Source of the DNA: Erwinia sp. 198
Lineage (GTDB): Bacteria; Pseudomonadota; Gammaproteobacteria; Enterobacterales; Enterobacteriaceae
Assembly (NCBI RefSeq): GCF_003937915.1
Contig: NZ_RHUM01000009.1
Span: 62,001 to 126,000, forward strand
DNA length: 64,000 bases
Direction of reading: 5' to 3'
The position numbers and the translations under genes are program-made. The notes under the pieces were generated by a model that saw only the letters and a list, made by a program, of their open reading frames with translations, searched no databases and had not been told where the DNA came from. How positions within the stretch are numbered: the stretch's first letter is position 1; each line of letters starts with the position of its first letter. This document shows, in pieces, positions 1 to 64,000 of this stretch.

Positions 1-260
1 AAATGCTGGCGCTGGCGAAAGTGCCGGAGGAGCAGCGTGCTGGCTGTCTTACCTATGCGGAATTAGAGGCACAGCTGGTCGCCCTTCGACAGCCTCTGGA
101 AGCGATGCAGCCCGCAGAAGAGCTGTTGCGTCAGCTTGAGTCGAATCCGCTATCGCCGGTATTAAGAGGGAAGATAGAGAATCGTTTAAAACAGCTGCTG
201 GCGCGCTACGCGCTTATTCTTCAGTCTGCCAGTAAAGCCGCTTCGGAGAATAATAAGTAA
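1..260 (+). CDS. C-terminal end of a protein, possibly T6SS VasL/ImpA family (partial)
   Basis: The reading frame is open from the left edge to a TAA at 258-260, so the ATG at position 3 need not be the real start. About 85 residues are visible. They are helical and hydrophilic, with the pattern 'LAKVPEEQRAG-LTYAELEAQL' and a C-terminal 'RLKQLLARYALIL'. From memory this resembles the C-terminal helical domain of VasL/ImpA-type T6SS proteins, but no catalytic motif allows confirmation. T6SS regulatory genes do occur in this window, but 45 kb away. An unrelated helical protein is possible. Confidence 0.35.
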   Translation, partial: MLALAKVPEEQRAGCLTYAELEAQLVALRQPLEAMQPAEELLRQLESNPLSPVLRGKIENRLKQLLARYALILQSASKAASENNK

Positions 261-646
261 TAGCCTGCGCGTTTTTTAAACCAATGGCGTTTCGCTGGCA
301 ATATTATAAAGAGAGTGGCGGGAACGGGTGTTCTGTTTCTTAACGGAGACTCTTTATCGTCGTAGCCAGGCGCGTAAGAAAAACCGGCCTGTTTTACCAG
401 GCGTTTTCCAAAAATAACCCTGTGATATTTTATCAGGTTTATTTTTTACTGCGCGCTTCTGTTCCATCAGATATAGGGCGTAGGTTACTTTTTCAGGAAA
501 TAATCAGCGCCAGAAAAAGAAAGCATTGCGGATGATAAGCGAATTTAGCATATAAAGGGCGGGGCACTGTCGTTGTATTAGCGCGCCAGCAGCCGTTATC
601 TGGCGCGCTCATGGCTGGCTCTTTTATCCGATAAAGGAGCCGTGGA
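261..646. other. Intergenic region with several hairpins, no gene seen
   Basis: No coding signal is visible. A short GCCTG/CAGGC hairpin at 387-402 is followed by GTTTT and may end the upstream gene. An inverted repeat with 10-bp arms (AGCGCGCCAG, 580-589, and CTGGCGCGCT, 600-609) and a near-perfect 12-bp stem at 617-641 lie just downstream of the fumarase stop codon. Both could act in its 3' end processing or termination, although neither is followed by a run of T on the minus strand. Confidence 0.4.
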
Positions 647-2293
647 TTATTTAGCGCATTTACCGCACTGATTTTGCGTAATCAGCGTGAAAAAATCGTT
701 GCCTTTATTATCAACCAGGATAAATGCCGGGAAGTTTTCCACCTCAATCTTCCACACTGCTTCCATTCCCAGTTCCGGGTATTCCACGCACTCCAGGCTC
801 TTGATACTCTGCTGCGCCAGCACCGCCGCCGGGCCGCCGATGCTGCCCAGGTAAAAACCGCCGTGTTCGCGACAGGCATCGGTCACCTGCTGGCTACGGT
901 TGCCTTTCGCCAGCATAATCAGGCTGCCGCCGTTGGCCTGTAAACGATCGACATAAGAATCCATTCGTCCGGCGGTCGTCGGGCCAAGCGAGCCGGAAGC
1001 GTAGCCTTCTGGTGTTTTGGCCGGGCCGGCGTAATAAACGGGATGATCTTTCAGGTACTGCGGTAAACCTTCGCCTCTTTCCAGCCGTTCGGCAAACTTC
1101 GCATGGGCAATATCGCGCGCCACGATAATGGTACCGCTCAGCGAAAGACGGGTAGAAACCGGGAAGCGCGACAGCTGCGCCAGAACCTCTTCCATCGGCC
1201 GGTTGAGGTTAATCTGATGCACCTCGCCTTCGCCCTGCTGGCGCAGTTCGGCCGGAATATAGCGTCCCAGATTATCCTCCAGCTTTTCAATCCAGATGCC
1301 GTCGCGGTTGATTTTCGCTTTGATATTGCGGTCGGCGGAACAGGAAACGCCCATGCCGACCGGGCAGGAAGCGCCGTGGCGCGGCAGGCGGATCACCCGA
1401 ATATCGTGAGCGAAATATTTGCCGCCGAACTGGGCACCCAGCCCCAGTTTCTGCGCGGCCGCCAGCAGCGCCTGTTCCAGCTCGCGATCGCGGAACGCCT
1501 GACCATGTTCGTTGCCTTCAAACGGCAGGCCGTCATAGTAATGCGTTGAGGCCAGCTTAACGGTTTTCAGGGTGCTTTCGGCCGAGGTGCCGCCGATCAC
1601 AAAGGCGATATGGTAAGGTGGGCAGGCCGCGGTGCCCAGCGTGCGCATTTTCTCAGTCAGCCAGGCTTCCAGCCTGCCGGGATTAAGCAGCGCGCGCGTT
1701 TCCTGCCACAGGTAGGTTTTGTTTGCGGAGCCGCCGCCTTTAGCCATACAGAGGAATTTATACTCATCGCCGTCCACGCTGTAGAGGTCGATCTGCGCAG
1801 GCAGGTTAGTGCCTGTATTGATCTCGCGATACATATCCAGCGCGACGTTCTGTGAATAGCGCAGATTATCCTGGCTGTAGGTATTGTAAACGCCCTGCGA
1901 CAGCGCCGCTTCATCACCGCCGCCGGTCCAGACGCGCTGGCCTTTTTTGCCCATAATAATGGCCGTGCCGGTATCCTGGCACGTCGGCAGCACGCCTTTC
2001 GCCGCGATCTCGGAATTTCTTAAAAATTGCAGCGCCACATACCTGTCGTTCTCGCTGGCTTCTGGATCGCTCAGGATGGCGGCGACCTGGCGCTGGTGCG
2101 CGGGACGCAGCATAAAAGCGGCATCGTGAAACGCCTGCCGGGCCAGGAGGGTCAGCGCTTCCGGCTCGACTTTCAGCACTTCCTGACCGGCGAATTCGCT
2201 GACGGAAACGTGCTCGCTGCTCAGCAGATAGTATTCGGTTTCGTCAGGGGCGAGAGGAAAAGGGTTTTGATAGACGAAAGGTTTGTTTGACAT
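647..2293 (-). CDS. fumB: Class I (iron-sulfur) fumarate hydratase, FumA/FumB type
   Basis: Interconverts fumarate and L-malate in the cytoplasm using an oxygen-labile [4Fe-4S] cluster. The 548-residue length is that of E. coli FumA/FumB. The N-terminal half carries the alpha-type hydro-lyase region with '[17 protein letters not shown]' (a cluster cysteine near residue 105) and '[11 protein letters not shown]'. The C-terminal half is the beta-type domain with '[15 protein letters not shown]' and '[15 protein letters not shown]'. It ends in 'QCGKCAK'. It lies directly downstream of a DASS dicarboxylate transporter on the same strand (87-bp gap). The E. coli parallel is fumB beside dcuB. The FNR box upstream of the pair suggests an anaerobic role in supplying fumarate. 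FumA and FumB cannot be separated by sequence alone; the symbol rests on context. Confidence 0.9.
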
Positions 2294-2380
2294 TTAGCTC
2301 ACCTGGTAAGCCGTAGCGTGGGCCACGGCAAGGAAAGAGGCTGGGGCCGGGAAAGGCCCGTCAGCCTGGGGTTGTTACAG

Positions 2381-3880
2381 TCAGAACATCATGACCATCC
2401 ACGGATAGGCAATCAGCATCATGCCGCCGAGGAAAATCGCGCCGAAAATAGTGCCAAGACGCCAGTAGTCTTTGGTCGGCAGATAGCCGCTGCCGTAGTA
2501 GATCGGGCTGGGGCCGGTGCCGTATGGGGTGATAATCCCCATCACGCCGAGCGAGGTTACCATCATCAGGCAGTAGACCGGCATATTGATGCCCGGGATG
2601 GCGGCAGCGATGGTCAGCATAGCCGGCAGCAGCGCGGTGGTATGAGCGGTGGTGCTGGCAAAAAGGTAGTGCAGCAGGAAGAAGGCGACCAGCAGCATCA
2701 CGGCCGCCACCTGCGGATCGATGCCGGTCAGCAGCTGGCCGCCTTCTTTGCCCAGCCAGGCGATAAAGCCGACGCGCGCCAGGCCGTCCGCCAGCGCCAC
2801 CAGCGTGGCGAACCAGGCGAAGGTGTTCCAGGCCGGTTTATTGCTGGTGATATCATTCCAGTTCAGCACGCCCGTCCACAGCATCAGCACCACAACCAGC
2901 AGCGCCGCCATGGCCGGTTCAATCCAGCTGGTGGCGAAAATCCACATCAGCAGCGCGCAGCAAACAAACAGCAGCAGCAGCATTTCGTTGCGCGACAGCT
3001 TGCCCAGTTTTTCCAGCTCGCTTTTTGCCCAGCGCGGCACCTCGTCGTTGATCTTCACTTCCGGCGGGTAGAACCAGTAGGCCAGTAAAGGCATGGTTAA
3101 GATCAGCAGCAGGCCCAGCGGCAGGAAAGCGAGGAACCAGTTCCCCCAGGAGATATCGAAGCCGACGATGCTTTTCACCAGCGCCAGCGCCAGTAGGTTA
3201 GGCGCGAGCGCCGACAGGAACATCGAGCTGGTAATACAGGCTGCGGTAATCGCCACCCACATCAAATAAGAACCAATTTTGCGCGCGCTGGGATCGTTGG
3301 GTTTGGAACCGTACAGCGGCGGCAGGTTAGCGATAATCGGGTAGATAGTCCCACCGCTGCGCGCCGTGTTGGACGGGGTAAAAGGCGCCAGCAGCAGATC
3401 GGCGAAGGTAATGGCGTAGCCCAGCGTCAGGCTGCGCCGCCCCAGGTACTTCACCAGGATCAGCGCCAGGCGGCGGCCAAACTGCGTCTTGTCATAACCT
3501 GCGGCGAACATAAACGCGCCGAAAATCAGCCAGACCGTAGAATTGCCGAACCCGCTGACCGCCCATTTAAAGGACTGCGTGGCGGCCTGGAATTTTGGGT
3601 CGGCCAGCTCGGCGGGACTGAACAGCAGCCAGTGGCTGAACAGGGCAATGACCACTACCCCGGTCAGGCCGATCACCGCACCGGGCAACGGTTCGAAGAT
3701 CAGGCCAACGATGACGCCGACGAACACCGCGAAGAAGCGCCAGGCGTAAGGCTCCAGCCCGCCGGGGACCGGCGTCAGCAGCAGCAGCACCGTGACCAAC
3801 ACGGGCAGAAAAAGCATAACAAGGCGTTTTTTGGTTCCCGGCGAGGCGGGCGATCCACTCGACGTTGATTTTGTTTTCAT
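2381..3880 (-). CDS. DASS-family anion:sodium/dicarboxylate transporter (CitT/TtdT-like)
   Basis: Inner-membrane transporter of the divalent anion:Na+ symporter family, related to E. coli TtdT (tartrate/succinate) and CitT (citrate/succinate). The 499-residue protein has a short polar N-terminus, then 12-14 hydrophobic segments. The family's paired Ser-Asn-Thr-type motifs appear as 'PSNTARSGGTIYPI' near residues 170-185 and 'ASTTAHTTALLPA' in the C-terminal half. The ATG at 3880 fits family N-termini better than the upstream in-frame TTG at 3895. It precedes a class I fumarase in the same direction, so a role in anaerobic exchange of a C4-dicarboxylate or tartrate for succinate is inferred. 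The substrate cannot be read from sequence. Confidence 0.82.
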   Translation of the reverse strand: MKTKSTSSGSPASPGTKKRLVMLFLPVLVTVLLLLTPVPGGLEPYAWRFFAVFVGVIVGLIFEPLPGAVIGLTGVVVIALFSHWLLFSPAELADPKFQAATQSFKWAVSGFGNSTVWLIFGAFMFAAGYDKTQFGRRLALILVKYLGRRSLTLGYAITFADLLLAPFTPSNTARSGGTIYPIIANLPPLYGSKPNDPSARKIGSYLMWVAITAACITSSMFLSALAPNLLALALVKSIVGFDISWGNWFLAFLPLGLLLILTMPLLAYWFYPPEVKINDEVPRWAKSELEKLGKLSRNEMLLLLFVCCALLMWIFATSWIEPAMAALLVVVLMLWTGVLNWNDITSNKPAWNTFAWFATLVALADGLARVGFIAWLGKEGGQLLTGIDPQVAAVMLLVAFFLLHYLFASTTAHTTALLPAMLTIAAAIPGINMPVYCLMMVTSLGVMGIITPYGTGPSPIYYGSGYLPTKDYWRLGTIFGAIFLGGMMLIAYPWMVMMF

Positions 3881-4461
3881 AGTGATGATCTGCAAGTTAA
3901 CAGTAATAAAAGAGATATGTCCCGGTTAATGGCTATGCCCTTTTTTAACGGGCTTATTTACCGCGACCCTGGTGACAGGATGACCTTTTTAAACATGTTT
4001 TTAACATACTATTAAGTAACTGTGAAGATAATGCAGGTCGCTCTGAATAATAATATTGATCTGGATCAATAAATATTTCCAGCCGTTTTGTTCTTTTTTT
4101 TGGAAAACGCCTTTTCACCAATCGTCTTCCCGTTATTGTTACAGACAGAGCAGTTTACTGTTACTTTTATATTTCCTGAAATAGCTGGATCTGTTTTTAA
4201 TCATTTGATTTTATTGGTTTTATTTTTTTTGGTAAAAATTGGAGTTTGCTTTTGTTTAACTAATGGTTAACAATCAGAGCGGTGGCGGTGTTACCTGATG
4301 CAATCATTATTTCTGGTAATTTAAAAAGTTTAATAACTAAATTAACCAATTTAATAAATACAGAATTGATATATTTATCGCATAAAACGGAACCCGTTAA
4401 TTAAGCGAAAACGTTTCTTATGTAACACGGTTCAAAAATTTAAATTTTGGAGTCGATAATA
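3881..4461. other. AT-rich divergent promoter region between transporter-fumarase and frd-apbE
   Basis: This 581-bp stretch separates two divergent units with related anaerobic functions. It contains a perfect FNR box at 4056-4069 and long AT-rich tracts at 4190-4400 typical of regulated promoters. No credible gene was found; a 60-codon plus-strand reading frame at 4088-4270 is low-complexity hydrophobic and looks accidental. DcuR sites are expected here, but I cannot identify them confidently. Confidence 0.6.
4028..4069 (-). promoter_or_regulatory. FNR-activated promoter for the transporter-fumarase pair
   Basis: TTGATCTGGATCAA at 4056-4069 matches the FNR consensus TTGAT-N4-ATCAA exactly. 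On the minus strand, a box centred at -41.5 puts the start of transcription near 4021 and the -10 hexamer at 4033-4028. That hexamer reads CATTAT, four of six matches to TATAAT. This is the geometry of a class II FNR promoter and predicts oxygen-repressed expression of the transporter and fumarase, with a leader of about 140 nt. Confidence 0.75.
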
Positions 4462-7242
4462 ATGAATACGCTCACCCCGATCCTTAATCCGCTCACGCTG
4501 CCAAATGGCGCCGTATTAAAAAACCGTCTGGTAATGGCGCCAATGACCACCTGTACGGGATTCTACGACGGTACCGTCACCAGTGAACTGGTAGAGTATT
4601 ATCGCGAACGTGCCGGCAGCCTGGGGGCGGTGATCGTGGAGTGCTGTTTTATCGATCCCAAAGGGCCGGCGTTTCCCGGCGCGATAGGCATTGACAGCGA
4701 TAACAAAATCGCCGGCCTGGCGCGGATAGCCAGCGCTATCAAATCCAAAGGCTCGCAGGCTATTCTGCAAATTTATCACGGCGGCAGGATGGTGGAGCCG
4801 GAGCTGATCGGCGGCAGAACGCCGGTTGCGCCCAGCGCCATCGCCGCGCCGCGTGAAGGCGCCACCACGCCGCAGGCGCTGACCGGCGAAGAAGTCGAGG
4901 TGATGATCACCAAATTCGGTGACGCGGTGAACCGCGCCATCAAGGCCGGCTTCGACGGCGTGGAGCTGCACGGCGCGAATACTTACCTGATCCAGCAGTT
5001 CTATTCACCCAATTCCAACCAGCGCGACGACCAGTGGGGCGGCAGCCGCGATAACCGTACGCGCTTCCCGCTGGCGGTGCTGGATATTACGCATAAAATG
5101 GCAGAACGCTTCGCGGACGATACCTTTATCATCGGCTACCGTTTCTCACCGGAAGAGCTGGAAGTCCCCGGTATCCGCTTTGACGACACTATGTATCTGC
5201 TGGAAAAACTCGCCGAGCGCGGGCTGGACTACGTGCACTTTTCCGTAGGGCAGCTGCTGCGGCCTTCTATCGTTGATACCCAGGATCCCACGCCGCTGAT
5301 TACCAAATTCCGCGCCATGCGCTCCGAAACGCTGGCAAAAATTCCGGTGATCGGCGTCGGTGGCGTGGTGAATAAATCCGATGCCGAAAGCGGGCTGGAG
5401 CACGGTTTCGATCTGGTGGCAATCGGCAAAGCCTGCATCGCCTATCCTGACTGGGCCGATCGCATTATTCACAATGACCATCTTGAACTCTATATCGACA
5501 GCAACCGGCGCGAGGCGCTGAAAATCCCTGAGCCGCTGTGGCGCTTCTCGCTGGTGGATGCGATGATCCGCGATATGAGCGCGACCGGCCGCAAATATAA
5601 AGCGGGTGTTTATCAGGAAAAAGTCGAGGCGGAGGCGCTGAAGCTGAAAATCAACGTCGCGCTGGATACCGACCGCATTACCGATATCACGCTGGTGCCG
5701 GACGACACGCTCGACGTCGATTTCACCACCACTTTCGAAAGCCTGCGCAACCGTATTCTGGTTGCTAACAGCCCGCATGTGGATGCCATTACCGGTGCCA
5801 CCACCCAAAGTGAAGCGCTGAAAAAAGCGGTTTCACGGGCGCTCGCCACTTCCAGCAAAGAGCATGTAATAGAAGAGGGCGGCAATCCGCAGGCGCCGCA
5901 AAACTATGACGTGGTGGTGATCGGCAGCGGCGGTGCAGGGCTGGCAGCGGCTATACAGGCGCATGACGAAGGCGCGCGCGTGGCCATTATCGAAAAAATG
6001 CCGACTATCGGCGGCAATACCATCAAGGCCTCGGTAGGGATGAACGCGGCGGAAACCCGCTTCCAGAAGCTGAAAGGCATCAAGGACAGCAAAACGCTGT
6101 TCTATGAAGAAACTATGAAAGGCGGCCATTTCAAAAACAACCCCGTACTGTTGAAAGAGTTTGTGGAGCTGGCGCCTGAGGCTATCGAATGGCTGGCGGC
6201 GAAAGGCATCGAGCTGAACGATATCACCATCACCGGCGGCATGAGCATCGACCGCACTCATCGTCCGGCAGACCGCTCGGCGGTAGGGGGCTTTTTGATC
6301 AGCGGCCTGGTGAAAAACATCAACCAGCGCAATATTGAGGTGTTGCTGGAAACCTCTGTGGAAGAGATCATTTATACCGACGGCAGGGTCAGCGGCGTAA
6401 AAGTGGTCGATGAATATTACGACAGCCGCATTCTTAACGCCCGCAGCGTGATTGTCGCCACTGGCGGCTTCAGCGCCAACCGCGAAATGGTCACCCATTA
6501 CCGGCCGGAGCTGGACGGCTTTGTCACCACTAACCACAAGGGGGCGACCGGCAGCGGCATCGCGCTGCTGCAGAAACTCGGTGCGGGCACGGTGGATATG
6601 GGCGAAATCCAGATCCATCCAACGGTAGAGCAGACCACCTCCTATCTGATCTCCGAATCGATTCGCGGCGGCGGCGCCATTCTGGTCAGCCAGGCCGGAC
6701 ACCGTTTCTGCAACGAGATGGCGACCCGTGACAAAGTGTCGGCGGATATTATCGCGCTGCCGGAGAAAAGCGCCTGGGTGATTTTTGACGAGCAGGTCAG
6801 GCTGAACAACAAGGCGGCCGACGAATACCTTGCCAAAGGCTTTGTGGTCAGCGCGTCTTCGCCGCAGGAGCTGGCGATCAAGCTCAATATGGATCTGCAC
6901 GCGCTGCTGGCGACGCTGGAGCGCTACAACCTGTTTGTCGAGCGCCAGCAGGATGAGGATTTTGGTCGTCAAACTGCGATGCGCCATCCGCTGAACCAGG
7001 GGCCGTTTTACGCTATCCGCATCGCGCCCGGCGTGCACCATACGATGGGCGGCGTCACCATCAACAGCGATACCGCCGTGCTGGATGAGCAGCAGCAGGT
7101 TATTGCCGGCGCATGGGCGGCGGGCGAAGTTGTCGGCGGCATTCACGGCGGTAACCGTATCGGCGGCAACGCCATTGCCGATATCATCATCTTCGGCACG
7201 CTGGCCGGACGTCACGCGGCTGATTTCGCCCTGCATCATTAA
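4462..7242 (+). CDS. frd: Soluble NADH:fumarate reductase with OYE, FMN-binding and flavocytochrome-c-type FAD domains
   Basis: Predicted cytoplasmic enzyme reducing fumarate to succinate with NADH. The 926 residues hold three domains. Residues 1-370 are an old-yellow-enzyme-like NADH:flavin oxidoreductase ('NRLVMAPM', 'IYHGGRMV', 'GFDGVELHGA', 'DDQWGGSRDNRTRF'). Residues 375-465 are an FMN_bind domain with the flavinylation motif D-A-I-T-G-A-T-T; the last threonine, residue 448, is the predicted ApbE-modified site. From residue 480 onward is a fumarate reductase FAD domain ('VVIGSGGAGLAAA') with substrate-site His and Arg in 'GVHHTMGG' and 'GNRIGGNA'. There is no signal peptide or haem motif. 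This architecture matches the Klebsiella pneumoniae NADH-dependent Frd. The ATG at 4462 has TGGAG nine bases upstream and is preferred over TTG 4447. apbE follows 17 bp downstream. Confidence 0.9.
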   Translation: MNTLTPILNPLTLPNGAVLKNRLVMAPMTTCTGFYDGTVTSELVEYYRERAGSLGAVIVECCFIDPKGPAFPGAIGIDSDNKIAGLARIASAIKSKGSQAILQIYHGGRMVEPELIGGRTPVAPSAIAAPREGATTPQALTGEEVEVMITKFGDAVNRAIKAGFDGVELHGANTYLIQQFYSPNSNQRDDQWGGSRDNRTRFPLAVLDITHKMAERFADDTFIIGYRFSPEELEVPGIRFDDTMYLLEKLAERGLDYVHFSVGQLLRPSIVDTQDPTPLITKFRAMRSETLAKIPVIGVGGVVNKSDAESGLEHGFDLVAIGKACIAYPDWADRIIHNDHLELYIDSNRREALKIPEPLWRFSLVDAMIRDMSATGRKYKAGVYQEKVEAEALKLKINVALDTDRITDITLVPDDTLDVDFTTTFESLRNRILVANSPHVDAITGATTQSEALKKAVSRALATSSKEHVIEEGGNPQAPQNYDVVVIGSGGAGLAAAIQAHDEGARVAIIEKMPTIGGNTIKASVGMNAAETRFQKLKGIKDSKTLFYEETMKGGHFKNNPVLLKEFVELAPEAIEWLAAKGIELNDITITGGMSIDRTHRPADRSAVGGFLISGLVKNINQRNIEVLLETSVEEIIYTDGRVSGVKVVDEYYDSRILNARSVIVATGGFSANREMVTHYRPELDGFVTTNHKGATGSGIALLQKLGAGTVDMGEIQIHPTVEQTTSYLISESIRGGGAILVSQAGHRFCNEMATRDKVSADIIALPEKSAWVIFDEQVRLNNKAADEYLAKGFVVSASSPQELAIKLNMDLHALLATLERYNLFVERQQDEDFGRQTAMRHPLNQGPFYAIRIAPGVHHTMGGVTINSDTAVLDEQQQVIAGAWAAGEVVGGIHGGNRIGGNAIADIIIFGTLAGRHAADFALHH

Positions 7243-7259
7243 CACACCGGAGAGCCACT

Positions 7260-8225
7260 ATGCCAGCTGATGCGCGACTTTACGCTTACTCTGCGGTGCT
7301 GATGGGCTCGCCCATCCTGCTGAAGCTGGCGGAGCACGACGAAAAGTTGGCGGGCGACGTGTTCCGCCTGATCCGCCAGCAGGAAAATCTGTTTACCGTG
7401 AATCGTGCCGGTTCGCAGCTGATGGCGGTGAACGCGGCGGCGGGCAGCCATCCCGTTGCGGTCAGCGCGCCGGTGTTTGCGCTGATCAAACGTGCCAGGG
7501 AAGTGAGCCTGTTGGCCGGCAGCTGTTTCAACTTCGCTATCGGGCCGCTGGTGAAGCGCTGGAAAATTGGTTTTCAGGGCGACAGCGTACCGCCCGCGCA
7601 CGAGCTACAGGCGCTGTTGGCGTTAACCGATCCCGCCTGCGTGCAGCTGGACGAGCAGCAGCAGACGGTGTTTCTGCCGCAGTCCGGCATGGAGATCGAC
7701 CTGGGCGCAATAGCCAAAGGCTATATCGCCGATGTGGTCAGGGATTTTCTGCATCAGCGCGGCTGCTTCTGCGGACTAATCAATCTTGGCGGCAACCTGC
7801 AAACGCTTGATGCACCCGCAGGCGAAACGGCATGGGCGATAGGCCTGCAGCGGCCTTTTGGCGAGCCGGGCGCGCTGATCGGCAGCGTCGCCGTCAGCAA
7901 TAAATCTGTGGTGACGTCGGGCGTATATGAACGCTACTTCGAGCTGAACGACCGCCGCTATCACCATATCCTCGACCCGCAAACCGGCTATCCGCTGGAT
8001 AACGAACTGCTGGGCGTAACGGTCATTTCTGACCGCTCGCTCGACGGCGATATTTTTACCACGCTGCTGTATGGCCTGGGCGTTGAACAGAGCCTTGTCT
8101 TCCTGAAGGATTATCCGCAGATCGAGGCCATTTTCGTAACGCGAGAGCAGCAGGTGGTGCTGGCGACCCAACAGCCTTTCCGGCTGCTGGACGAGCGCTG
8201 GCGTGTTATTGACAGTACTGTTTAA
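7260..8225 (+). CDS. apbE: FAD:protein FMN transferase (flavin transferase ApbE)
   Basis: Cleaves FAD and attaches FMN through a phosphoester to a threonine of the target protein. The 321-residue protein shows ApbE family blocks: 'MGSPILLKL' near the start, 'EIDLGAIAKGYIADVV' in the middle, 'INLGGNL', and 'HHILDPQTGYPLDN' near residue 240. No signal peptide or lipobox is present. That fits a cytoplasmic enzyme acting on the cytoplasmic Frd rather than the periplasmic lipoprotein form serving Nqr/Rnf. It sits 17 bp after frd in the same direction with GGAGAG upstream, so the enzyme and its maturation factor are likely co-expressed. Its last 20 bases overlap the end of the convergent dcuR gene. 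Confidence 0.9.
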   Translation: MPADARLYAYSAVLMGSPILLKLAEHDEKLAGDVFRLIRQQENLFTVNRAGSQLMAVNAAAGSHPVAVSAPVFALIKRAREVSLLAGSCFNFAIGPLVKRWKIGFQGDSVPPAHELQALLALTDPACVQLDEQQQTVFLPQSGMEIDLGAIAKGYIADVVRDFLHQRGCFCGLINLGGNLQTLDAPAGETAWAIGLQRPFGEPGALIGSVAVSNKSVVTSGVYERYFELNDRRYHHILDPQTGYPLDNELLGVTVISDRSLDGDIFTTLLYGLGVEQSLVFLKDYPQIEAIFVTREQQVVLATQQPFRLLDERWRVIDSTV

Positions 8226-8919
8226 GCAGCTCGCTGTACTCGGCCTGCAGCCGATAGCGGTAGACCGGCCTGCCGGTTGCACCGTAGTGGATGCTGGTAA
8301 ACAGAATATGGCACTGCGCCAGCCAGATCAGGTATTTGCGGCAGGAGACGCGGGAGATATTGACCGCTACCGCCAGCTCATCGGTAGAGAACTCTTCCGC
8401 CGGGTGCGCGTCAATCCACTGGCAGAGCGTGCGCAGCGTCTGCGGCGTCAGGCCTTTCGGCAGGCGTTTGCCTTCGGCTGGCGCGTCCCGATCGCCGTGG
8501 AGCAACCGATCCACATCGGCCTGCTGATACCAGGGCTGGCTGTCCATCAGCGTCTTGCGGCGACGCCAGCCGGTCAGCGCCTCTTCAAAGCGCGAGAACT
8601 GGAAAGGCTTGATCAGATAGTCCACCACGCCGTAGTGCAGCGATTGCCTGACGGTATCGGCATCGGCGGCGGAAGAGATCACGATCACATCCACCGCCTG
8701 CTTCGCCTGGCGTAGCGCGGGCAGCAGATCCAGCCCGCTTTCCTGCTGTAAATAGATATCCAGCAGGATCAAATCAATGCCGCCATGCAGCGCCATCTCT
8801 TTTGCCTGTTGCAGGGTCGAGGCTACACCCACGCAGTGAAATCCTTCCAGCTGGCCGATATAGCAGCGGTTTAACTCGGCGACCATGGCGTCATCATCGA
8901 CGACTAACACGTTAATCAT
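8206..8919 (-). CDS. dcuR: Response regulator of fumarate/C4-dicarboxylate sensing, DcuR
   Basis: Transcription factor phosphorylated by DcuS. The 237-residue sequence follows E. coli DcuR almost block for block: 'MINVLVVDDDAMVAELNR' at the start, phospho-acceptor Asp in 'DLILLDIY' near residue 55, 'VISSAADADTV', 'HYGVVDYLIKPF' with the conserved Lys, and the C-terminal DNA-binding region 'STDELAVAVNISRVSCRKYLIWL' ending in 'YRYRLQAEYSELLKQYCQ'. Its start overlaps the dcuS stop by 4 bp, so the two form one transcript. The neighbouring fumarase, transporter and frd-apbE genes are probable targets. In E. coli dcuSR lies beside fumB-dcuB, so the association is conserved although the reductase differs. 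Confidence 0.95.
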   Translation of the reverse strand: MINVLVVDDDAMVAELNRCYIGQLEGFHCVGVASTLQQAKEMALHGGIDLILLDIYLQQESGLDLLPALRQAKQAVDVIVISSAADADTVRQSLHYGVVDYLIKPFQFSRFEEALTGWRRRKTLMDSQPWYQQADVDRLLHGDRDAPAEGKRLPKGLTPQTLRTLCQWIDAHPAEEFSTDELAVAVNISRVSCRKYLIWLAQCHILFTSIHYGATGRPVYRYRLQAEYSELLKQYCQ

Positions 8920-10508
8920 GCGCTTTTGTTTCCTCTATCCCAGGGCAGTTGGACTAAAAATTGCGTATAAACGCCGGGTTCGGACTCTACAATAATTTTT
9001 CCGCCAAGGCTTTCGGTTTGTTGTTTGGCGAGGAATAAGCCCACGCCCCGATCGCTTCCCTTGCTGGAAAAGCCTTTCTCAAAGATAGCATCGGGCTCCG
9101 GGATACCCGGCCCGTCATCGCTGACCTCGCAGGCCAGCCAGCCGTTCTGATAGTGCAGCAGCACGCTGATTTCGCCGCCGGGCTGGCCGTCTGCGGCCTC
9201 CAGCGCGTTCTCAATCAGGTTGCCCAGCACGGTGATCAGCGCGGCGGACTGCGTTTCACTGCCGCAGTCCGGCAGCAGGCTGTCCTCGCTGACGATCAGC
9301 CGGTGGCCGCGATCGGTCGCGCGTTCGATCTTGCTTAACAGAAAGCCCGCAATCACCGGCGATTTAATTTTCATCAGCAGCGAGCCAATCTCTGTCTGAT
9401 AGCCGTTGGCGGTTTTCAGGATATAGCTTTCCAGCTGCTGGTAGTTTTTCATATGCAGCAGGCCGAGGATTACATGCAACTTGTTCATAAATTCATGCGA
9501 GCGCTCGCGCAGCGCGTCAACATAGTTGACCAGACCGTCCAGCCGCTGCACCAGCTGACTGACCTCGGTTTTATCCCTGAAGGTACAGACCGCGCCGATA
9601 ATCACGCCCTTGCTGCGCACCGGCATCGTATTGCTGAGCAATACGCGCCCCTTGAAATGCAGCTCTCTGTCGCGCTGCGGTACGCCGCTTTGCACCACTT
9701 CGCGCAGGTTGGCGATAAGCGGGCCTGGCGCTTCGTCCTGCGGATGACGCGCTTCGGTAAAAAGCTGCTGCGCGGCCCGGTTGATCAGCGTGACCTGTAC
9801 GCGATCGTCCACCGCGATAACGCCTTCCTTAATCGATTGCAGCATCGCCTGGCGCTGCTCATACAGCATCGAGATCTCGTAAGGCTCCAGGCCGGAGAGC
9901 ACGCGGCGGGAGGCCCGTACCAGGCACCAGGTGCCGATAGCGCCCGCCAGCACGCCGAACATCGCTGTCCACAACACCGACCAGCGGGTACGCGCGATCT
10001 GCTGCGCGACCTCGCTCAACGAGATGCCTACCGCCACCACGCCAATCTGCCTCTGCCGGGCGTCGTAAATCGGTGTAAATACGCGTAGCGCCTGCGCCAG
10101 CTGGCCGCGATTAATCGCAACGTTTTCCTGCCCCGCCAGCGCCGGCTGCAAATCCTCGCCGATGAAAGGGCGGTTGATGGCGTTTTTATCAGGGTGAGAA
10201 TAGCGGATACCGCGCATATCGGTGACCACGACAAACAGCAGATGGTTGCTTTCCTGTACCGCCAGGGTAAGCGGCTGAATAATGTTGCGATCGGCGGGCA
10301 GCAGCAGGCCGCGCTGTACTTCGGCAGAATCGGCCAGGGTTCGCGCTACCGCCAGCGCTTTGTCCTTAACGCCGGTGCGGGTGATATGGCTTATCTGGAA
10401 AAAATAGAACAGATGTACGATCAGCAAAACGACGGCGAGCACCGCGCCTACCATCAGGCTGACGGCGGTGCTGAGCTTTAGCGGACGTTTACGGGACGGG
10501 TTACTCAT
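8916..10508 (-). CDS. dcuS: Fumarate/C4-dicarboxylate sensor histidine kinase DcuS
   Basis: Membrane sensor kinase of the CitA/DcuS family, 530 residues. Order: first membrane helix about residues 14-36; periplasmic PAS (PASp) sensor about 40-180 with 'VVVTDMRGIRYSHPDKNAI' and 'INRGQLAQALRVFTPIYD'; second helix about 182-200; cytoplasmic PAS about 210-320 ('QSIKEGVIAVDDR'); phosphorylation region 'LRERSHEFMNKLHVILGLLHMK' with the acceptor His near residue 340; and the ATPase with 'NLIENALEAAD', 'DDGPGIPE' and 'RGVGLFLAKQQ'. The match to E. coli DcuS is close throughout, including the periplasmic ligand region, so C4-dicarboxylate sensing is a safe inference. It is the first gene of the dcuSR unit. 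Confidence 0.95.
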   Translation of the reverse strand: MSNPSRKRPLKLSTAVSLMVGAVLAVVLLIVHLFYFFQISHITRTGVKDKALAVARTLADSAEVQRGLLLPADRNIIQPLTLAVQESNHLLFVVVTDMRGIRYSHPDKNAINRPFIGEDLQPALAGQENVAINRGQLAQALRVFTPIYDARQRQIGVVAVGISLSEVAQQIARTRWSVLWTAMFGVLAGAIGTWCLVRASRRVLSGLEPYEISMLYEQRQAMLQSIKEGVIAVDDRVQVTLINRAAQQLFTEARHPQDEAPGPLIANLREVVQSGVPQRDRELHFKGRVLLSNTMPVRSKGVIIGAVCTFRDKTEVSQLVQRLDGLVNYVDALRERSHEFMNKLHVILGLLHMKNYQQLESYILKTANGYQTEIGSLLMKIKSPVIAGFLLSKIERATDRGHRLIVSEDSLLPDCGSETQSAALITVLGNLIENALEAADGQPGGEISVLLHYQNGWLACEVSDDGPGIPEPDAIFEKGFSSKGSDRGVGLFLAKQQTESLGGKIIVESEPGVYTQFLVQLPWDRGNKSA

Positions 10509-10607
10509 GATCGCTCCATAACTGGCGGGACGAAACGGGCTGGCAAAGGGTGACCATAGCGGACGACGCCGGCAGGAAAAAGCGGACGGCTTGTTGCCGG
10601 AATACCA

Positions 10608-11573
10608 TCAGGCGACAGAGCCTGAGGCCATCTGGCGCGGCACCCGCCGTGCTTCTGCCGCTATCTCTTCACGCAGCAGGGCAATCAGTTCGCGCAGGCC
10701 CTGGGGCATGTGCCGATGGCCAGGATAATAGAGGTATAGCGCAGGTTCGACGGGTGACCAGTCGGGCAATACCACACGCAGAGCGCCGTTCAGCAACGGC
10801 TCTTTTACGCGGTCTTCCAGACAGTAAGCGATACCCGTTCCGGCAAGCGCCAGCTCCAGCGCCAGCGTGGTTTCGCTGACGCAAATTTGGCCGGGCACGT
10901 CGATAACGCGGTAGTCTTTGCCCTGACGAAACGCCCATTTATAGATTACGCCCTGGCCAGTGCGCATACGGATACAGGAATGCGCGCGAAGATCTTCAGG
11001 CTCCAGCAGCGGCGGGCGATGATAAAGATAGCGCGGCGCGGCGACGGCGACCCATTTCAGATCCGCGCCCAGCTTTACGGCGACTAAGTCTTCCGGCACG
11101 CTGCCGCCAAAACGGATACCTGCGTCGAAGCCTTCCGCCACGATATCCACCATGCGATCGTCCACGCAGACCTCCACCTCAACTTCCGGATACTTGCTGA
11201 GGAACTTTGGCAGATAGCGGCCCACAATCAGTCGCGCGCCGTCGCTCAGCACATTCAGGCGCAGACGGCCTGCCGGACGCTCGCGCAGGCGGTTAATTTC
11301 CTCCAGCGCGTCGCCAATCTCCTGAAAGCCGACGTTCAGCCGCAGCGCCAGGCTGGCGCCCGCTTCAGTAGGGGCAACGGCGCGGCTGGTGCGGTTCAGC
11401 AGCCGTACGCCCAGTCGCGTTTCCAGATTGCGAATAGCGTGGCTGAGCGCGGAAGTAGTAATGCCCAACTCCACCGCAGCTTTGGTAAAGCTGCGCAGGC
11501 GTTCCACCATGCGAAAAGCGTTCAGGTCGGCGAGATCGCTACGTGACAGCGCGGCTGTGGATTTGACGGGCAT
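10608..11573 (-). CDS. LysR-family transcriptional regulator, target unknown
   Basis: A 321-residue LysR regulator. The N-terminal winged helix-turn-helix is clear ('LNAFRMVERLRSFTKAAVELGITTSALSHAIRNLETRLGVRLLNRTSRAVAPTEAG'), followed by an effector-binding domain with 'LRLNVLSDGARLIVGRYLPKFLSKYPEVEVEV' and 'AEGFDAGIRFG'. That pattern belongs to the DsdC/AaeR-like subgroup annotated simply as LysR. The ATG at 11573 gives the usual family N-terminus; an in-frame start at 11636 would add 21 residues of low complexity. It is separated from dcuS by 99 bp and from the channel gene by 224 bp. There is no divergent gene, so its target cannot be inferred from context. Confidence 0.85.
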   Translation of the reverse strand: MPVKSTAALSRSDLADLNAFRMVERLRSFTKAAVELGITTSALSHAIRNLETRLGVRLLNRTSRAVAPTEAGASLALRLNVGFQEIGDALEEINRLRERPAGRLRLNVLSDGARLIVGRYLPKFLSKYPEVEVEVCVDDRMVDIVAEGFDAGIRFGGSVPEDLVAVKLGADLKWVAVAAPRYLYHRPPLLEPEDLRAHSCIRMRTGQGVIYKWAFRQGKDYRVIDVPGQICVSETTLALELALAGTGIAYCLEDRVKEPLLNGALRVVLPDWSPVEPALYLYYPGHRHMPQGLRELIALLREEIAAEARRVPRQMASGSVA

Positions 11574-11670
11574 GGGATCGTCCAGGGGATGAGCCAGATT
11601 CAATGCTGAAACGCTGGCGGTGCTAAAGGAGACCAAGTTTAATGATATTTGCTAATCAGACGCAACCGGC

Positions 11671-11700
11671 AACGCCGCTTCTTTAACTGAAAGCGGCGTT
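11671..11700. repeat. Perfect 10-bp inverted repeat upstream of the LysR gene
   Basis: AACGCCGCTT at 11671-11680 and AAGCGGCGTT at 11691-11700 are exact reverse complements with a 10-bp spacer. There is no T run on either side, so an intrinsic terminator is unlikely. The spot lies about 100 bp upstream of the lysR start, where an autoregulatory or other protein-binding site could be. Confidence 0.5.
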
Positions 11701-11768
11701 ACTTATCGCCAGGCTGGTGTCAGGATGCCGCGTGGCCAGCGGGCACGTTTTTTGCCGCGCCCGCTGGC

Positions 11769-11795
11769 AAAAATAGCCGGAAGCACCGGCTATTT
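11769..11795 (-). terminator. Rho-independent terminator of the MscS-type channel gene
   Basis: AAATAGCCGG at 11771-11780 pairs with CCGGCTATTT at 11786-11795 around a 5-base loop. Read on the minus strand, the stem begins 2 bp after the channel gene's stop codon and runs into five T residues, the classic intrinsic-terminator form. Confidence 0.8.
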
Positions 11796-11797
11796 CC

Positions 11798-12892
11798 TCA
11801 GGCTGGCTGCTCCTGCTGCGGCAGCGAATTTTCAAAGGTCACAAAACGGTGCGGTCCGGCCAGGCCAATACCCGTCTCTTCCAGATACTCTTTGATCCGC
11901 AGGTTGATCTCCTGCTGAATATCCATGTACTGGTTATAGTCGGAAAACTTCAGGATATGCACCACCTCAAACATAATGCGATCGGACTCGAAAGAGGCCA
12001 GATGCGCGCGGTCAAAGCGGGTTTTATCAATGCGGCCGATCGTTTCTTCAATCATTGGGCCAATCTTGCGCAGCTGCTCGGCCGATGTCGCCAGCGGCAC
12101 GCCAAAGCTGAAGACGATACGGCGCGTCTGCATCCTTTTATAATTGTGGATGGTTTGTTGCAGCAGGATAGCGTTGGCACAGACAATTTGCTCACCGCTC
12201 AGGCTGCGGATGCGCGTGGTTTTCAGCCCGATATGTTCGATAGTGCCCGCCACGTCGTTAAACACCACAAAGTCGCCGATTTCAAAGGGCTTATCAATAC
12301 CGATTGAAAGAGAGGCGAAAAGGTCGCTCAGCACCGTCTGTACTGCCAGCGCGATGGCGATACCGCCGACGCCCAGGCTTGCCACCAGCGCGGTAATATT
12401 GACGCCTGCGTTGGCCAGTATCGACAGGATCATCACTGACCAGACCAGCGCCCGGAATAACAGCCCAAGAATGATGGTAGTGACGGGATTACGGTGCGAG
12501 TCCGGGCCGTAGTTCGTCAGCGAATAGCGCAGCCAGGACTGCACGGCCTGATCCAGCCACAGCGCGATTTGCAGCGCCAGTACCAGAAACCAGGCGTGCG
12601 GGATGGTGCCGCTGACCTGGCCGGGCAGCACGATAAACTGCAGGCTGAACAGAAAAGAAGCGATAAATATCAGCGTAACCCGGGTTCTTTTCAGCACGTC
12701 CAGAAAGACGCGGTGCGCCACGCGATTTTCATGATCTTCCGCCCACGAGCCTATCCGTTTTTCCAGCAGCGAGATAACTTTGCGGATCAGGAAGAAAGTC
12801 ACAGCGGTGATCACCACTACCAGCAGAATGTTACCCCAGAAGGTCACTGACGTAATCAACTTCAAATAGTTTGTATGAAAGATTTCTTTCAC
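11798..12892 (-). CDS. MscS-family mechanosensitive ion channel
   Basis: Inner-membrane small-conductance mechanosensitive channel homologue, 364 residues. There are four to five hydrophobic segments in the first 190 residues. The pore-lining helix follows as 'ITALVASLGVGGIAIALAVQTVLSDLFASLSIGIDKPFEIGDFV', the hallmark Gly/Ala-rich TM3 plus the start of the beta domain ('GTIEHIGLKTTRIRSLSGEQIVCANAILL'). The C-terminal cytoplasmic alpha/beta domain ends in 'QEINLRIKEYLEETGIGLAGPHR'. It is longer than MscS itself (286 residues in E. coli), with one or two extra N-terminal helices as in YnaI-type channels, but I cannot assign it to a named E. coli paralogue. It appears monocistronic, with its own terminator. 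Confidence 0.88.
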   Translation of the reverse strand: MKEIFHTNYLKLITSVTFWGNILLVVVITAVTFFLIRKVISLLEKRIGSWAEDHENRVAHRVFLDVLKRTRVTLIFIASFLFSLQFIVLPGQVSGTIPHAWFLVLALQIALWLDQAVQSWLRYSLTNYGPDSHRNPVTTIILGLLFRALVWSVMILSILANAGVNITALVASLGVGGIAIALAVQTVLSDLFASLSIGIDKPFEIGDFVVFNDVAGTIEHIGLKTTRIRSLSGEQIVCANAILLQQTIHNYKRMQTRRIVFSFGVPLATSAEQLRKIGPMIEETIGRIDKTRFDRAHLASFESDRIMFEVVHILKFSDYNQYMDIQQEINLRIKEYLEETGIGLAGPHRFVTFENSLPQQEQPA

Positions 12893-13357
12893 ACGGCCTC
12901 CTTTATTCTGAATTGGTAAGAGGGTAAGTGTAGTAGAAAATTCATAGGGATAACTCTTTTTTGGTTTCTTATTAAATTTTATTGTTAAAATGAATCCGCA
13001 CGAAAATCATTACGCGGATATTTTAATCTGAGTTTCTGTTTTAAAATGATGTGGTTCTTTTCTTTTTTATTTCGGGTTAAGATGGTTGGGTAATATTATG
13101 GTTTTTCATTTTAATATTAATAAGTAATCTTGCGTGGCAGGCTGATTATTTATTTTCGGGCTGGTGGCTATCTTCTTAACAGGAAGGTTTAGCCGTTTCT
13201 TCTGATGGAGCTGGTCGGGTTTCAACGCAAAGAACAGGTAATAAACGAGGGAAAATGGCTTCCGATATTTGCATATAGATAGCAGAAATAGTTCGTAGAG
13301 ATAGTACGGCTGGAGTGGCAATGTGGAACCAGGCCTCCTTCAGCCAGGATAAAAGTC
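12893..13357. other. AT-rich intergenic region, nothing recognised
   Basis: This 465-bp region lies between the divergent channel and oxygenase genes and must hold both promoters. It is strongly AT-rich between 12940 and 13110. A 71-codon minus-strand frame at 13106-13321 has no recognisable features and no good ribosome-binding site, and is not called as a gene. Confidence 0.5.
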
Positions 13358-14380
13358 ATGAGCCAACAAAGTCCTTTAACGCTTCCGGTTATTGATTTCG
13401 CTCAATTAACCGGCTCGGCGCAGCAGCGTGCAGCCTTGCTTGAGTCGCTTGCCCGGGCGGCACGTGAGGCCGGTTTTTTCTATCTGAGCAATCATGGGAT
13501 CGATCAGGCGTTAATCGACAGGGTGCAGCGGGTCGCTCGCGCGTTCTTTGCTTTACCGCCGGAAGAAAAACTCAGGGTCAAAATGGCGAATTCGCCGCAT
13601 TTTCGCGGCTATAACCTTGCTGGCGTAGAGATAACCCGTAATCAGCCCGACTATCGCGAACAGTTCGATATCGGCGCGGAACGAGAAGCGCTACCCGTTT
13701 CGCCAGACATTCCGGCATGGCAAAGAATGCAGGGGCCTAACCAGTGGCCGCAAGCGCTACCGGAACTGCAACTTGTGCTAACGCGCTGGCAGCAGGAAAT
13801 GACTGGGGTCGCGCTGAAACTGCTGCGCGCTTTCGCCGAGGCGCTGCAACTGCCGCGGGACGCTTTCGACGGCCTTTACGGCGCTTTCCCCAATGAGCAT
13901 ATCAAACTGATCCGTTATCCGGGGCGCACCGACAGCGAATCGCGTCAGGGCGTTGGCGCGCATAAGGATTCCGGTTTTTTGACGCTGCTGCTACAGGATG
14001 ATAAGCCAGGTCTGGAGGTTGAGATTCGGCCAGGCGAATGGACAGCGGCGACGCCTTTACCCGGTTCATTTGTTGTCAATATTGGAGAACTGCTTGAGCT
14101 GGCGACCAACGGCTATCTGCGTGCCACCGTGCACCGCGTGATATCGCCGCAGACAACACAGGAGCGTTTATCTGTTGCCTTTTTCCTTGGCGCACAGCTT
14201 GACGCCGTGGTGCCGGTATATCAGCTGCCGGAAGCGCTGGCGAACCTGGCGCAGGGGCCGGACAGCGATCCGCAAAATCCGCTGCTGCGGGAAGTTGGCT
14301 GGAATTATTTAAAAGGGCGGCTGCGCTCGCATCCCGACGTAGCGCAGCGCTTCTATGCAGACTTCACTGAGCACTGTTGA
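13358..14380 (+). CDS. 2-oxoglutarate/Fe(II)-dependent oxygenase, isopenicillin-N-synthase-like family
   Basis: Soluble non-haem iron oxygenase of 340 residues. The N-terminal DIOX_N region is 'LPVIDFAQLTG' through 'AREAGFFYLSNHGID' and 'FFALPPEEKLRV'. The catalytic core has 'GVGAHKDSGFLTLLLQD', supplying the His-x-Asp pair near residues 200-202, and the distal His in 'RATVHRVISP' near residue 264, followed by 'RLSVAFFLGAQ', whose Arg normally binds the 2-oxoglutarate carboxylate. The small-molecule substrate is not predictable; homologues in Enterobacterales are generally annotated only as 2OG oxygenases. AGGA precedes the start by about 10 bases. It is the last gene with normal base composition before the AT-richer helicase locus. 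Confidence 0.85.
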   Translation: MSQQSPLTLPVIDFAQLTGSAQQRAALLESLARAAREAGFFYLSNHGIDQALIDRVQRVARAFFALPPEEKLRVKMANSPHFRGYNLAGVEITRNQPDYREQFDIGAEREALPVSPDIPAWQRMQGPNQWPQALPELQLVLTRWQQEMTGVALKLLRAFAEALQLPRDAFDGLYGAFPNEHIKLIRYPGRTDSESRQGVGAHKDSGFLTLLLQDDKPGLEVEIRPGEWTAATPLPGSFVVNIGELLELATNGYLRATVHRVISPQTTQERLSVAFFLGAQLDAVVPVYQLPEALANLAQGPDSDPQNPLLREVGWNYLKGRLRSHPDVAQRFYADFTEHC

Positions 14381-14733
14381 GAAAAGCATGACTCCTGTCT
14401 GGCCTAACTATATTTGATAAAATTAAAGCGCCTCATCAACCTGGCGAGGTCGCTGAAATTCCGAAATATAGGGTGAAAGCTATTCAAAACTGACGCAACT
14501 CCTTGCGAAGCTGCAAGACAACTTAATAAACGATTGCGCGCAAATTTAAGTTAACCGGGGTCTACAAATATTCCTGTTTTTCCTGGCTAAAGATTCATTT
14601 CAGCGCAGAAAAACAAATGTGCAGAAACCGGGAGTAGCTTGCTGGTCTGGTCGCGATAACTGAATGAGTATTGACAGTTGATTTTTATTTGCCTATCTTT
14701 CTTCGTTTGCTTATCGCTACAGTGTTTTACGAA
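14381..14733. other. AT-rich gap leading into the helicase operon
   Basis: This is the left flank of a locus with lower GC than its neighbours. No gene is supported: the 60-codon minus-strand frame at 14587-14769 overlaps the promoter and the helicase start. No tRNA end, integrase remnant or obvious direct repeat is visible that would mark an attachment site. Confidence 0.5.
14671..14699 (+). promoter_or_regulatory. Sigma-70 promoter of the helicase/coiled-coil operon
   Basis: TTGACA at 14671-14676 is a perfect -35 element. It is followed after exactly 17 bp by TATCTT at 14694-14699 (four of six matches to the -10 consensus). Transcription would begin near 14706, 28 bp before the ATG at 14734. 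The first TTG codon of the longest open frame is part of this -35 box, so it is not a start codon. Confidence 0.65.
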
Positions 14734-17700
14734 ATGTGCCTTTCGTCTACTGGTCCAGAAAATATACATATCCCTGTCTGTGCAGGCTATTTTAATGGGG
14801 ATATTCTTTTTGACGTAACAGGATTACCTCGTGAGCCGGGAGCCGTGCCGGATCACGTCGCCAACTGCTTTGCTATTTTAACGCGCGGCATGCCTTCTCG
14901 CCCGACGCCTCAGCTTCTTGCGCATTTCGGCTGCCGCTGGCAGGATTTGCAGCACGCTCCTTTGTGGTTGATAGCCAATTCATCACCTTATTGGGGCGAA
15001 TCGATTCGGGGAAACGATCAAGGCAATAATCCTGCGCTAACGTTTTTCGATGAAATTATGCCTGAATATCTCGGGCGCTGGACATTTATACAAAACCTTA
15101 TTGTTCCCGAGTATCCTCTGTTCCGTGAACTGGGGGCGCCACGTAATTTAGTCAGGGAAGATAATTCAGAAAGAGTGGATTTTTACCTTCCTCAGGCTGA
15201 GTTGGTGATTGAAATTGACGGGGGACAGCATAAAAGTGCCAGACAAACGGCGAAAGACAATGAAAGAGAGCGTTTTCTCGAACGCTATGGCATAGAAACG
15301 CTTCGCCTGAAAACAGAAGATCTCCGCAGTAAAAATGCGCATTTCACTGATTTTATCGATCGCCTTAAGCTGCGCTGCGAAAACAGTTCCCTTCTTAGCG
15401 CTTACCATCATTTTCTGGCGACAGCACAAGATTCAACTCCTTCGCTGCGCTACGATTTGACGGCCACACTCCGGTTACAGGTTGCGCTTATCCTTGCTGT
15501 AGCCTGTGGCTGTCTGGATTTATCTGCCCCAGAATGGCGACTGCACGTTACTCAGGATTTCCCTGAAAATCAGGGCAATACATGGGTAAATTTCGCCGTC
15601 GATGAGTTATTCAGCTGGTTTGAGTTATTTGCACGACTAAACCACACGACGTTCACCCGACCTGATATTATTTTTAGCTCTGATGGTCTTCATTTTGCTA
15701 TGCGCCTCTTCCAGCGGGCTGACGATAACGCTGCCAGTGATCAAGGGATTGGTATCTATACGGGAGCCGTGCAATATCTGCCGTTTTGCTATGGAGAAGA
15801 GAAATTAAAAAAGAAAATCAGAATACGGAGTGGCAGCAAATCCTACCTCATTACAGAAAAAGCGGCTAAACAGCAGCAGAACGCCGTTTTGCCCGCATTG
15901 GCAGACCTGAGTGAGCTTAATTACCGTATCTTTGGGCATGATAGTTTTCGACCAGGACAGGAAACCCTGATTTTAAATGCGTTATCCGGCCAGAAATCTT
16001 TAGGGCTTATGCCGACAGGCGGAGGAAAATCGCTCTGCTTCCAAATTCCAGCCCTGCTTAGTCAGGGAACGACAATCGTAGTTGTGCCGATAAAAGCACT
16101 GGGGCGCGATCACTGCGCGGAACTGGAAGCTGTAGGCTTTACAGGAAGAACGGTAAATATTGACAGCAATATGCCCGCCGTCCTGAGGGATAAAATTTAC
16201 TTTCGCAGAATATTAAGCGGCGAAATGCGTTTTGTCTTTGTTTCACCTGAGCGATTCCAGACTGAAAGCTTCCGTCGTATTATTGATAGCCTGCGTCAGG
16301 CTGAACAGCTACGTATGTTCGTCATTGATGAAGTACATTGCATGAGTGAATGGGGGCATGATTTCCGTCCTTCTTACCTGACGTTGCCCGGTACTTTACG
16401 TAAGCTTGCGAAAGACGTGCCGTTAATTGGATTAACAGCTACCGCCAGCGTCAACGTGCTTAGAGATATTCAAAGTGAATTTCAAATTCCTGATGAACTG
16501 GTAGCTTATGAGATGCACAGAGGCCGCACTGAACTGAATTTTTCTATCCGTAAAAATAAAAGTTCAGCTGAAGTTGTGGTGCAGGAAGTAATGAATATTC
16601 TGGCTAAGCAGACGGAGACGGGAAGCCCGCCGATACATATATTCTCGCCTTATGCCAATGGCGTAAATGGCGTAGAGTTTTTATCAAATGCGCTTGCTGA
16701 TGCCAAAGGTGATTTGAAAATCGGTTTTTTTTCGGGGGCTGCGCCACGTAATTTCAATCCGGATAAAGCATGGCAACGGCTACAGGATAGTCACCTGATG
16801 GCCTCGCCAGATTATGAGCGTTATAAAAAAACGGTGCAGGCTTTCTGGAAGCAGGGCAAGCTTGACGTTATTGTCACCACTAAGGCCTTTGGCATGGGGG
16901 TGAATAAACCTGATGTTCGGCATACATTACATGCCGGTATGCCGGGTTCAATGGAGGCATTTTACCAGGAAGCAGGGCGTGCCGGGCGCGATCGGCGTCC
17001 CGCCGTTTGCCATATGCTTTTTCAGCCTGAATCCGATGATGCCGAGCATATCTGGCTACGATTGCAGGCTAATTTGACGCCGGAAGCGGTTCAGAAAGAG
17101 ATTGATGCACGCAGCCAGAATAGCAGAGGCGATTTTCGTTCCCAGCTATGGTTTCTGCGTCAGGGACTCATCTCGCTGGAAGAGGAGCAGGCTTTGCTGG
17201 CGCGGCTGCATACTCTTGTCCGTGAATGGTCGCAGGAAATACAGGTTATCCATGTCAGGCAGCTCAGCGAGGTGCCACAGAATGGATTACGTTTCCAGCT
17301 AACGCTTTTTCGATTGTATCAAATGGGTATTATCGAACCCTGGACCGTAACGGATTGGGGGCGAGGCGGAGCGGAAGAGCTTTCCGTGCAGGCGGTCGAA
17401 GTCCGGCGGTTAAATACGAGTTTTGTCGGCGCCTGTAGCGCCGTGATGTTGCGGATCCAGTCAGTAGACGGCAAAGGCGCTGAATCGGCGACGTTGGAAA
17501 AACTAAAGGCGCTCGCGAAGCAGAAGGAGAACTGGCCAGGACTTTATCAACTCTTATTGGCATGGGTCAGAAGAACTCAACTTGGTAGCCGACTGCAATC
17601 GACCTGGAACCTGTACAACGCTTGCCTGAACTTCACGCCCGAGCAGGTCGTTGTGTTTCGCGACACGCTGGAGTCTTTCTTTAAAGTGGACAGCAACGCT

Positions 17701-18168
17701 TTCCGCCTGGCCTCTCTGCGAGATATGCCTCTTAATGAGGCGGCCGTTGCGCTTAACAGCCTTATAACCGTAAACGGTACTCATGAACTTCCTGATCGAA
17801 TGCTTCTGAATAAACTGGCCGCTCAGCTGGCTCGTTTACTGGAGGGAACTCAGGAAAGCAGAGGGCTGAACCTGGCCGCAGCCTGTCTGCAGCTTTTAAC
17901 GGAACAAACGTCGACTAACGAAGCGAGCAGGCGCTTTCGCCAGGCCGTGCCTGATGACGTACTGTCTTTCTGGCATGGCGCTGGTGGTCTTTTATTATCA
18001 CGCGTTGGCAGGGCTAATGCTTCTGCAGGCGAAACCATTGGCGGCTGGTTGCTTAACGAAAAACCGGCTCGCCACGAGCTGTTGGCTATTCATAATGCCC
18101 TACCGGCAAAAGTCATTGAGGCTGCGCTTTTTCATGAGGTCGCCGCTGAGCTGGCCCAAATTTTGTGA
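14734..18168 (+). CDS. RecQ-type DNA helicase fused to an N-terminal DUF559/Vsr-like nuclease domain
   Basis: Predicted cytoplasmic nuclease-helicase of 1144 residues, function not established. An N-terminal part of about 130 residues is unrecognised. Residues about 145-205 show a PD-(D/E)xK/DUF559 pattern: 'ERVDFYLP', 'LVIEIDGGQH', then 'DNERERFLERYGIETLRL'. Residues about 400-790 are a superfamily 2 RecQ core: 'FRPGQETLIL', Walker A 'PTGGGKSLCF' near 430, motif II 'VIDEVHCMSEWGHDFRPSY' near 532 (DEVH rather than the usual DEAH), 'GLTATAS', and motifs V-VI 'TTKAFGMGVNKPDVRH' and 'YQEAGRAGRD' near 748. The last 350 residues are helical and unassigned, without a RecQ-type zinc cluster or HRDC domain that I can see. 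The ATG at 14734 is chosen because the upstream TTG lies in the promoter. A coiled-coil gene follows by 6 bp. Composition is more AT-rich than flanking genes, which suggests transfer. Confidence 0.85.
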   Translation: MCLSSTGPENIHIPVCAGYFNGDILFDVTGLPREPGAVPDHVANCFAILTRGMPSRPTPQLLAHFGCRWQDLQHAPLWLIANSSPYWGESIRGNDQGNNPALTFFDEIMPEYLGRWTFIQNLIVPEYPLFRELGAPRNLVREDNSERVDFYLPQAELVIEIDGGQHKSARQTAKDNERERFLERYGIETLRLKTEDLRSKNAHFTDFIDRLKLRCENSSLLSAYHHFLATAQDSTPSLRYDLTATLRLQVALILAVACGCLDLSAPEWRLHVTQDFPENQGNTWVNFAVDELFSWFELFARLNHTTFTRPDIIFSSDGLHFAMRLFQRADDNAASDQGIGIYTGAVQYLPFCYGEEKLKKKIRIRSGSKSYLITEKAAKQQQNAVLPALADLSELNYRIFGHDSFRPGQETLILNALSGQKSLGLMPTGGGKSLCFQIPALLSQGTTIVVVPIKALGRDHCAELEAVGFTGRTVNIDSNMPAVLRDKIYFRRILSGEMRFVFVSPERFQTESFRRIIDSLRQAEQLRMFVIDEVHCMSEWGHDFRPSYLTLPGTLRKLAKDVPLIGLTATASVNVLRDIQSEFQIPDELVAYEMHRGRTELNFSIRKNKSSAEVVVQEVMNILAKQTETGSPPIHIFSPYANGVNGVEFLSNALADAKGDLKIGFFSGAAPRNFNPDKAWQRLQDSHLMASPDYERYKKTVQAFWKQGKLDVIVTTKAFGMGVNKPDVRHTLHAGMPGSMEAFYQEAGRAGRDRRPAVCHMLFQPESDDAEHIWLRLQANLTPEAVQKEIDARSQNSRGDFRSQLWFLRQGLISLEEEQALLARLHTLVREWSQEIQVIHVRQLSEVPQNGLRFQLTLFRLYQMGIIEPWTVTDWGRGGAEELSVQAVEVRRLNTSFVGACSAVMLRIQSVDGKGAESATLEKLKALAKQKENWPGLYQLLLAWVRRTQLGSRLQSTWNLYNACLNFTPEQVVVFRDTLESFFKVDSNAFRLASLRDMPLNEAAVALNSLITVNGTHELPDRMLLNKLAAQLARLLEGTQESRGLNLAAACLQLLTEQTSTNEASRRFRQAVPDDVLSFWHGAGGLLLSRVGRANASAGETIGGWLLNEKPARHELLAIHNALPAKVIEAALFHEVAAELAQIL

Positions 18169-18174
18169 GGAAAC

Positions 18175-18723
18175 ATGTCTTTTGAGGAAGGTTTTGACGC
18201 TATCGCCAAAGTAAAAGCTTCAGGCGAAAAGCTGGGCGAAACGGTTAACAGGATAGCAGAGCTGGAAGGCTGGCTGAGCCAACTTTATCAGGCACATAAT
18301 CAGGCTGAAGATGTTTTTAAAAAAGCGACATTGGCAATTGATTCGTTACAACATACAGTCGCGGAGATAACCGAGCGGCAAATAGAGTTACAGGAAGAAG
18401 TCCAGACGCTGCCTGAAGCCGTACGACAGGTACTTTTATCAGCTGACCAGCGGTTGGCAGCGCAACAGGAAGAAAATGCGCGGATGATGGCGCAGTTTCC
18501 GGCCATGATTAACGATGCGATTGACACAAAGCTGACGGCGATCGTCAGCCAGATGGAAGTTCGGCTTAGTGAGCGCTTACGCGACGAGCTAAAAGATACC
18601 CGTATCACACTGCGTGATACGCTGGAATATGGTAATAACCGCACGGAGATGCGCCTGGATGAAATAAAAAAGGAAATCATTGCCGAACTGCCGCGTGGGC
18701 TGTTTGGCCGTCGCAAGGGATAA
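18175..18723 (+). CDS. Coiled-coil protein, partner of the nuclease-helicase
   Basis: No family recognised. The 182-residue protein is almost wholly helical and charged, with heptad-like stretches at about residues 15-35, 40-80 ('FKKATLAIDSLQHTVAEITERQIELQEEVQTL') and 125-170, and a basic tail 'GLFGRRKG'. There are no cysteines, membrane segments or catalytic motifs. Its ATG lies 6 bp after the helicase stop, with GAGGAAAC serving as ribosome-binding site inside the junction, so translation is probably coupled and the two products likely act together. A role as oligomerising, sensor or adaptor subunit is inference from context. A weak 7-bp inverted repeat at 18739-18763 follows the gene. Confidence 0.75.
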   Translation: MSFEEGFDAIAKVKASGEKLGETVNRIAELEGWLSQLYQAHNQAEDVFKKATLAIDSLQHTVAEITERQIELQEEVQTLPEAVRQVLLSADQRLAAQQEENARMMAQFPAMINDAIDTKLTAIVSQMEVRLSERLRDELKDTRITLRDTLEYGNNRTEMRLDEIKKEIIAELPRGLFGRRKG

Positions 18724-18808
18724 GTGAAGCTGGAGGCATGCCGGCCCATTTTCAGAGCCGGCAAACCCTCTTACGACCATAGCCACTTAACACTTAGTCA
18801 GACGCTGG

Positions 18809-19168
18809 CTATAGCTTTTCCCACGCTGGCAGGTGATTAGCTCGTTTTCGCCATTCCTGGAACGCCGCCATAATCACCCCGAAAAACAGACCGGCTATCA
18901 GCGTCGAAGTGGCGGCATAAAGCAGCGTGGCTCCCTGAGATTTCCAGAAAATAAACCACATTACTATCCCCCAGAACGGCGTATAGACGACGGCAAAGCT
19001 GAAAAAGTTCGTCCAGAATGTTGAGAAGGGCGGTGGAGGCACATGGATCCCCAACCGCCACAGAAATATATGGCACGGAGGAGCATAGATGCTGGGCCAC
19101 ATCCCCCTGCCTTCCATAATCGCCATCGCGCGTTTTTTTCTTTTTTCGAAAACTGAGTCCCCGGTCAT
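18809..19168 (-). CDS. Small two-helix membrane protein, DUF6404-like
   Basis: A 119-residue protein with a cytoplasmic N-terminus containing 'KRAMAIMEGRGMWPSIYAPPCHIFLWRLGIHVPPPPFSTFW'. Two hydrophobic segments follow, about residues 50-72 and 78-100, then a short basic tail. The 'PP..FLWRLGI-VPPP-F.SFW' pattern is what I recall for the DUF6404 family of enterobacterial membrane proteins; the function is unknown. The ATG at 19168 has AGAGGGGG seven bases upstream, a better spacing than the ATG at 19174. It converges with the coiled-coil gene (85-bp gap). Confidence 0.6.
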   Translation of the reverse strand: MTGDSVFEKRKKRAMAIMEGRGMWPSIYAPPCHIFLWRLGIHVPPPPFSTFWTNFFSFAVVYTPFWGIVMWFIFWKSQGATLLYAATSTLIAGLFFGVIMAAFQEWRKRANHLPAWEKL

Positions 19169-20216
19169 TTGCATACCCCCTCTTGTTTTTCTTTTGTCTA
19201 ATTATAACGGAAGGGTCAAAAAATATACTTTTATCGATATTTTTTAGAAAATTCTGGAGACGCGATCGGGGGGCGGAAAAATTAGTTATAATCCAGCAGG
19301 TTAATCTGTCTCCCCCTGGTGGGAGTCTGCGCTTTATGCGTCGATAAAAATAAATTATTAGCCAGTAAGTTGACGTGGAACCGATTGGTAATTGGATGAT
19401 CTTTATCAGGGCCCTAAGTAGTTGCCTGGCGCTTACCTCCAGTCCGCGTTGTCGATGCATTACGCTGGCGCAGACGACAGCGGGAAGGCAAGGCGCAAGT
19501 CGTGCCGATTCGCTTAAAAAGGGTAGAGCCCGGTGCCCGGGGGCGTCTTTCTCCTTATTTAATCCGGCCTGACTGCTGATCAACTGTAAGTAGGCTTGTT
19601 GCTCGTCAGGGCTGATAAGCAGGGATAGTGAGGAAAATCCGCTCTGGCTTACCGGCAAACGTGCTGAGAGGGCATTTTCGGGAAATTCCTTTTAAAGGTT
19701 GAAATTGTTAATATAATTATTGAAGGTTATGCAGCGGTACTGCTCAGTGAAATAATGGCCTGGCGGAGGATCTGTCGTACAGGTAAGCCAGCTACCTTTT
19801 TATGATTTTTTATAGATTTCCTATAAGATTTTCAGGCAGGGCGCTAATAACCATTCTGCTGCCGGCAGCATAAAGACATCAACTACTTTTGATGTTCCCG
19901 GTAGCGGGATTAGACTATCAGGCTCAATTTCAGGATTTTTTAAAAAGTTAATGATGGTGGCGAGGTCAGGACTTACTTCGACAATCAGTATAAATCAGGC
20001 AAGTGGTTTTTAAAGTAAATAAATTTTCAGATAAACGTCGAGCCCGGCAGGTTCCCTGAGTTATCTCCTTTCTTTAAGTCATTAATTGAATATAATTCCC
20101 GCAGACTCCTCTGATAATCGCCCATCAACTTAAATCACAACGCAATAAATGGTACCCTTGCCGCTGACGGCGAACGATCGCCGTTTTATTAATCAGTAGA
20201 TTTAAGGAATTGATGT
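19169..20216. other. About 1 kb gap, AT-rich, with clustered small hairpins; no gene supported
   Basis: No reading frame here shows family features. A 273-codon minus-strand frame spanning 18837-19658 runs antisense-frame through the DUF6404 gene and looks accidental. Around 19857-19912 several short inverted repeats cluster: a perfect 14-bp palindrome TGCTGCCGGCAGCA at 19857-19870, ACATCAA/TTGATGT about 20 bp further on, and TCCCG/CGGGA. This could be a structured RNA or the debris of an older insertion. The 3' part must carry the promoter of the H-NS-like gene. Confidence 0.4.
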
Positions 20217-20618
20217 ATGAGTTTTACCCTGAGCAGCCTGAAAAATATCCGTTCGCTACGTGCACAGGCGCGCAATATGGCTACAGAGGATCTTGAAGAG
20301 ATACTATCGAAGCTGAAAGTTATTGTGAATGAACGTCGTGAAGCCGTCAGCGCGCAGGCAGCAGAAGCCCGCGAGAAGGCGGAAAAGCTGGCAATGTATC
20401 GTGAGCTGATGCTTGAAGACGGCATTTCACCGACAGAACTGGTCAATCATTTGCCGCCCGTCGGCCGTATAAAAAAGAAACGCGCGCCTCGTCCCGCAAA
20501 ATATAAGTACCTCGACGGCAATAATGAAGTCAGACACTGGACCGGCCAGGGCCGCACGCCGACGCCTATTAAGCATGCCATTGCAAACGGTCAGTCGCTG
20601 CATGATTTCCTGATCTAA
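20217..20618 (+). CDS. H-NS/StpA-family nucleoid-associated protein
   Basis: Xenogeneic-silencer family DNA-binding protein of 133 residues. The N-terminal dimerisation region 'LSSLKNIRSLRAQARNMATEDLEEILSKLKVIVNERRE' is followed by a charged coiled coil and a second oligomerisation stretch. A basic linker 'GRIKKKRAPRPAKYKY' leads to the DNA-binding domain 'WTGQGRTPTPIKHAIANGQSLHDFLI', with the QGR motif that inserts in the AT-rich minor groove. It diverges from standard H-NS in the core ('LDGNNEVRHWTGQ' instead of the usual 'VDENGETKTWTGQ'), and the gene is not beside galU/tdk as E. coli hns is. I therefore take it for a paralogue, perhaps tied to the AT-rich locus upstream. AAGGA precedes the ATG by 7 bases. 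Confidence 0.88.
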   Translation: MSFTLSSLKNIRSLRAQARNMATEDLEEILSKLKVIVNERREAVSAQAAEAREKAEKLAMYRELMLEDGISPTELVNHLPPVGRIKKKRAPRPAKYKYLDGNNEVRHWTGQGRTPTPIKHAIANGQSLHDFLI

Positions 20619-20635
20619 TCGATCGGGCATCAGGT

Positions 20636-20667
20636 AATAAGGCAGAACGTTAAGGCTGCCTTATTTT
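20636..20667 (+). terminator. Rho-independent terminator after the H-NS-like gene
   Basis: AATAAGGCAG at 20636-20645 pairs with CTGCCTTATT at 20656-20665, followed by TT and preceded by an A-rich arm. It lies 18 bp after the stop codon. The T-rich distal arm and A-rich proximal arm would make it active in both directions. Confidence 0.75.
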
Positions 20668-20829
20668 GCCGTACGGCTCTTTGAGAGCAATATAGCAACC
20701 ACGCCGTGCAGAGTGTTCTTCTGGCGCTGAAGCGTAACTTCCGTTGGTGATAAAGCCGGCTCCGCAAAGCGATCGTTGCGCTAAACCACCCAAGCCAGCC
20801 AGCTCTGGTTGCAGGCTGCGCTCAGCTTT

Positions 20830-21504
20830 TCAGGTAGAGAGCAGCGCGCGTTTAAAAGAGTCAATATGCGCGCGGGTGGCTGCCGTCACGCGCTGAATAT
20901 CCCCGGAGGCCAGCGCCGCAATAATTTCATTATGCTCAGCGATAACCTCATCCATATGGCTGACGCTCGACAGCGTTGTCGCCCAGAAGCGCTGCGCCTG
21001 CGCGTGAATAACGCTCAGAATATCCGCAAGCCGACGGTTGCCCGCGATGTCCGCCAGCACCTGATGAAACTCGCGATCCAGCAGCATCATCTGCTCTCTG
21101 TTACGTGACCCGCCTGCAAACGCAATCTGCTGATTCAGCTCGCGCAGCTGGTTAAGGTGCGCCTTATTTACTTTCTGGCTGGCAAGCTGCGCACACAGCG
21201 TTTCGTTAACCAGCCGCACCTCAATCAATTCCAGCGCATCATCGATCGATAACGGGGCGACCATAACGCCCTTGCGGGGAATTATTTGGAGCAGCCCTTC
21301 GGTAGCCAGGCGGTGGATCGCCTGATTGATCGGCGTGCGTCCCATTTCCAGATCGTCCATCACCTGTGCGGTATTGAGATAATCGCCGGGCTTGTAACGC
21401 AGCGTGATCAGCCTGTGCCTGAACGCCAGATAGGCCTGTTCGTTCAGCGACAGATATTTTTTCCGCTCGATCGGGTTCACATTTTCACCAGCTGACTCAT
21501 TCAT
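20830..21504 (-). CDS. GntR-family regulator with FCD effector domain
   Basis: Probable local repressor of the divergent amidase operon. The 224 residues comprise an N-terminal winged helix ('LNEQAYLAFRHRLITLRYKPGDYLNTAQVMDDLEMGRTPINQAIHRLATEGLLQIIPRKGVMV') and a helical FCD domain with the metal/ligand residues typical of the family ('DREFHQVLADIAGN' near residue 140 and 'EHNEIIAALASGD' near 197). Starting at 21504 gives the usual N-terminus; a longer frame back to 21672 would cover the operator and is rejected. The intergenic region of 112 bp holds one perfect palindrome. The effector is presumably the operon's substrate or product. Confidence 0.87.
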   Translation of the reverse strand: MNESAGENVNPIERKKYLSLNEQAYLAFRHRLITLRYKPGDYLNTAQVMDDLEMGRTPINQAIHRLATEGLLQIIPRKGVMVAPLSIDDALELIEVRLVNETLCAQLASQKVNKAHLNQLRELNQQIAFAGGSRNREQMMLLDREFHQVLADIAGNRRLADILSVIHAQAQRFWATTLSSVSHMDEVIAEHNEIIAALASGDIQRVTAATRAHIDSFKRALLST

Positions 21505-21577
21505 GATGCCGTTCCTGTTTAAGCCTTTGCGACATATTACACAAAAAGCTGGCATGAAAATCGCTAGTTTGAAATGC

Positions 21578-21593
21578 GAGTGAAATTTCACTC
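21578..21593. promoter_or_regulatory. Perfect 16-bp palindrome, probable GntR operator
   Basis: GAGTGAAATTTCACTC is a perfect palindrome with no spacer. It lies 23 bp upstream of the first structural gene and 73 bp from the divergent regulator start. Its position would let a bound repressor block the plus-strand operon. No other symmetric element of this quality is present between the two genes. Confidence 0.6.
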
Positions 21594-21616
21594 TAATTTT
21601 AAATAAGGGGTTTGCC

Positions 21617-22297
21617 ATGCACCTACAGTTTATTACCGGCGACGATGCCGCTGCCAGACTCGATGTCGACATAACCCGGTTTGTTATTGCAGGCTGGGCA
21701 GGGCGCGATCGGGACGCTGTCCTGCACCATATTCGTGAGCTGGAGGCGTTAGGCGTGCCTGCTCCTGGTGCAGTGCCGCTCTTTTACCGCGTCGCCACTA
21801 ATCAGCTCAGCCAGAACGCCTCGCTGGAAGTCGTGGGCAACGAAACATCCGGCGAAGCCGAACCTTTCGTCTTTTTTCATCGCGGAGAGTGCTGGGTTTC
21901 TCTTACCTCCGATCACACCGATCGCTATCTGGAAACCTTCAGCGTTGCGCTTTCCAAGCAGGCCTGTATCAAACCGGTGGCAAGCGGCGCGTGGCGCATG
22001 AGCGAAGTGGCTGAACACTGGGATGCGCTGGAGCTGACTTCCTGGATAAAAGAGCAGGGCGAGTGGGTGGTTTATCAACAAGGTTCGCTGTCGTCGCTGC
22101 TAACCCCACAGGAGCTGCTGGCGCGCTATCTGGAGGACAAAACGGCTGCTGACGGCCTGGCCATGTCCTGCGGCACGCTGAGCACTATTGGCGGCATCCG
22201 TCCGGCCAGCGAGTTTCGGATGGCGCTGCACGATCCGGTGCTGGGCCGCACGCTGGAGCACGCTTACCGCACCGGCGCGCTGCCGGTCGTCGCATAA
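21617..22297 (+). CDS. DUF2848-family protein, first gene of an amide catabolic operon
   Basis: A 226-residue soluble protein that I recognise as the DUF2848 type ('VPAPGAVPLFYRVATNQLSQ', 'GNETSGEAEPFVFF', 'VSLTSDHTDRYLE', 'SCGTLSTIGGIRPASEFRMALHDPVLGRTLEHAYRTGALPVV'). The family is distantly related to fumarylacetoacetate-hydrolase-like folds and is found beside amidases and GntR regulators. Its reaction is not established; hydrolysis or decarboxylation of the acid released by the amidase would fit. It starts 23 bp after a palindromic operator and is followed 11 bp later by the amidase gene. Confidence 0.65.
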   Translation: MHLQFITGDDAAARLDVDITRFVIAGWAGRDRDAVLHHIRELEALGVPAPGAVPLFYRVATNQLSQNASLEVVGNETSGEAEPFVFFHRGECWVSLTSDHTDRYLETFSVALSKQACIKPVASGAWRMSEVAEHWDALELTSWIKEQGEWVVYQQGSLSSLLTPQELLARYLEDKTAADGLAMSCGTLSTIGGIRPASEFRMALHDPVLGRTLEHAYRTGALPVVA

Positions 22298-22308
22298 GGA
22301 GCACGGCT

Positions 22309-23652
22309 ATGACGACACTCTGGCAAGCGAGTCAGCAGCTACGGGCGGGTAACGTTCAGCCTGAAACATTCACGCACGCGGCATTGGCTGCCTTGCGCGA
22401 TCCTGAAAAAGAAGGCGTACGCGTTTTCATTACTCGTTATGAGGCGTCTGCTACGCAGCAGGCTAATGAGGCGGGAGCGCGCTGGCAAGCACGGCAATCA
22501 AGGAGCCCGATCGATGGACTGCCCATCAGCATCAAGGATCTGTTTGATGTCAAAGGCGAGGCGACGACAGCGGGCTCGCGGCTGTTAAGCGATGCGCCGG
22601 TGGCTACGGCGAACGCGAGCGTGGTAGATAAGCTCAGTCGGGCCGGCGCCGCGATAGTCGGTAAGACCAATATGACCGAGTTCGCATTCTCCGGGCTGGG
22701 CATCAATCCGCACTACGACACGCCTGCCAACCCGTGGCGGCGCGAGGAGAAACGTATTCCCGGCGGCTCCTCTTCCGGCGCGGCGGTGGCCGTGGCGGAT
22801 GGGCTGTGCCTGGGCGCCATAGGTACCGATACCGGCGGTTCCGTACGTATTCCCGCCGCGCTCTGCGGCCTGACCGGCTTTAAACCTACCGCCAGCCGAA
22901 TCGATCAGGCGGGCACGTTGCCGCTTGCGCCTTCGCTGGACAGCATTGGCGTTATTGCGCATGACGTTCGCAGCTGCTGGCTGCTTGACAGCATCATTGC
23001 CGAAAAGCCTCTTGAGATGCGGGAGTCGGATCTGCGTCACGCCCGCTTTGCCATACCGCAAACTCGCGTGCTGGACGATCTGGATCGGGACGTAGCGCAG
23101 GCGTGGCAGTACGCGCTTGATCTTCTCCGGGAAGCCGGGGCCAGGCTGGTGGCCTTGCCGCTTACCGAGCTGGAGGAGCTGAACAGCCTGAACGCGCGCG
23201 GCGGCATTACGGCTTATGAAGCCTGGCAATGGCATCAGCGGACGGCTCTGGCCCGGCCCGAAGCTTACGATCCGCAGGTGCTGATGCGCCTGCAGCGCGG
23301 CAGCCAGCTGACTGAACAGGATGCCGCTGAACTTTATCAGCAGCGCGCAGCCTGGCAGCGCCGTATCAACACGGCGCTGGAAGGTTTCGACGGGTTGCTG
23401 ATGCCCACCGTGCCGCAGGTTGCGCCGACTATCGCTTCGCTGGACGAGCCGCAGCGTTATATGGAGATCAATGCCCTGATGCTGCGTAACACCAGCGTGA
23501 TCAACATGCTGGATGGCTGCGCCATCTCCTTACCCTGTCACCAGACCGGTCATGCGCCGGTTGGCCTGAGTCTTGCTGCCGTTCATGGCGACGATGCCCG
23601 CTTAATCAGCTGGGCTGTTGCCGTGGAAACTGCCCTTAACCGGAGATCCTGA
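22309..23652 (+). CDS. Amidase signature-family hydrolase
   Basis: Cytoplasmic Ser-cisSer-Lys amidohydrolase of 447 residues. The catalytic lysine is in 'LPISIKDLFDVKG' (Lys76), the bridging serine in 'PGGSSSGAAVAVA' (about Ser154) and the nucleophile in 'GTDTGGSVRIPAALCGLTGFKPT' (Ser178). The 24-residue Ser-Ser distance agrees with family enzymes. The C-terminal part, 'GLLMPTVPQVAPTI' and 'NTSVINMLDGCAISLPC', is typical of stand-alone amidases, not GatA; no gatB or gatC is nearby. It is the second gene of a four-gene operon under a GntR regulator, so it probably opens an amide or carbamate brought in by the MHS transporter. The substrate is unknown. Confidence 0.88.
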   Translation: MTTLWQASQQLRAGNVQPETFTHAALAALRDPEKEGVRVFITRYEASATQQANEAGARWQARQSRSPIDGLPISIKDLFDVKGEATTAGSRLLSDAPVATANASVVDKLSRAGAAIVGKTNMTEFAFSGLGINPHYDTPANPWRREEKRIPGGSSSGAAVAVADGLCLGAIGTDTGGSVRIPAALCGLTGFKPTASRIDQAGTLPLAPSLDSIGVIAHDVRSCWLLDSIIAEKPLEMRESDLRHARFAIPQTRVLDDLDRDVAQAWQYALDLLREAGARLVALPLTELEELNSLNARGGITAYEAWQWHQRTALARPEAYDPQVLMRLQRGSQLTEQDAAELYQQRAAWQRRINTALEGFDGLLMPTVPQVAPTIASLDEPQRYMEINALMLRNTSVINMLDGCAISLPCHQTGHAPVGLSLAAVHGDDARLISWAVAVETALNRRS

Positions 23653-23654
23653 AG

Positions 23655-24290
23655 ATGAACCAACCTCACGGCATGCTGTTTGTCGCCACCAATATTGGCG
23701 CGGATGACGAAGCGGATTTTAACCAGTGGTATGACCATGAACACGTTGAGGAGCGCGTGGCCATCAGCGGCTTTTTAAGCGGCACGCGCTACCAGGCGAT
23801 TAACGCCGAACGTAAATATCTGGGTCTGTATGAAACCGAATCCCTGGAGGCTTTTACCAGCGCTGACTATCACGCGGCGTTTACGCGCCAGACCGAATGG
23901 TCGGTGAAAAATCTGCAAAAAATGGTCAACCCGATGCGCCGGGTCAGCACCGTTACCCATACCCACGGTAAAGGCACCGGCAGCCAGCTGGCGGTGGTCA
24001 CGCTTGCGCAAGCGGTCGACAGCGCGGCGCTGAGCGCCTGGCAGCAGCAAATCGGCCAGACGCCGGGCTATATCACCTCCTGCCTGCTGACGCCCGATGT
24101 GGATCTGAGTACGCCCCTGCCGATGGAAGGGAAAGAGAACCGCCAGATGCTGCCGATGCTGCTTATCAGCTGTAGCGAGGCGTCATGCTGCGATCGGCTG
24201 GCTTCCGTCGCGGCGAAGCTGCTGACGGGCGAGGTGCAGCGCTATGCCCTTAGCTGGACATTAACCCGACAGGAGATGACTCATGGATGA
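23655..24290 (+). CDS. EthD/dimeric alpha-beta barrel-like protein of the amidase operon
   Basis: A 211-residue soluble protein. The start 'GMLFVATNIGADDEADFNQWYDHEHVEERVAISGFLSGTRYQ' followed by 'YLGLYETESLEAFTSADYHAAF' has the form of a ferredoxin-like dimeric alpha-beta barrel (EthD/DUF4286-type) with the conserved 'WYDHEH' segment. The second half, from about residue 110, looks like a degenerate repeat of the fold. Such proteins are often small decarboxylases, isomerases or ring-adduct processing enzymes, but no function is proven. It starts 2 bp after the amidase stop, and its end overlaps the transporter gene by 8 bp, so all are translationally linked. Confidence 0.6.
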   Translation: MNQPHGMLFVATNIGADDEADFNQWYDHEHVEERVAISGFLSGTRYQAINAERKYLGLYETESLEAFTSADYHAAFTRQTEWSVKNLQKMVNPMRRVSTVTHTHGKGTGSQLAVVTLAQAVDSAALSAWQQQIGQTPGYITSCLLTPDVDLSTPLPMEGKENRQMLPMLLISCSEASCCDRLASVAAKLLTGEVQRYALSWTLTRQEMTHG

Positions 24291-25593
24291 TACGCACCCC
24301 ACGCTGCATCAGGCGGTACGCCCGAAGCGGAGCAAATCAAAAACGGGTCGCCTGGCGGCGGCCAGCTCGATTGGCACCGCTCTGGAATGGTATGACTTTA
24401 CCGTTTACAACATCATGGCCGCGCTGGTGTTTAACCACGTGTTCTTCCCCAGCTTCGATCCGCTGGTCGGGACGATCCTGGCGTTCTCCACCTATGCGGT
24501 CGGTTATATTTCGCGGCCGCTGGGCGGCTTTGTCTTCGGCCATCTTGGCGATGTTGCCGGTCGTAAGGCGGTGCTGATTATTACGCTGGTGATTATGGGC
24601 GTCACGACCGCCCTGATGGGGCTGCTGCCTGGCTATGCGATATGGGGGATCTGGAGCCCGATCCTGCTGGTGGCGTTGCGCTTTGTGCAGGGCATTGCGC
24701 TTGGCGGCGAGTGGGCCGGCGCGGTGCTGCTGTCGATGGAACATGGTGATGCCGACAAGCGCGGCCGCAATGCTTCTTTCGCTCAGGTAGGGCCTTCCTG
24801 CGGAACGCTGATCGGCACCGGATTTATTACCCTGGTGACGATAGCCATGAGCGCCGGACAGTTTCAGGCATGGGGCTGGCGCATTCCTTTTCTGCTGAGC
24901 CTGCTGCTGGTGATGTTTGGCCTGTGGCTGCGTCGGGGCGTAGAAGAGACGCCAACCTTTGTGGCGATGCAGGCAGCGGAGAAAACCACACACACACCGC
25001 TGAAAGAAGTTTTTCTTAACTACCCTAAACAGCTGCTGATCGCCGGTGGCGCACGTATCGGGTCGGATGTGCTGTACGCGCTGGTGGTAGTGTTCACGCT
25101 GACCTATGTCACCACCGTTCTGCATATGCCGCGCCCGCTGGCGCTGCTGGCGACGATGCTGGGCGCCATTGGCAATGCCGTTACCGTGCCGATGTTCGGC
25201 GCCTTGTCGGATAAGTGGGGAAGGCGCCCGGTTTACATTACCGGCGCGCTGCTGGCCATCGTCTGGTCGTTCGTGTTTTTTGTGCTGCTCGACAGCACCC
25301 AGCCGGTATTAATCGTGCTGGCAGTGATTGGTGGCTTGCTGATCCATGCCATGATGTACGGCCCGCAGGCGGCGTTTGTCACCGAGCAGTTTCCCGGTCA
25401 CGTACGTTACGCTGGCTCCTCGCTCGCCTATACGCTGGCCGGGATTGTTGGCGGCGGTTTCGCACCTTTAATTATCACCACGCTGTATAAAGAGATGGGC
25501 AGTACGCTGTGGGTGTCGCTGTATGTTTGTCTGGCGCTGGCGATAACGTTGTTTGCCGTGTGGAAAGCGAAAGAGACGGCGCACCACCGCTAA
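24283..25593 (+). CDS. MFS transporter, metabolite:H+ symporter (MHS) family
   Basis: Inner-membrane proton symporter of 436 residues with 12 predicted helices. MHS marks are present: 'SSIGTALEWYDFTVYNIMAALVF' in helix 1, 'RPLGGFVFGHLGDVAGRKAVL' after helix 2, 'RFVQGIALGGEWAGAVLLSMEH' in helix 4, and the second-half signature 'GALSDKWGRRPVY'. Relatives carry shikimate, alpha-ketoglutarate, proline/betaine or citrate, so a carboxylated or zwitterionic substrate is likely. Its position at the end of the DUF2848-amidase operon points to uptake of the amide substrate. A GGAG lies 9 bases before the ATG at 24283. Confidence 0.88.
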   Translation: MDDTHPTLHQAVRPKRSKSKTGRLAAASSIGTALEWYDFTVYNIMAALVFNHVFFPSFDPLVGTILAFSTYAVGYISRPLGGFVFGHLGDVAGRKAVLIITLVIMGVTTALMGLLPGYAIWGIWSPILLVALRFVQGIALGGEWAGAVLLSMEHGDADKRGRNASFAQVGPSCGTLIGTGFITLVTIAMSAGQFQAWGWRIPFLLSLLLVMFGLWLRRGVEETPTFVAMQAAEKTTHTPLKEVFLNYPKQLLIAGGARIGSDVLYALVVVFTLTYVTTVLHMPRPLALLATMLGAIGNAVTVPMFGALSDKWGRRPVYITGALLAIVWSFVFFVLLDSTQPVLIVLAVIGGLLIHAMMYGPQAAFVTEQFPGHVRYAGSSLAYTLAGIVGGGFAPLIITTLYKEMGSTLWVSLYVCLALAITLFAVWKAKETAHHR

Positions 25594-26017
25594 AACAGGT
25601 GGCGAAGGAATGCCACAACATATTATTTTCCCTGTTATGGATGCGCTCTGCTTCTACTGCACCCGATATCTCTTCGATCGACGAACCGCGAACAGCGCTG
25701 AAAAAATCAGCCGGCGGCGGCTTTTTTACTTGTGGCAGGCAGCTATAGCTTATACCGGCTATTAAACCTGAACGGACGTAATTTATCGGTAGTGATTGTA
25801 AGAGCGAGGACCAGGGATACATCTATCTGCAATATATTATTAAAAATAATAATGCCTGTCAGGAAGCGATAAAAACCATGAAGGAAAGCTCACTGTTATC
25901 TTTAGTTAAGGCTTGCGGGGGAAGATTCCTGCTTCATAAATAAAAAGCCATCTGCATAGCAGATGGCTTTTATATAAAATTTACTTTTCTCTGCGGCTGA
26001 CAGGTATCAGCGGTAGA
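25594..26017. other. Intergenic region between convergent transporter and ychF
   Basis: This 424-bp region has no supported gene; short frames at 25509-25822 overlap the transporter end and have no family features. The only clear element is the terminator at 25943-25971. Confidence 0.55.
25943..25971. terminator. Strong bidirectional terminator downstream of ychF
   Basis: A 13-bp perfect stem, AAAAGCCATCTGC at 25943-25955 and its complement at 25959-25971, closes a 3-base loop. It is bounded by A and T tracts on both sides, so it can stop transcripts arriving from ychF and from the opposite operon. Confidence 0.85.
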
Positions 26018-27109
26018 TTAGACGTTAAACAAGAAGTTCATCACATCGCCATCTTTCACGATGTACTCTTTGCCTTCTGAACGCATTTTACCGGCTTCTT
26101 TCGCGCCCTGTTCACCTTTATAGGTGATGAAATCTTCATAGGCGATGGTCTGAGCACGGATAAAGCCTTTCTCAAAGTCGGTATGAATTTTACCGGCGGC
26201 CTGCGGAGCAGTGGCGCCAACCGGAATAGTCCAGGCGCGCACTTCTTTCACGCCAGCGGTGAAGTAAGTTTGCAGGTTCAGCAGAGCATAACCGGCGCGA
26301 ATAACACGGTTCAGGCCCGGCTCTTCGATACCCAGCTCGGCCATAAACTCTTCGCGATCGGCATCTTCCAGCTCGGCGATGTCGGATTCAACGGCGGCAC
26401 AAACCGGCACGACGATGGAACCTTCTTTAGCCGCGATTTCACGCACCTGATCCAGGTACGGGTTGTTTTCAAAACCGTCTTCGTTAACGTTGGCGATATA
26501 CATGGTTGGCTTCAGCGTCAGGAAGCTCAGATAGCGGATGGCCGCTTTGTCTTCTTCGCTCAGATCCAGCGAGCGCAGCATCCCGGCATTGGACAGGTGC
26601 GGCAGGCATTTTTCCAGCGCGGCCTGTTCAGCTTTTGCGTCTTTATCGCCGCCTTTCGCACGCTTCTGCACGCGTTGCAGCGCGCGTTCGCAGGTATCAA
26701 GGTCAGAAAGCGCCAGCTCGGTGTTGATCACTTCAATATCGTCAGCCGGGTCAACTTTGTTGTTAACGTGGATGATGTTGTCGTTTTCAAAGCAGCGGAC
26801 AACGTGACCGATGGCTTCGGTTTCGCGAATGTTGGTCAGGAACTGGTTGCCCAGGCCTTCGCCTTTCGACGCGCCTTTTACCAGGCCCGCGATATCCACA
26901 AATTCCATGGTGGTTGGCAAAATACGCTGTGGCTTGACGATCTCCGCCAGTTTGTCGAGACGGGAATCGGGCATTGGCACCACGCCGGTATTCGGCTCAA
27001 TGGTACAGAACGGGAAGTTTGCCGCTTCGATGCCCGCTTTGGTTAACGCATTGAACAGTGTGGATTTCCCGACGTTAGGCAGGCCCACAATACCGCATTT
27101 GAATCCCAT
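26018..27109 (-). CDS. ychF: Redox-regulated ATPase YchF (Obg-like, OLA1 family)
   Basis: P-loop NTPase of the TRAFAC class that prefers ATP over GTP and associates with ribosomes. At 363 residues it has the expected length. The G1 loop is '[15 protein letters not shown]', '[11 protein letters not shown]' and '[17 protein letters not shown]' form the switch regions, 'YIANVNEDG' replaces the canonical NKxD (the NxxE-type change behind ATP use), and the C-terminal TGS domain ends '[28 protein letters not shown]'. In E. coli ychF is directly downstream of pth in one operon; here about 5.9 kb with four genes lies between them, so ychF must have its own promoter. Confidence 0.96.
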
Positions 27110-27449
27110 GTTTGAATCACCTTAATTAATTGCAGGGGAAGAAATCTTCCCCGGTAAGCTGGTTAGCACAAGTTTTTGCGCATTATACACGTAATTATCG
27201 CCTGGATGGCGGGGATTTCTACCCGCGCGAGGGAGAAGGGGGTTGAGATCTTGCTCACGTTTTCACATACTGACAATCTTTGACAACAGATGGAGAAAGC
27301 CGCAGATGCACTGCTTCCTGCTTACGCCACCCTGAAATCTCCCTTCCAGGCAACATCTGTTGCGCTTCTCGTCTTCCTGGCGAGTTCAAACTGTGTCCCA
27401 AACTGGCGGCGCGGTAATCACCTGCATTTAATAAAAAACGGAAATCTGT
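27110..27449. other. Divergent promoter region ychF / SulP transporter
   Basis: This 340-bp region lies between two divergent genes. No motif stands out. A 67-codon frame at 27290-27493 overlaps the start of the SulP gene in another frame and is not considered real. Confidence 0.45.
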
Positions 27450-28931
27450 ATGTTCAAACTGAGCAACCTCAGGGCTGCCGACGTCAAAAATGACGTGCTG
27501 GCCGGCGCTGTTGTCTCTGTGGCCCTTATTCCGGAAGCCACGGCCTTTTCTCTGCTGGCCGGTTTGTCACCGACAATTGGTCTGCATACCGCCTTTATAC
27601 TTGGCCTGATCACCGCGCTGTTCGGCGGCAAGCCGGGAATGATCTCCGGCGCGGCCGGCTCGATTGTGGTGGTGCTGGTGAGCCTTATTCAGACTCACGG
27701 CTATGAATACGTGCTGCTGGCGACGATTTTCGCCGGGCTGATCCAGCTGGCTATTGGCCTCTTCCGCCTGGGGAAATTTATCCGCCTTGTGCCGCAGCCG
27801 GCTATCTACGGTTTTGTAAACGGACTGGCTATCGTTATCGCGCTGGCGCAGATCCCGATGATTAAAAACCAGGGGCCGGTCATGTATGGCCTGGTGGCGC
27901 TGGCGATGCTGATCGTCTGGCTGTTTCCTAAATTTACCAAAGTCATTCCCGGCTCGCTGGCGGCACTCATTGCTATCAGCGCCATTGCCATCGGCTTTGG
28001 ACTGGATACCAAACGGGTAGGGGATTTGGCCGATATCTCCGGTACGCTGCCGTTCTTCCATCTGCCGGAAGCGCCGTTAAGCTGGGCCACGATGAAAATT
28101 GTGCTGCCTTATTCGGTGATTATCGCGCTGGTTGGGCTGATAGAATCGCTGTTAACCCTGGCAGTGCTGGATGAAATGGGCAGTAAAAAAGGCAACGGCA
28201 ACAAAGAGTGCGTGGCGCAGGGTATCGGCAACACGCTGTGCGGCTTCTTTGGCAGCTTTGCGGGCTGCGCGATGATTGGACAGTCGATCATCAACTTTAC
28301 CTCCGGCGGGCGTGGACGCATCTCTAACCTGGTCGGCGCAGTATTGCTGATCCTGTTTGTGGTCAGCCTGTCGAAATATATCGCCCTGCTGCCGGTAGCG
28401 GCGCTGGCCGGTATTATGTTTGTGGTCTGTATTAATACCTTTGAGTGGAGCTCGCTGCGCCGTCTGAAACGTATGCCAAAGCCCGATGCGGTGATCATGA
28501 TTGCGGTCACGGTGGTCACCATCTATACCGATCTGGCCATGGCGGTGATTTTTGGCGTGATCATCTCCGCGCTGGTTTTTGCCTGGCAACATGCCCGCAT
28601 CAGCATCCTGGCGCAGGAAGAGCGCGGCGAGCAAAAGACCTATCGGCTGGAAGGGCCGCTGTTTTTCGCCTCTGCCGCCAGTTTCCAGGAACTGTTTACC
28701 CCAGCAAAGGATCCGCAGGAAGTGGTGATTGACTTCGCCCGTACGCGGGTGATGGATTCCAGCGGCGTCGAGGCCATCGATAAATTGACCGCCCGCTATA
28801 TAGCGGAAGGAAAAAGCGTCAGGCTGCGGCACCTTAGTGAAGATTGCATCAGCCTGTTAAAACAGGCAGGACCTTTCTGTAGTCACGAGCTGGATGCGCC
28901 TGATTATAAAGTTGCGGCCGACAGCGACTAA
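27450..28931 (+). CDS. SulP-family anion transporter with C-terminal STAS domain
   Basis: Inner-membrane transporter of 493 residues. The SulP core has 'DVLAGAVVSVALIPEATAFSLLAGLSPTIGLHTAF' at the N-terminus, 'GKPGMISGAAGSIVVVL' and about 10-14 hydrophobic segments. A cytoplasmic STAS domain occupies roughly the last 110 residues ('YRLEGPLFFASAASFQELF', 'VVIDFARTRVMDSSGVEAIDKL'). It is shorter than E. coli DauA (about 559 residues) and resembles BicA-type Na+/bicarbonate or sulfate carriers, so I do not call it dauA. In E. coli dauA lies between ychH and prs; here that spot is empty and this gene sits between ychF and pth. It ends at a strong terminator. Confidence 0.88.
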   Translation: MFKLSNLRAADVKNDVLAGAVVSVALIPEATAFSLLAGLSPTIGLHTAFILGLITALFGGKPGMISGAAGSIVVVLVSLIQTHGYEYVLLATIFAGLIQLAIGLFRLGKFIRLVPQPAIYGFVNGLAIVIALAQIPMIKNQGPVMYGLVALAMLIVWLFPKFTKVIPGSLAALIAISAIAIGFGLDTKRVGDLADISGTLPFFHLPEAPLSWATMKIVLPYSVIIALVGLIESLLTLAVLDEMGSKKGNGNKECVAQGIGNTLCGFFGSFAGCAMIGQSIINFTSGGRGRISNLVGAVLLILFVVSLSKYIALLPVAALAGIMFVVCINTFEWSSLRRLKRMPKPDAVIMIAVTVVTIYTDLAMAVIFGVIISALVFAWQHARISILAQEERGEQKTYRLEGPLFFASAASFQELFTPAKDPQEVVIDFARTRVMDSSGVEAIDKLTARYIAEGKSVRLRHLSEDCISLLKQAGPFCSHELDAPDYKVAADSD

Positions 28932-28983
28932 AAGCGTAAAGCTAAGGCTGGCCCTGCCGATATATATAAAAATCGTTATGTTG

Positions 28984-29014
28984 CCAGTGATTTAGATTAA
29001 ATCACTGGTTTTTT
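28984..29014 (+). terminator. Rho-independent terminator after the SulP gene
   Basis: CCAGTGATTTA at 28984-28994 pairs perfectly with TAAATCACTGG at 28998-29008, followed directly by six T residues. It isolates the transporter from the EAL-domain gene downstream. Confidence 0.9.
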
Positions 29015-29066
29015 ACGATATGACAAAAATAATCACTGGCAGGGCGTCCTGAGCTGGCTATAAAGC

Positions 29067-29708
29067 ATGACTGATAATTACTGTTACGTTCCGATTCACT
29101 CTCTTAGCGGCGAGCTGATTGCGCTTGAGCTCACCGTTTTACCACACCAGACCGCGCCGCAAGCCGAGGATGCCGAGCGCCGATTGTTGGATCAGCTGCT
29201 GACGATAGAACGCTACGCGGACTATTTTCAGCTGCACGGGCTGCTGTGCTGCCTGACCATCGATTTTCCGCTGGCTTGCGCGGTAACCGAATCGCCTTTT
29301 ATCCAGCAAATCCTCAGCCAGCTGCCTTTTTTGCGGCTGAAGCTTTCTGAAAATTTCCCTAACCTGCACGACGGGCCAAACAACCCACTGCTGCGGGCGT
29401 TAACAGATCGGCTAAATATCTTATGGCTGGATGATTTAGGGGCAGGCGATGCCAATCTGAACGCGTTACAGTCGAAGATGTTTGAAGTAGTTAAGCTGGA
29501 TCGGCAGTTTTATCTCGATAATATCAGCAAGCCGTTCTTTAACGTGCTGATTGCTCATATCCGCCGCTATACCAATCGCGTGCTGGTGGAGGGCGTAGAG
29601 AACGGAGGGCAGCTGGAGAAGCTGGCAGCCAACAAAGTCTGGGGCGTGCAGGGCTACTATGCGCAGACGATGGCGCTGGACGCGCTTGATGGCACGGATG
29701 GAGGTTAA
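29067..29708 (+). CDS. Short stand-alone EAL-domain protein, probably degenerate
   Basis: A 213-residue cytoplasmic protein consisting only of an EAL-type fold. Recognisable blocks are 'SGELIALEL' (the EAL position), 'RLKLSENFPN', 'LWLDDLGAGDANLNAL' (the DDFGTGYSSL motif, loop altered), 'VVKLDRQF' (the conserved Lys), 'VLVEGVENGGQLEKL' and 'VWGVQGYYAQ'. The metal-binding Asn of the second strand is not obvious: 'LTIDFPLA' stands where N-x-S is usual. Loop 6 lacks the TGYSSL pattern. This suggests an inactive c-di-GMP binder or protein-interaction module such as YdiV rather than an active phosphodiesterase. It has its own upstream terminator-bounded start and no sensor domain. Confidence 0.75.
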   Translation: MTDNYCYVPIHSLSGELIALELTVLPHQTAPQAEDAERRLLDQLLTIERYADYFQLHGLLCCLTIDFPLACAVTESPFIQQILSQLPFLRLKLSENFPNLHDGPNNPLLRALTDRLNILWLDDLGAGDANLNALQSKMFEVVKLDRQFYLDNISKPFFNVLIAHIRRYTNRVLVEGVENGGQLEKLAANKVWGVQGYYAQTMALDALDGTDGG

Positions 29709-29917
29709 CGGTTAGCCAGAACCGGAAGCCAATAGCTGTTTGACGTAGGGTTCAATCTATTTTGGGGAAGAATATTCCGCTCCCCTTCAGGCCTGGCTGA
29801 GAGTTTGAAACAATGGATAGCAGCTCTTTACCTGAACAGAAAAAGTTATTTATAAGCATCGAATAACGTTTCCTTATCTGAAATTAAATGGCTTCCACAG
29901 GGAAGTAAGGACAACTC

Positions 29918-31618
29918 ATGGCAATTGAGCAGGTTATAGGAATTGACCTTGGAACCACTAATAGTGCGGTTTGCGTCTGGCAAAATGGGCAAGCCGTTTT
30001 AGTCCCGAATAAATGGGGCGAGGTATTAACGCCCTCGGTTGTAGGCCTTGATGAGCAAGCTAATCTGATTATTGGACGTCCGGCGCGCGAACGGCTGCAA
30101 AGCCATCATGCGCTGACCCAGGCGAGTTTTAAGCGTTATATGGGCACGGAGGTTTCGCTGGCACTTGGTTCCAGGCAATTTCGTGCCGAAGAGTTGTCGG
30201 CATTATTACTGCGCCAGCTCAAAGAGGATGCGGAAAGCTGGCTTGGGCAAAAATTAACGCAGGCCGTTATTACCGTACCCGCTTATTTTAATGACGTTCA
30301 GCGTCGGGCGGTGAAAAATGCTGCCCGGCTGGCTGGGCTGGACGCAATACGCTTGCTTAATGAGCCAACCGCCGCGTCACTTGCTTTTGGCCTGCTGGAA
30401 AATCGTGAGCAAAAATACCTCACTTTCGATCTTGGCGGCGGGACATTTGACGTATCCGTCATTGATATGTTCGAGGGCGTGGTGGAAGTTCGTGCCAGCA
30501 GCGGCGATATCCGGCTTGGCGGCGATGATTTCTCACAGGCGATTGTACAGTGGATGCTGAGCCAGCATCCCGAGCTGAAATCTGCGCAGGCCGGGCTGGC
30601 AGCGGCGCTGCTGGCAAAAGCGGAAAGCATGAAGCAAATGCTGAGCCACGCTACCGAGGCTAAGGCTTCGCTGGAATGGGCCGGTCGACAGTGGAGCTGG
30701 ACTTTTACGGAGGCTCAGCTGGCCGAGTGCAGCCAGCCGCTGCTGATGCGTTTACAGCGTCCGGTACAGCAGGCGCTGCACGATGCGCGTTTTTCTCTTC
30801 AGGATCTCGACCACATATTGCTGGTGGGCGGCGCAACCCGTATGCCGCTGGTTCGACAAACCGTTGCGCGGCTTTTTGGGCGTTTCCCTCGCCACGATCT
30901 CAATCCAGACGAAGCCGTTGCGCTTGGCGCAGGCATACAGGCCGGAATGGTGATGGCCGATGCTGCGGTCGAAGACATTATTCTTACCGACGTGATGCCG
31001 TTTTCCCTCGGCATTGAGGTGGTTAAGCGCCATGGTAATCAGGTTGAACCCGGCTTTTTCCTGCCGCTTATTGAGCGCAATACCTTTTTGCCGGTAAGCA
31101 AAACCGAGACGCTGAATACAGTTAGCGACAATCAAACCTGCGTACTGCTGAAAATATATCAGGGAGAAGGGCGCAGGGTTCAGGATAACGTTTTTCTCGG
31201 CGAAATGAGTATTGATGTTCCTCCTCGACCGGCAGGTGAACTGACCGTTGACGTGCGGTTCACCTACACGCTGGACGGCTTGCTGGAAGTGGAGTGTCGC
31301 TATGACGGCAGTCCGGTAATAGCACGGCTGGTGATAGAAAAGGTACCGGGGCAGATGAGCGAAGAGCAAATTGCCGCCAGCCTGCAAAAGCTGGCCGATA
31401 TTAAACAGCATCCTCGCGATCGCCAGGAAAATCGTGAGCTGCTCGCTCGCTGTTCGCGCCTTTATGAACGCTTACTTGGCGATGAGCGAGCATGGATGGA
31501 TCGGCTGACTACCGCGTTTGAACAGGCGCTGGAGAGTCAGGATCTTCGCCGTATTGCCTCATCAAGAGAAGATGCAGAACACTTTTTACAGCAGTACAAA
31601 GAGGGCCTCCTGCCATGA
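29918..31618 (+). CDS. hscC: Hsp70-family chaperone HscC
   Basis: DnaK-like ATPase chaperone of 566 residues, close to E. coli HscC (556) and shorter than DnaK. The nucleotide-binding domain shows 'IGIDLGTTNSAVCVW', 'VITVPAYFNDVQRRAVKNAARLAGL', 'LNEPTAASLAFG', 'FDLGGGTFDVSV' and 'LLVGGATRMPLV'. The substrate domain begins after 'LTDVMPFSLGIEV' at about residue 365, and the C-terminal lid is short. HscC family members work with a membrane J-protein of the DjlB/DjlC type rather than with DnaJ and lack GrpE dependence. Its stop overlaps the ATG of exactly such a gene by 4 bp. AAGGA lies about 9 bases before the start. Confidence 0.93.
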   Translation: MAIEQVIGIDLGTTNSAVCVWQNGQAVLVPNKWGEVLTPSVVGLDEQANLIIGRPARERLQSHHALTQASFKRYMGTEVSLALGSRQFRAEELSALLLRQLKEDAESWLGQKLTQAVITVPAYFNDVQRRAVKNAARLAGLDAIRLLNEPTAASLAFGLLENREQKYLTFDLGGGTFDVSVIDMFEGVVEVRASSGDIRLGGDDFSQAIVQWMLSQHPELKSAQAGLAAALLAKAESMKQMLSHATEAKASLEWAGRQWSWTFTEAQLAECSQPLLMRLQRPVQQALHDARFSLQDLDHILLVGGATRMPLVRQTVARLFGRFPRHDLNPDEAVALGAGIQAGMVMADAAVEDIILTDVMPFSLGIEVVKRHGNQVEPGFFLPLIERNTFLPVSKTETLNTVSDNQTCVLLKIYQGEGRRVQDNVFLGEMSIDVPPRPAGELTVDVRFTYTLDGLLEVECRYDGSPVIARLVIEKVPGQMSEEQIAASLQKLADIKQHPRDRQENRELLARCSRLYERLLGDERAWMDRLTTAFEQALESQDLRRIASSREDAEHFLQQYKEGLLP

Positions 31619-32976
31619 GCATCTGGCAGGCGCTTGAACTGTCACCCACGCGTGATGAAGGAGAAATCCGCCGTGCGTATGCCCGCCAGTTAAAAAAACA
31701 TCGACCGGATAGCGATCCGGCAGGCTATCAGCAACTGCGTGAAGCATTCGATGAGGCAAAGCGACGGGCGCAGGCTGACATTATCGTTGATCACGAGGAC
31801 AGCACTGCCGATATTTTACCGCCGATACAGGAGAAGCACGAACCTGAGCCTCTGATCCAACAGGGTGAAGTCGCCAACGGCTTTACCGTTGGAGAAACAG
31901 CCGTCCCCCCTGAAGCAGATTTGCTGTACAGCGAAAAGGAGCTGCATAAACTGGCGTATCAGCTGGTAAACACAGAAATGACAGGCATTATTATGATGAA
32001 TCGCCTGTCTGAGAGAGTGTTCAAAGCGGGGAGCCTGCAGCAGCAACAGCTTTTCCATCGACAGCTTGCGGCTGCGCTGGCAGAGAGCCCCGGTTTGACC
32101 GAAGGCCTGCTTGAACGCGTCAGCGGCCTGTTGGGATGGGGAATGGACGAGTACGACTACAGCCATATTATTCCGTATCACATTCAGGAGGCGCTGCATG
32201 AACAACTACGCGAAACTGAAGTGAACCGGGCATGGAAAGAGATGGAGGCAGAGGAGAAGCACGGCACGATGCTCAACAGGGCAGCGATTCGCCTGCTAAA
32301 GAGCGATAGCGAAAAGGTGCCTTTCTGGATACGCCTGATACCGGGCATGCTCACGCTCCTTGCACAACAGGCAAACAGGCTGGGGTATTATTTTCCTGAA
32401 ATTGTTCCAGGGCTAAATCAGCCTGTGCTGCGGTTCCTGAGTCAACCTCGCGCGGCGCTCAGCTGGCAGGGGATTTTTTTGCTGGTATTCTGGGCGTTGG
32501 TCTTTAATGCGGTTATCCCCCTGTCGGGCATTAATACCACCGTTAGCGCTATCGCTGTTCTGACAGTGATGTTTTACCTGTATATCAACGACGCCGTCAT
32601 GCTGGGCCTTCAAAGCAGGCCGCAATGGGTGAAGTGGTTTCTCTTTACCGAATTTATTTTCTCGCTGATGGCGATCCAGCTATTTTTTGGCGGACTGTTT
32701 TTTGCCGCCATCGTTACTATGCCGCCTTCCGGTCATGGCGGCGTTGCGCTGGTTATGCTGCTTGCGATACTGGTGTTGTCGATGGTGTTTTGGGCGGCAT
32801 GGCCACAAGGCATCCCTTTTATACGCTGCCCCGGCAGAGTAATGAGCCGAATCTTTGCCAGCCCATGGAAGTTAATGGAATGGATGGATTTTTCATGGTT
32901 TTCGGTTATTTGGGCGCTACTCTGCCTGGCCGTATTTGTTCTGACTGGCGTAGCGCTGCTTAAGCTCTTTGCTTAA
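31615..32976 (+). CDS. Membrane J-domain protein, DjlB/DjlC-like co-chaperone of HscC
   Basis: A 453-residue protein. The first 55 residues form a J-like domain ('MSIWQALELSPTRDEGEIRRAYARQLKKHRPDSDPAGYQQLREAFDEAKRRAQ') in which the HPD tripeptide reads H-R-P-D, as is usual for the divergent DjlB/DjlC class. A soluble helical region follows to about residue 280. The C-terminal 170 residues contain about five hydrophobic segments, so it should be anchored in the inner membrane by its C-terminus. Its ATG overlaps the hscC stop (ATGA). The pair reproduces the E. coli hscC-djlC association, but at a different chromosomal place. It ends 52 bp from the convergent pth. Confidence 0.85.
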   Translation: MSIWQALELSPTRDEGEIRRAYARQLKKHRPDSDPAGYQQLREAFDEAKRRAQADIIVDHEDSTADILPPIQEKHEPEPLIQQGEVANGFTVGETAVPPEADLLYSEKELHKLAYQLVNTEMTGIIMMNRLSERVFKAGSLQQQQLFHRQLAAALAESPGLTEGLLERVSGLLGWGMDEYDYSHIIPYHIQEALHEQLRETEVNRAWKEMEAEEKHGTMLNRAAIRLLKSDSEKVPFWIRLIPGMLTLLAQQANRLGYYFPEIVPGLNQPVLRFLSQPRAALSWQGIFLLVFWALVFNAVIPLSGINTTVSAIAVLTVMFYLYINDAVMLGLQSRPQWVKWFLFTEFIFSLMAIQLFFGGLFFAAIVTMPPSGHGGVALVMLLAILVLSMVFWAAWPQGIPFIRCPGRVMSRIFASPWKLMEWMDFSWFSVIWALLCLAVFVLTGVALLKLFA

Positions 32977-33028
32977 TCCAGACGGCTGGTTGAGCGCTTT
33001 TATCAGCAATCAGCCAGCCTTAATTGGC

Positions 33029-33613
33029 TTAACCTTTAAAACTGTGCAGCCGGTTCATCGCCTTTAGCCTGTCTTCCTTCAGCCACACCTCGGTACAGCG
33101 CGCCGCTTCGTCAATGGCGTTGTCGATCAGCGTCTGTTCCGCCGCCTGCGGCTTGCCCAGGACAAAACCCACGACCTTATTGCGATCGCCCGGATGGCCG
33201 ATACCGATGCGCAAACGGTGGAAGTTCAGGTTATTACCCAGCCTGCTGATAATATCTTTCAGGCCGTTATGGCCGCCGTGACCGCCGCCCTGTTTGAATT
33301 TTGCCACGCCCGGCGGCAGATCCAGCTCGTCATGCGCGACCAGGATTTCTTCCGGCGCGATACGGTAAAAGGTCGCCATTGCCGCAACGGCCTTGCCGCT
33401 CAGGTTCATAAAAGTCGTCGGCACCAGCAGCCTGACGTCTTCGCCACCGATATTGAGCCGGGCCGTATAGCCGTAAAACTTGCTCTCTTCTTTTAACGAC
33501 TGATTGTGTCGTTGAGCCAGTAAATCCACATACCAGGCGCCCGCGTTATGGCGCGTGGCGGCGTATTCCGCACCGGGATTGGCAAGGCCGACAATCAGTT
33601 TAATGCTGCTCAC
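33029..33613 (-). CDS. pth: Peptidyl-tRNA hydrolase
   Basis: Releases peptides from prematurely dissociated peptidyl-tRNA, essential in bacteria. The 194-residue sequence is collinear with E. coli Pth. The catalytic His is in '[14 protein letters not shown]' (about residue 20), the substrate-binding Asn in '[13 protein letters not shown]', and '[11 protein letters not shown]' and '[13 protein letters not shown]' are intact. In E. coli pth and ychF are adjacent and co-transcribed; here the SulP/EAL/HscC/Djl block separates them. The divergent ychH lies 260 bp away. Confidence 0.97.
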
Positions 33614-33873
33614 TTGTCTGTTTTCCTAAAAGGCTGCATCAGGGAAGGGCGCTAGTGTACTAAGAGCGGCGACAGAACTCAAAAGTGCGCGCGAAATCAC
33701 AATAGTTGATCAACGTGATAATGCGTTTTCTATAGAAAAATCAGCGAGGTGCGCGTAAAGTTTTGTCAAACTTTTAGCAACAAATGTGATCTGGCCCGCA
33801 ACGGATCCGCCAGCCATTGCATAAACTTATGGCACTAACCGCACAGGAATGCACTGGCATCTGGAGGTGACAA

Positions 33874-34155
33874 ATGAAACGCAGACACGCTAATTTAACC
33901 GGCAACGCCCTGATGGTGATCGGCTTAGCCGTCATGGTAACCGGTATAGGCTATGCCGTACTGAATCAACTGCCGCAGTTACAGCTGCCGCAAATGCTGG
34001 TTAACGGCTCTATTTTCGCCATCTTTATCGGCGCGCTGATGTGGTTGGTCGGCGCCCGTCTTAGCGGCCGCGAAAAAATCACCGATCATTACTACTGGGT
34101 GCGCCACTATGGCGACAAGCGCTGCCGTCGCGCTTCCGGACACGGCCATCACTGA
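33874..34155 (+). CDS. ychH: Small inner-membrane stress protein YchH
   Basis: A 93-residue protein with two membrane helices (about residues 11-30 and 45-64) and a basic C-terminal tail 'YYWVRHYGDKRCRRASGHGHH'. It aligns along its length with E. coli YchH (starts 'MKR', 'GNALMVIGLAVMVTGIGYAVLNQLPQ'). In E. coli it is a stress-induced inner-membrane protein of unknown mechanism under CRP control. A GGAGGT lies 6 bases before the ATG. A half-match to a CRP site (TGTGA at about 33785) is visible upstream, but the second half is poor. Confidence 0.92.
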   Translation: MKRRHANLTGNALMVIGLAVMVTGIGYAVLNQLPQLQLPQMLVNGSIFAIFIGALMWLVGARLSGREKITDHYYWVRHYGDKRCRRASGHGHH

Positions 34156-34175
34156 TAGCCGGTTACGCCATAAAA

Positions 34176-34206
34176 AAAAGCGGGACAGATAATCTGTCCC
34201 GCTTTT
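34176..34206. terminator. Bidirectional terminator between ychH and prs
   Basis: AAAAGCGGGACAGAT at 34176-34190 and its exact complement at 34192-34206 form a 15-bp stem between convergent genes, with A and T runs at its base on both strands. Confidence 0.9.
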
Positions 34207-34227
34207 CGTTTAGCTGCAGCTATTCGA

Positions 34228-36174
<1,947 letters not shown>

Positions 36175-36178
<4 letters not shown>

Positions 36179-36798
36179 TTTACCGTCCAGCCATCCATTT
36201 TCAGCTTGATGCGCTGATCGCCTTCGCGCAGCTCCATATTGGCCGGCAGGGCAGGCTGCTGCTTGTTGTCATAGGCCTGATAGGTCACCGTCCACTGCTG
36301 GCCGTTACGGCTGTAGTTGACTTCACGCAGACGATATTTATCGTCCAGCGCGTAGTCGGTGGACTCGCCCGGCAGGCCCATCATCCACTGGCGCAGGCTG
36401 TTGAGCGGAATATCCATGCCGGTCAGCTGCGAAATCATCTTCTCGGCGTCGTTGCTGGTATAGCGCTTGCCTTTATTGTCGACCAGCTGTACCACGCTGC
36501 CCTGTGCGTCCAGCTGGAGCTCGGTGCTGCCCAGCGGGTTGGTCAGCAGCAGACGATAGCGATCCGGCGCGGTTTGCTGCCAGTTGAAACGGGCGTAAAC
36601 CTTTTGCTTGTCGGACAGATAGGCAAAAGCGCCGCGCGTCTGATACTGGGTGATTTTTTCGACAGCCTGCTGATGCTGCTGCCACTGTGGCGAGGTGACG
36701 CTTTGTCCTGGCCCCTGGGGTTTATTAACGCTACAGGCAGCCAGCAGCACGCTGGCAAGCGGAAGAAGCCGCAACAGGCGGCGATTCGACATAAACAT
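36175..36798 (-). CDS. lolB: Outer-membrane lipoprotein receptor LolB
   Basis: Outer-membrane lipoprotein that accepts lipoproteins from periplasmic LolA and inserts them in the outer membrane. The 207-residue precursor has a short basic signal '[25 protein letters not shown]' with lipobox L-A-A-C at about residue 22. The mature part shows the LolB barrel blocks '[45 protein letters not shown]' and '[14 protein letters not shown]'. The ATG at 36798 has GAGGAG five bases upstream. It is divergent from hemA and overlaps ispE by 4 bp. Confidence 0.95.
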
Positions 36799-37015
36799 GG
36801 GGACTCCTCAGACTCCGTTCAGGCGCTGACGCGCAAAGTAACCGTTCAAACTATCGACCGCCAGGGGCCGCGTCAATACTCAATTTGACCTGTTTCGTGC
36901 TGAATAGCTATATCAATCGCAGTGAACGGCGAATGTGGCTTTTCTTGATCTCGCGCATCTTGTAGAATGCGCCTCACAAAACCCTATCAACAGTGGGATC
37001 TCCCAGACCTGACTC

Positions 37016-38269
37016 ATGACGTTGCTGGCACTCGGAATAAATCATAAAACGGCTCCTGTGGCTCTGCGCGAACGCGTGACGTTCTCGCCGGATACGCTGG
37101 ATCAGGCTCTCGACAGCCTGCTTGCTCAGCCGCTGGTACAGGGCGGCGTCGTGCTGTCTACCTGTAACAGGACCGAGTTATACCTTAGCGTTGAACAACA
37201 GGAAAACCTGCAGGAACAGCTGGTAAAATGGCTGTGCGACTATCATCAGCTCAGCGCCGATGAAGTGCGCAAAAGCCTGTACTGGCACCACGATAACGAG
37301 GCCGTCAGCCACCTGATGCGCGTCGCCAGCGGGCTGGATTCGCTGGTACTGGGCGAGCCGCAGATCCTGGGCCAGGTGAAAAAAGCCTACGCCGATTCGC
37401 ATCGCGGCCACACTATCTCCAGCGAGCTGGAGAGAATGTTCCAGAAATCCTTCTCTGTCGCCAAGCGCGTGCGCACGGAAACCGATATCGGCGCCAGCGC
37501 CGTTTCCGTGGCCTTTGCCGCCTGTACGCTGGCGCGGCAGATCTTTGAGTCGCTGTCTACCGTCAACGTGCTGCTGGTTGGCGCGGGCGAAACCATCGAG
37601 CTGGCCGCGCGCCATCTGCGCGAGCATAAGGTGCAGAAGCTGATTATCGCTAACCGCACCCGTGAACGTGCCCAGAAGCTGGCCGACGAGGTTGATGCCG
37701 AAGTCATCAGCCTGGCGGAGATCGACGCGCGTCTGGCAGAGGCCGACATTATCATCAGTTCTACCGCCAGCCCGCTGCCGATTATCGGCAAGGGAATGGT
37801 GGAGCGCGCGCTGAAACAGCGCCGCAATCAGCCGATGCTGCTGGTGGATATCGCCGTGCCGCGCGACGTCGAGCCGGAGGTGGGCAGGCTGCCTAACGCC
37901 TATCTCTACAGCGTGGACGATCTCCAGGCGATAATCGAAAGCAATATGGCGCAGCGTAAAGCGGCCGCCGTGCAGGCGGAAACTATCGTTGTGCAGGAAA
38001 GCGACGAGTTTATGTCGTGGCTGCGCGCCCAGAGCGCCAGCCAGACCATCCGTGAGTATCGTTCGCAGGCCGAGCAGGTGCGCGCCGAGCTGGAAGAGCG
38101 CGCCCTGACGGCGCTGGCTCAGGGCGCGGATGCGCAGGCCGTGCTGCGTGAGCTGGCCCATAAGCTCACCAACAAATTGATCCACGCCCCAACCAAATCC
38201 CTTCAGCAGGCCGCCCGCGACGGCGATGACGAACGCCTGCAGATTTTACGCGACGGCCTGGGGCTGTAG
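37016..38269 (+). CDS. hemA: Glutamyl-tRNA reductase
   Basis: First committed enzyme of C5-type tetrapyrrole synthesis, reducing glutamyl-tRNA to glutamate-1-semialdehyde with NADPH. At 417 residues it is E. coli-like. The N-terminal catalytic domain has '[21 protein letters not shown]' and the active-site Cys in '[10 protein letters not shown]' (about residue 50), followed by '[21 protein letters not shown]'. The NADPH domain has '[18 protein letters not shown]', and the C-terminal dimerisation helices end with '[20 protein letters not shown]'. It starts the hemA-prfA-prmC-sirB2-sirB1-kdsA transcript, the enterobacterial order. Confidence 0.97.
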
Positions 38270-38301
38270 CGTTTTTACCTCTTTATATACAGGGAATATT
38301 C

Positions 38302-39384
38302 ATGAAGCCTTCTATTGTTGCCAAACTGGAAGCCTTGCAGGAACGTCACGAGGAAGTCGAGGCGATGCTGGGCGATGCTGGCGTGATTGCCGATCAGGAG
38401 CGATTTCGCGCGCTGTCGCGCGAGTATGCGCAGTTGACCGATGTCAGCCAGTGTTTCCGTCGTTGGCAGCAGAATCAGGAAGATATCGCCGCCGCCGAAG
38501 AGATGCTTAACGATGCGGAAATGCGCGATATGGCGCAGGAAGAGCTGAAAGAGGCGCGTGAGGCCAGCGAACAGCTGGAGCAGGAGTTACAGGTGCTGCT
38601 GCTGCCGAAAGATCCGGACGACGAGCGCAACTGCTATCTGGAGGTGCGTGCCGGCACCGGCGGCGACGAAGCGGCCATTTTCGCTGGCGATCTCTTCCGG
38701 ATGTACAGCCGCTACGCGGAATCGCGCCGCTGGAAAGTGGAAGTGATGAGCGCCAACGAGGGCGAGCACGGCGGTTATAAAGAAGTGATCGCCAAAATCG
38801 TCGGCGACGGCGCCTACGGTCGCCTGAAGTTCGAGTCCGGCGGCCATCGCGTGCAGCGCGTGCCGGAAACGGAATCGCAGGGCCGTATCCACACTTCCGC
38901 CTGTACCGTTGCGGTGCTGCCGGAAGTGCCGGAAGCCGAGCTGCCGGATATCAACCCGAGCGATCTGAAAATCGACACCTTCCGTTCATCGGGCGCGGGT
39001 GGGCAGCACGTTAACACCACCGACTCCGCTATCCGTATTACCCACCTGCCTACCGGCATCGTGGTGGAGTGTCAGGACGAGCGTTCGCAGCACAAAAACA
39101 AAGCCAAGGCGCTGGCGGTGCTGGGTTCGCGCATTCGGGCGGCCGAAAGCGCCCGTCGTCAGCAGGAAGAAGCCTCAACGCGCCGCAACCTGCTGGGCAG
39201 CGGCGATCGCTCCGACCGCAACCGCACCTATAACTATCCGCAGGGTCGTATTACCGATCACCGCATTAACCTGACCATCTACCGTCTGGACGAAGCAATG
39301 CAGGGCAAGCTGGATATGCTGATTGAGCCTGTGGTGCAGGAGTATCAGGCAGACCAGCTGGCCGCCCTGTCCGAGCAGGAGTAA
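38302..39384 (+). CDS. prfA: Peptide chain release factor 1
   Basis: Recognises UAA and UAG stop codons and triggers peptide release. The 360-residue protein carries the codon-reading tripeptide as P-E-T in '[17 protein letters not shown]' (E. coli has P-A-T; the middle position varies between species) and the catalytic '[17 protein letters not shown]' loop, whose glutamine is methylated by the product of the next gene, prmC. It starts 32 bp after hemA and ends one base into prmC. Confidence 0.97.
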
Positions 39385-40214
39385 TGGAGATTCGCCAGTG
39401 GCTGAAAGGAGCCATTACTGAACTGGCGGGCAGTGAAAGCCCGAAAAGAGACGCAGAGATCCTGCTTGGCTTTGTCACCGGCCGCTCCCGCAGCTGGCTT
39501 ATTGCCTTTGACGAGACGGCGCTGACCCAACGCGAGCAGGAGCGCCTGGCTGCGCTGCTGGCTCGCCGCGTCAACGGCGAGCCGATTGCTTACCTGATCG
39601 GCGAGCGTGAATTCTGGTCGCTGCCGCTCAGCGTCTCCCCCGATACGCTTATTCCCCGGCCGGACACCGAGCTGCTGGTGGAGCAGGCGTTGGCTCATAT
39701 CCCTGCCGAACCGGCGGCGGTGCTGGATCTGGGCACCGGCACCGGCGCGATTGCGCTGGCTATCGCCAGTGAACGTCCCGACTGTCGCATTACCGGCGTC
39801 GACCGCATTCAGGGGGCCGTTGAGCTGGCGCAGCGCAACGCGCAACGCCTTGGCATCCATAACGCCGTTTTTCGGCTCAGCAATTGGTTCAGCGCGCTGG
39901 CGGGCGAACGCTTCGCCGTTATCGTCAGCAATCCTCCCTATATTGATGAAGCCGACGAGCATCTGCGGCAGGGCGACGTGCGTTTTGAGCCGCAAAGCGC
40001 GCTGGTGGCGGCGGAAGGCGGCCTGGCTGATATCCGGAGCATCGCCGCACAGGCGGGAGAGGCGCTGCTGCCCGGCGGCTGGCTGCTGTTAGAGCATGGC
40101 TGGCAACAGGCGCAGGCCGTGCAGGCGATCCTGCGCGCGGCCGGTTTTGCTAACGTTGCCACCGCCCGGGATTATGGCGGCAATGACCGCGTGACTTATG
40201 CGCAAAAACCCTGA
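39384..40214 (+). CDS. prmC: Release-factor glutamine N5-methyltransferase PrmC (HemK)
   Basis: SAM-dependent enzyme methylating the GGQ glutamine of RF1 and RF2. The 276-residue protein has an N-terminal helical substrate-binding domain, the SAM loop 'VLDLGTGTGAIALAIA' at about residue 113 and the catalytic 'VSNPPYID' motif near residue 183. Its start codon overlaps the prfA stop (TAATGG), so enzyme and substrate are co-translated, as in E. coli. Confidence 0.97.
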   Translation: MEIRQWLKGAITELAGSESPKRDAEILLGFVTGRSRSWLIAFDETALTQREQERLAALLARRVNGEPIAYLIGEREFWSLPLSVSPDTLIPRPDTELLVEQALAHIPAEPAAVLDLGTGTGAIALAIASERPDCRITGVDRIQGAVELAQRNAQRLGIHNAVFRLSNWFSALAGERFAVIVSNPPYIDEADEHLRQGDVRFEPQSALVAAEGGLADIRSIAAQAGEALLPGGWLLLEHGWQQAQAVQAILRAAGFANVATARDYGGNDRVTYAQKP

Positions 40215-40228
40215 ACGAGGGAAAATAA

Positions 40229-40627
40229 ATGGCTGACTGGTACAGTGCTGTAAAAAATTTGCATCTGCTGACGGTAATCCTTACCGCCACGCTGTTTCTG
40301 CTGCGTTTCTTCTGGCTTCAGACCGGCTCAGGGATGCTGCAAAAGCGCTGGGTACGCATCGTACCCCACCTGAACGACACGCTGCTGCTGCTTTCGGGCG
40401 CGATGCTGGTGGCGATAACGCACTTTTATCCCTTTACGCCTCAGGGCGCATGGCTGACTGAAAAGCTGTTTGGCGTTATTATCTATATCGCGCTTGGCTT
40501 TATTGCCCTTGGGCGCAAACCACGCGCGCAAAAAACGCGCTGGATAGCTTTTATCGTGGCGGCCGCGATGCTGGTAATGATTTACCATCTGGCCACCACA
40601 AAAATGCCATTGTTGGGGAATGTATGA
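40229..40627 (+). CDS. sirB2: SirB2 family inner-membrane protein
   Basis: A 132-residue protein with four hydrophobic segments ('LHLLTVILTATLFLLRFFWL', 'LNDTLLLLSGAMLVAITHF', 'KLFGVIIYIALGFIAL', 'IAFIVAAAMLVMIYHLAT'), the SirB/YchQ family layout. The molecular function is unknown; an early link to Salmonella SirA-dependent regulation gave the name. It lies between prmC (14-bp gap) and sirB1 (4-bp overlap). Confidence 0.9.
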   Translation: MADWYSAVKNLHLLTVILTATLFLLRFFWLQTGSGMLQKRWVRIVPHLNDTLLLLSGAMLVAITHFYPFTPQGAWLTEKLFGVIIYIALGFIALGRKPRAQKTRWIAFIVAAAMLVMIYHLATTKMPLLGNV

Positions 40628-41433
40628 CGTCGATAGCAACTGATGAAGGCACAGCGACCCCGCTGTGCGAGGCGGTAATTGCGGCCACGCTGGCCATCCG
40701 TCCTGAGTTTCCTGCTGAAGACGTGAAGAAGCAGCTGGCGGAGCTGGTTAAAGAGGCGCGCGCCACCATTCCATTACAGCTGGAGCAGGATTTGCAGCTG
40801 GAGAAACTCATTGAGCTGTTCTGGCAGCGCTGGGGCTTCGGCGGCGCGAGCGGCGTTTACCGTCTGTCCGACACGCTGTGGCTGGATAACGTGCTGAAAA
40901 CCCGGCAGGGCACCGCCGTCTCGCTGGGCGTGATCTTTTTGCATATCGCTCACGAACTCTCGCTGCCGCTGATGCCGGTGATTTTTCCTACGCAGCTTAT
41001 TCTGCGGGCCGACTGGATTGACGAAGAGATGTGGCTGATCAATCCCTTTAACGGCGAAACGCTGGATGAGCACACGCTGGAAGTGTGGCTGAAGGGCAAT
41101 ATCGGCCCGGTGGCTGAACTGTATGACGACGATCTACAGGAGGCCGAGCCGCAGCTGGTGCTCAACAAGATGCTGGATACGCTGAAAGCCGCGCTGATGG
41201 AAGAAAAGCAGATGGAGCTGGCGCTGCAGGTCAGCCAGGTGCTGGTCAATATGGACCCGGACGATCCCTATGAAATCCGCGATCGCGGGCTGATTTTCGC
41301 GCAGCTGGACTGTGAGCACGTGGCGGTAAGCGATCTGACCTATTTTGTTGAACAGTGCCCGGAAGATCCGGTTAGCGAAATGATTAAATTACAGATCCAT
41401 TCGATTGAACAGAAACAGATCACGCTGCACTAA
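40624..41433 (+). CDS. sirB1: SirB1/YchA family protein with transglutaminase-like and TPR regions
   Basis: A 269-residue cytoplasmic protein. The first 150 residues resemble the SirB1 N-terminal transglutaminase-like region ('FGGASGVYRLSDTLWLDNVLKTRQGTAVSLGVIFLHIAHELSLPLMPVIFPTQLILR'). The last 100 form a tetratricopeptide-like part ('ALQVSQVLVNMDPDDPYEIRDRGLIFAQLDCEHVAVSDLTYFVEQCPEDP'). No enzymatic activity is established. It overlaps sirB2 by 4 bp and precedes kdsA by 28 bp. Confidence 0.9.
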   Translation: MTSIATDEGTATPLCEAVIAATLAIRPEFPAEDVKKQLAELVKEARATIPLQLEQDLQLEKLIELFWQRWGFGGASGVYRLSDTLWLDNVLKTRQGTAVSLGVIFLHIAHELSLPLMPVIFPTQLILRADWIDEEMWLINPFNGETLDEHTLEVWLKGNIGPVAELYDDDLQEAEPQLVLNKMLDTLKAALMEEKQMELALQVSQVLVNMDPDDPYEIRDRGLIFAQLDCEHVAVSDLTYFVEQCPEDPVSEMIKLQIHSIEQKQITLH

Positions 41434-41452
41434 TCTGTTAAATAAAGAATAA

Positions 41453-42316
<864 letters not shown>

Positions 42317-42323
42317 TAAAAAT

Positions 42324-42353
42324 CAGGCCGGCAGCCCTGAGGGCGCCGGCCTG
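42324..42353. terminator. Stem-loop after kdsA, probable terminator
   Basis: CAGGCCGGC at 42324-42332 pairs with GCCGGCCTG at 42345-42353, 7 bp after the kdsA stop. There is no T run, so it may act as a 3' end stabiliser or a Rho-assisted terminator rather than a classic intrinsic one. Confidence 0.45.
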
Positions 42354-42374
42354 AACAGCTAATCTGTTAATCAA

Positions 42375-42434
42375 TCCGCCTTACATCCTGTCACCGCCGA
42401 CCTTCAGTCTGTCCGCCTTACATCCTGTCACCGC
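42375..42434. repeat. Two exact 23-bp direct repeats between kdsA and chaA
   Basis: The segment at 42375-42397 recurs exactly at 42412-42434 (core TTACATCCTGTCACCGC), with a period of 37 bp. A weaker related stretch follows near 42470-42500. The repeats lie between convergent kdsA and chaA. No family name can be given. Confidence 0.6.
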
Positions 42435-42523
42435 AGATCTGCGAGTCACGCCGTATCTCATACCTTAACCGCCGAGTCGTTATCCGCCTTTCCCGCGGGC
42501 CGCGATATGTTGCGTCGTCACGC

Positions 42524-43615
42524 CTACAGCATTACCGTCATCAGATAGCCGATAAACAGCGCCAGGTGCGCCGCACCGTTCAGCACGTTGGTTCTGCCGG
42601 TCGAAAAAGAGATCTGACACAGTAGCAGCGAGGCCAGCATAATCACCATATGCGGCGGCTCCAGGCCGAAAATCAGTTCCTGGCCGGTGAGCGTGGCGAT
42701 AATGGTTACCGTAGGCACGGTCAGCGAGATGGTGGCCAGCACCGAGCCGAAAAAGAGGTTCATCGCGCGCTGCACCTGATTCGCCAGCACGGCTTTAATA
42801 GCGCCCAGGCCTTCCGGCGAGAGGATCAGCAGTGCCACCAGGAAACCGGTGAATTGCTCAGGCGCGTTCAGTTCGGTCAGCAGCGCGCCCAGCGTGTTGG
42901 AATCCATTTTGGTGACGGCAATCACGGCCACCAGGTGCACCAGCAGCCAGCAGGTATGCCAGACGCTGGAGTGGGCGGACGGCTTGCCGTGATGCGGGTC
43001 ATCGCCCTCGTCCTCATGCTCATAAACGAACAGGCTCTGGTGCGTTTTGGTCTGGATCAGCAGAAACACGCCGTACATCGCGGCGGAAATGGCGGAAATC
43101 AGCAGCGCCTGGCCAGCGCTGAAATTGCCTTCCGGCAGCGCGTTGGGGAAAACCAGCACCAGCACGGCCAGCGGGAAAATAGCGATCAGATACTGCTTTA
43201 CGCCCGCCAGATTAACGTACTGGGTGGCAAACTTGCGCCCGCCCAGCAGCAGCGCGAAGCCTACCAGGCCGCCGGTTACGATCATCACGATAGAGTAAAG
43301 CGTATCGCGCATCAGCATCGGCGCCGCATCGCCCGTCGCCATCAGCGCGGAAATCAAACTGACTTCGAGGATCACTACGGAGAGGCTGAGGATCAGCGAA
43401 CCGTAAGGCTCGCCGAGGCGGTGCGCAAGCACGTCCGCGTGTCGCACCACGCTGAACGCGCTGCTAAGGATAGCCACCAGCGCCAGCAAATTAATGCCGA
43501 TGATGGCCGGTAAAGATTCTGAGGCGCCCCAAAACCACAGGATAACCAGGGCCGCGAGCGGCAGCACCAGGGATGATTCTTTATGACGTGTTCTGACGCT
43601 TTCTTGCGCGCTCAT
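42524..43615 (-). CDS. chaA: Sodium-potassium/proton antiporter ChaA
   Basis: Ca2+/H+ antiporter-family membrane protein that exports Na+ and K+ (and Ca2+ in vitro) at alkaline pH. The 363-residue sequence has about 10-11 helices and the family's paired acidic motifs 'GEPYGSLILSLSVVILEVSLI' and 'ALLILSPEGLGAIKAV'. A His/Asp/Glu-rich cytoplasmic loop 'YEHEDEGDDPHHGKPSAHS' lies in the middle. It is collinear with E. coli ChaA. The ATG at 43615 has AAGGAAAT upstream; the TTG two codons earlier is not preferred. Confidence 0.95.
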   Translation of the reverse strand: MSAQESVRTRHKESSLVLPLAALVILWFWGASESLPAIIGINLLALVAILSSAFSVVRHADVLAHRLGEPYGSLILSLSVVILEVSLISALMATGDAAPMLMRDTLYSIVMIVTGGLVGFALLLGGRKFATQYVNLAGVKQYLIAIFPLAVLVLVFPNALPEGNFSAGQALLISAISAAMYGVFLLIQTKTHQSLFVYEHEDEGDDPHHGKPSAHSSVWHTCWLLVHLVAVIAVTKMDSNTLGALLTELNAPEQFTGFLVALLILSPEGLGAIKAVLANQVQRAMNLFFGSVLATISLTVPTVTIIATLTGQELIFGLEPPHMVIMLASLLLCQISFSTGRTNVLNGAAHLALFIGYLMTVML

Positions 43616-43995
43616 AGGCAATATTTCCTTTTTTGACCGTCCAACTGCGAAACAGACGCAACCATTGCTGTGTGCATTGATTATATAACAACCGCCCGCA
43701 GTGTAACGGCAGTAAGGTTAACTGATGGTAAACTTTACATGATTTTACCTGAAAAACCTGATAATTATCCGGGGTGGGCTTAACCCTGAATCTCCCTGTA
43801 ATTATCTTGATTCGTAAAGTATTTTTTATCACTCTTTGCCTTTTATCATGACGATTAAAGCGGATATTTATCAATTTCAGTGAGATAAACGGCTGTTACG
43901 TAATAGTTAGTATATGACCTTACTGAAAAGACATAAGTGGCACCCGCAGCGATTTTGTTCCAGGCTTAAAAAGTCTGATAACAAGGAGATCGATA
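43616..43995. other. Divergent chaA/chaB promoter region
   Basis: This 380-bp AT-rich region has no supported gene; the 97-codon minus-strand frame at 43581-43874 merely runs upstream from chaA. A good AAGGAG precedes chaB at 43982-43987. Confidence 0.5.
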
Positions 43996-44226
43996 ATGCC
44001 ATACCGTTCAAGAGGTTCCCTGCCTGACAGCGTCAAAAACGTTCTGCCCGCTCACGCACAGGACATTTATCAGGAGGCGTTTAACAGCGCCTGGGACGAA
44101 TACAAAGAGGAAAAAGATCGCCGGGGCGACGAGTCACGCGAAGAAGTGGCGCACAAGGTAGCGTGGGCGGCCGTTAAGAACCAGTATGAAAAGGGCGACG
44201 ATGATAAGTGGCATAAGAAGCATTAA
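43996..44226 (+). CDS. chaB: ChaB family protein
   Basis: A 76-residue acidic and basic protein identical in length to E. coli ChaB ('MPYRSRGSLPDSVKNVLPAHAQDIYQEAFNSAWDEY' and 'HKVAWAAVKNQYEKGDDDKWHKKH'). It is named as a putative regulator of the ChaA antiporter because of its position; the biochemical role is unproven. It is flanked by chaA (divergent) and chaC, as in E. coli, and ends before a clear terminator. Confidence 0.95.
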   Translation: MPYRSRGSLPDSVKNVLPAHAQDIYQEAFNSAWDEYKEEKDRRGDESREEVAHKVAWAAVKNQYEKGDDDKWHKKH

Positions 44227-44235
44227 ATGTCGCCG

Positions 44236-44264
44236 GGCTGCTCGCTGCGAGCAGCCTCGTTTAT
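44236..44264 (+). terminator. Terminator after chaB
   Basis: GGCTGCTCG at 44236-44244 and CGAGCAGCC at 44248-44256 form a 9-bp stem with a 3-base loop, followed by TCGTTTAT. It sits 9 bp after the chaB stop. Confidence 0.65.
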
Positions 44265-44470
44265 CGTAGCCGTTGTCTCTGATTTTTCTCCGCTGCCACC
44301 CTGAAGTTCTCCGTTATGCCGCCGATGATAATCCTAAGGTAAATTTATTCTTTTGTGACGCGCTTCAAACTTGATCGGCACGCCTGAAATGACTTAAGGT
44401 CAGGTAAGCGTAACGACACATTTATGTCACAACAAATGCAGCAGGGAACGGGCAGTAGCGGAGAGGGCTA

Positions 44471-45148
44471 ATGTTAACAAGAGACTTCCTGGCCAAAGCA
44501 GATTGTAAAACGGCCTTTGGTGCCATTGAGGAATCACTGCTGTGGACCTGCGAACAGCGAGCGGCCTCGCTGGCGGCTACCCTGGCCTGCCGTCCCGATC
44601 ACAGCCCGGTGTGGATTTTTGGCTATGGCTCGCTGATGTGGAACCCGGTATTTGAGTCCGATGAGGTAGCGGAAGGCACGCTAAACGGCTGGCACCGCGC
44701 CTTTTGCCTGCGGCTTACCGCCGGACGCGGCACTGCCCAGCAGCCGGGGCGGATGCTGGCATTGAAGGAGGGCGGCAGCACCACCGGGCTGGCCTTTCGT
44801 CTGCCGGAAGCGAAGCTGGCCGAGGAGCTGGAGCTGCTGTGGAAGCGCGAGATGGTCACCGGTTGCTACCTGCCGACCTGGTGCGAGCTGAAGCTGGCCG
44901 ACGGCCGCAGCGTGACGGCGCTGGCCTTTGTTATGGATCCGCGTCACGCGCTGTATGAGGCCGATTCCTGCCCGCAAACTATCGCGCCGCTGATTGCTCA
45001 GGCCAGTGGACCGCTGGGCACCAACGCGCAATATCTTTTCTCGCTGGAGCAGGAGCTGAAAAGGCGCGGGCTTTATGACGACTGCCTGACCGATCTGGTT
45101 CAGCGCGTCCGCGATCTTCAGGTCTACCACAATGATCTGGCCGGCTGA
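44471..45148 (+). CDS. chaC: Glutathione-specific gamma-glutamylcyclotransferase ChaC
   Basis: Breaks down glutathione to 5-oxoproline and Cys-Gly in the cytoplasm. The 225-residue protein has the substrate-binding 'VWIFGYGSLMWNP' motif near residue 55, 'GWHRAFCLR', and the catalytic Glu region 'LAFRLPEAKLAEELELLWKREM' near residue 125. In E. coli the next genes are ychN and ychO; here ychN is absent and a T6SS-related minus-strand cluster begins 9 bp after the chaC stop. Confidence 0.94.
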   Translation: MLTRDFLAKADCKTAFGAIEESLLWTCEQRAASLAATLACRPDHSPVWIFGYGSLMWNPVFESDEVAEGTLNGWHRAFCLRLTAGRGTAQQPGRMLALKEGGSTTGLAFRLPEAKLAEELELLWKREMVTGCYLPTWCELKLADGRSVTALAFVMDPRHALYEADSCPQTIAPLIAQASGPLGTNAQYLFSLEQELKRRGLYDDCLTDLVQRVRDLQVYHNDLAG

Positions 45149-45157
45149 GCCGCGTCC

Positions 45158-46588
45158 TCAGGAGCCGGGATTGATCAGCCAGGTGCCCGGTTTATCAATA
45201 TCCAGCTGCTGAGTATGCACGGCAGAATCGGCAGCGTGGACCTCAATAATATAATGTCCCGCCGACAGATTAAGCGCGGCGTAACCGCTGGTATTCGGCT
45301 TCGCCTCAACAGGTTTGCCGTTCAGCATTACCGTTTCGCCGCTGGCCAGCTTGAGATAGACCGTGGCAATGGTCGGCTTGTCTACGGGCGCGACGGCGGT
45401 TGATGGTGCCGCGCTGCCGGCATTATCGGCCGCAGCAGACTGTTCCGGCGCAGAAGCGTCATCGCTATGGTTAAGCGCGACGACCAGCCCGATCAGCGCC
45501 AGGACCGCGATGCCGGCGGCAATCACCAGCGGTTTCGCCAGTTTGTGATGGCGTAGCGAGGCATACTCCGCACTGGCCGAGGCGGGCGCCACGGTAATAG
45601 CTGGCGGTTCCGGCTGCACTTCCGGCGTAACGGTTGGCGTTACTATCTCTTCGGGTACCCTGGTCACGCTGGTCACCAGCTCTTCTACCGTACTTACCGG
45701 CAGCGCAATCAGCGCGGCAAACTCATCGACAGTCTGCGGACGATCCTGCGGTTTCATCGCCAGCGCGCGATCGATTGCATTCAGCAAAGGCAGCGAAAAC
45801 CCTTCAGGGCGCAGCTGGGTCAGCGGCTGGTAGCGATCCTCGATACAGCGAACCACGCTGACCGGCGGCGGACTGCCGGTCACCAGCGTATGCAGCACCG
45901 CGCCCAGCGCATAAATATCCGTCCACGGCCCCTGATCGCTGTCGCTTTCTTCGCTGTACTGCTCGATAGGCGCATAGCCTGGCTTCAGCATGATTTCCGT
46001 CTGGTCGGAAAGGTTGCCGATAGTCTTGCGGGCGGAGCCGAAGTCCAGCAGCACGGGCAGCTGGTTATCCTGGATCTGAATATTGTCCAGCGAGATATCG
46101 CGATGCAGATAGCCTGCCTGATGGATGGTGTCGATAGCGCCGAACAGCGGCGGCAGCAGCTGGCGGATCCAGGCATCGGTCAGCGTTTCAGGGCTGCCGA
46201 GCTGCCACTCCTTTAGCGTCATGCCGCTGTAGTACAGCGTTCCCATATAGGCGGTGCCGTTTTCTTCCCAGAAGCGCAGCACGTGCAGCAGACCGGGATG
46301 GTTAAACCGGGCCAGCAGGCGGGCTTCCTGAATAAAGCTGTTCAGCCCGGCGGTAAACAGTTTCTGATAGCGTTCGCCGCGCAGCGCGATAGTCAGGTTT
46401 TCATCGCGCGAAACCAGCGATACCGGCAGATACTCTTTAATGGCGATGGTGCGTTCCAGCAGATGATCCCAGGCGCGATAAACAATGCCGAAACCGCCGC
46501 CGCCGATAACCTCTTTGATTTCAAATTCGTTAAAACGGTGCCCGGCCGGAAGGGCGTTGGGCACGTTTTTCTTATCGTTTGCCGACAT
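45158..46588 (-). CDS. Membrane Ser/Thr protein kinase of the T6SS regulatory pathway (PpkA-like)
   Basis: Hanks-type kinase of 476 residues anchored in the inner membrane. Kinase domain about residues 19-300: glycine loop 'GGGGFGIVY' at 29-37, ATP lysine Lys51, catalytic 'LHRDISLDN' with HRD at 162-164, and 'DFGSARK' with DFG at 182-184. A Pro/Glu-rich linker leads to one membrane helix at 353-372, then a periplasmic PEGA-like domain ('YLKLASGETVMLNGKPVEAKPNTSGYAALNLSAGHYIIEVHA'). All catalytic residues are present. In Pseudomonas and Serratia PpkA phosphorylates the FHA protein to switch on T6SS and PppA reverses it; genes for both partners lie upstream in the same operon. The ATG at 46588 is chosen over the GTG at 46597. 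Confidence 0.87.
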   Translation of the reverse strand: MSANDKKNVPNALPAGHRFNEFEIKEVIGGGGFGIVYRAWDHLLERTIAIKEYLPVSLVSRDENLTIALRGERYQKLFTAGLNSFIQEARLLARFNHPGLLHVLRFWEENGTAYMGTLYYSGMTLKEWQLGSPETLTDAWIRQLLPPLFGAIDTIHQAGYLHRDISLDNIQIQDNQLPVLLDFGSARKTIGNLSDQTEIMLKPGYAPIEQYSEESDSDQGPWTDIYALGAVLHTLVTGSPPPVSVVRCIEDRYQPLTQLRPEGFSLPLLNAIDRALAMKPQDRPQTVDEFAALIALPVSTVEELVTSVTRVPEEIVTPTVTPEVQPEPPAITVAPASASAEYASLRHHKLAKPLVIAAGIAVLALIGLVVALNHSDDASAPEQSAAADNAGSAAPSTAVAPVDKPTIATVYLKLASGETVMLNGKPVEAKPNTSGYAALNLSAGHYIIEVHAADSAVHTQQLDIDKPGTWLINPGS

Positions 46589-46638
46589 AGTAAACACTCT
46601 CTAAGCGTTAGCGACTTTTCACCCTGCGGGAAAGGCAG

Positions 46639-47586
46639 TCAGTTAACGGTGCGCCAGGCGCCAATAGCCGGATCGGCCAGATCTGCATGCAGGTCGTTCA
46701 CCAGCAGCACATTTATTTTCACTTGCGGATTGGTTAACGCGCCCCACGTTTTGCGCAGCGCCTCAACGCGGTTTTTCAGCAGTGCGGCATCGTTAGCCTG
46801 GCTTTTGCTCATTTTCACCAGCAGCGCGCCTTCAAAAGACCAGACGTGCAGCTGCGGATTAAACGTCAGCAGCAGCCAACTGTCCGGCACCCCCTTTTTG
46901 GCCACGACCAGGCGCTGGTTATTCGCGGCGACGATAGTCAGCTCGCCCGGCGACGGATGCACGTTGCGTAAAGGAAAGCCCTGATAAAACTGTACGGGGA
47001 TCGCCTGGGTCTTGCCGTTGCTGGCCAGCGTCAGCTCGCTTTTGCCTTCCAGCCAGCCTTCCGTGGAGCAGCTCAGATGACGGGCATCCGGGATAAACAG
47101 CGACTGGCCTCGTTCGTCCCACCAGGTGCGGAAGTGGCAGCCGCCCGGCAGATCGAAATGCTGCAGCGGCGCGCTGTTGGCAGGCTGCGATAAATCGAGC
47201 GGTTCCGCGTTGCTGGCGGTGGCCGCAGCGGTACCGTCGGCGATAACGATCGGCCGCCAGTTTTGCATTTTTGCAGCGGTGCCGGAAGCGAGCACCGAGC
47301 CTGCCTCGTTGGTCATCTGCCACGGCAGCTCGCTCAGCTTGCCGCATTGATTATTCAGCAGCTTGCCTACGCGCGGCAAAAAAGTGTTGAGCACGTTCGA
47401 CTCTTTGCTTTTGCCAGAGACGATGCGCAGAGGAATATTCTGCTGACACCAGTCCTTCGGCGCATTACTTTCCACGTTATCGATAAAGACTTCCAGCGCC
47501 AGGCTGGGAGAATAGACCACGCGGTAGTCTTCCGCCTGAGCGGTAGTTGCAAACAACAGTGTGACGGCCGGCAACCAGAATTTCAT
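46639..47586 (-). CDS. Secreted periplasmic protein of the T6SS kinase locus, function unknown
   Basis: A 315-residue precursor with a clear signal peptide ('MKFWLPAVTLLFATTAQAEDY', cleavage after A-Q-A) and no lipobox or membrane anchor. The mature protein has at least four cysteines ('DWCQQN', 'NNQCGKL', 'GGCHFRTWW', 'HLSCSTEGW') that could form disulfides. I do not recognise a domain. It lies between the phosphatase and the kinase genes. In Serratia marcescens a periplasmic protein, RtkS, encoded near PpkA is needed to activate the kinase, so a sensor or ligand role for the kinase's periplasmic domain is a reasonable hypothesis, not a homology claim. Confidence 0.6.
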   Translation of the reverse strand: MKFWLPAVTLLFATTAQAEDYRVVYSPSLALEVFIDNVESNAPKDWCQQNIPLRIVSGKSKESNVLNTFLPRVGKLLNNQCGKLSELPWQMTNEAGSVLASGTAAKMQNWRPIVIADGTAAATASNAEPLDLSQPANSAPLQHFDLPGGCHFRTWWDERGQSLFIPDARHLSCSTEGWLEGKSELTLASNGKTQAIPVQFYQGFPLRNVHPSPGELTIVAANNQRLVVAKKGVPDSWLLLTFNPQLHVWSFEGALLVKMSKSQANDAALLKNRVEALRKTWGALTNPQVKINVLLVNDLHADLADPAIGAWRTVN

Positions 47587-47598
47587 AGCGTTCCTTGG

Positions 47599-48372
47599 TT
47601 AATCACGCGACGGAAGAAAGCGAGCGGAATCCGCCATCGATTGTAACAGGGTGGTATCCTGCGGCGAGCCAACCCAGACAGCTACCGCGCTTAAATTATC
47701 TTTTTTCTCGCTGCGATTGATCGCTTTATGCATCAGCGCCAGCCATTCCTGGGGCGAGCTGACCATGCGCAAAGCCTGCTCCATCTCGCCGGGCTGCAAA
47801 TTGCACCAGAAACCGTCGGTGCAGACCAGAAAGACGTCGCCATCCTCCAGCGGCATCACTTCACTGTAGCTGACGGGCTGCGTCCCTTCTGCACCAAGAG
47901 CATTATAAAGTAAGTTACTGTTAATGCCGGTATTATCCACACCAGCATCCTTTAGCTGCTGGGCCAGGCTATGGTCGCGCGTCACAGAGTGGATAAACCC
48001 GCGGCGAAAGTGGTAAACCCGGCTGTCGCCCGCGTGCGCCCACCAGGCCAGCTGCCGATCGCGGTCAATAAACAGGGCCGCCAGCGTGGTGCTCATCCGC
48101 TCAAAATTCAGATTTTTCCTCTGCGCCAGGCGGATCGCTTCCTCCGCATCCTCCACCCACGCTTTGCTGTCGCAGGCGGTAAAAGGACGATCGTCAGCGT
48201 GCGTCAGCAATACGTCGCGGGCGATGCGGGCAGCCTGTTCGCCGCCAGCCGTGCCGGCAACGCCGTCGCAGACCAGAAAACACGCTGAGTGTTCGCCTAC
48301 GCGCGCGCCGGTTTCATCCTGATTACTCTCACGCGCGCCCGTTTGCGACGTGGAGGCATGGTTTATTTTCAT
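47599..48372 (-). CDS. PP2C-type Ser/Thr protein phosphatase (PppA-like)
   Basis: Metal-dependent phosphatase of 257 residues, expected to remove the activating phosphate from the FHA protein. PPM/PP2C motifs are complete: 'GARESNQDETGA' (motif I), 'FLVCDGVAGTAGGEQAA' (motif II Asp-Gly), 'LAWWAHAGDSRVYHFR', 'VTRDHSLAQQL', 'VFLVCTDGFWCNL' and 'KDNLSAVAVWVG', with the metal-binding Asp residues in place. It overlaps the end of tagH by 4 bp, so it is co-translated with its probable substrate. Confidence 0.9.
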   Translation of the reverse strand: MKINHASTSQTGARESNQDETGARVGEHSACFLVCDGVAGTAGGEQAARIARDVLLTHADDRPFTACDSKAWVEDAEEAIRLAQRKNLNFERMSTTLAALFIDRDRQLAWWAHAGDSRVYHFRRGFIHSVTRDHSLAQQLKDAGVDNTGINSNLLYNALGAEGTQPVSYSEVMPLEDGDVFLVCTDGFWCNLQPGEMEQALRMVSSPQEWLALMHKAINRSEKKDNLSAVAVWVGSPQDTTLLQSMADSARFLPSRD

Positions 48373-49526
48373 TCTTGTTCCGGTCTGATTTGCGAATCTT
48401 TGTACTGATTCACTTCCATATCATAGGCCTGCAGGAAAGCGTCACCAAAAAGGGTATGAAAATCATCCTCAATTTCGCCAGAGGTATTTTGATAGTGACG
48501 CAAAAAATAGTCCCACAGGGCGGCTTTTTTTATGGCGCTGAGGCCAATGCGCGGCAGATTGCCGTCGCGGCGGGCGTGCTCCTCCAGCCGCAGCGGATTA
48601 AACGACTGCAGCATGGCGGCGATAATCGCCCGGATCCCGGCAATCATGCCCAGCTGATGCGCCTGCAAATCGACCAGCGCATCGCGTACTGCCTGTTCAG
48701 GCGGCATAAAACCCGGCATCTGGCTTTGGTAGATCTGCATCAGCACCGTTTTGCCCGACGGCAGGATCTTGAACGGGTTATTAGCCTCGTTCAGGATCAT
48801 GGTCATTTCCGCCTTTACGCCGCGCTTAAGGATCGAGCGCGAAGAGAGCAGGGCGACGGTGCCTTGCGAAAACAGGCTCAGCATTCTGCCCGTAGTACGC
48901 ATCTGCTCTTCGGTAAAAAGGGGTTTTCCCGGCCCGCTTTCCAGCCCCATTCCTTCCATCAGCGCGGCCAGCAGGCGCTGCTCGTTGCTTGCGCCAGCGG
49001 CGCGTTCGGCCTGAGCAGGCTCGTGAGCGACAGGATCGATACCCAAACGGGCGTCGCCGGGACGGTGCTGCTGCCGCACGGGCGAGGGTTCACGCTCCAC
49101 GGGAGCGACAATCGGCACCTGTTCGTTCAGGATCCCCAGGGGATCTTCCGGCAACGCCCGATCTTCGGTAAACAGCGTCAGCGGGTCAACGTCGCTGAAT
49201 GGCTTTTCTTCAACGCGGGTAGGATCGCTCACCGCAATCTGATAGTCACCGATCCCCAACAGATCGCCATGCTGCAGCAGGATCTGCTTACCGCGCGCCA
49301 GCGGTACATGGTTATGTAAAATTGCAATCACGCTGCCGTGATTGGTCAGCCTGCACTCGCCGTTGCCGGCAACGTGCACCACGGCCTGAAGGCGTGAAAT
49401 CGCGCGTTCGTTGTCTGGCAAAACCAAATCGTTATCTACGCTTCGGCCTATTGTGCCGCCGGGCGGAGCAAAATCACAGACGTTAACGGGCGCCTCGGTT
49501 TTGCTCTCAACAAGGGTAAATCGCAT
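48369..49526 (-). CDS. tagH: T6SS-associated FHA-domain protein TagH (Fha)
   Basis: Phosphothreonine-binding scaffold for post-translational activation of T6SS. The 385-residue protein has an N-terminal FHA domain (about residues 1-100, 'GGTIGRSVDNDLVLPDNERAISRLQAVVHV' with the Gly-Arg and Ser/His positions of the family), a variable linker of about 90 residues, and a C-terminal helical domain ('EMTMILNEANNPFKILPSGKTVLMQIY', 'AVRDALVDLQAHQLGMIAGIRAIIAAML') characteristic of T6SS FHA proteins. It is followed immediately by the phosphatase gene and preceded by tagF. Confidence 0.9.
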   Translation of the reverse strand: MRFTLVESKTEAPVNVCDFAPPGGTIGRSVDNDLVLPDNERAISRLQAVVHVAGNGECRLTNHGSVIAILHNHVPLARGKQILLQHGDLLGIGDYQIAVSDPTRVEEKPFSDVDPLTLFTEDRALPEDPLGILNEQVPIVAPVEREPSPVRQQHRPGDARLGIDPVAHEPAQAERAAGASNEQRLLAALMEGMGLESGPGKPLFTEEQMRTTGRMLSLFSQGTVALLSSRSILKRGVKAEMTMILNEANNPFKILPSGKTVLMQIYQSQMPGFMPPEQAVRDALVDLQAHQLGMIAGIRAIIAAMLQSFNPLRLEEHARRDGNLPRIGLSAIKKAALWDYFLRHYQNTSGEIEDDFHTLFGDAFLQAYDMEVNQYKDSQIRPEQE

Positions 49527-49560
49527 GCGCTTTTCCTGAAACCTGGGTCATTCGGTCACC

Positions 49561-50259
49561 CTATTCAAACATCGGTGGATAGAGTCCATGACGACCCGGC
49601 TGCGCTACGGCGGCCGGGTCAAAAAGTTGTGTAAAGAGCCGGGCGGTGAGATTACCGCTGTGTTTATGGCTGGCTAACGGATAGCCGTCGCTTTGGTTAG
49701 TCCACCAGTAACTGGTATAGCGCATAGGATCAAAACGGTTGGCTACCTCATGCCAGGCCAGCGTGCAGGGAAGATCCTGATAGCCGATTACGTCCATAAT
49801 ATCGGAGCGGCTGGTATCGGGCAGCGACAGCGGCGGCAGGTTCAACAACGCCTGCTCAAGCTGGGTCGGCGTACAGGTGTGCGAAACCGCGCGATGAAGC
49901 GCTTCGCCCAGCGCCCGAAACCAGTCGCCGGAAACGGCAAGCTGCGCCGGATGCCAGTGGCTAACCGGCACGCTCTGTAGGGCCAGCAGGGGCCAGCTGC
50001 GGCCAACGCGATCGCGCGAAGGCAGCAGGCAGCCAATCTGTACCCGCTGTACGCCAAGCGTGGCGGGTAGAGCAAAATTCCAGACGGGCGCGCGGCTAAA
50101 GAGTTCGCCTACGGCTTCGCCATGCTGATACCAGTGCGACAGGCCGAGCTGGAACCAGTTTGACCAGCTGGCAACAATGGGTTCAGGCAGACGACGCTGT
50201 AAAAAATCGCCGGTGCCCGGCAGCTTGCCGTACCAACCCAGCTTGCTTTTTTCCGTCAT
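49561..50259 (-). CDS. tagF: T6SS-associated protein TagF
   Basis: A 232-residue cytoplasmic protein with the TagF/ImpM N-terminal signature 'GWYGKLPGTGDFLQRRLPEPIVASWSNWFQLGL', followed by 'SRAPVWNFALPATLG' and 'WPLLALQSVPVSHW'. TagF is a post-translational repressor of T6SS acting through the FHA protein in Pseudomonas and Agrobacterium. Some species fuse it to PppA; here the two are separate. It lies 17 bp downstream of tssM. Confidence 0.9.
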   Translation of the reverse strand: MTEKSKLGWYGKLPGTGDFLQRRLPEPIVASWSNWFQLGLSHWYQHGEAVGELFSRAPVWNFALPATLGVQRVQIGCLLPSRDRVGRSWPLLALQSVPVSHWHPAQLAVSGDWFRALGEALHRAVSHTCTPTQLEQALLNLPPLSLPDTSRSDIMDVIGYQDLPCTLAWHEVANRFDPMRYTSYWWTNQSDGYPLASHKHSGNLTARLFTQLFDPAAVAQPGRHGLYPPMFE

Positions 50260-50276
50260 GGTTATCCCCTTTCCCG

Positions 50277-52382
50277 CTAAGGGTTCGTGGCCTGAACCGA
50301 CGAACCAGAGGTTGCCGCGGTGCCGGCATCCTGCTTGCCCGCGCTATCAATACCCACGGCCAGCTTGCGCATAATCAGCGCGTTGTCTCTGACAAACGGC
50401 GAGGTCTGGATCTGGCGATCCAACAGCTGGCTTAAATGCCAGTCCAGCTGCTGAAGCTGCCGGGTCGTTACGCTGGCGGGTAGCGTTCGCTGCAAATTCT
50501 GCATCACCCAGCCGCGTAAGAACTCGCCGTCGTAGCTGCGCGGCTGATAAAGCATCTGATAAGCGCGCAGGGCGTTGCGGCTGAAATCGCTGTCGTCGCC
50601 CTTATCATTACGCAGCGCCTCGGTAATATTCTGCGCCACTCGCGGCAGCAACAGCGTTTTTAGCGCATTTTGATAAAAGCCCAGCGCGGCCGTGCCGATC
50701 TGATCGCCACGGTAAAGACCCGCCCGCATACTCAATGGCGGGTCGTCCAGCGAGAAGCTGTCGCTTTGCGGCAGGGCAACCAGGCTATTTAAGAAGGGTA
50801 GCAGATCCAGGATATCGCCGTTGTTATTGTTCACCAGCCGCTGCGCCTGTTTATCAACCGGCTCAAGACGGGCCTCCACCTGCTGCAAATAGCGCTGATT
50901 TTTATAATAACTGGTGGTCCAGAACAGCGTAGCGATCAGCAGCGCCAGCGCCAGCGAGGCATAGCTGGCCCAATGCAGCAGACGATTACGGTGTTCCCAG
51001 GTGCGATCGCTGCCGGCAAGGCTGTTCTCCTGGAAAATCAGATCCCTGAGCAGGGAATGGATAAAATAGCTTTGTCCTTTATTAGCCGGGATCGGCGCGT
51101 TGCGGTGCACCGTATCCCAGCTGGCGATGGAGTGGCTGGTGGCCTGCGGCAGCTGTAGCTTGCGCGTCAGCTCGCCCATAATGCGGTCGAAAGGCAGACC
51201 CTCCTGCGTGCCGCTGGTGAAGAACAGGCCGCGCGGCGCCCAGGGCAGACCCTCTTTCTCCGGCGCAAAGACGATTTCCAGATACTCCGCCAGCAGGGGC
51301 CGCAGCGAGGCAAACTCTTGTGGAAACAAAAAGCAGTCCGCGCGCTGGGTCAAATCGCTCTCTTTTGCCATTTTTCCGGCCAGATCGGCCTGAAGCCGTG
51401 CCGTCAGCTCGCGGAACTGCCGGTCAAACTGGGTGCCAATGGTCGGTTCGCTGATGCGATCGGGCTCCCAAGGGAAGGTAAAGCCCCAGATCCCGTCGCG
51501 CTGACTTTTATCCAGCGAGCCGTTGTAGCTCATAAATCCTTTCAGCAGATCGGTTTTGGTTACCATGACATACACCGGAAAGTGAATACCGGTCTGCTGG
51601 TGCAGCTCCTTCATGCGGCTGCGCAGCGCGGTCGCCTGCACGTAGCGCGCGTCTGCCGAATCGCTAAGCAGATCCGCCACGCTGATGGTCATGATCACGC
51701 CGTTAATAGGCTGGCGGGCACGGTAGCGCTTCAGCAGCGAGATAAAGGTTTGCCATTCGCTGGCGTCTCTGGCTCGTTGACTCTCCTGTAGCGTATAGCG
51801 CCCGGCGGTATCCAGCAGCACGGCTTCTTCGGTAAACCACCAGTCGCAGTGGCGGGTGCCGCCTACGCCGCGCAGCGCGCTTCTGCCCAGCGTGTCGCCC
51901 AGCGGAAACTCCAGCCCGGAATTGAGCAGCGCCGTGGTCTTACCCGCGCCCGGCGCGCCGACGATGATGTACCAGGGCAGCTGATAGAGATACTGCGCGC
52001 TAAACCGTTGCAGCCAGCCGCGATGACGATTGCGTCCGGGAAAATGCTTTTTCTTGAGCAGGGTCGCCGCCTCGCTGAACAGCGCGCTGAGCAGCTCTTC
52101 CGCCGCCGCCTGCTCGGCATGGTCAACATTATATTTTTGCAGATTGTTCAGTAGCTTGCTGTTAAACCAGGCGCGATAGAGCTGGGGGATCAGCTGAAAA
52201 AGGATCCACAAAAAATAGCACAGGCCGATGGCTATCTGGCGGTTAACGCTGCTTTCCAGCCAGTGAATATCGTTCAGCGACAGCAACGGCCCGGTCATCC
52301 AGATAAGCGCGCAAAGTGCCGTAATGCCGAAAAAGCCCCACAGCAAGCGGCTGGTCAAAAGAGAAAAGAGGAGGGAAGGCAT
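50277..52382 (-). CDS. tssM: T6SS membrane-complex protein TssM (IcmF-like), unusually short
   Basis: Inner-membrane core of the T6SS trans-envelope complex. Residues 1-70 hold two membrane helices. The cytoplasmic NTPase-like domain has Walker A 'GAPGAGKTT' at 142-150, 'LLDTAGRYTLQ' near 193 and the G4-like 'VMVTKTDLLKGF'. A third helix lies near residues 468-490 ('ASLALALLIATLFWTTSYY'). The periplasmic part ends only about 210 residues later, giving 701 residues in all. Family members are usually 1100-1250 residues, with a long periplasmic region that binds TssJ; most of it is missing here. The stop at 50277 is followed within 17 bp by tagF, so this is a genuine short gene form rather than a window artefact. 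It overlaps tssL by 1 bp. Confidence 0.85.
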   Translation of the reverse strand: MPSLLFSLLTSRLLWGFFGITALCALIWMTGPLLSLNDIHWLESSVNRQIAIGLCYFLWILFQLIPQLYRAWFNSKLLNNLQKYNVDHAEQAAAEELLSALFSEAATLLKKKHFPGRNRHRGWLQRFSAQYLYQLPWYIIVGAPGAGKTTALLNSGLEFPLGDTLGRSALRGVGGTRHCDWWFTEEAVLLDTAGRYTLQESQRARDASEWQTFISLLKRYRARQPINGVIMTISVADLLSDSADARYVQATALRSRMKELHQQTGIHFPVYVMVTKTDLLKGFMSYNGSLDKSQRDGIWGFTFPWEPDRISEPTIGTQFDRQFRELTARLQADLAGKMAKESDLTQRADCFLFPQEFASLRPLLAEYLEIVFAPEKEGLPWAPRGLFFTSGTQEGLPFDRIMGELTRKLQLPQATSHSIASWDTVHRNAPIPANKGQSYFIHSLLRDLIFQENSLAGSDRTWEHRNRLLHWASYASLALALLIATLFWTTSYYKNQRYLQQVEARLEPVDKQAQRLVNNNNGDILDLLPFLNSLVALPQSDSFSLDDPPLSMRAGLYRGDQIGTAALGFYQNALKTLLLPRVAQNITEALRNDKGDDSDFSRNALRAYQMLYQPRSYDGEFLRGWVMQNLQRTLPASVTTRQLQQLDWHLSQLLDRQIQTSPFVRDNALIMRKLAVGIDSAGKQDAGTAATSGSSVQATNP

Positions 52383-53599
52383 CAGTATTTCTCCGCCTGA
52401 CTGGATTGGACTTCAGGTGCCGGTAACAGCACGATTTCTACCCGACGATTGCGCGCCCGGTTTTCGCTACTGTCGTTGGGCAGCAGCGGATTGCTGTCGC
52501 CACGGCCTTCGCTGCGGATAAGATGATTCGGCTCCAGCATCTGCTGACGCATCAGCGCGCTGACGGTGCGGGCCTGGGCAAGCGAATATTCATAGTTAGA
52601 GGCGTAGTGGGCGGAGTGCACGGGCTGATTATCGGTATAGACGCTGACCAGCACGGTACCTTTGATATTGTCCATTGCGGCCGAAACGCGCGTGATCAGC
52701 GCGCGGCCTTCAGGCAGCAGATCGCTGCCCGCCGGGCGGAAAAGCCTGTCAGAGGCGATAATAACCTTGCTGCCGTTAGTGCCATCGGCCACGTCGAGCT
52801 GCCGTGCCGCAATCAGGTCGTCCAGCCGTTGCCGCAGATCCAGCAGCGCCTGAGCGGAACTGCTACGGGCTATTTCGTTAGTCGGCAGCGGCGTTTCCCA
52901 AATGGCGCGCAGCAGCGGTTCAGCGGCATTGCCCAGCCGCCAGTTAAGCCCCGAGTAAATCAGACCGGCGAGAAAAGCGGCCAGCGCCACGCTGGCCCAA
53001 AGCGGAACCGGCGGACGCCACAGCGTATTTTGCCCGACGGGTTGCTGCGGCTGTGGCTGCATGGGCGGCGGCAGCGCGCCGCGCGTGTCGGCAATCAGCT
53101 GGGCCAGACGGGTGCGGATAGCGTCGCGCTGTAACCGGCCTTGCTCTACCGCACGGTAGCGGCCTTCATAGCCCAGCAGCAGGCAATAATGGATGGTTTC
53201 AAGCAGCCACAGGTGCTGCGCCGGGGTCTGCGAGATGCGGGACAGCAGCTGAAACACTTTTTCGCCGCCCCAGCTTTCATTATGAAACGTCACCAGCAGG
53301 CCGTTTCCCGACCAGACGCCGCGCGTGCCCCAGGGCGTCTGGGCTGCGGCCTCGTCCAGCGCGCTGCACAGGCAGTAGCGGGCGCCGATAATCATATCGA
53401 ACGGCAGGCTGGCCTGTTTACAGCGCGTCTCAAACTGGCGGATCTCATCCACCAGCTGTTGGCGCAGGCCAGCGGGATCGTCATGGGTTGCCGCCAGGCG
53501 GATCTGCACAATTGCGTTCAGCAAAGGCGCGGCGGCGGCGAGTAGCGGGTTTTCCTGGCTGACGGTGGCAGGCGCGTCAGCATGGTGTTCCGGGGTCAT
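52382..53599 (-). CDS. tssL: T6SS protein TssL (IcmH/DotU) with C-terminal OmpA-like domain
   Basis: Inner-membrane partner of TssM, 405 residues. Residues about 15-185 are the cytoplasmic DotU domain ('NPLLAAAAPLLNAIVQIR', 'ARYCLCSALDEAAAQTPWG', 'SWGGEKVFQLLSR', 'LLGYEGRYR'). A single helix follows near 212-235 ('WASVALAAFLAGLIYSGLNW'). The C-terminal OmpA/MotB-like domain ('LLPEGRALITRVSAAM', 'SVYTDNQP', 'LAQARTVSALM', 'IRSEGRGDSNPLLPNDSSENRARNRRVEIVLL') is predicted to bind peptidoglycan and anchor the membrane complex. The gene heads the tssL-tssM-tagF-tagH-pppA run. Confidence 0.93.
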   Translation of the reverse strand: MTPEHHADAPATVSQENPLLAAAAPLLNAIVQIRLAATHDDPAGLRQQLVDEIRQFETRCKQASLPFDMIIGARYCLCSALDEAAAQTPWGTRGVWSGNGLLVTFHNESWGGEKVFQLLSRISQTPAQHLWLLETIHYCLLLGYEGRYRAVEQGRLQRDAIRTRLAQLIADTRGALPPPMQPQPQQPVGQNTLWRPPVPLWASVALAAFLAGLIYSGLNWRLGNAAEPLLRAIWETPLPTNEIARSSSAQALLDLRQRLDDLIAARQLDVADGTNGSKVIIASDRLFRPAGSDLLPEGRALITRVSAAMDNIKGTVLVSVYTDNQPVHSAHYASNYEYSLAQARTVSALMRQQMLEPNHLIRSEGRGDSNPLLPNDSSENRARNRRVEIVLLPAPEVQSSQAEKY

Positions 53600-53677
53600 C
53601 AGGCTTTACTTTCTCATCCAGGTGGCGGGCAAGGCGCCTTTTGCTTTCTCTGAGTGGGCGATCCCTGCGGACCGCGC

Positions 53678-54166
53678 CTATTCCAGGATCCAGGTGGCCG
53701 TGTCGTTATTGCGACAGGCTTTGCTTTGTCCGCCGACGTCAACGCACACCTTTTTGGTTTTGCGCGGGCGTGGCCGATCGCTACGCAGCGTGGCGTCGTA
53801 AAGTTCGCTTTTCACGCCGGCTTTAAAGGGCACATAGCCGATCAGCTCCTGCTGGTCAGGCTCGGCGATAGCCAGCCAGTGGTTTTCCACTTCGCCCAGC
53901 ACGGTGAAAGGCTTGCCGTTTTCCAGGTAGCGGACAAGGCTGCCACCGAAATCAGGACGATTCATAACGGAAGCGTTATACAGCGCCCGATAGGTTTCAT
54001 TGACTGGCGTAAAGGATTGAGGAGCCTGAATCGCGTGACGATGCGTCAGGGTCACGCCGTCGACGCTGGAAGTGACCAGCGTATCGTCCGTGACGGCAGG
54101 AGCAGGAGCCTTACAGGCCGACAGGGCTAACGCTGCCAGCAAAGTTAACGCGATGCTTATTTTCAC
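53678..54166 (-). CDS. Lipoprotein of the T6SS-related cluster, SH3-like
   Basis: A 162-residue precursor with a lipoprotein signal 'MKISIALTLLAALALSACKAP' (lipobox L-S-A-C, Cys18). The mature region includes a possible SH3-like beta stretch ('NGKPFTVLGEVENHWLAIAEPDQQELIGYVPFKAGVKSELY') and a C-terminal 'KKVCVDVGGQSKACRNND' pair of cysteines. It does not look like TssJ, the T6SS lipoprotein that binds the TssM periplasmic domain. It is the first gene of the minus-strand run, 78 bp before tssL. A cell-wall-related role is only a guess. Confidence 0.65.
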   Translation of the reverse strand: MKISIALTLLAALALSACKAPAPAVTDDTLVTSSVDGVTLTHRHAIQAPQSFTPVNETYRALYNASVMNRPDFGGSLVRYLENGKPFTVLGEVENHWLAIAEPDQQELIGYVPFKAGVKSELYDATLRSDRPRPRKTKKVCVDVGGQSKACRNNDTATWILE

Positions 54167-54674
54167 ATTGATCCTCGTGAATATCGTCAGTGGTTACGGC
54201 TACAATCCACTCTTCACGGACGGCAGGGCCGCCCCGTGAAAATCATTCTGTTTTACAGAAAGATAAATTTGTATTTAGTCTACATGACGCTTTTGAGAAT
54301 GGGAACAATTGCGAACGGGGACGTAACATGTTATTGACAGCCGCCCGGCGATATTGACCCGTTTAGCGGAATAAAGTGCCGAATATTGCCCGCCTCTCTT
54401 TTTCAGATGTAGAAGGAGAGGGGAGCCGAATGCGCGTTAGCGACGCCTCTGTTCCTTTCCCATCTCGCTAAATCTCTCCTGCCCGGTCAGGGCGTTAAAG
54501 GCTGCCGATCCGCAGATTATAAGTGACACCGTCACTTTTTATCCTGTCGGCACAGCGGTGGCTGACCGTGCCGGCAGGGCTGGCGCATAAACTAACCACA
54601 CCGGGGTTGCCGGCGCGTGATGGCTATCCTGACGGAATAAAGCGTACCGGGGCGTAGGCGCGCGACGTTGCTGG
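54167..54674. other. 508-bp gap upstream of the T6SS-related run
   Basis: No gene is seen. The promoter of the lipoprotein-tssL run should lie at its left end (54170-54350, AT-rich). A small hairpin AAGTGAC-ACC-GTCACTT at 54521-54537 followed by TTT could end a plus-strand transcript. No sigma-54 or other specific motif was recognised. Confidence 0.45.
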
Positions 54675-55220
54675 TCAACCGTTGCCGAAACGTCCAATCA
54701 GGCCAGCGGCCCCCAGCGTATGGCCCTTCAGCCGGTCAAACAGCGCCTCGCGCGTTAAACCCTGCTCCAGTCCGTTTGCCGGTAAATCGGTGGCGATTAG
54801 GGTGAAGTTATAGTGATGCTCGCCGCTGCCTACCGGCGGGCACGGGCCGTGATAGCGCAGGGTGCCCGGCGAATTTTTCCCGCCCGTGTAGCCTTTGCCG
54901 CGGGTCAGCTCGCCCTGAGCAAAGCTGGTGCGCTGAAAAGGAATGTTGTAGGCCACCAGATGATCGACGCCCAGCCCCTTAGCGCCTACAGGATCGGTCA
55001 CCACCAGCGCAAAGCTTTTGGTGCCTTCAGGCGGGTTATTCCAGCTCAGCGCTGGCGAAATGTTCTCTCCCGTACAGCTGGCGTTGCCTTTGGCGGCGCC
55101 GGCGAATTTTTTTGCCATCAGCGCGTTATCATTAAAGTCGGGGGAACTGAGCGTAAAAACCGGGGCGGCAGACGCGGACGCGGCCGTCAGCAGCAGCGCT
55201 GCGAGCAGACTTTTTTTCAT
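54675..55220 (-). CDS. Periplasmic PEBP-family protein (YbhB/YbcL type)
   Basis: Phosphatidylethanolamine-binding-protein fold, 181 residues. The signal peptide is 'MKKSLLAALLLTAASASAAPVF' with cleavage after A-S-A. The mature protein has the PEBP blocks 'NISPALSWNNPPEGTKSFALVVTDPVG', 'DHLVAYNIP' and 'YHGPCPPVGSGEHHYNFTLIATD', closely matching the ligand-pocket Asp, His and 'GP-PP' positions of E. coli YbhB and YbcL. YbcL-type members are periplasmic. The bacterial function is unclear. It lies alone, divergent from ychO. Confidence 0.9.
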   Translation of the reverse strand: MKKSLLAALLLTAASASAAPVFTLSSPDFNDNALMAKKFAGAAKGNASCTGENISPALSWNNPPEGTKSFALVVTDPVGAKGLGVDHLVAYNIPFQRTSFAQGELTRGKGYTGGKNSPGTLRYHGPCPPVGSGEHHYNFTLIATDLPANGLEQGLTREALFDRLKGHTLGAAGLIGRFGNG

Positions 55221-55388
55221 CAGAGGTTTCCGGGTTAAGAGGCCAGCGCAAAGTCTGGTTGATAAATCGCCGCTCTGCCAGCAGGCATGGCGGGTGCCGC
55301 TGACAAAATAAAAGTGTTAAGCTATTTTTTTGTGATCTACATCCAGGTTTCTTATTCAGAAAAAGGCTTTACGACCGCTGATAACGTG

Positions 55389-56822
55389 ATGAAAAAAATA
55401 ACTGCCTTCCCCATTCCCGCCAGAGCGCTGGTTTCAGCCGGGCTGCTGGCCCTGTCGCCGATTGCTCAGGCGCTGATGACGGAGACCCGCGTCGCCGACG
55501 CGTCTTTTGCCGATCCTGCCCGCTTCGCCCGTGAGCTGCCCGATCTCGGCAGCAGCAGCACCGGTTCGGATCAGGCGCTGGAAAAGCGTATTGCGCAGGC
55601 GATGAAAAGCATCGGCGAGGCCAGTATGAACAGCGATGAAGATAAATCGCTGAGCAGCGAGGCGGGCGCCTGGGCCTTTAATCATTTCCGCGACGAGGCG
55701 GCACGGCGCGTCGAAAACGAGGGGCAGCAGCTTCTTTCTCCTTACGGCCAGGCCAACTTATCGCTGCTGGTGGACAGCAACGGCAATTTCGACGGCTCGT
55801 CCGCGCAGCTGCTTACGCCGTGGCAGGATAACTATCAGTATCTGACGTTCAGCCAGCTGGGCGTTGAGCAGACGGATGACGGGCTGGTCGGCAATGCGGG
55901 GCTTGGCCAGCGCTGGCTGACCGGTAGCTGGCGGCTGGGCTATAACGCCTTTGTCGACGAGCTGTTTACCGAAAACCAGCGGCGCGGATCGCTGGGCGCA
56001 GAGGCCTGGAGCCACTATCTGCGCTTTTCTGCCAACTACTATCAGCCGCTTTCCGGCTGGCGGCAGCGTTCGGCAACGCAGGAGATGCGGATGGCGCGCG
56101 GCTATGACATCACCACGCAGGGCTATTTGCCTTTCTATCAGCAGCTCGGCGTCTCGCTCAGCTACGAGCGCTATCTGGGCGACAATGTCGATCTGTTCAA
56201 CAGCGGTACGCAGAGCAGCAATCCTGCCGCGATCAAAGTGGGCGTTAGCTATACGCCGGTGCCGCTGTTTACGTTGACTGCCTCGCATAAGACAGCGGAC
56301 AGCGGCGAAACGCAGGATCAGCTCGGGCTAAAAATGAACTATCAGATCGGTGTGGCGCTGAGCAAGCAGCTGTCGGCGGATAACGTGGCCGCCGCGCGTT
56401 CGCTCAGCGGCAGCCGCTACGACGCGGTAACGCGCAGTAATCTGCCGGTGATGGAGTTCCGCCAGCGCAAAACGCTGTCGGTGTTCCTGGCGACGCCGCC
56501 GTGGCAGGTGCAGCCGGGCGAAACGCTGCCCCTGAAGCTACAAATTCGCCAGGCGAATCCGCTGAAGGCGATTAGCTGGCAGGGCGATACCCAGGCGCTG
56601 AGCCTGACGCCGCCTGCCAACAACGTCAGCCCGGACGGCTGGAGCATTATTATTCCGGCCTGGGATAGCTCGCCGGAAGCAACTAACGAGTACCATCTGT
56701 CGGTGACCGTCGAGGACAGCAGGCAGCAGCGGGTGACCTCGAACTGGATCACCCTGAAGCTGACGCCGCCAGTAACCTTACAGTCTTCCGGCGCGGACTC
56801 GTTCAATCTGATGGCGCCCTGA
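55389..56822 (+). CDS. ychO: YchO-type inverse-autotransporter beta-barrel protein (intimin/invasin family)
   Basis: Outer-membrane protein of 477 residues. The N-terminus has a signal-like segment 'MKKITAFPIPARALVSAGLLALSPIAQA'. The bulk (about residues 95-330) is the inverse-autotransporter barrel: 'QLLSPYGQANLSLLVDSNGNFDGSSAQLLTPW', 'QRWLTGSWRLGYNAFVDE', 'ANYYQPLSGWRQ', 'MARGYDITTQGYLPFYQQLGVSLSYERYLGDNVDLF'. A C-terminal Ig-like stretch of about 110 residues follows, with no further passenger repeats. This is the E. coli YchO layout. In E. coli ychO lies near chaC; here about 10 kb of T6SS-related and other genes separate them. The ATG at 55389 is preferred because upstream codons do not encode a signal. 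Confidence 0.88.
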   Translation: MKKITAFPIPARALVSAGLLALSPIAQALMTETRVADASFADPARFARELPDLGSSSTGSDQALEKRIAQAMKSIGEASMNSDEDKSLSSEAGAWAFNHFRDEAARRVENEGQQLLSPYGQANLSLLVDSNGNFDGSSAQLLTPWQDNYQYLTFSQLGVEQTDDGLVGNAGLGQRWLTGSWRLGYNAFVDELFTENQRRGSLGAEAWSHYLRFSANYYQPLSGWRQRSATQEMRMARGYDITTQGYLPFYQQLGVSLSYERYLGDNVDLFNSGTQSSNPAAIKVGVSYTPVPLFTLTASHKTADSGETQDQLGLKMNYQIGVALSKQLSADNVAAARSLSGSRYDAVTRSNLPVMEFRQRKTLSVFLATPPWQVQPGETLPLKLQIRQANPLKAISWQGDTQALSLTPPANNVSPDGWSIIIPAWDSSPEATNEYHLSVTVEDSRQQRVTSNWITLKLTPPVTLQSSGADSFNLMAP

Positions 56823-56913
56823 CCAGCACCTGATGTGTCGGTTATCACGGAAATAGCTGGGCAGGGCGGCCGGAATTTGCCACTCTTTCTAAAAAAATTT
56901 ACGGCTGCTTATT

Positions 56914-57819
56914 ATGATCGTCCGTCCTCATCGTCACTGGTTTGTTCGCCTTTTTTCCTGGCACGGCTCCGTGCTGCCCGGGATCCTGTTCCGGCTTGGC
57001 CTGAATCTGCTGATGTCAATCATCGCCATTTTCTGCCTGGACTGGTACGAAACCCTGGGCGTCAAGCTGACGCTGGCGCCCTTCAGCCTGCTTGGCGTCT
57101 CCATCGCTATCTTCCTGGGGTTTCGAAACAGCGTCTGCTACGCGCGCTTTTCAGAAGCGCGACAGCTCTGGGGCAGCCTGCTGATTACCTGCCGGGATAT
57201 TCAGCGCCAGGTGCTGGCGATCTCGCCGACCGATGCGCCGCGTATCGCCGCTTTACTGATGGCTTTTTGCTATAGCCTTAAACACCAGCTCAGGCGTACC
57301 GATGCGCGGGAGGATCTCAACCGTTTTCTGGGCGATGAAGCCGAAGCTATCCTGCGGCGACGCGCGCGTACCAATGCGATTGAACTGGAAATATCCCAGT
57401 GGCTGGCCGACCAGCGTCGCAGCGGAGCGATTTCGGATATCGTTTACGCGCAGCTGGATAACAGCATTCATCAACTTTCGCTGGTGCTGGGCGGCTGTGA
57501 GCGGCTGGCCAGCGTGCCGGTGCCGTTCGCCTACGGTCTGCTGCTACACCGCACCGTTTACCTGTTCTGTACGCTGCTGCCTTTCGCGCTGGTGCCGGAT
57601 CTGCACTATATGACGCCGCTGGTATCGGTTTTTATCGCCTATAGCTTTCTTTCGCTGGATACGCTGGCAGAAGAGCTGGAAATGCCTTTCGGCTACGCCA
57701 ACAACCATCTGCCGATGGATGCGATGTGCACCAATATAGAAATCAATCTGCTGGAGATGAACAACCAGCGCGAACTCCCCGAAGCGCCGGTTCCGGACAG
57801 GTACTACCGCCTGACATAG
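56914..57819 (+). CDS. Bestrophin-like channel, YneE/RFP-TM family
   Basis: A 301-residue inner-membrane protein matching the bacterial bestrophin homologues (E. coli YneE, Klebsiella KpBest). It has 'WHGSVLPGILFRLGLNLLMSIIAIF' (helix 1), 'FSLLGVSIAIFLGFRNSVCYARFSEARQLWGSLL' with the conserved FRN..RF/W motif near residue 70, 'VPVPFAYGLLLHRTVYLFCTLLPFALV' and 'YSFLSLDTLAEELEMPFGYANNHLPMDAMC', the acidic segment that in eukaryotic bestrophins binds calcium. Bacterial members form pentameric cation-permeable channels. The physiological role is unknown. It is in the position where astC would be expected ahead of the ast genes. Confidence 0.9.
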   Translation: MIVRPHRHWFVRLFSWHGSVLPGILFRLGLNLLMSIIAIFCLDWYETLGVKLTLAPFSLLGVSIAIFLGFRNSVCYARFSEARQLWGSLLITCRDIQRQVLAISPTDAPRIAALLMAFCYSLKHQLRRTDAREDLNRFLGDEAEAILRRRARTNAIELEISQWLADQRRSGAISDIVYAQLDNSIHQLSLVLGGCERLASVPVPFAYGLLLHRTVYLFCTLLPFALVPDLHYMTPLVSVFIAYSFLSLDTLAEELEMPFGYANNHLPMDAMCTNIEINLLEMNNQRELPEAPVPDRYYRLT

Positions 57820-57852
57820 GCACCAGCGTGATTTTTCATGCGTACTGCCTGT

Positions 57853-57934
57853 CTGATGCCGGGTAGCCGGCCCGTGCTATTTTCTGTTACCTGATACAGA
57901 CCTGACGCGGGTGCCCGGCCCACGCTATTTTCTG
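57853..57934. repeat. Imperfect direct repeats of 33-34 bp between the bestrophin gene and astA
   Basis: Copy 1 at 57853-57886 and copy 2 at 57902-57934 share CTGA, a GGGT-CCCGGCCC-like core and the end GCTATTTTCTG, with a period of 49 bp. They lie just 5' of the NtrC-type site. No known repeat family was recognised. Confidence 0.55.
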
Positions 57935-57942
57935 GCGCATGC

Positions 57943-57959
57943 TGCACGCCTTAGGTGCA
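57943..57959. promoter_or_regulatory. NtrC-type enhancer site upstream of astADBE
   Basis: TGCACGCCTTAGGTGCA fits the NtrC dyad TGCAC-N7-GTGCA exactly. It lies about 240 bp upstream of the predicted sigma-54 start, a usual enhancer distance. A weaker relative (TGCAAGCGCCTGGTAAT) follows at 57968-57984. In E. coli the ast operon is activated by NtrC under nitrogen limitation. Confidence 0.65.
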
Positions 57960-58071
57960 CTACCTGTTGCAAGCGCCTGGTAATTGACGTTCGCGATCAC
58001 AAAAACATTATTTACTGGTCCCGTTGCATAACCGTGCTGTTTTACCGTCTCGTCAGCCCGCGCCGCCTGCG

Positions 58072-58107
58072 CACTATTCACTTTATATGCAATTAAAGTG
58101 AATAGTG
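58072..58107. repeat. Perfect 14-bp inverted repeat upstream of astA
   Basis: CACTATTCACTTTA at 58072-58085 is the exact reverse complement of 58094-58107, with an 8-bp spacer. The inner unit AAAGTGAATA occurs a third time, inverted, at 58149-58158. TGAAT/ATTCA resembles halves of ArgR boxes, but the orientation is opposite to the ARG-box consensus, so the bound protein is uncertain. There is no T run, which argues against a terminator. Confidence 0.55.
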
Positions 58108-58167
58108 ACACATCCTATCTGTTTGATTTTTCTTTTTATCACTTTTTTTATTCACTTTTGTACTGGC

Positions 58168-58183
58168 TGGCATAAAGCCTGCA
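58168..58183 (+). promoter_or_regulatory. Sigma-54 promoter of astADBE
   Basis: TGGCATAAAGCCTGCA has the invariant GG and GC dinucleotides separated by exactly 10 bp and matches TGGCAC-N5-TTGCA at most other positions. The start of transcription would be near 58194, about 60 bp before the astA ATG. Its position and the upstream NtrC site agree with the known sigma-54 control of the enterobacterial ast operon. Confidence 0.7.
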
Positions 58184-58256
58184 ACATACAGTGTGGTACA
58201 CCAAATTAACATAATTGAAACTTTTAGTTTACCTGCCGTGTGCGAGGAGCGTTATC

Positions 58257-62073
<3,817 letters not shown>

Positions 62074-62151
62074 TCAGGGAGGAACAGGGCGCGTCGGCTG
62101 ACCCCGGGCGCGCGCTGGCAGTCGCAGGGAGAACTATAATAAGGAGAACCT

Positions 62152-63150
62152 ATGCAGGACTTTCTTCAGCAGACGTTAAGCACAGAGCCGCCTGCACAAG
62201 TTTCCGGCCGCAACGACCAGCTAAGCTGGCAGTGGCTGGATCACGGCATTCTTGAACTTAATCCGCATCGGCCCTGTACGCAGGCGCTGGTGATCTCCGC
62301 CGGGATCCACGGCAACGAAACCGCGCCCGTTGAAATCCTCAACCAGCTGGTTAGCGAGCTGTTGGCGGGCAAACGGCCGCTCAAAGCGCGCGTGCTGGTT
62401 ATCCTGGGCAATCCGGAAGCGATCGCCAGCGGCAAACGCTATCGCCATTGCGATCTCAACCGGCTGTTTGGCGGCCGTTGGCAGCAGTACGACGACCATC
62501 CTGAAGCGCGCCGCGCCTGGCGTCTGGAGCAGGCGCTGGAGACGTTCTGGCAGGTCAGCTGCACCGAAGAAAGCCGCTGGCATCTGGATTTGCATACCGC
62601 CATTCGCGGCTCCTGGCACAGCCGCTTCGGCGTCATGCCGCTGCGTGAAACGCCCTGGCCGGACGCCTTCCTGCACTGGCTGAGCGCGGCCGGACTTGAG
62701 GCGCTGGTGTTCCATCGCTCGCCGGGCGGCACCTTCACCCACTACAGTTCGCAGCACTTTAACGCGGCCAGCTGCACGCTGGAGCTAGGCAAAGCGCTGC
62801 CTTTTGGCCGCAACGATTTAACGCTTTTTAGCGCCGCGCAAGATGCGCTGGCCGCCTTGCTCTCCGGCGAGCCTTTACCGCCCGTGGGCGAGCCGCCGCA
62901 GCGCTACCGGGTATCGCAGCAGATTACTCGTTTTACCGAGGCTTTCGTGCTGCATATGAACGCCGAAACGCTGAACTTTACCGCTTTCCCGCAGGGCACG
63001 CTGCTGGCGGAGGATGGTGACAAACGCTGCTACGTGCAGCAGGCGCGGGAGTATGTGCTTTTTCCCAATCCCGACGTGGCGAAGGGGCAGCGCGCTGGCC
63101 TGATGCTGGTGGAAGATAACGCCCATAATGAAACCAGCGGCAGCAGCTGA
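62152..63150 (+). CDS. astE: Succinylglutamate desuccinylase
   Basis: Zinc-dependent hydrolase of the M14-like AstE/AspA family giving glutamate and succinate, the last step of the pathway. The 332-residue protein has the metal ligands in 'SAGIHGNETAPVEILN' (His and Glu) and 'WHLDLHTAIRGSWH' (His), 'RYRHCDLNRLFGG', and the catalytic-Glu region 'AASCTLELGKALPFG'. It follows astB after 78 bp with AAGGAG before the ATG. Confidence 0.95.
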   Translation: MQDFLQQTLSTEPPAQVSGRNDQLSWQWLDHGILELNPHRPCTQALVISAGIHGNETAPVEILNQLVSELLAGKRPLKARVLVILGNPEAIASGKRYRHCDLNRLFGGRWQQYDDHPEARRAWRLEQALETFWQVSCTEESRWHLDLHTAIRGSWHSRFGVMPLRETPWPDAFLHWLSAAGLEALVFHRSPGGTFTHYSSQHFNAASCTLELGKALPFGRNDLTLFSAAQDALAALLSGEPLPPVGEPPQRYRVSQQITRFTEAFVLHMNAETLNFTAFPQGTLLAEDGDKRCYVQQAREYVLFPNPDVAKGQRAGLMLVEDNAHNETSGSS

Positions 63151-63470
63151 TAACGCAACGACGCCGACCGGAACGCTTCACGCCAGCCCGTCGGCGGTCG
63201 TCCCTGCTTACTTTTTCCTTTCTCGTTCCTGTCGGCTGTATTACACTCCTCCATAATTTCTGCATTAAACGCGCTAAATACATATCCTTTTGCAATTCCT
63301 CACCCTAATCTTCGCATTCTCTCCATGATTGCTGCTTTTTTATCTTTTATGCTTTCAAGGCTTTACCCACGTTCCGACTACTTGACGTTCAGCGCAATAA
63401 ACTGAATCCCGACATTACGACAACGCTGTCGTCACAGAAATGCAAAACAGAAATGCAAAAGGAAAATAGT
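63151..63470. other. 320-bp gap upstream of spy
   Basis: No gene is seen. The region is AT-rich at 63250-63400 and must hold the spy promoter. In E. coli spy is controlled by CpxR and BaeR, but I could not find a convincing CpxR box (GTAAA-N5-GTAAA). Confidence 0.45.
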
Positions 63471-63956
63471 ATGCGTAAATTAACTTCTCTGGTTGTAGCT
63501 ATGACACTGGCAATGGGCGCGGCGAATATTGTTCATGCCGCAGCAGATAACATCACCCCGGCACCGGCTGGCGCAGATAAACCCATGATGCACAAGCCGC
63601 CTCGCCACGGTGGGCCGCACGAGATGTTCAAAGGCCTGAACCTGACCGACGCGCAGAAAGAGCAGATGCGCAGCATCATGAAAGAGGCGCATAAAGAGAT
63701 GCCGCGTCCTTCTCTGGAAGAGCGCCGCACGCTGCACAGCATTATCGCGGCCGACAGCTTCGACAAGGCCAAAGCGGAAGCGCAGGCGGAGAAAATGTCG
63801 GCTAACGGCAAAGCCCGTGCGCTTTCCATGCTGGAAACGCAGAACAAAATGTATAACGTGCTGACGCCGGAGCAGAAAAAACAGTTCAATGCGAACTTTG
63901 AAAAACGTCTGACCGAGAAACCGCACCACGGCGAGCCTGCGCCAGCCGCTGAATAA
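63471..63956 (+). CDS. spy: Periplasmic ATP-independent chaperone Spy
   Basis: Cradle-shaped periplasmic chaperone induced by envelope stress. The 161-residue precursor has the signal 'MRKLTSLVVAMTLAMGAANIVHAAADN' and two LTxxQ motifs: 'GLNLTDAQKEQMRSIMKEAHKEM' and 'NVLTPEQKKQFNANFEKRL'. A His/Pro-rich N-terminal tail 'KPMMHKPPRHGGPHEMF' follows the signal. The ATG at 63471 has AAAGGAAAA upstream and gives the correct signal peptide. spy also lies next to astE in E. coli, so this end of the window is syntenic. A GC-rich hairpin follows at about 63965-63985. Confidence 0.94.
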   Translation: MRKLTSLVVAMTLAMGAANIVHAAADNITPAPAGADKPMMHKPPRHGGPHEMFKGLNLTDAQKEQMRSIMKEAHKEMPRPSLEERRTLHSIIAADSFDKAKAEAQAEKMSANGKARALSMLETQNKMYNVLTPEQKKQFNANFEKRLTEKPHHGEPAPAAE

Positions 63957-64000
63957 GCCTTAGCCGCCGGGCGTGTTCGTCCGGCAGGCCACGCCTGAGA

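Follow-up and report, generated by a model that had tools for sequence, protein, structure and literature searches.

What would a bacterium gain from a gene pair in which one product joins a nuclease to a RecQ-type helicase in a single chain and the other is a small coiled coil? Such a pair lies on the forward strand of the 64,000-nt window, a term used here for the whole stretch of DNA that was analysed, and the original prediction took it for a two-gene defence module. Sequence comparisons support that reading, and we give a probability of roughly 0.6 to the pair being a defence module of two genes, so far uncharacterised, that is directed at incoming DNA. Judged by sequence, its active sites are intact, its genes are tightly coupled and have diverged in a correlated way, its spread is patchy, and several of its relatives have defence genes as neighbours.

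The larger gene runs from an ATG at 14734 to 18168 and encodes the 1144 residues first proposed, with the nuclease motif (residues about 148 to 166), Walker A, DEVH and GRAGRD correctly placed in that numbering. The open reading frame itself (14671 to 18168) would give 1165 residues from a TTG at 14671, which coincides with the first hexamer of a promoter-like site, and the starts of homologues agree with the ATG as start codon. The coiled-coil gene follows on the same strand, 6 bp downstream as had been described, at 18175 to 18723; its 182 residues are modelled as two long helices (3 to 76 and 82 to 178) with no transmembrane helix. The single promoter claimed ahead of both genes fared less well. 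The site TTGACA-17-TATCTT (14671 to 14699, forward strand, 10 of 12 matches) must be called weak because sites of this kind are about as numerous here as chance predicts (7 observed, 6.7 expected); predicted terminators number 14 against 8.3 expected. The H-NS/StpA paralogue noted nearby is present at 20217 to 20618. Per kilobase, the GC content across the pair (15001 to 19000) is 46 to 53%, so that the supposed AT-richness holds against more distant sequence (58 to 60% at 8001 to 12000 and 60 to 62% at 22001 to 25000) but not against the adjoining stretches (51 to 52% at 12001 to 14000 and 46 to 51% at 19001 to 21000). The repeats found near the two genes are short, have two copies and are imperfect in nearly all cases; the 64,000 nt contain no tRNA gene, and Rfam gave no match across 12800 to 21800.

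The large protein begins with a region that has no Pfam family (residues about 9 to 140; 14758 to 15153, forward strand). This is followed by a PD-(D/E)xK nuclease domain of the DUF559 type (residues about 141 to 215; 15154 to 15378, forward strand), identified by a Pfam match (1.9e-8, 34.6 bits against a cut-off of 20.6) and by conserved residues, and it could be aligned to structure 3hrl. Its motif reads D149...E160-x-D162-G-x-Q-H166. In an alignment of the window protein with 26 others from near full-length genes, D149, E160, D162, H166, D175 and R178 are invariant (27 of 27), a count valid for nuclease-bearing members because two nuclease-less members (L078 and L081), partial or broken copies (L071, L075, L076, L079, L080 and L083), plasmid and E. 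coli copies (L011 to L014 and L017) and the distant L116 lie outside this alignment. DUF559 was matched in 26 of the 27 at E<=0.01. Both nuclease-less proteins keep the start of the N-terminal region, and L116 has a similar D...E-x-D motif by eye with a sub-threshold match to the nuclease profile. The window protein thus carries, by its sequence, a DUF559 domain with an intact active site, and the domain probably cuts DNA.

The RecQ-family SF2 helicase core with its aromatic-rich loop (residues about 386 to 775; 15889 to 17058, forward strand) is supported by Pfam (DEAD, 4.8e-23; Helicase_C, 4.1e-10), by the alignment and by a fold search. Walker A (K432), the DE-x-H box (D532-E533-V-H535), motif VI (GRAGRD, 748 to 753) and the aromatic-rich loop are unchanged in all 27 aligned sequences, every one of which also matched the helicase domains. 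RecQ structures rank at the top of a structure search with the predicted model, a ranking dominated by the helicase core and scarcely touching residues beyond 1028. The cysteine set of the RecQ zinc site is absent in residues 752 to 904, where a single cysteine, C759, is widely kept (25 of 27); by this sequence evidence, a canonical RecQ architecture is excluded and a RecQ core is not. The remaining C-terminal region (residues 776 to 1144; 17059 to 18165, forward strand) is predicted to be mostly helical, with 877 to 884 poorly modelled, and the last 370 or so residues have no Pfam match, much as the original prediction had left them unassigned. In the tree, the family is separate from both housekeeping RecQ and PsyrT/RqlH.

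The coiled-coil gene follows the helicase gene at all 30 assessable genome-contig loci, of at least 34 family loci, once four that lie too close to a contig end (L071, L075, L079 and L083) are excluded. This bears out, by position, the expectation that the two genes are conserved together. A C-terminal transmembrane helix is predicted for the partner at 29 of the 30, that of L053 (Flavobacterium frigidimaris) among them; the partners in the window, in Cedecea and on a phage contig have none. Among ordinary RecQ genes, such a neighbour (a frame of 100 to 300 residues that starts within 40 bp of the stop codon, with a hydrophobic tail and little proline or glycine) was found in 0 of 45, excluding L094, which has no readable RecQ frame. 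The control stands at 0 of 45 instead of 1 of 46 because L116, initially counted as an ordinary RecQ, falls beside the family in the tree, and it too is followed by a coiled-coil/transmembrane gene. Partner sequences share only 10 to 19% identity with that of the window, apart from 49% in Cedecea, and BLASTP detects no homology between the window and plasmid partners; because sequence similarity is so low, it is mainly their position and their coiled-coil form that mark them as equivalent. Pair distances of the two genes are correlated, with r=0.87 over 27 pairs and r=0.65 over the 16 that are non-redundant, and 0 of 2000 permutations were as high, which on sequence grounds speaks for joint inheritance and not for binding. 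Searches of Pfam, NCBIfam and PADLOC with the window partner gave nothing convincing. Its PADLOC match to ZorA2 (E 0.0027) is of a kind typical for coiled coils, and ZorB, the other half of that motor pair, is not among the matches listed for either protein.

The family has members in Pseudomonadota, Bacteroidota, Balneolota and Bacillota, and copies are also carried by plasmids and by one 206-kb viral contig. The figure of 34 loci is a lower bound because the genome-contig scan took only 80 of 424 relatives. A betaproteobacterial member nests among Bacteroidota and Balneolota in the tree, and the pair is a dispersed unit that recurs in distant bacteria. Closer to home it is rare and patchy. 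Of 60 genomes that include the window's own, only that one is matched over the full length; in 57 the match is partial and mostly confined to the helicase core, and the other 2 gave no match. A profile search at E<=1e-70, with the own genome counted each time, recovered 2 of the 392 genomes searched at family level, 1 of 369 at class level and 1 of 398 at phylum level. The gene therefore does not sit at one constant place in related genomes, and several of its relatives have defence neighbours, both in line with what the original prediction implied. No clean empty site was found in sibling genomes: where both flanks matched, they do not meet, being widely separated or placed on two different contigs. 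An alignment-based search of viral sequences found the one full member on the 206-kb contig, and a viral scan with the single protein as query gave no match. A phage collection gave 25 matching records, 0 of which cover 80% of the protein, the 15 listed being helicase-core matches. Stretches of only 116 bases were matched in E. coli, in 4 of 5426 genomes, and both of the loci that were read (L013 and L014) bear a DprA-type operon. The plasmid copies are accompanied by phage-type genes.

Of 22 neighbourhoods, at least 8 contain a strong PADLOC match no more than about 7 kb from the pair. The neighbours are KwaA and KwaB of Kiwa (L062), ZorB followed by frames resembling the rest of a Zorya operon (L060), SoFic and type I restriction (L063, from Runella), type I restriction (L068), TmtA (L067), a ShosA-like DprA (L052), a type II methyltransferase (L064) and a reverse transcriptase (L074). 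In L054, an integrase is the next gene directly upstream. The pooled scans covered 184 of 317 called genes from the 22 loci, a total that includes targets and partners, and matched 107 and 66 PADLOC models from 107 and 77 family neighbours; control neighbours, 113 of 295 genes at 11 of 27 long-flank loci (122 genes from 12 loci were selected and the last locus omitted), matched 66. Raw model counts do not cleanly separate family from control, and the difference is one of kind: among the 25 models listed, control neighbours gave mainly DNA methyltransferase, restriction and mad3. Of 30 neighbours chosen by size and position and scanned singly, 10 matched and the other 20 gave nothing at the limit applied. 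Beside the window copy, no recognised defence gene was seen among near neighbours read as open reading frames, of which the two nearest known genes were compared with Pfam and NCBIfam, and the pair itself with PADLOC.

We infer that the pair cuts DNA, that its two proteins bind each other, that they act at the membrane and that their role is defence. The large protein would be the effector, its RecQ-type motor unwinding or tracking along foreign or abnormal DNA and passing it to the nuclease of its own chain, and the small coiled-coil protein would bind it as a scaffold. In most lineages, the C-terminal transmembrane helix may tether the complex to the inner membrane, the site that injected phage DNA or conjugating plasmid DNA would reach first, and the complex would act there. 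Tethering is not general because of the partners that have no membrane helix, and since the enterobacterial branch of the window is without an anchor, its complex is probably soluble or held otherwise. More tentatively, the family may represent a new class of membrane-tethered checkpoint for DNA entry, in which a tail-anchored coiled coil holds a RecQ-nuclease ready for injected or conjugated DNA. The coiled coil and RecQ protein would then form a modular chassis whose variants are nuclease-less (L078 and L081), anchor-less (the window branch and phage) or equipped with a ShosTA-like module. Plasmids with phage genes and the jumbo phage perhaps use the pair against competitors. If the defence reading is true, an uncharacterised two-gene family is added to the defence repertoire of four phyla and one phage contig, and one chassis connects RecQ, DprA and phosphoribosyltransferase immune modules. 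The pair is also a direct test case for membrane-based action of a bacterial RecQ-type helicase on DNA entering the cell, and its natural variants are a ready mechanistic series.

The rival that survives best, which we still regard as unlikely, is a toxin-antitoxin or abortive system like RqlHI, PsyrTA or ShosTA, in which the coiled coil would restrain a toxic helicase-nuclease until infection frees it and the cell dies. Passages of the published work describe RqlH as genotoxic and restrained by RqlI (PMC4670107), and DprA homologues as the antitoxins of shosTA, syrTA and rqlHI (PMC9122126). Some relatives of the window pair carry similar parts. In the plasmid relatives and in L059 (Advenella), a HAD and a ShosT-like part (PADLOC ShosT 2.3e-7, with no Pfam phosphoribosyltransferase match listed) are joined to the helicase-nuclease behind a ShosA-like dprA, and in L052, a transferase-like gene (Pfam 24.0 bits, just below the cut-off of 26.3) and a DprA are separate downstream genes; the module was apparently acquired at least twice. 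However, among the models listed for the 22 loci (25 per set), ShosA appears for the L052 protein only, and the sole ShosA/DprA-type match in the window's own genome lies on a different contig (14) from that of the pair (36). The usual partner, a coiled coil with a membrane tail, is unlike DprA. PADLOC PsyrT does match the window protein (213 bits), but all 7 PsyrT sequences group in a separate 100/100 clade, which falls with the ordinary RecQ proteins and excludes the family, and the window protein has no Pfam phosphoribosyltransferase match at E<=0.1. Membership in PsyrT/RqlH is rejected by both tree and architecture.

More doubtful again is a horizontally mobile accessory for DNA repair or recombination rather than immunity. 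RecQ cores serve in repair, the nuclease-less L081 adjoins a TamB-type gene of a housekeeping family, and the window copy has no recognised defence gene seen alongside it. Against this stand the patchy presence, the defence neighbours of relatives, the carriage by plasmids with phage genes and by a viral contig, and an ordinary RecQ gene that is already present elsewhere in the same genome. A stray DpdF of the 7-deazaguanine DNA modification (Dpd) system is very improbable, since its one positive sign, PADLOC PDLC02868 (positions 2 to 1078 of 1078, 1642 bits), is opposed by a curated NCBIfam DpdF score of 193 bits against a cut-off of 550, by the want of a DpdE match above cut-off in the own genome and by the lack of any Dpd model in the two neighbour lists, which show 25 models each out of 107 and 66.

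DpdF is also the nearest name among known systems, and its missed curated cut-off leaves the pair with no exact match to a named system, as the original prediction supposed, and Dpd membership rejected. The likeness consists of a RecQ-like helicase and the PADLOC label, a misleading one that conceals the large protein in PADLOC-DB. The tree contains no DpdF sequence, and a DpdF search of 321 genomes of the class found none, a result uninformative on absence because 0 of 14 controls were detected. A description of a DUF559-RecQ pair with a coiled-coil partner was not found in the open-access literature apart from bioRxiv preprints. Housekeeping RecQ has the zinc site that the window protein is missing, and the window protein adds the N-terminal nuclease, the long C-terminal region and the coiled-coil gene downstream. 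RqlHI and PsyrTA share the RecQ-family core and the two-gene operon with the pair, but they have a phosphoribosyltransferase and a DprA homologue, in place of which the pair carries a DUF559 nuclease and a coiled coil. ShosTA is not known to include a helicase or a nuclease. The DprA-PRTase system of P2-like phages, as described in passages of PMC9122126, consists of DprA and a phosphoribosyltransferase and has neither of the two activities. Both systems resemble the plasmid/Advenella lineage and L052 in their ShosA-like DprA and transferase-like part, but no such genes lie beside the window gene. Zorya and Kiwa team a membrane component with DNA-processing proteins, and they are alike in mechanism only; their genes occur near the family in L060 and L062, and the pair has no convincing match to their components. 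Hachiman and AbpAB defend by helicase and nuclease activity with proteins of other families, whereas the window pair places nuclease and helicase in one chain and adds a coiled-coil partner.

The window pair consists of a DUF559/RecQ-family helicase-nuclease (14734-18168, 1144 residues) and a coiled-coil partner (18175-18723, 182 residues), and the two genes are held together across the family. Of the best 80 of 424 loci in a genome-contig scan, at least 33 (L051-L083) are members by coverage, in whole or in part, and a 34th, L116, was recognised through the tree and then by its gene content. A coiled-coil gene lies past the helicase in all 30 readable loci of these at least 34, and it starts -26 to +12 bp relative to the helicase stop in 28 of them. 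In L116 the partner starts at the final base of that stop, and in L076, where the helicase frame is interrupted, the coiled-coil gene lies beyond the second piece. None of 45 ordinary RecQ genes taken from that scan has such a neighbour. By position, the partner is co-conserved with the helicase, as the original proposal required. The partner sequences are very diverged. Their pairwise distances correlate with those of the helicases, with r 0.87 over 27 pairs and r 0.65 over the 16 that are non-redundant, and none of 2000 permutations reached as high a value, as expected if both genes travel together. A hydrophobic C-terminus resembling a membrane tail anchor is present in 29 of the 30 partners, the exception being Cedecea L051. 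This predicted transmembrane helix is also absent from the partners of the window, of the genome locus L017 and of the viral L019.

Both active sites are invariant in an alignment of the window protein with 26 near full-length relatives, 24-65% identical to it, from which the nuclease-less L078 and L081 were left out. These sites comprise the nuclease residues D149, E160, D162, H166, D175, R178 and R191, the Walker A lysine K432, D532-E533-x-H535, W540 and F544 of the aromatic-rich loop, and R749/R752 of motif VI (27/27 each). The alignment shows no set of cysteines for a RecQ zinc domain. The initial observation of a nuclease and RecQ-like helicase with a coiled-coil gene behind is confirmed.

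The gene family is rare. At E<=1e-70 the profile matches 2 genomes out of 392 in the window's taxonomic family, 1 out of 369 in the class and 1 out of 398 in the phylum, and each of these counts includes the own genome. By protein search among 60 genomes, the full-length gene is present in the own genome only, so related genomes do not all carry it; partial matches, chiefly to the helicase core, occur in 57 others and none in 2. Members are found in Cedecea, SAR116 alphaproteobacteria, Advenella, many Bacteroidota, Balneolota and Bacillota, on enterobacterial plasmids, part of them with phage-type genes, and on a 206-kb viral contig (L019, 5890-9806; 1153 and 152 residues, overlapping by 4 bp), where the gene preceding the pair has no Pfam match. 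In the tree, which has several long branches and is unsure in its details, a 100/100 branch parts the family and L116 from housekeeping RecQ, a clade of 27 without L116 is supported at 77/49 only, and PsyrT/RqlH form their own 100/100 clade on the opposite side from the family. The position of the Advenella member amid Bacteroidota/Balneolota points to horizontal transfer. Between the window pair and the H-NS paralogue, a 121-residue frame (18809-19174, minus strand) matches several further DNA stretches in the own and sibling genomes and may therefore belong to a repeated variable-region gene.

Defence-type genes lie no more than about 7 kb from the pair in at least 8 of 22 loci surveyed. These include KwaA and KwaB one gene away (L062), ZorB (L060), SoFic (L063), type I restriction subunits (L063 and L068), TmtA (L067), a type II methyltransferase (L064), a reverse transcriptase (L074) and a ShosA-like DprA (L052). 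Neighbour scans pooled over the loci also matched the PADLOC models AbiEi, PDC-M02, PDC-M12, PDC-S14, HEC-06 and AriB. Among the models listed for 113 neighbours of ordinary RecQ genes, DNA methyltransferase, restriction and mad3 dominate. The raw number of models matched is no clean statistic, since one methyltransferase matches many models and each scan lists 25 of them; the evidence lies in the kind and completeness of the neighbour genes. The window copy has no recognised defence neighbour among the near ORFs read and the next two known genes, compared with Pfam and NCBIfam. Over 8887-20197 of L060, ZorB, identified by match, comes after the pair, and then frames resembling ZorA, a third gene of Zorya type and an SNF2 helicase, these three named by eye; the stretch looks like two defence modules end to end.

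Several relatives have altered layouts. The large protein has 1558 residues in plasmids, E. coli L013 and Advenella L059, where additional HAD and ShosT-like portions at the N-terminus precede DUF559/RecQ; a ShosA-like dprA lies upstream and a coiled-coil/transmembrane gene downstream (L011, 9776-15863; also L012). Domain and ShosA/ShosT scans were made on the L011 proteins, the other copies being judged by length and position; the L011 transferase part matches PADLOC ShosT at 2.3e-7, and Pfam lists no transferase match. This operon resembles ShosTA joined to the helicase-nuclease/coiled-coil family, and it may be a separate system in its own right. Copies are broken by IS5 (L014, 8664-14206) and IS1 (L140, 4702-10639), possibly a sign of counter-selection in some hosts. 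SAR116 L052 carries a ShosTA-like combination of four genes, in which the module is present as separate genes: directly behind the helicase-nuclease and coiled-coil/transmembrane genes lie a phosphoribosyltransferase-like gene (Pfam 24.0 bits, under the cut-off of 26.3) and DprA (together 12894-14677). The difference between these layouts suggests that a ShosTA-like module joined the helicase-nuclease/coiled-coil chassis more than once. Two Bacteroidales members, L078 (3866-6769, Pfam-checked) and L081 (8791-11694, near a TamB-type gene), lack the nuclease domain but still have the helicase, the first part of the N-terminal region and a coiled-coil/transmembrane partner of greater length.

At the level of sequence, the active sites, gene coupling, membrane helix and gene context are established. 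Most likely, the helicase-nuclease is an effector carried on a coiled-coil scaffold, which would bind the helicase and, in most lineages, tether the complex to the inner membrane, where it would cleave foreign DNA in defence of the cell. The window version has neither membrane helix nor recognised defence neighbour, so the membrane model fits the family more than this member. The strongest competing reading is a toxin-antitoxin design, favoured by the DprA-linked relatives, by the genotoxicity of RqlH (PMC4670107) and by the antitoxin role of DprA homologues (PMC9122126). The sequence evidence supports the original proposal of the pair as a candidate two-gene defence system.

PADLOC-DB model PDLC02868, named DpdF, matches the window helicase-nuclease across the whole model. 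The label does not make it a DpdF: the protein scores 193 bits against the curated NCBIfam DpdF cut-off of 550. DpdE has no match over cut-off in the own genome, and no Dpd model is among the PADLOC models listed for neighbours of family loci. PDLC02868 describes a different family, and surveys using it may report stray dpd genes. No account of paired DUF559-RecQ and coiled-coil genes was found in the open-access literature.
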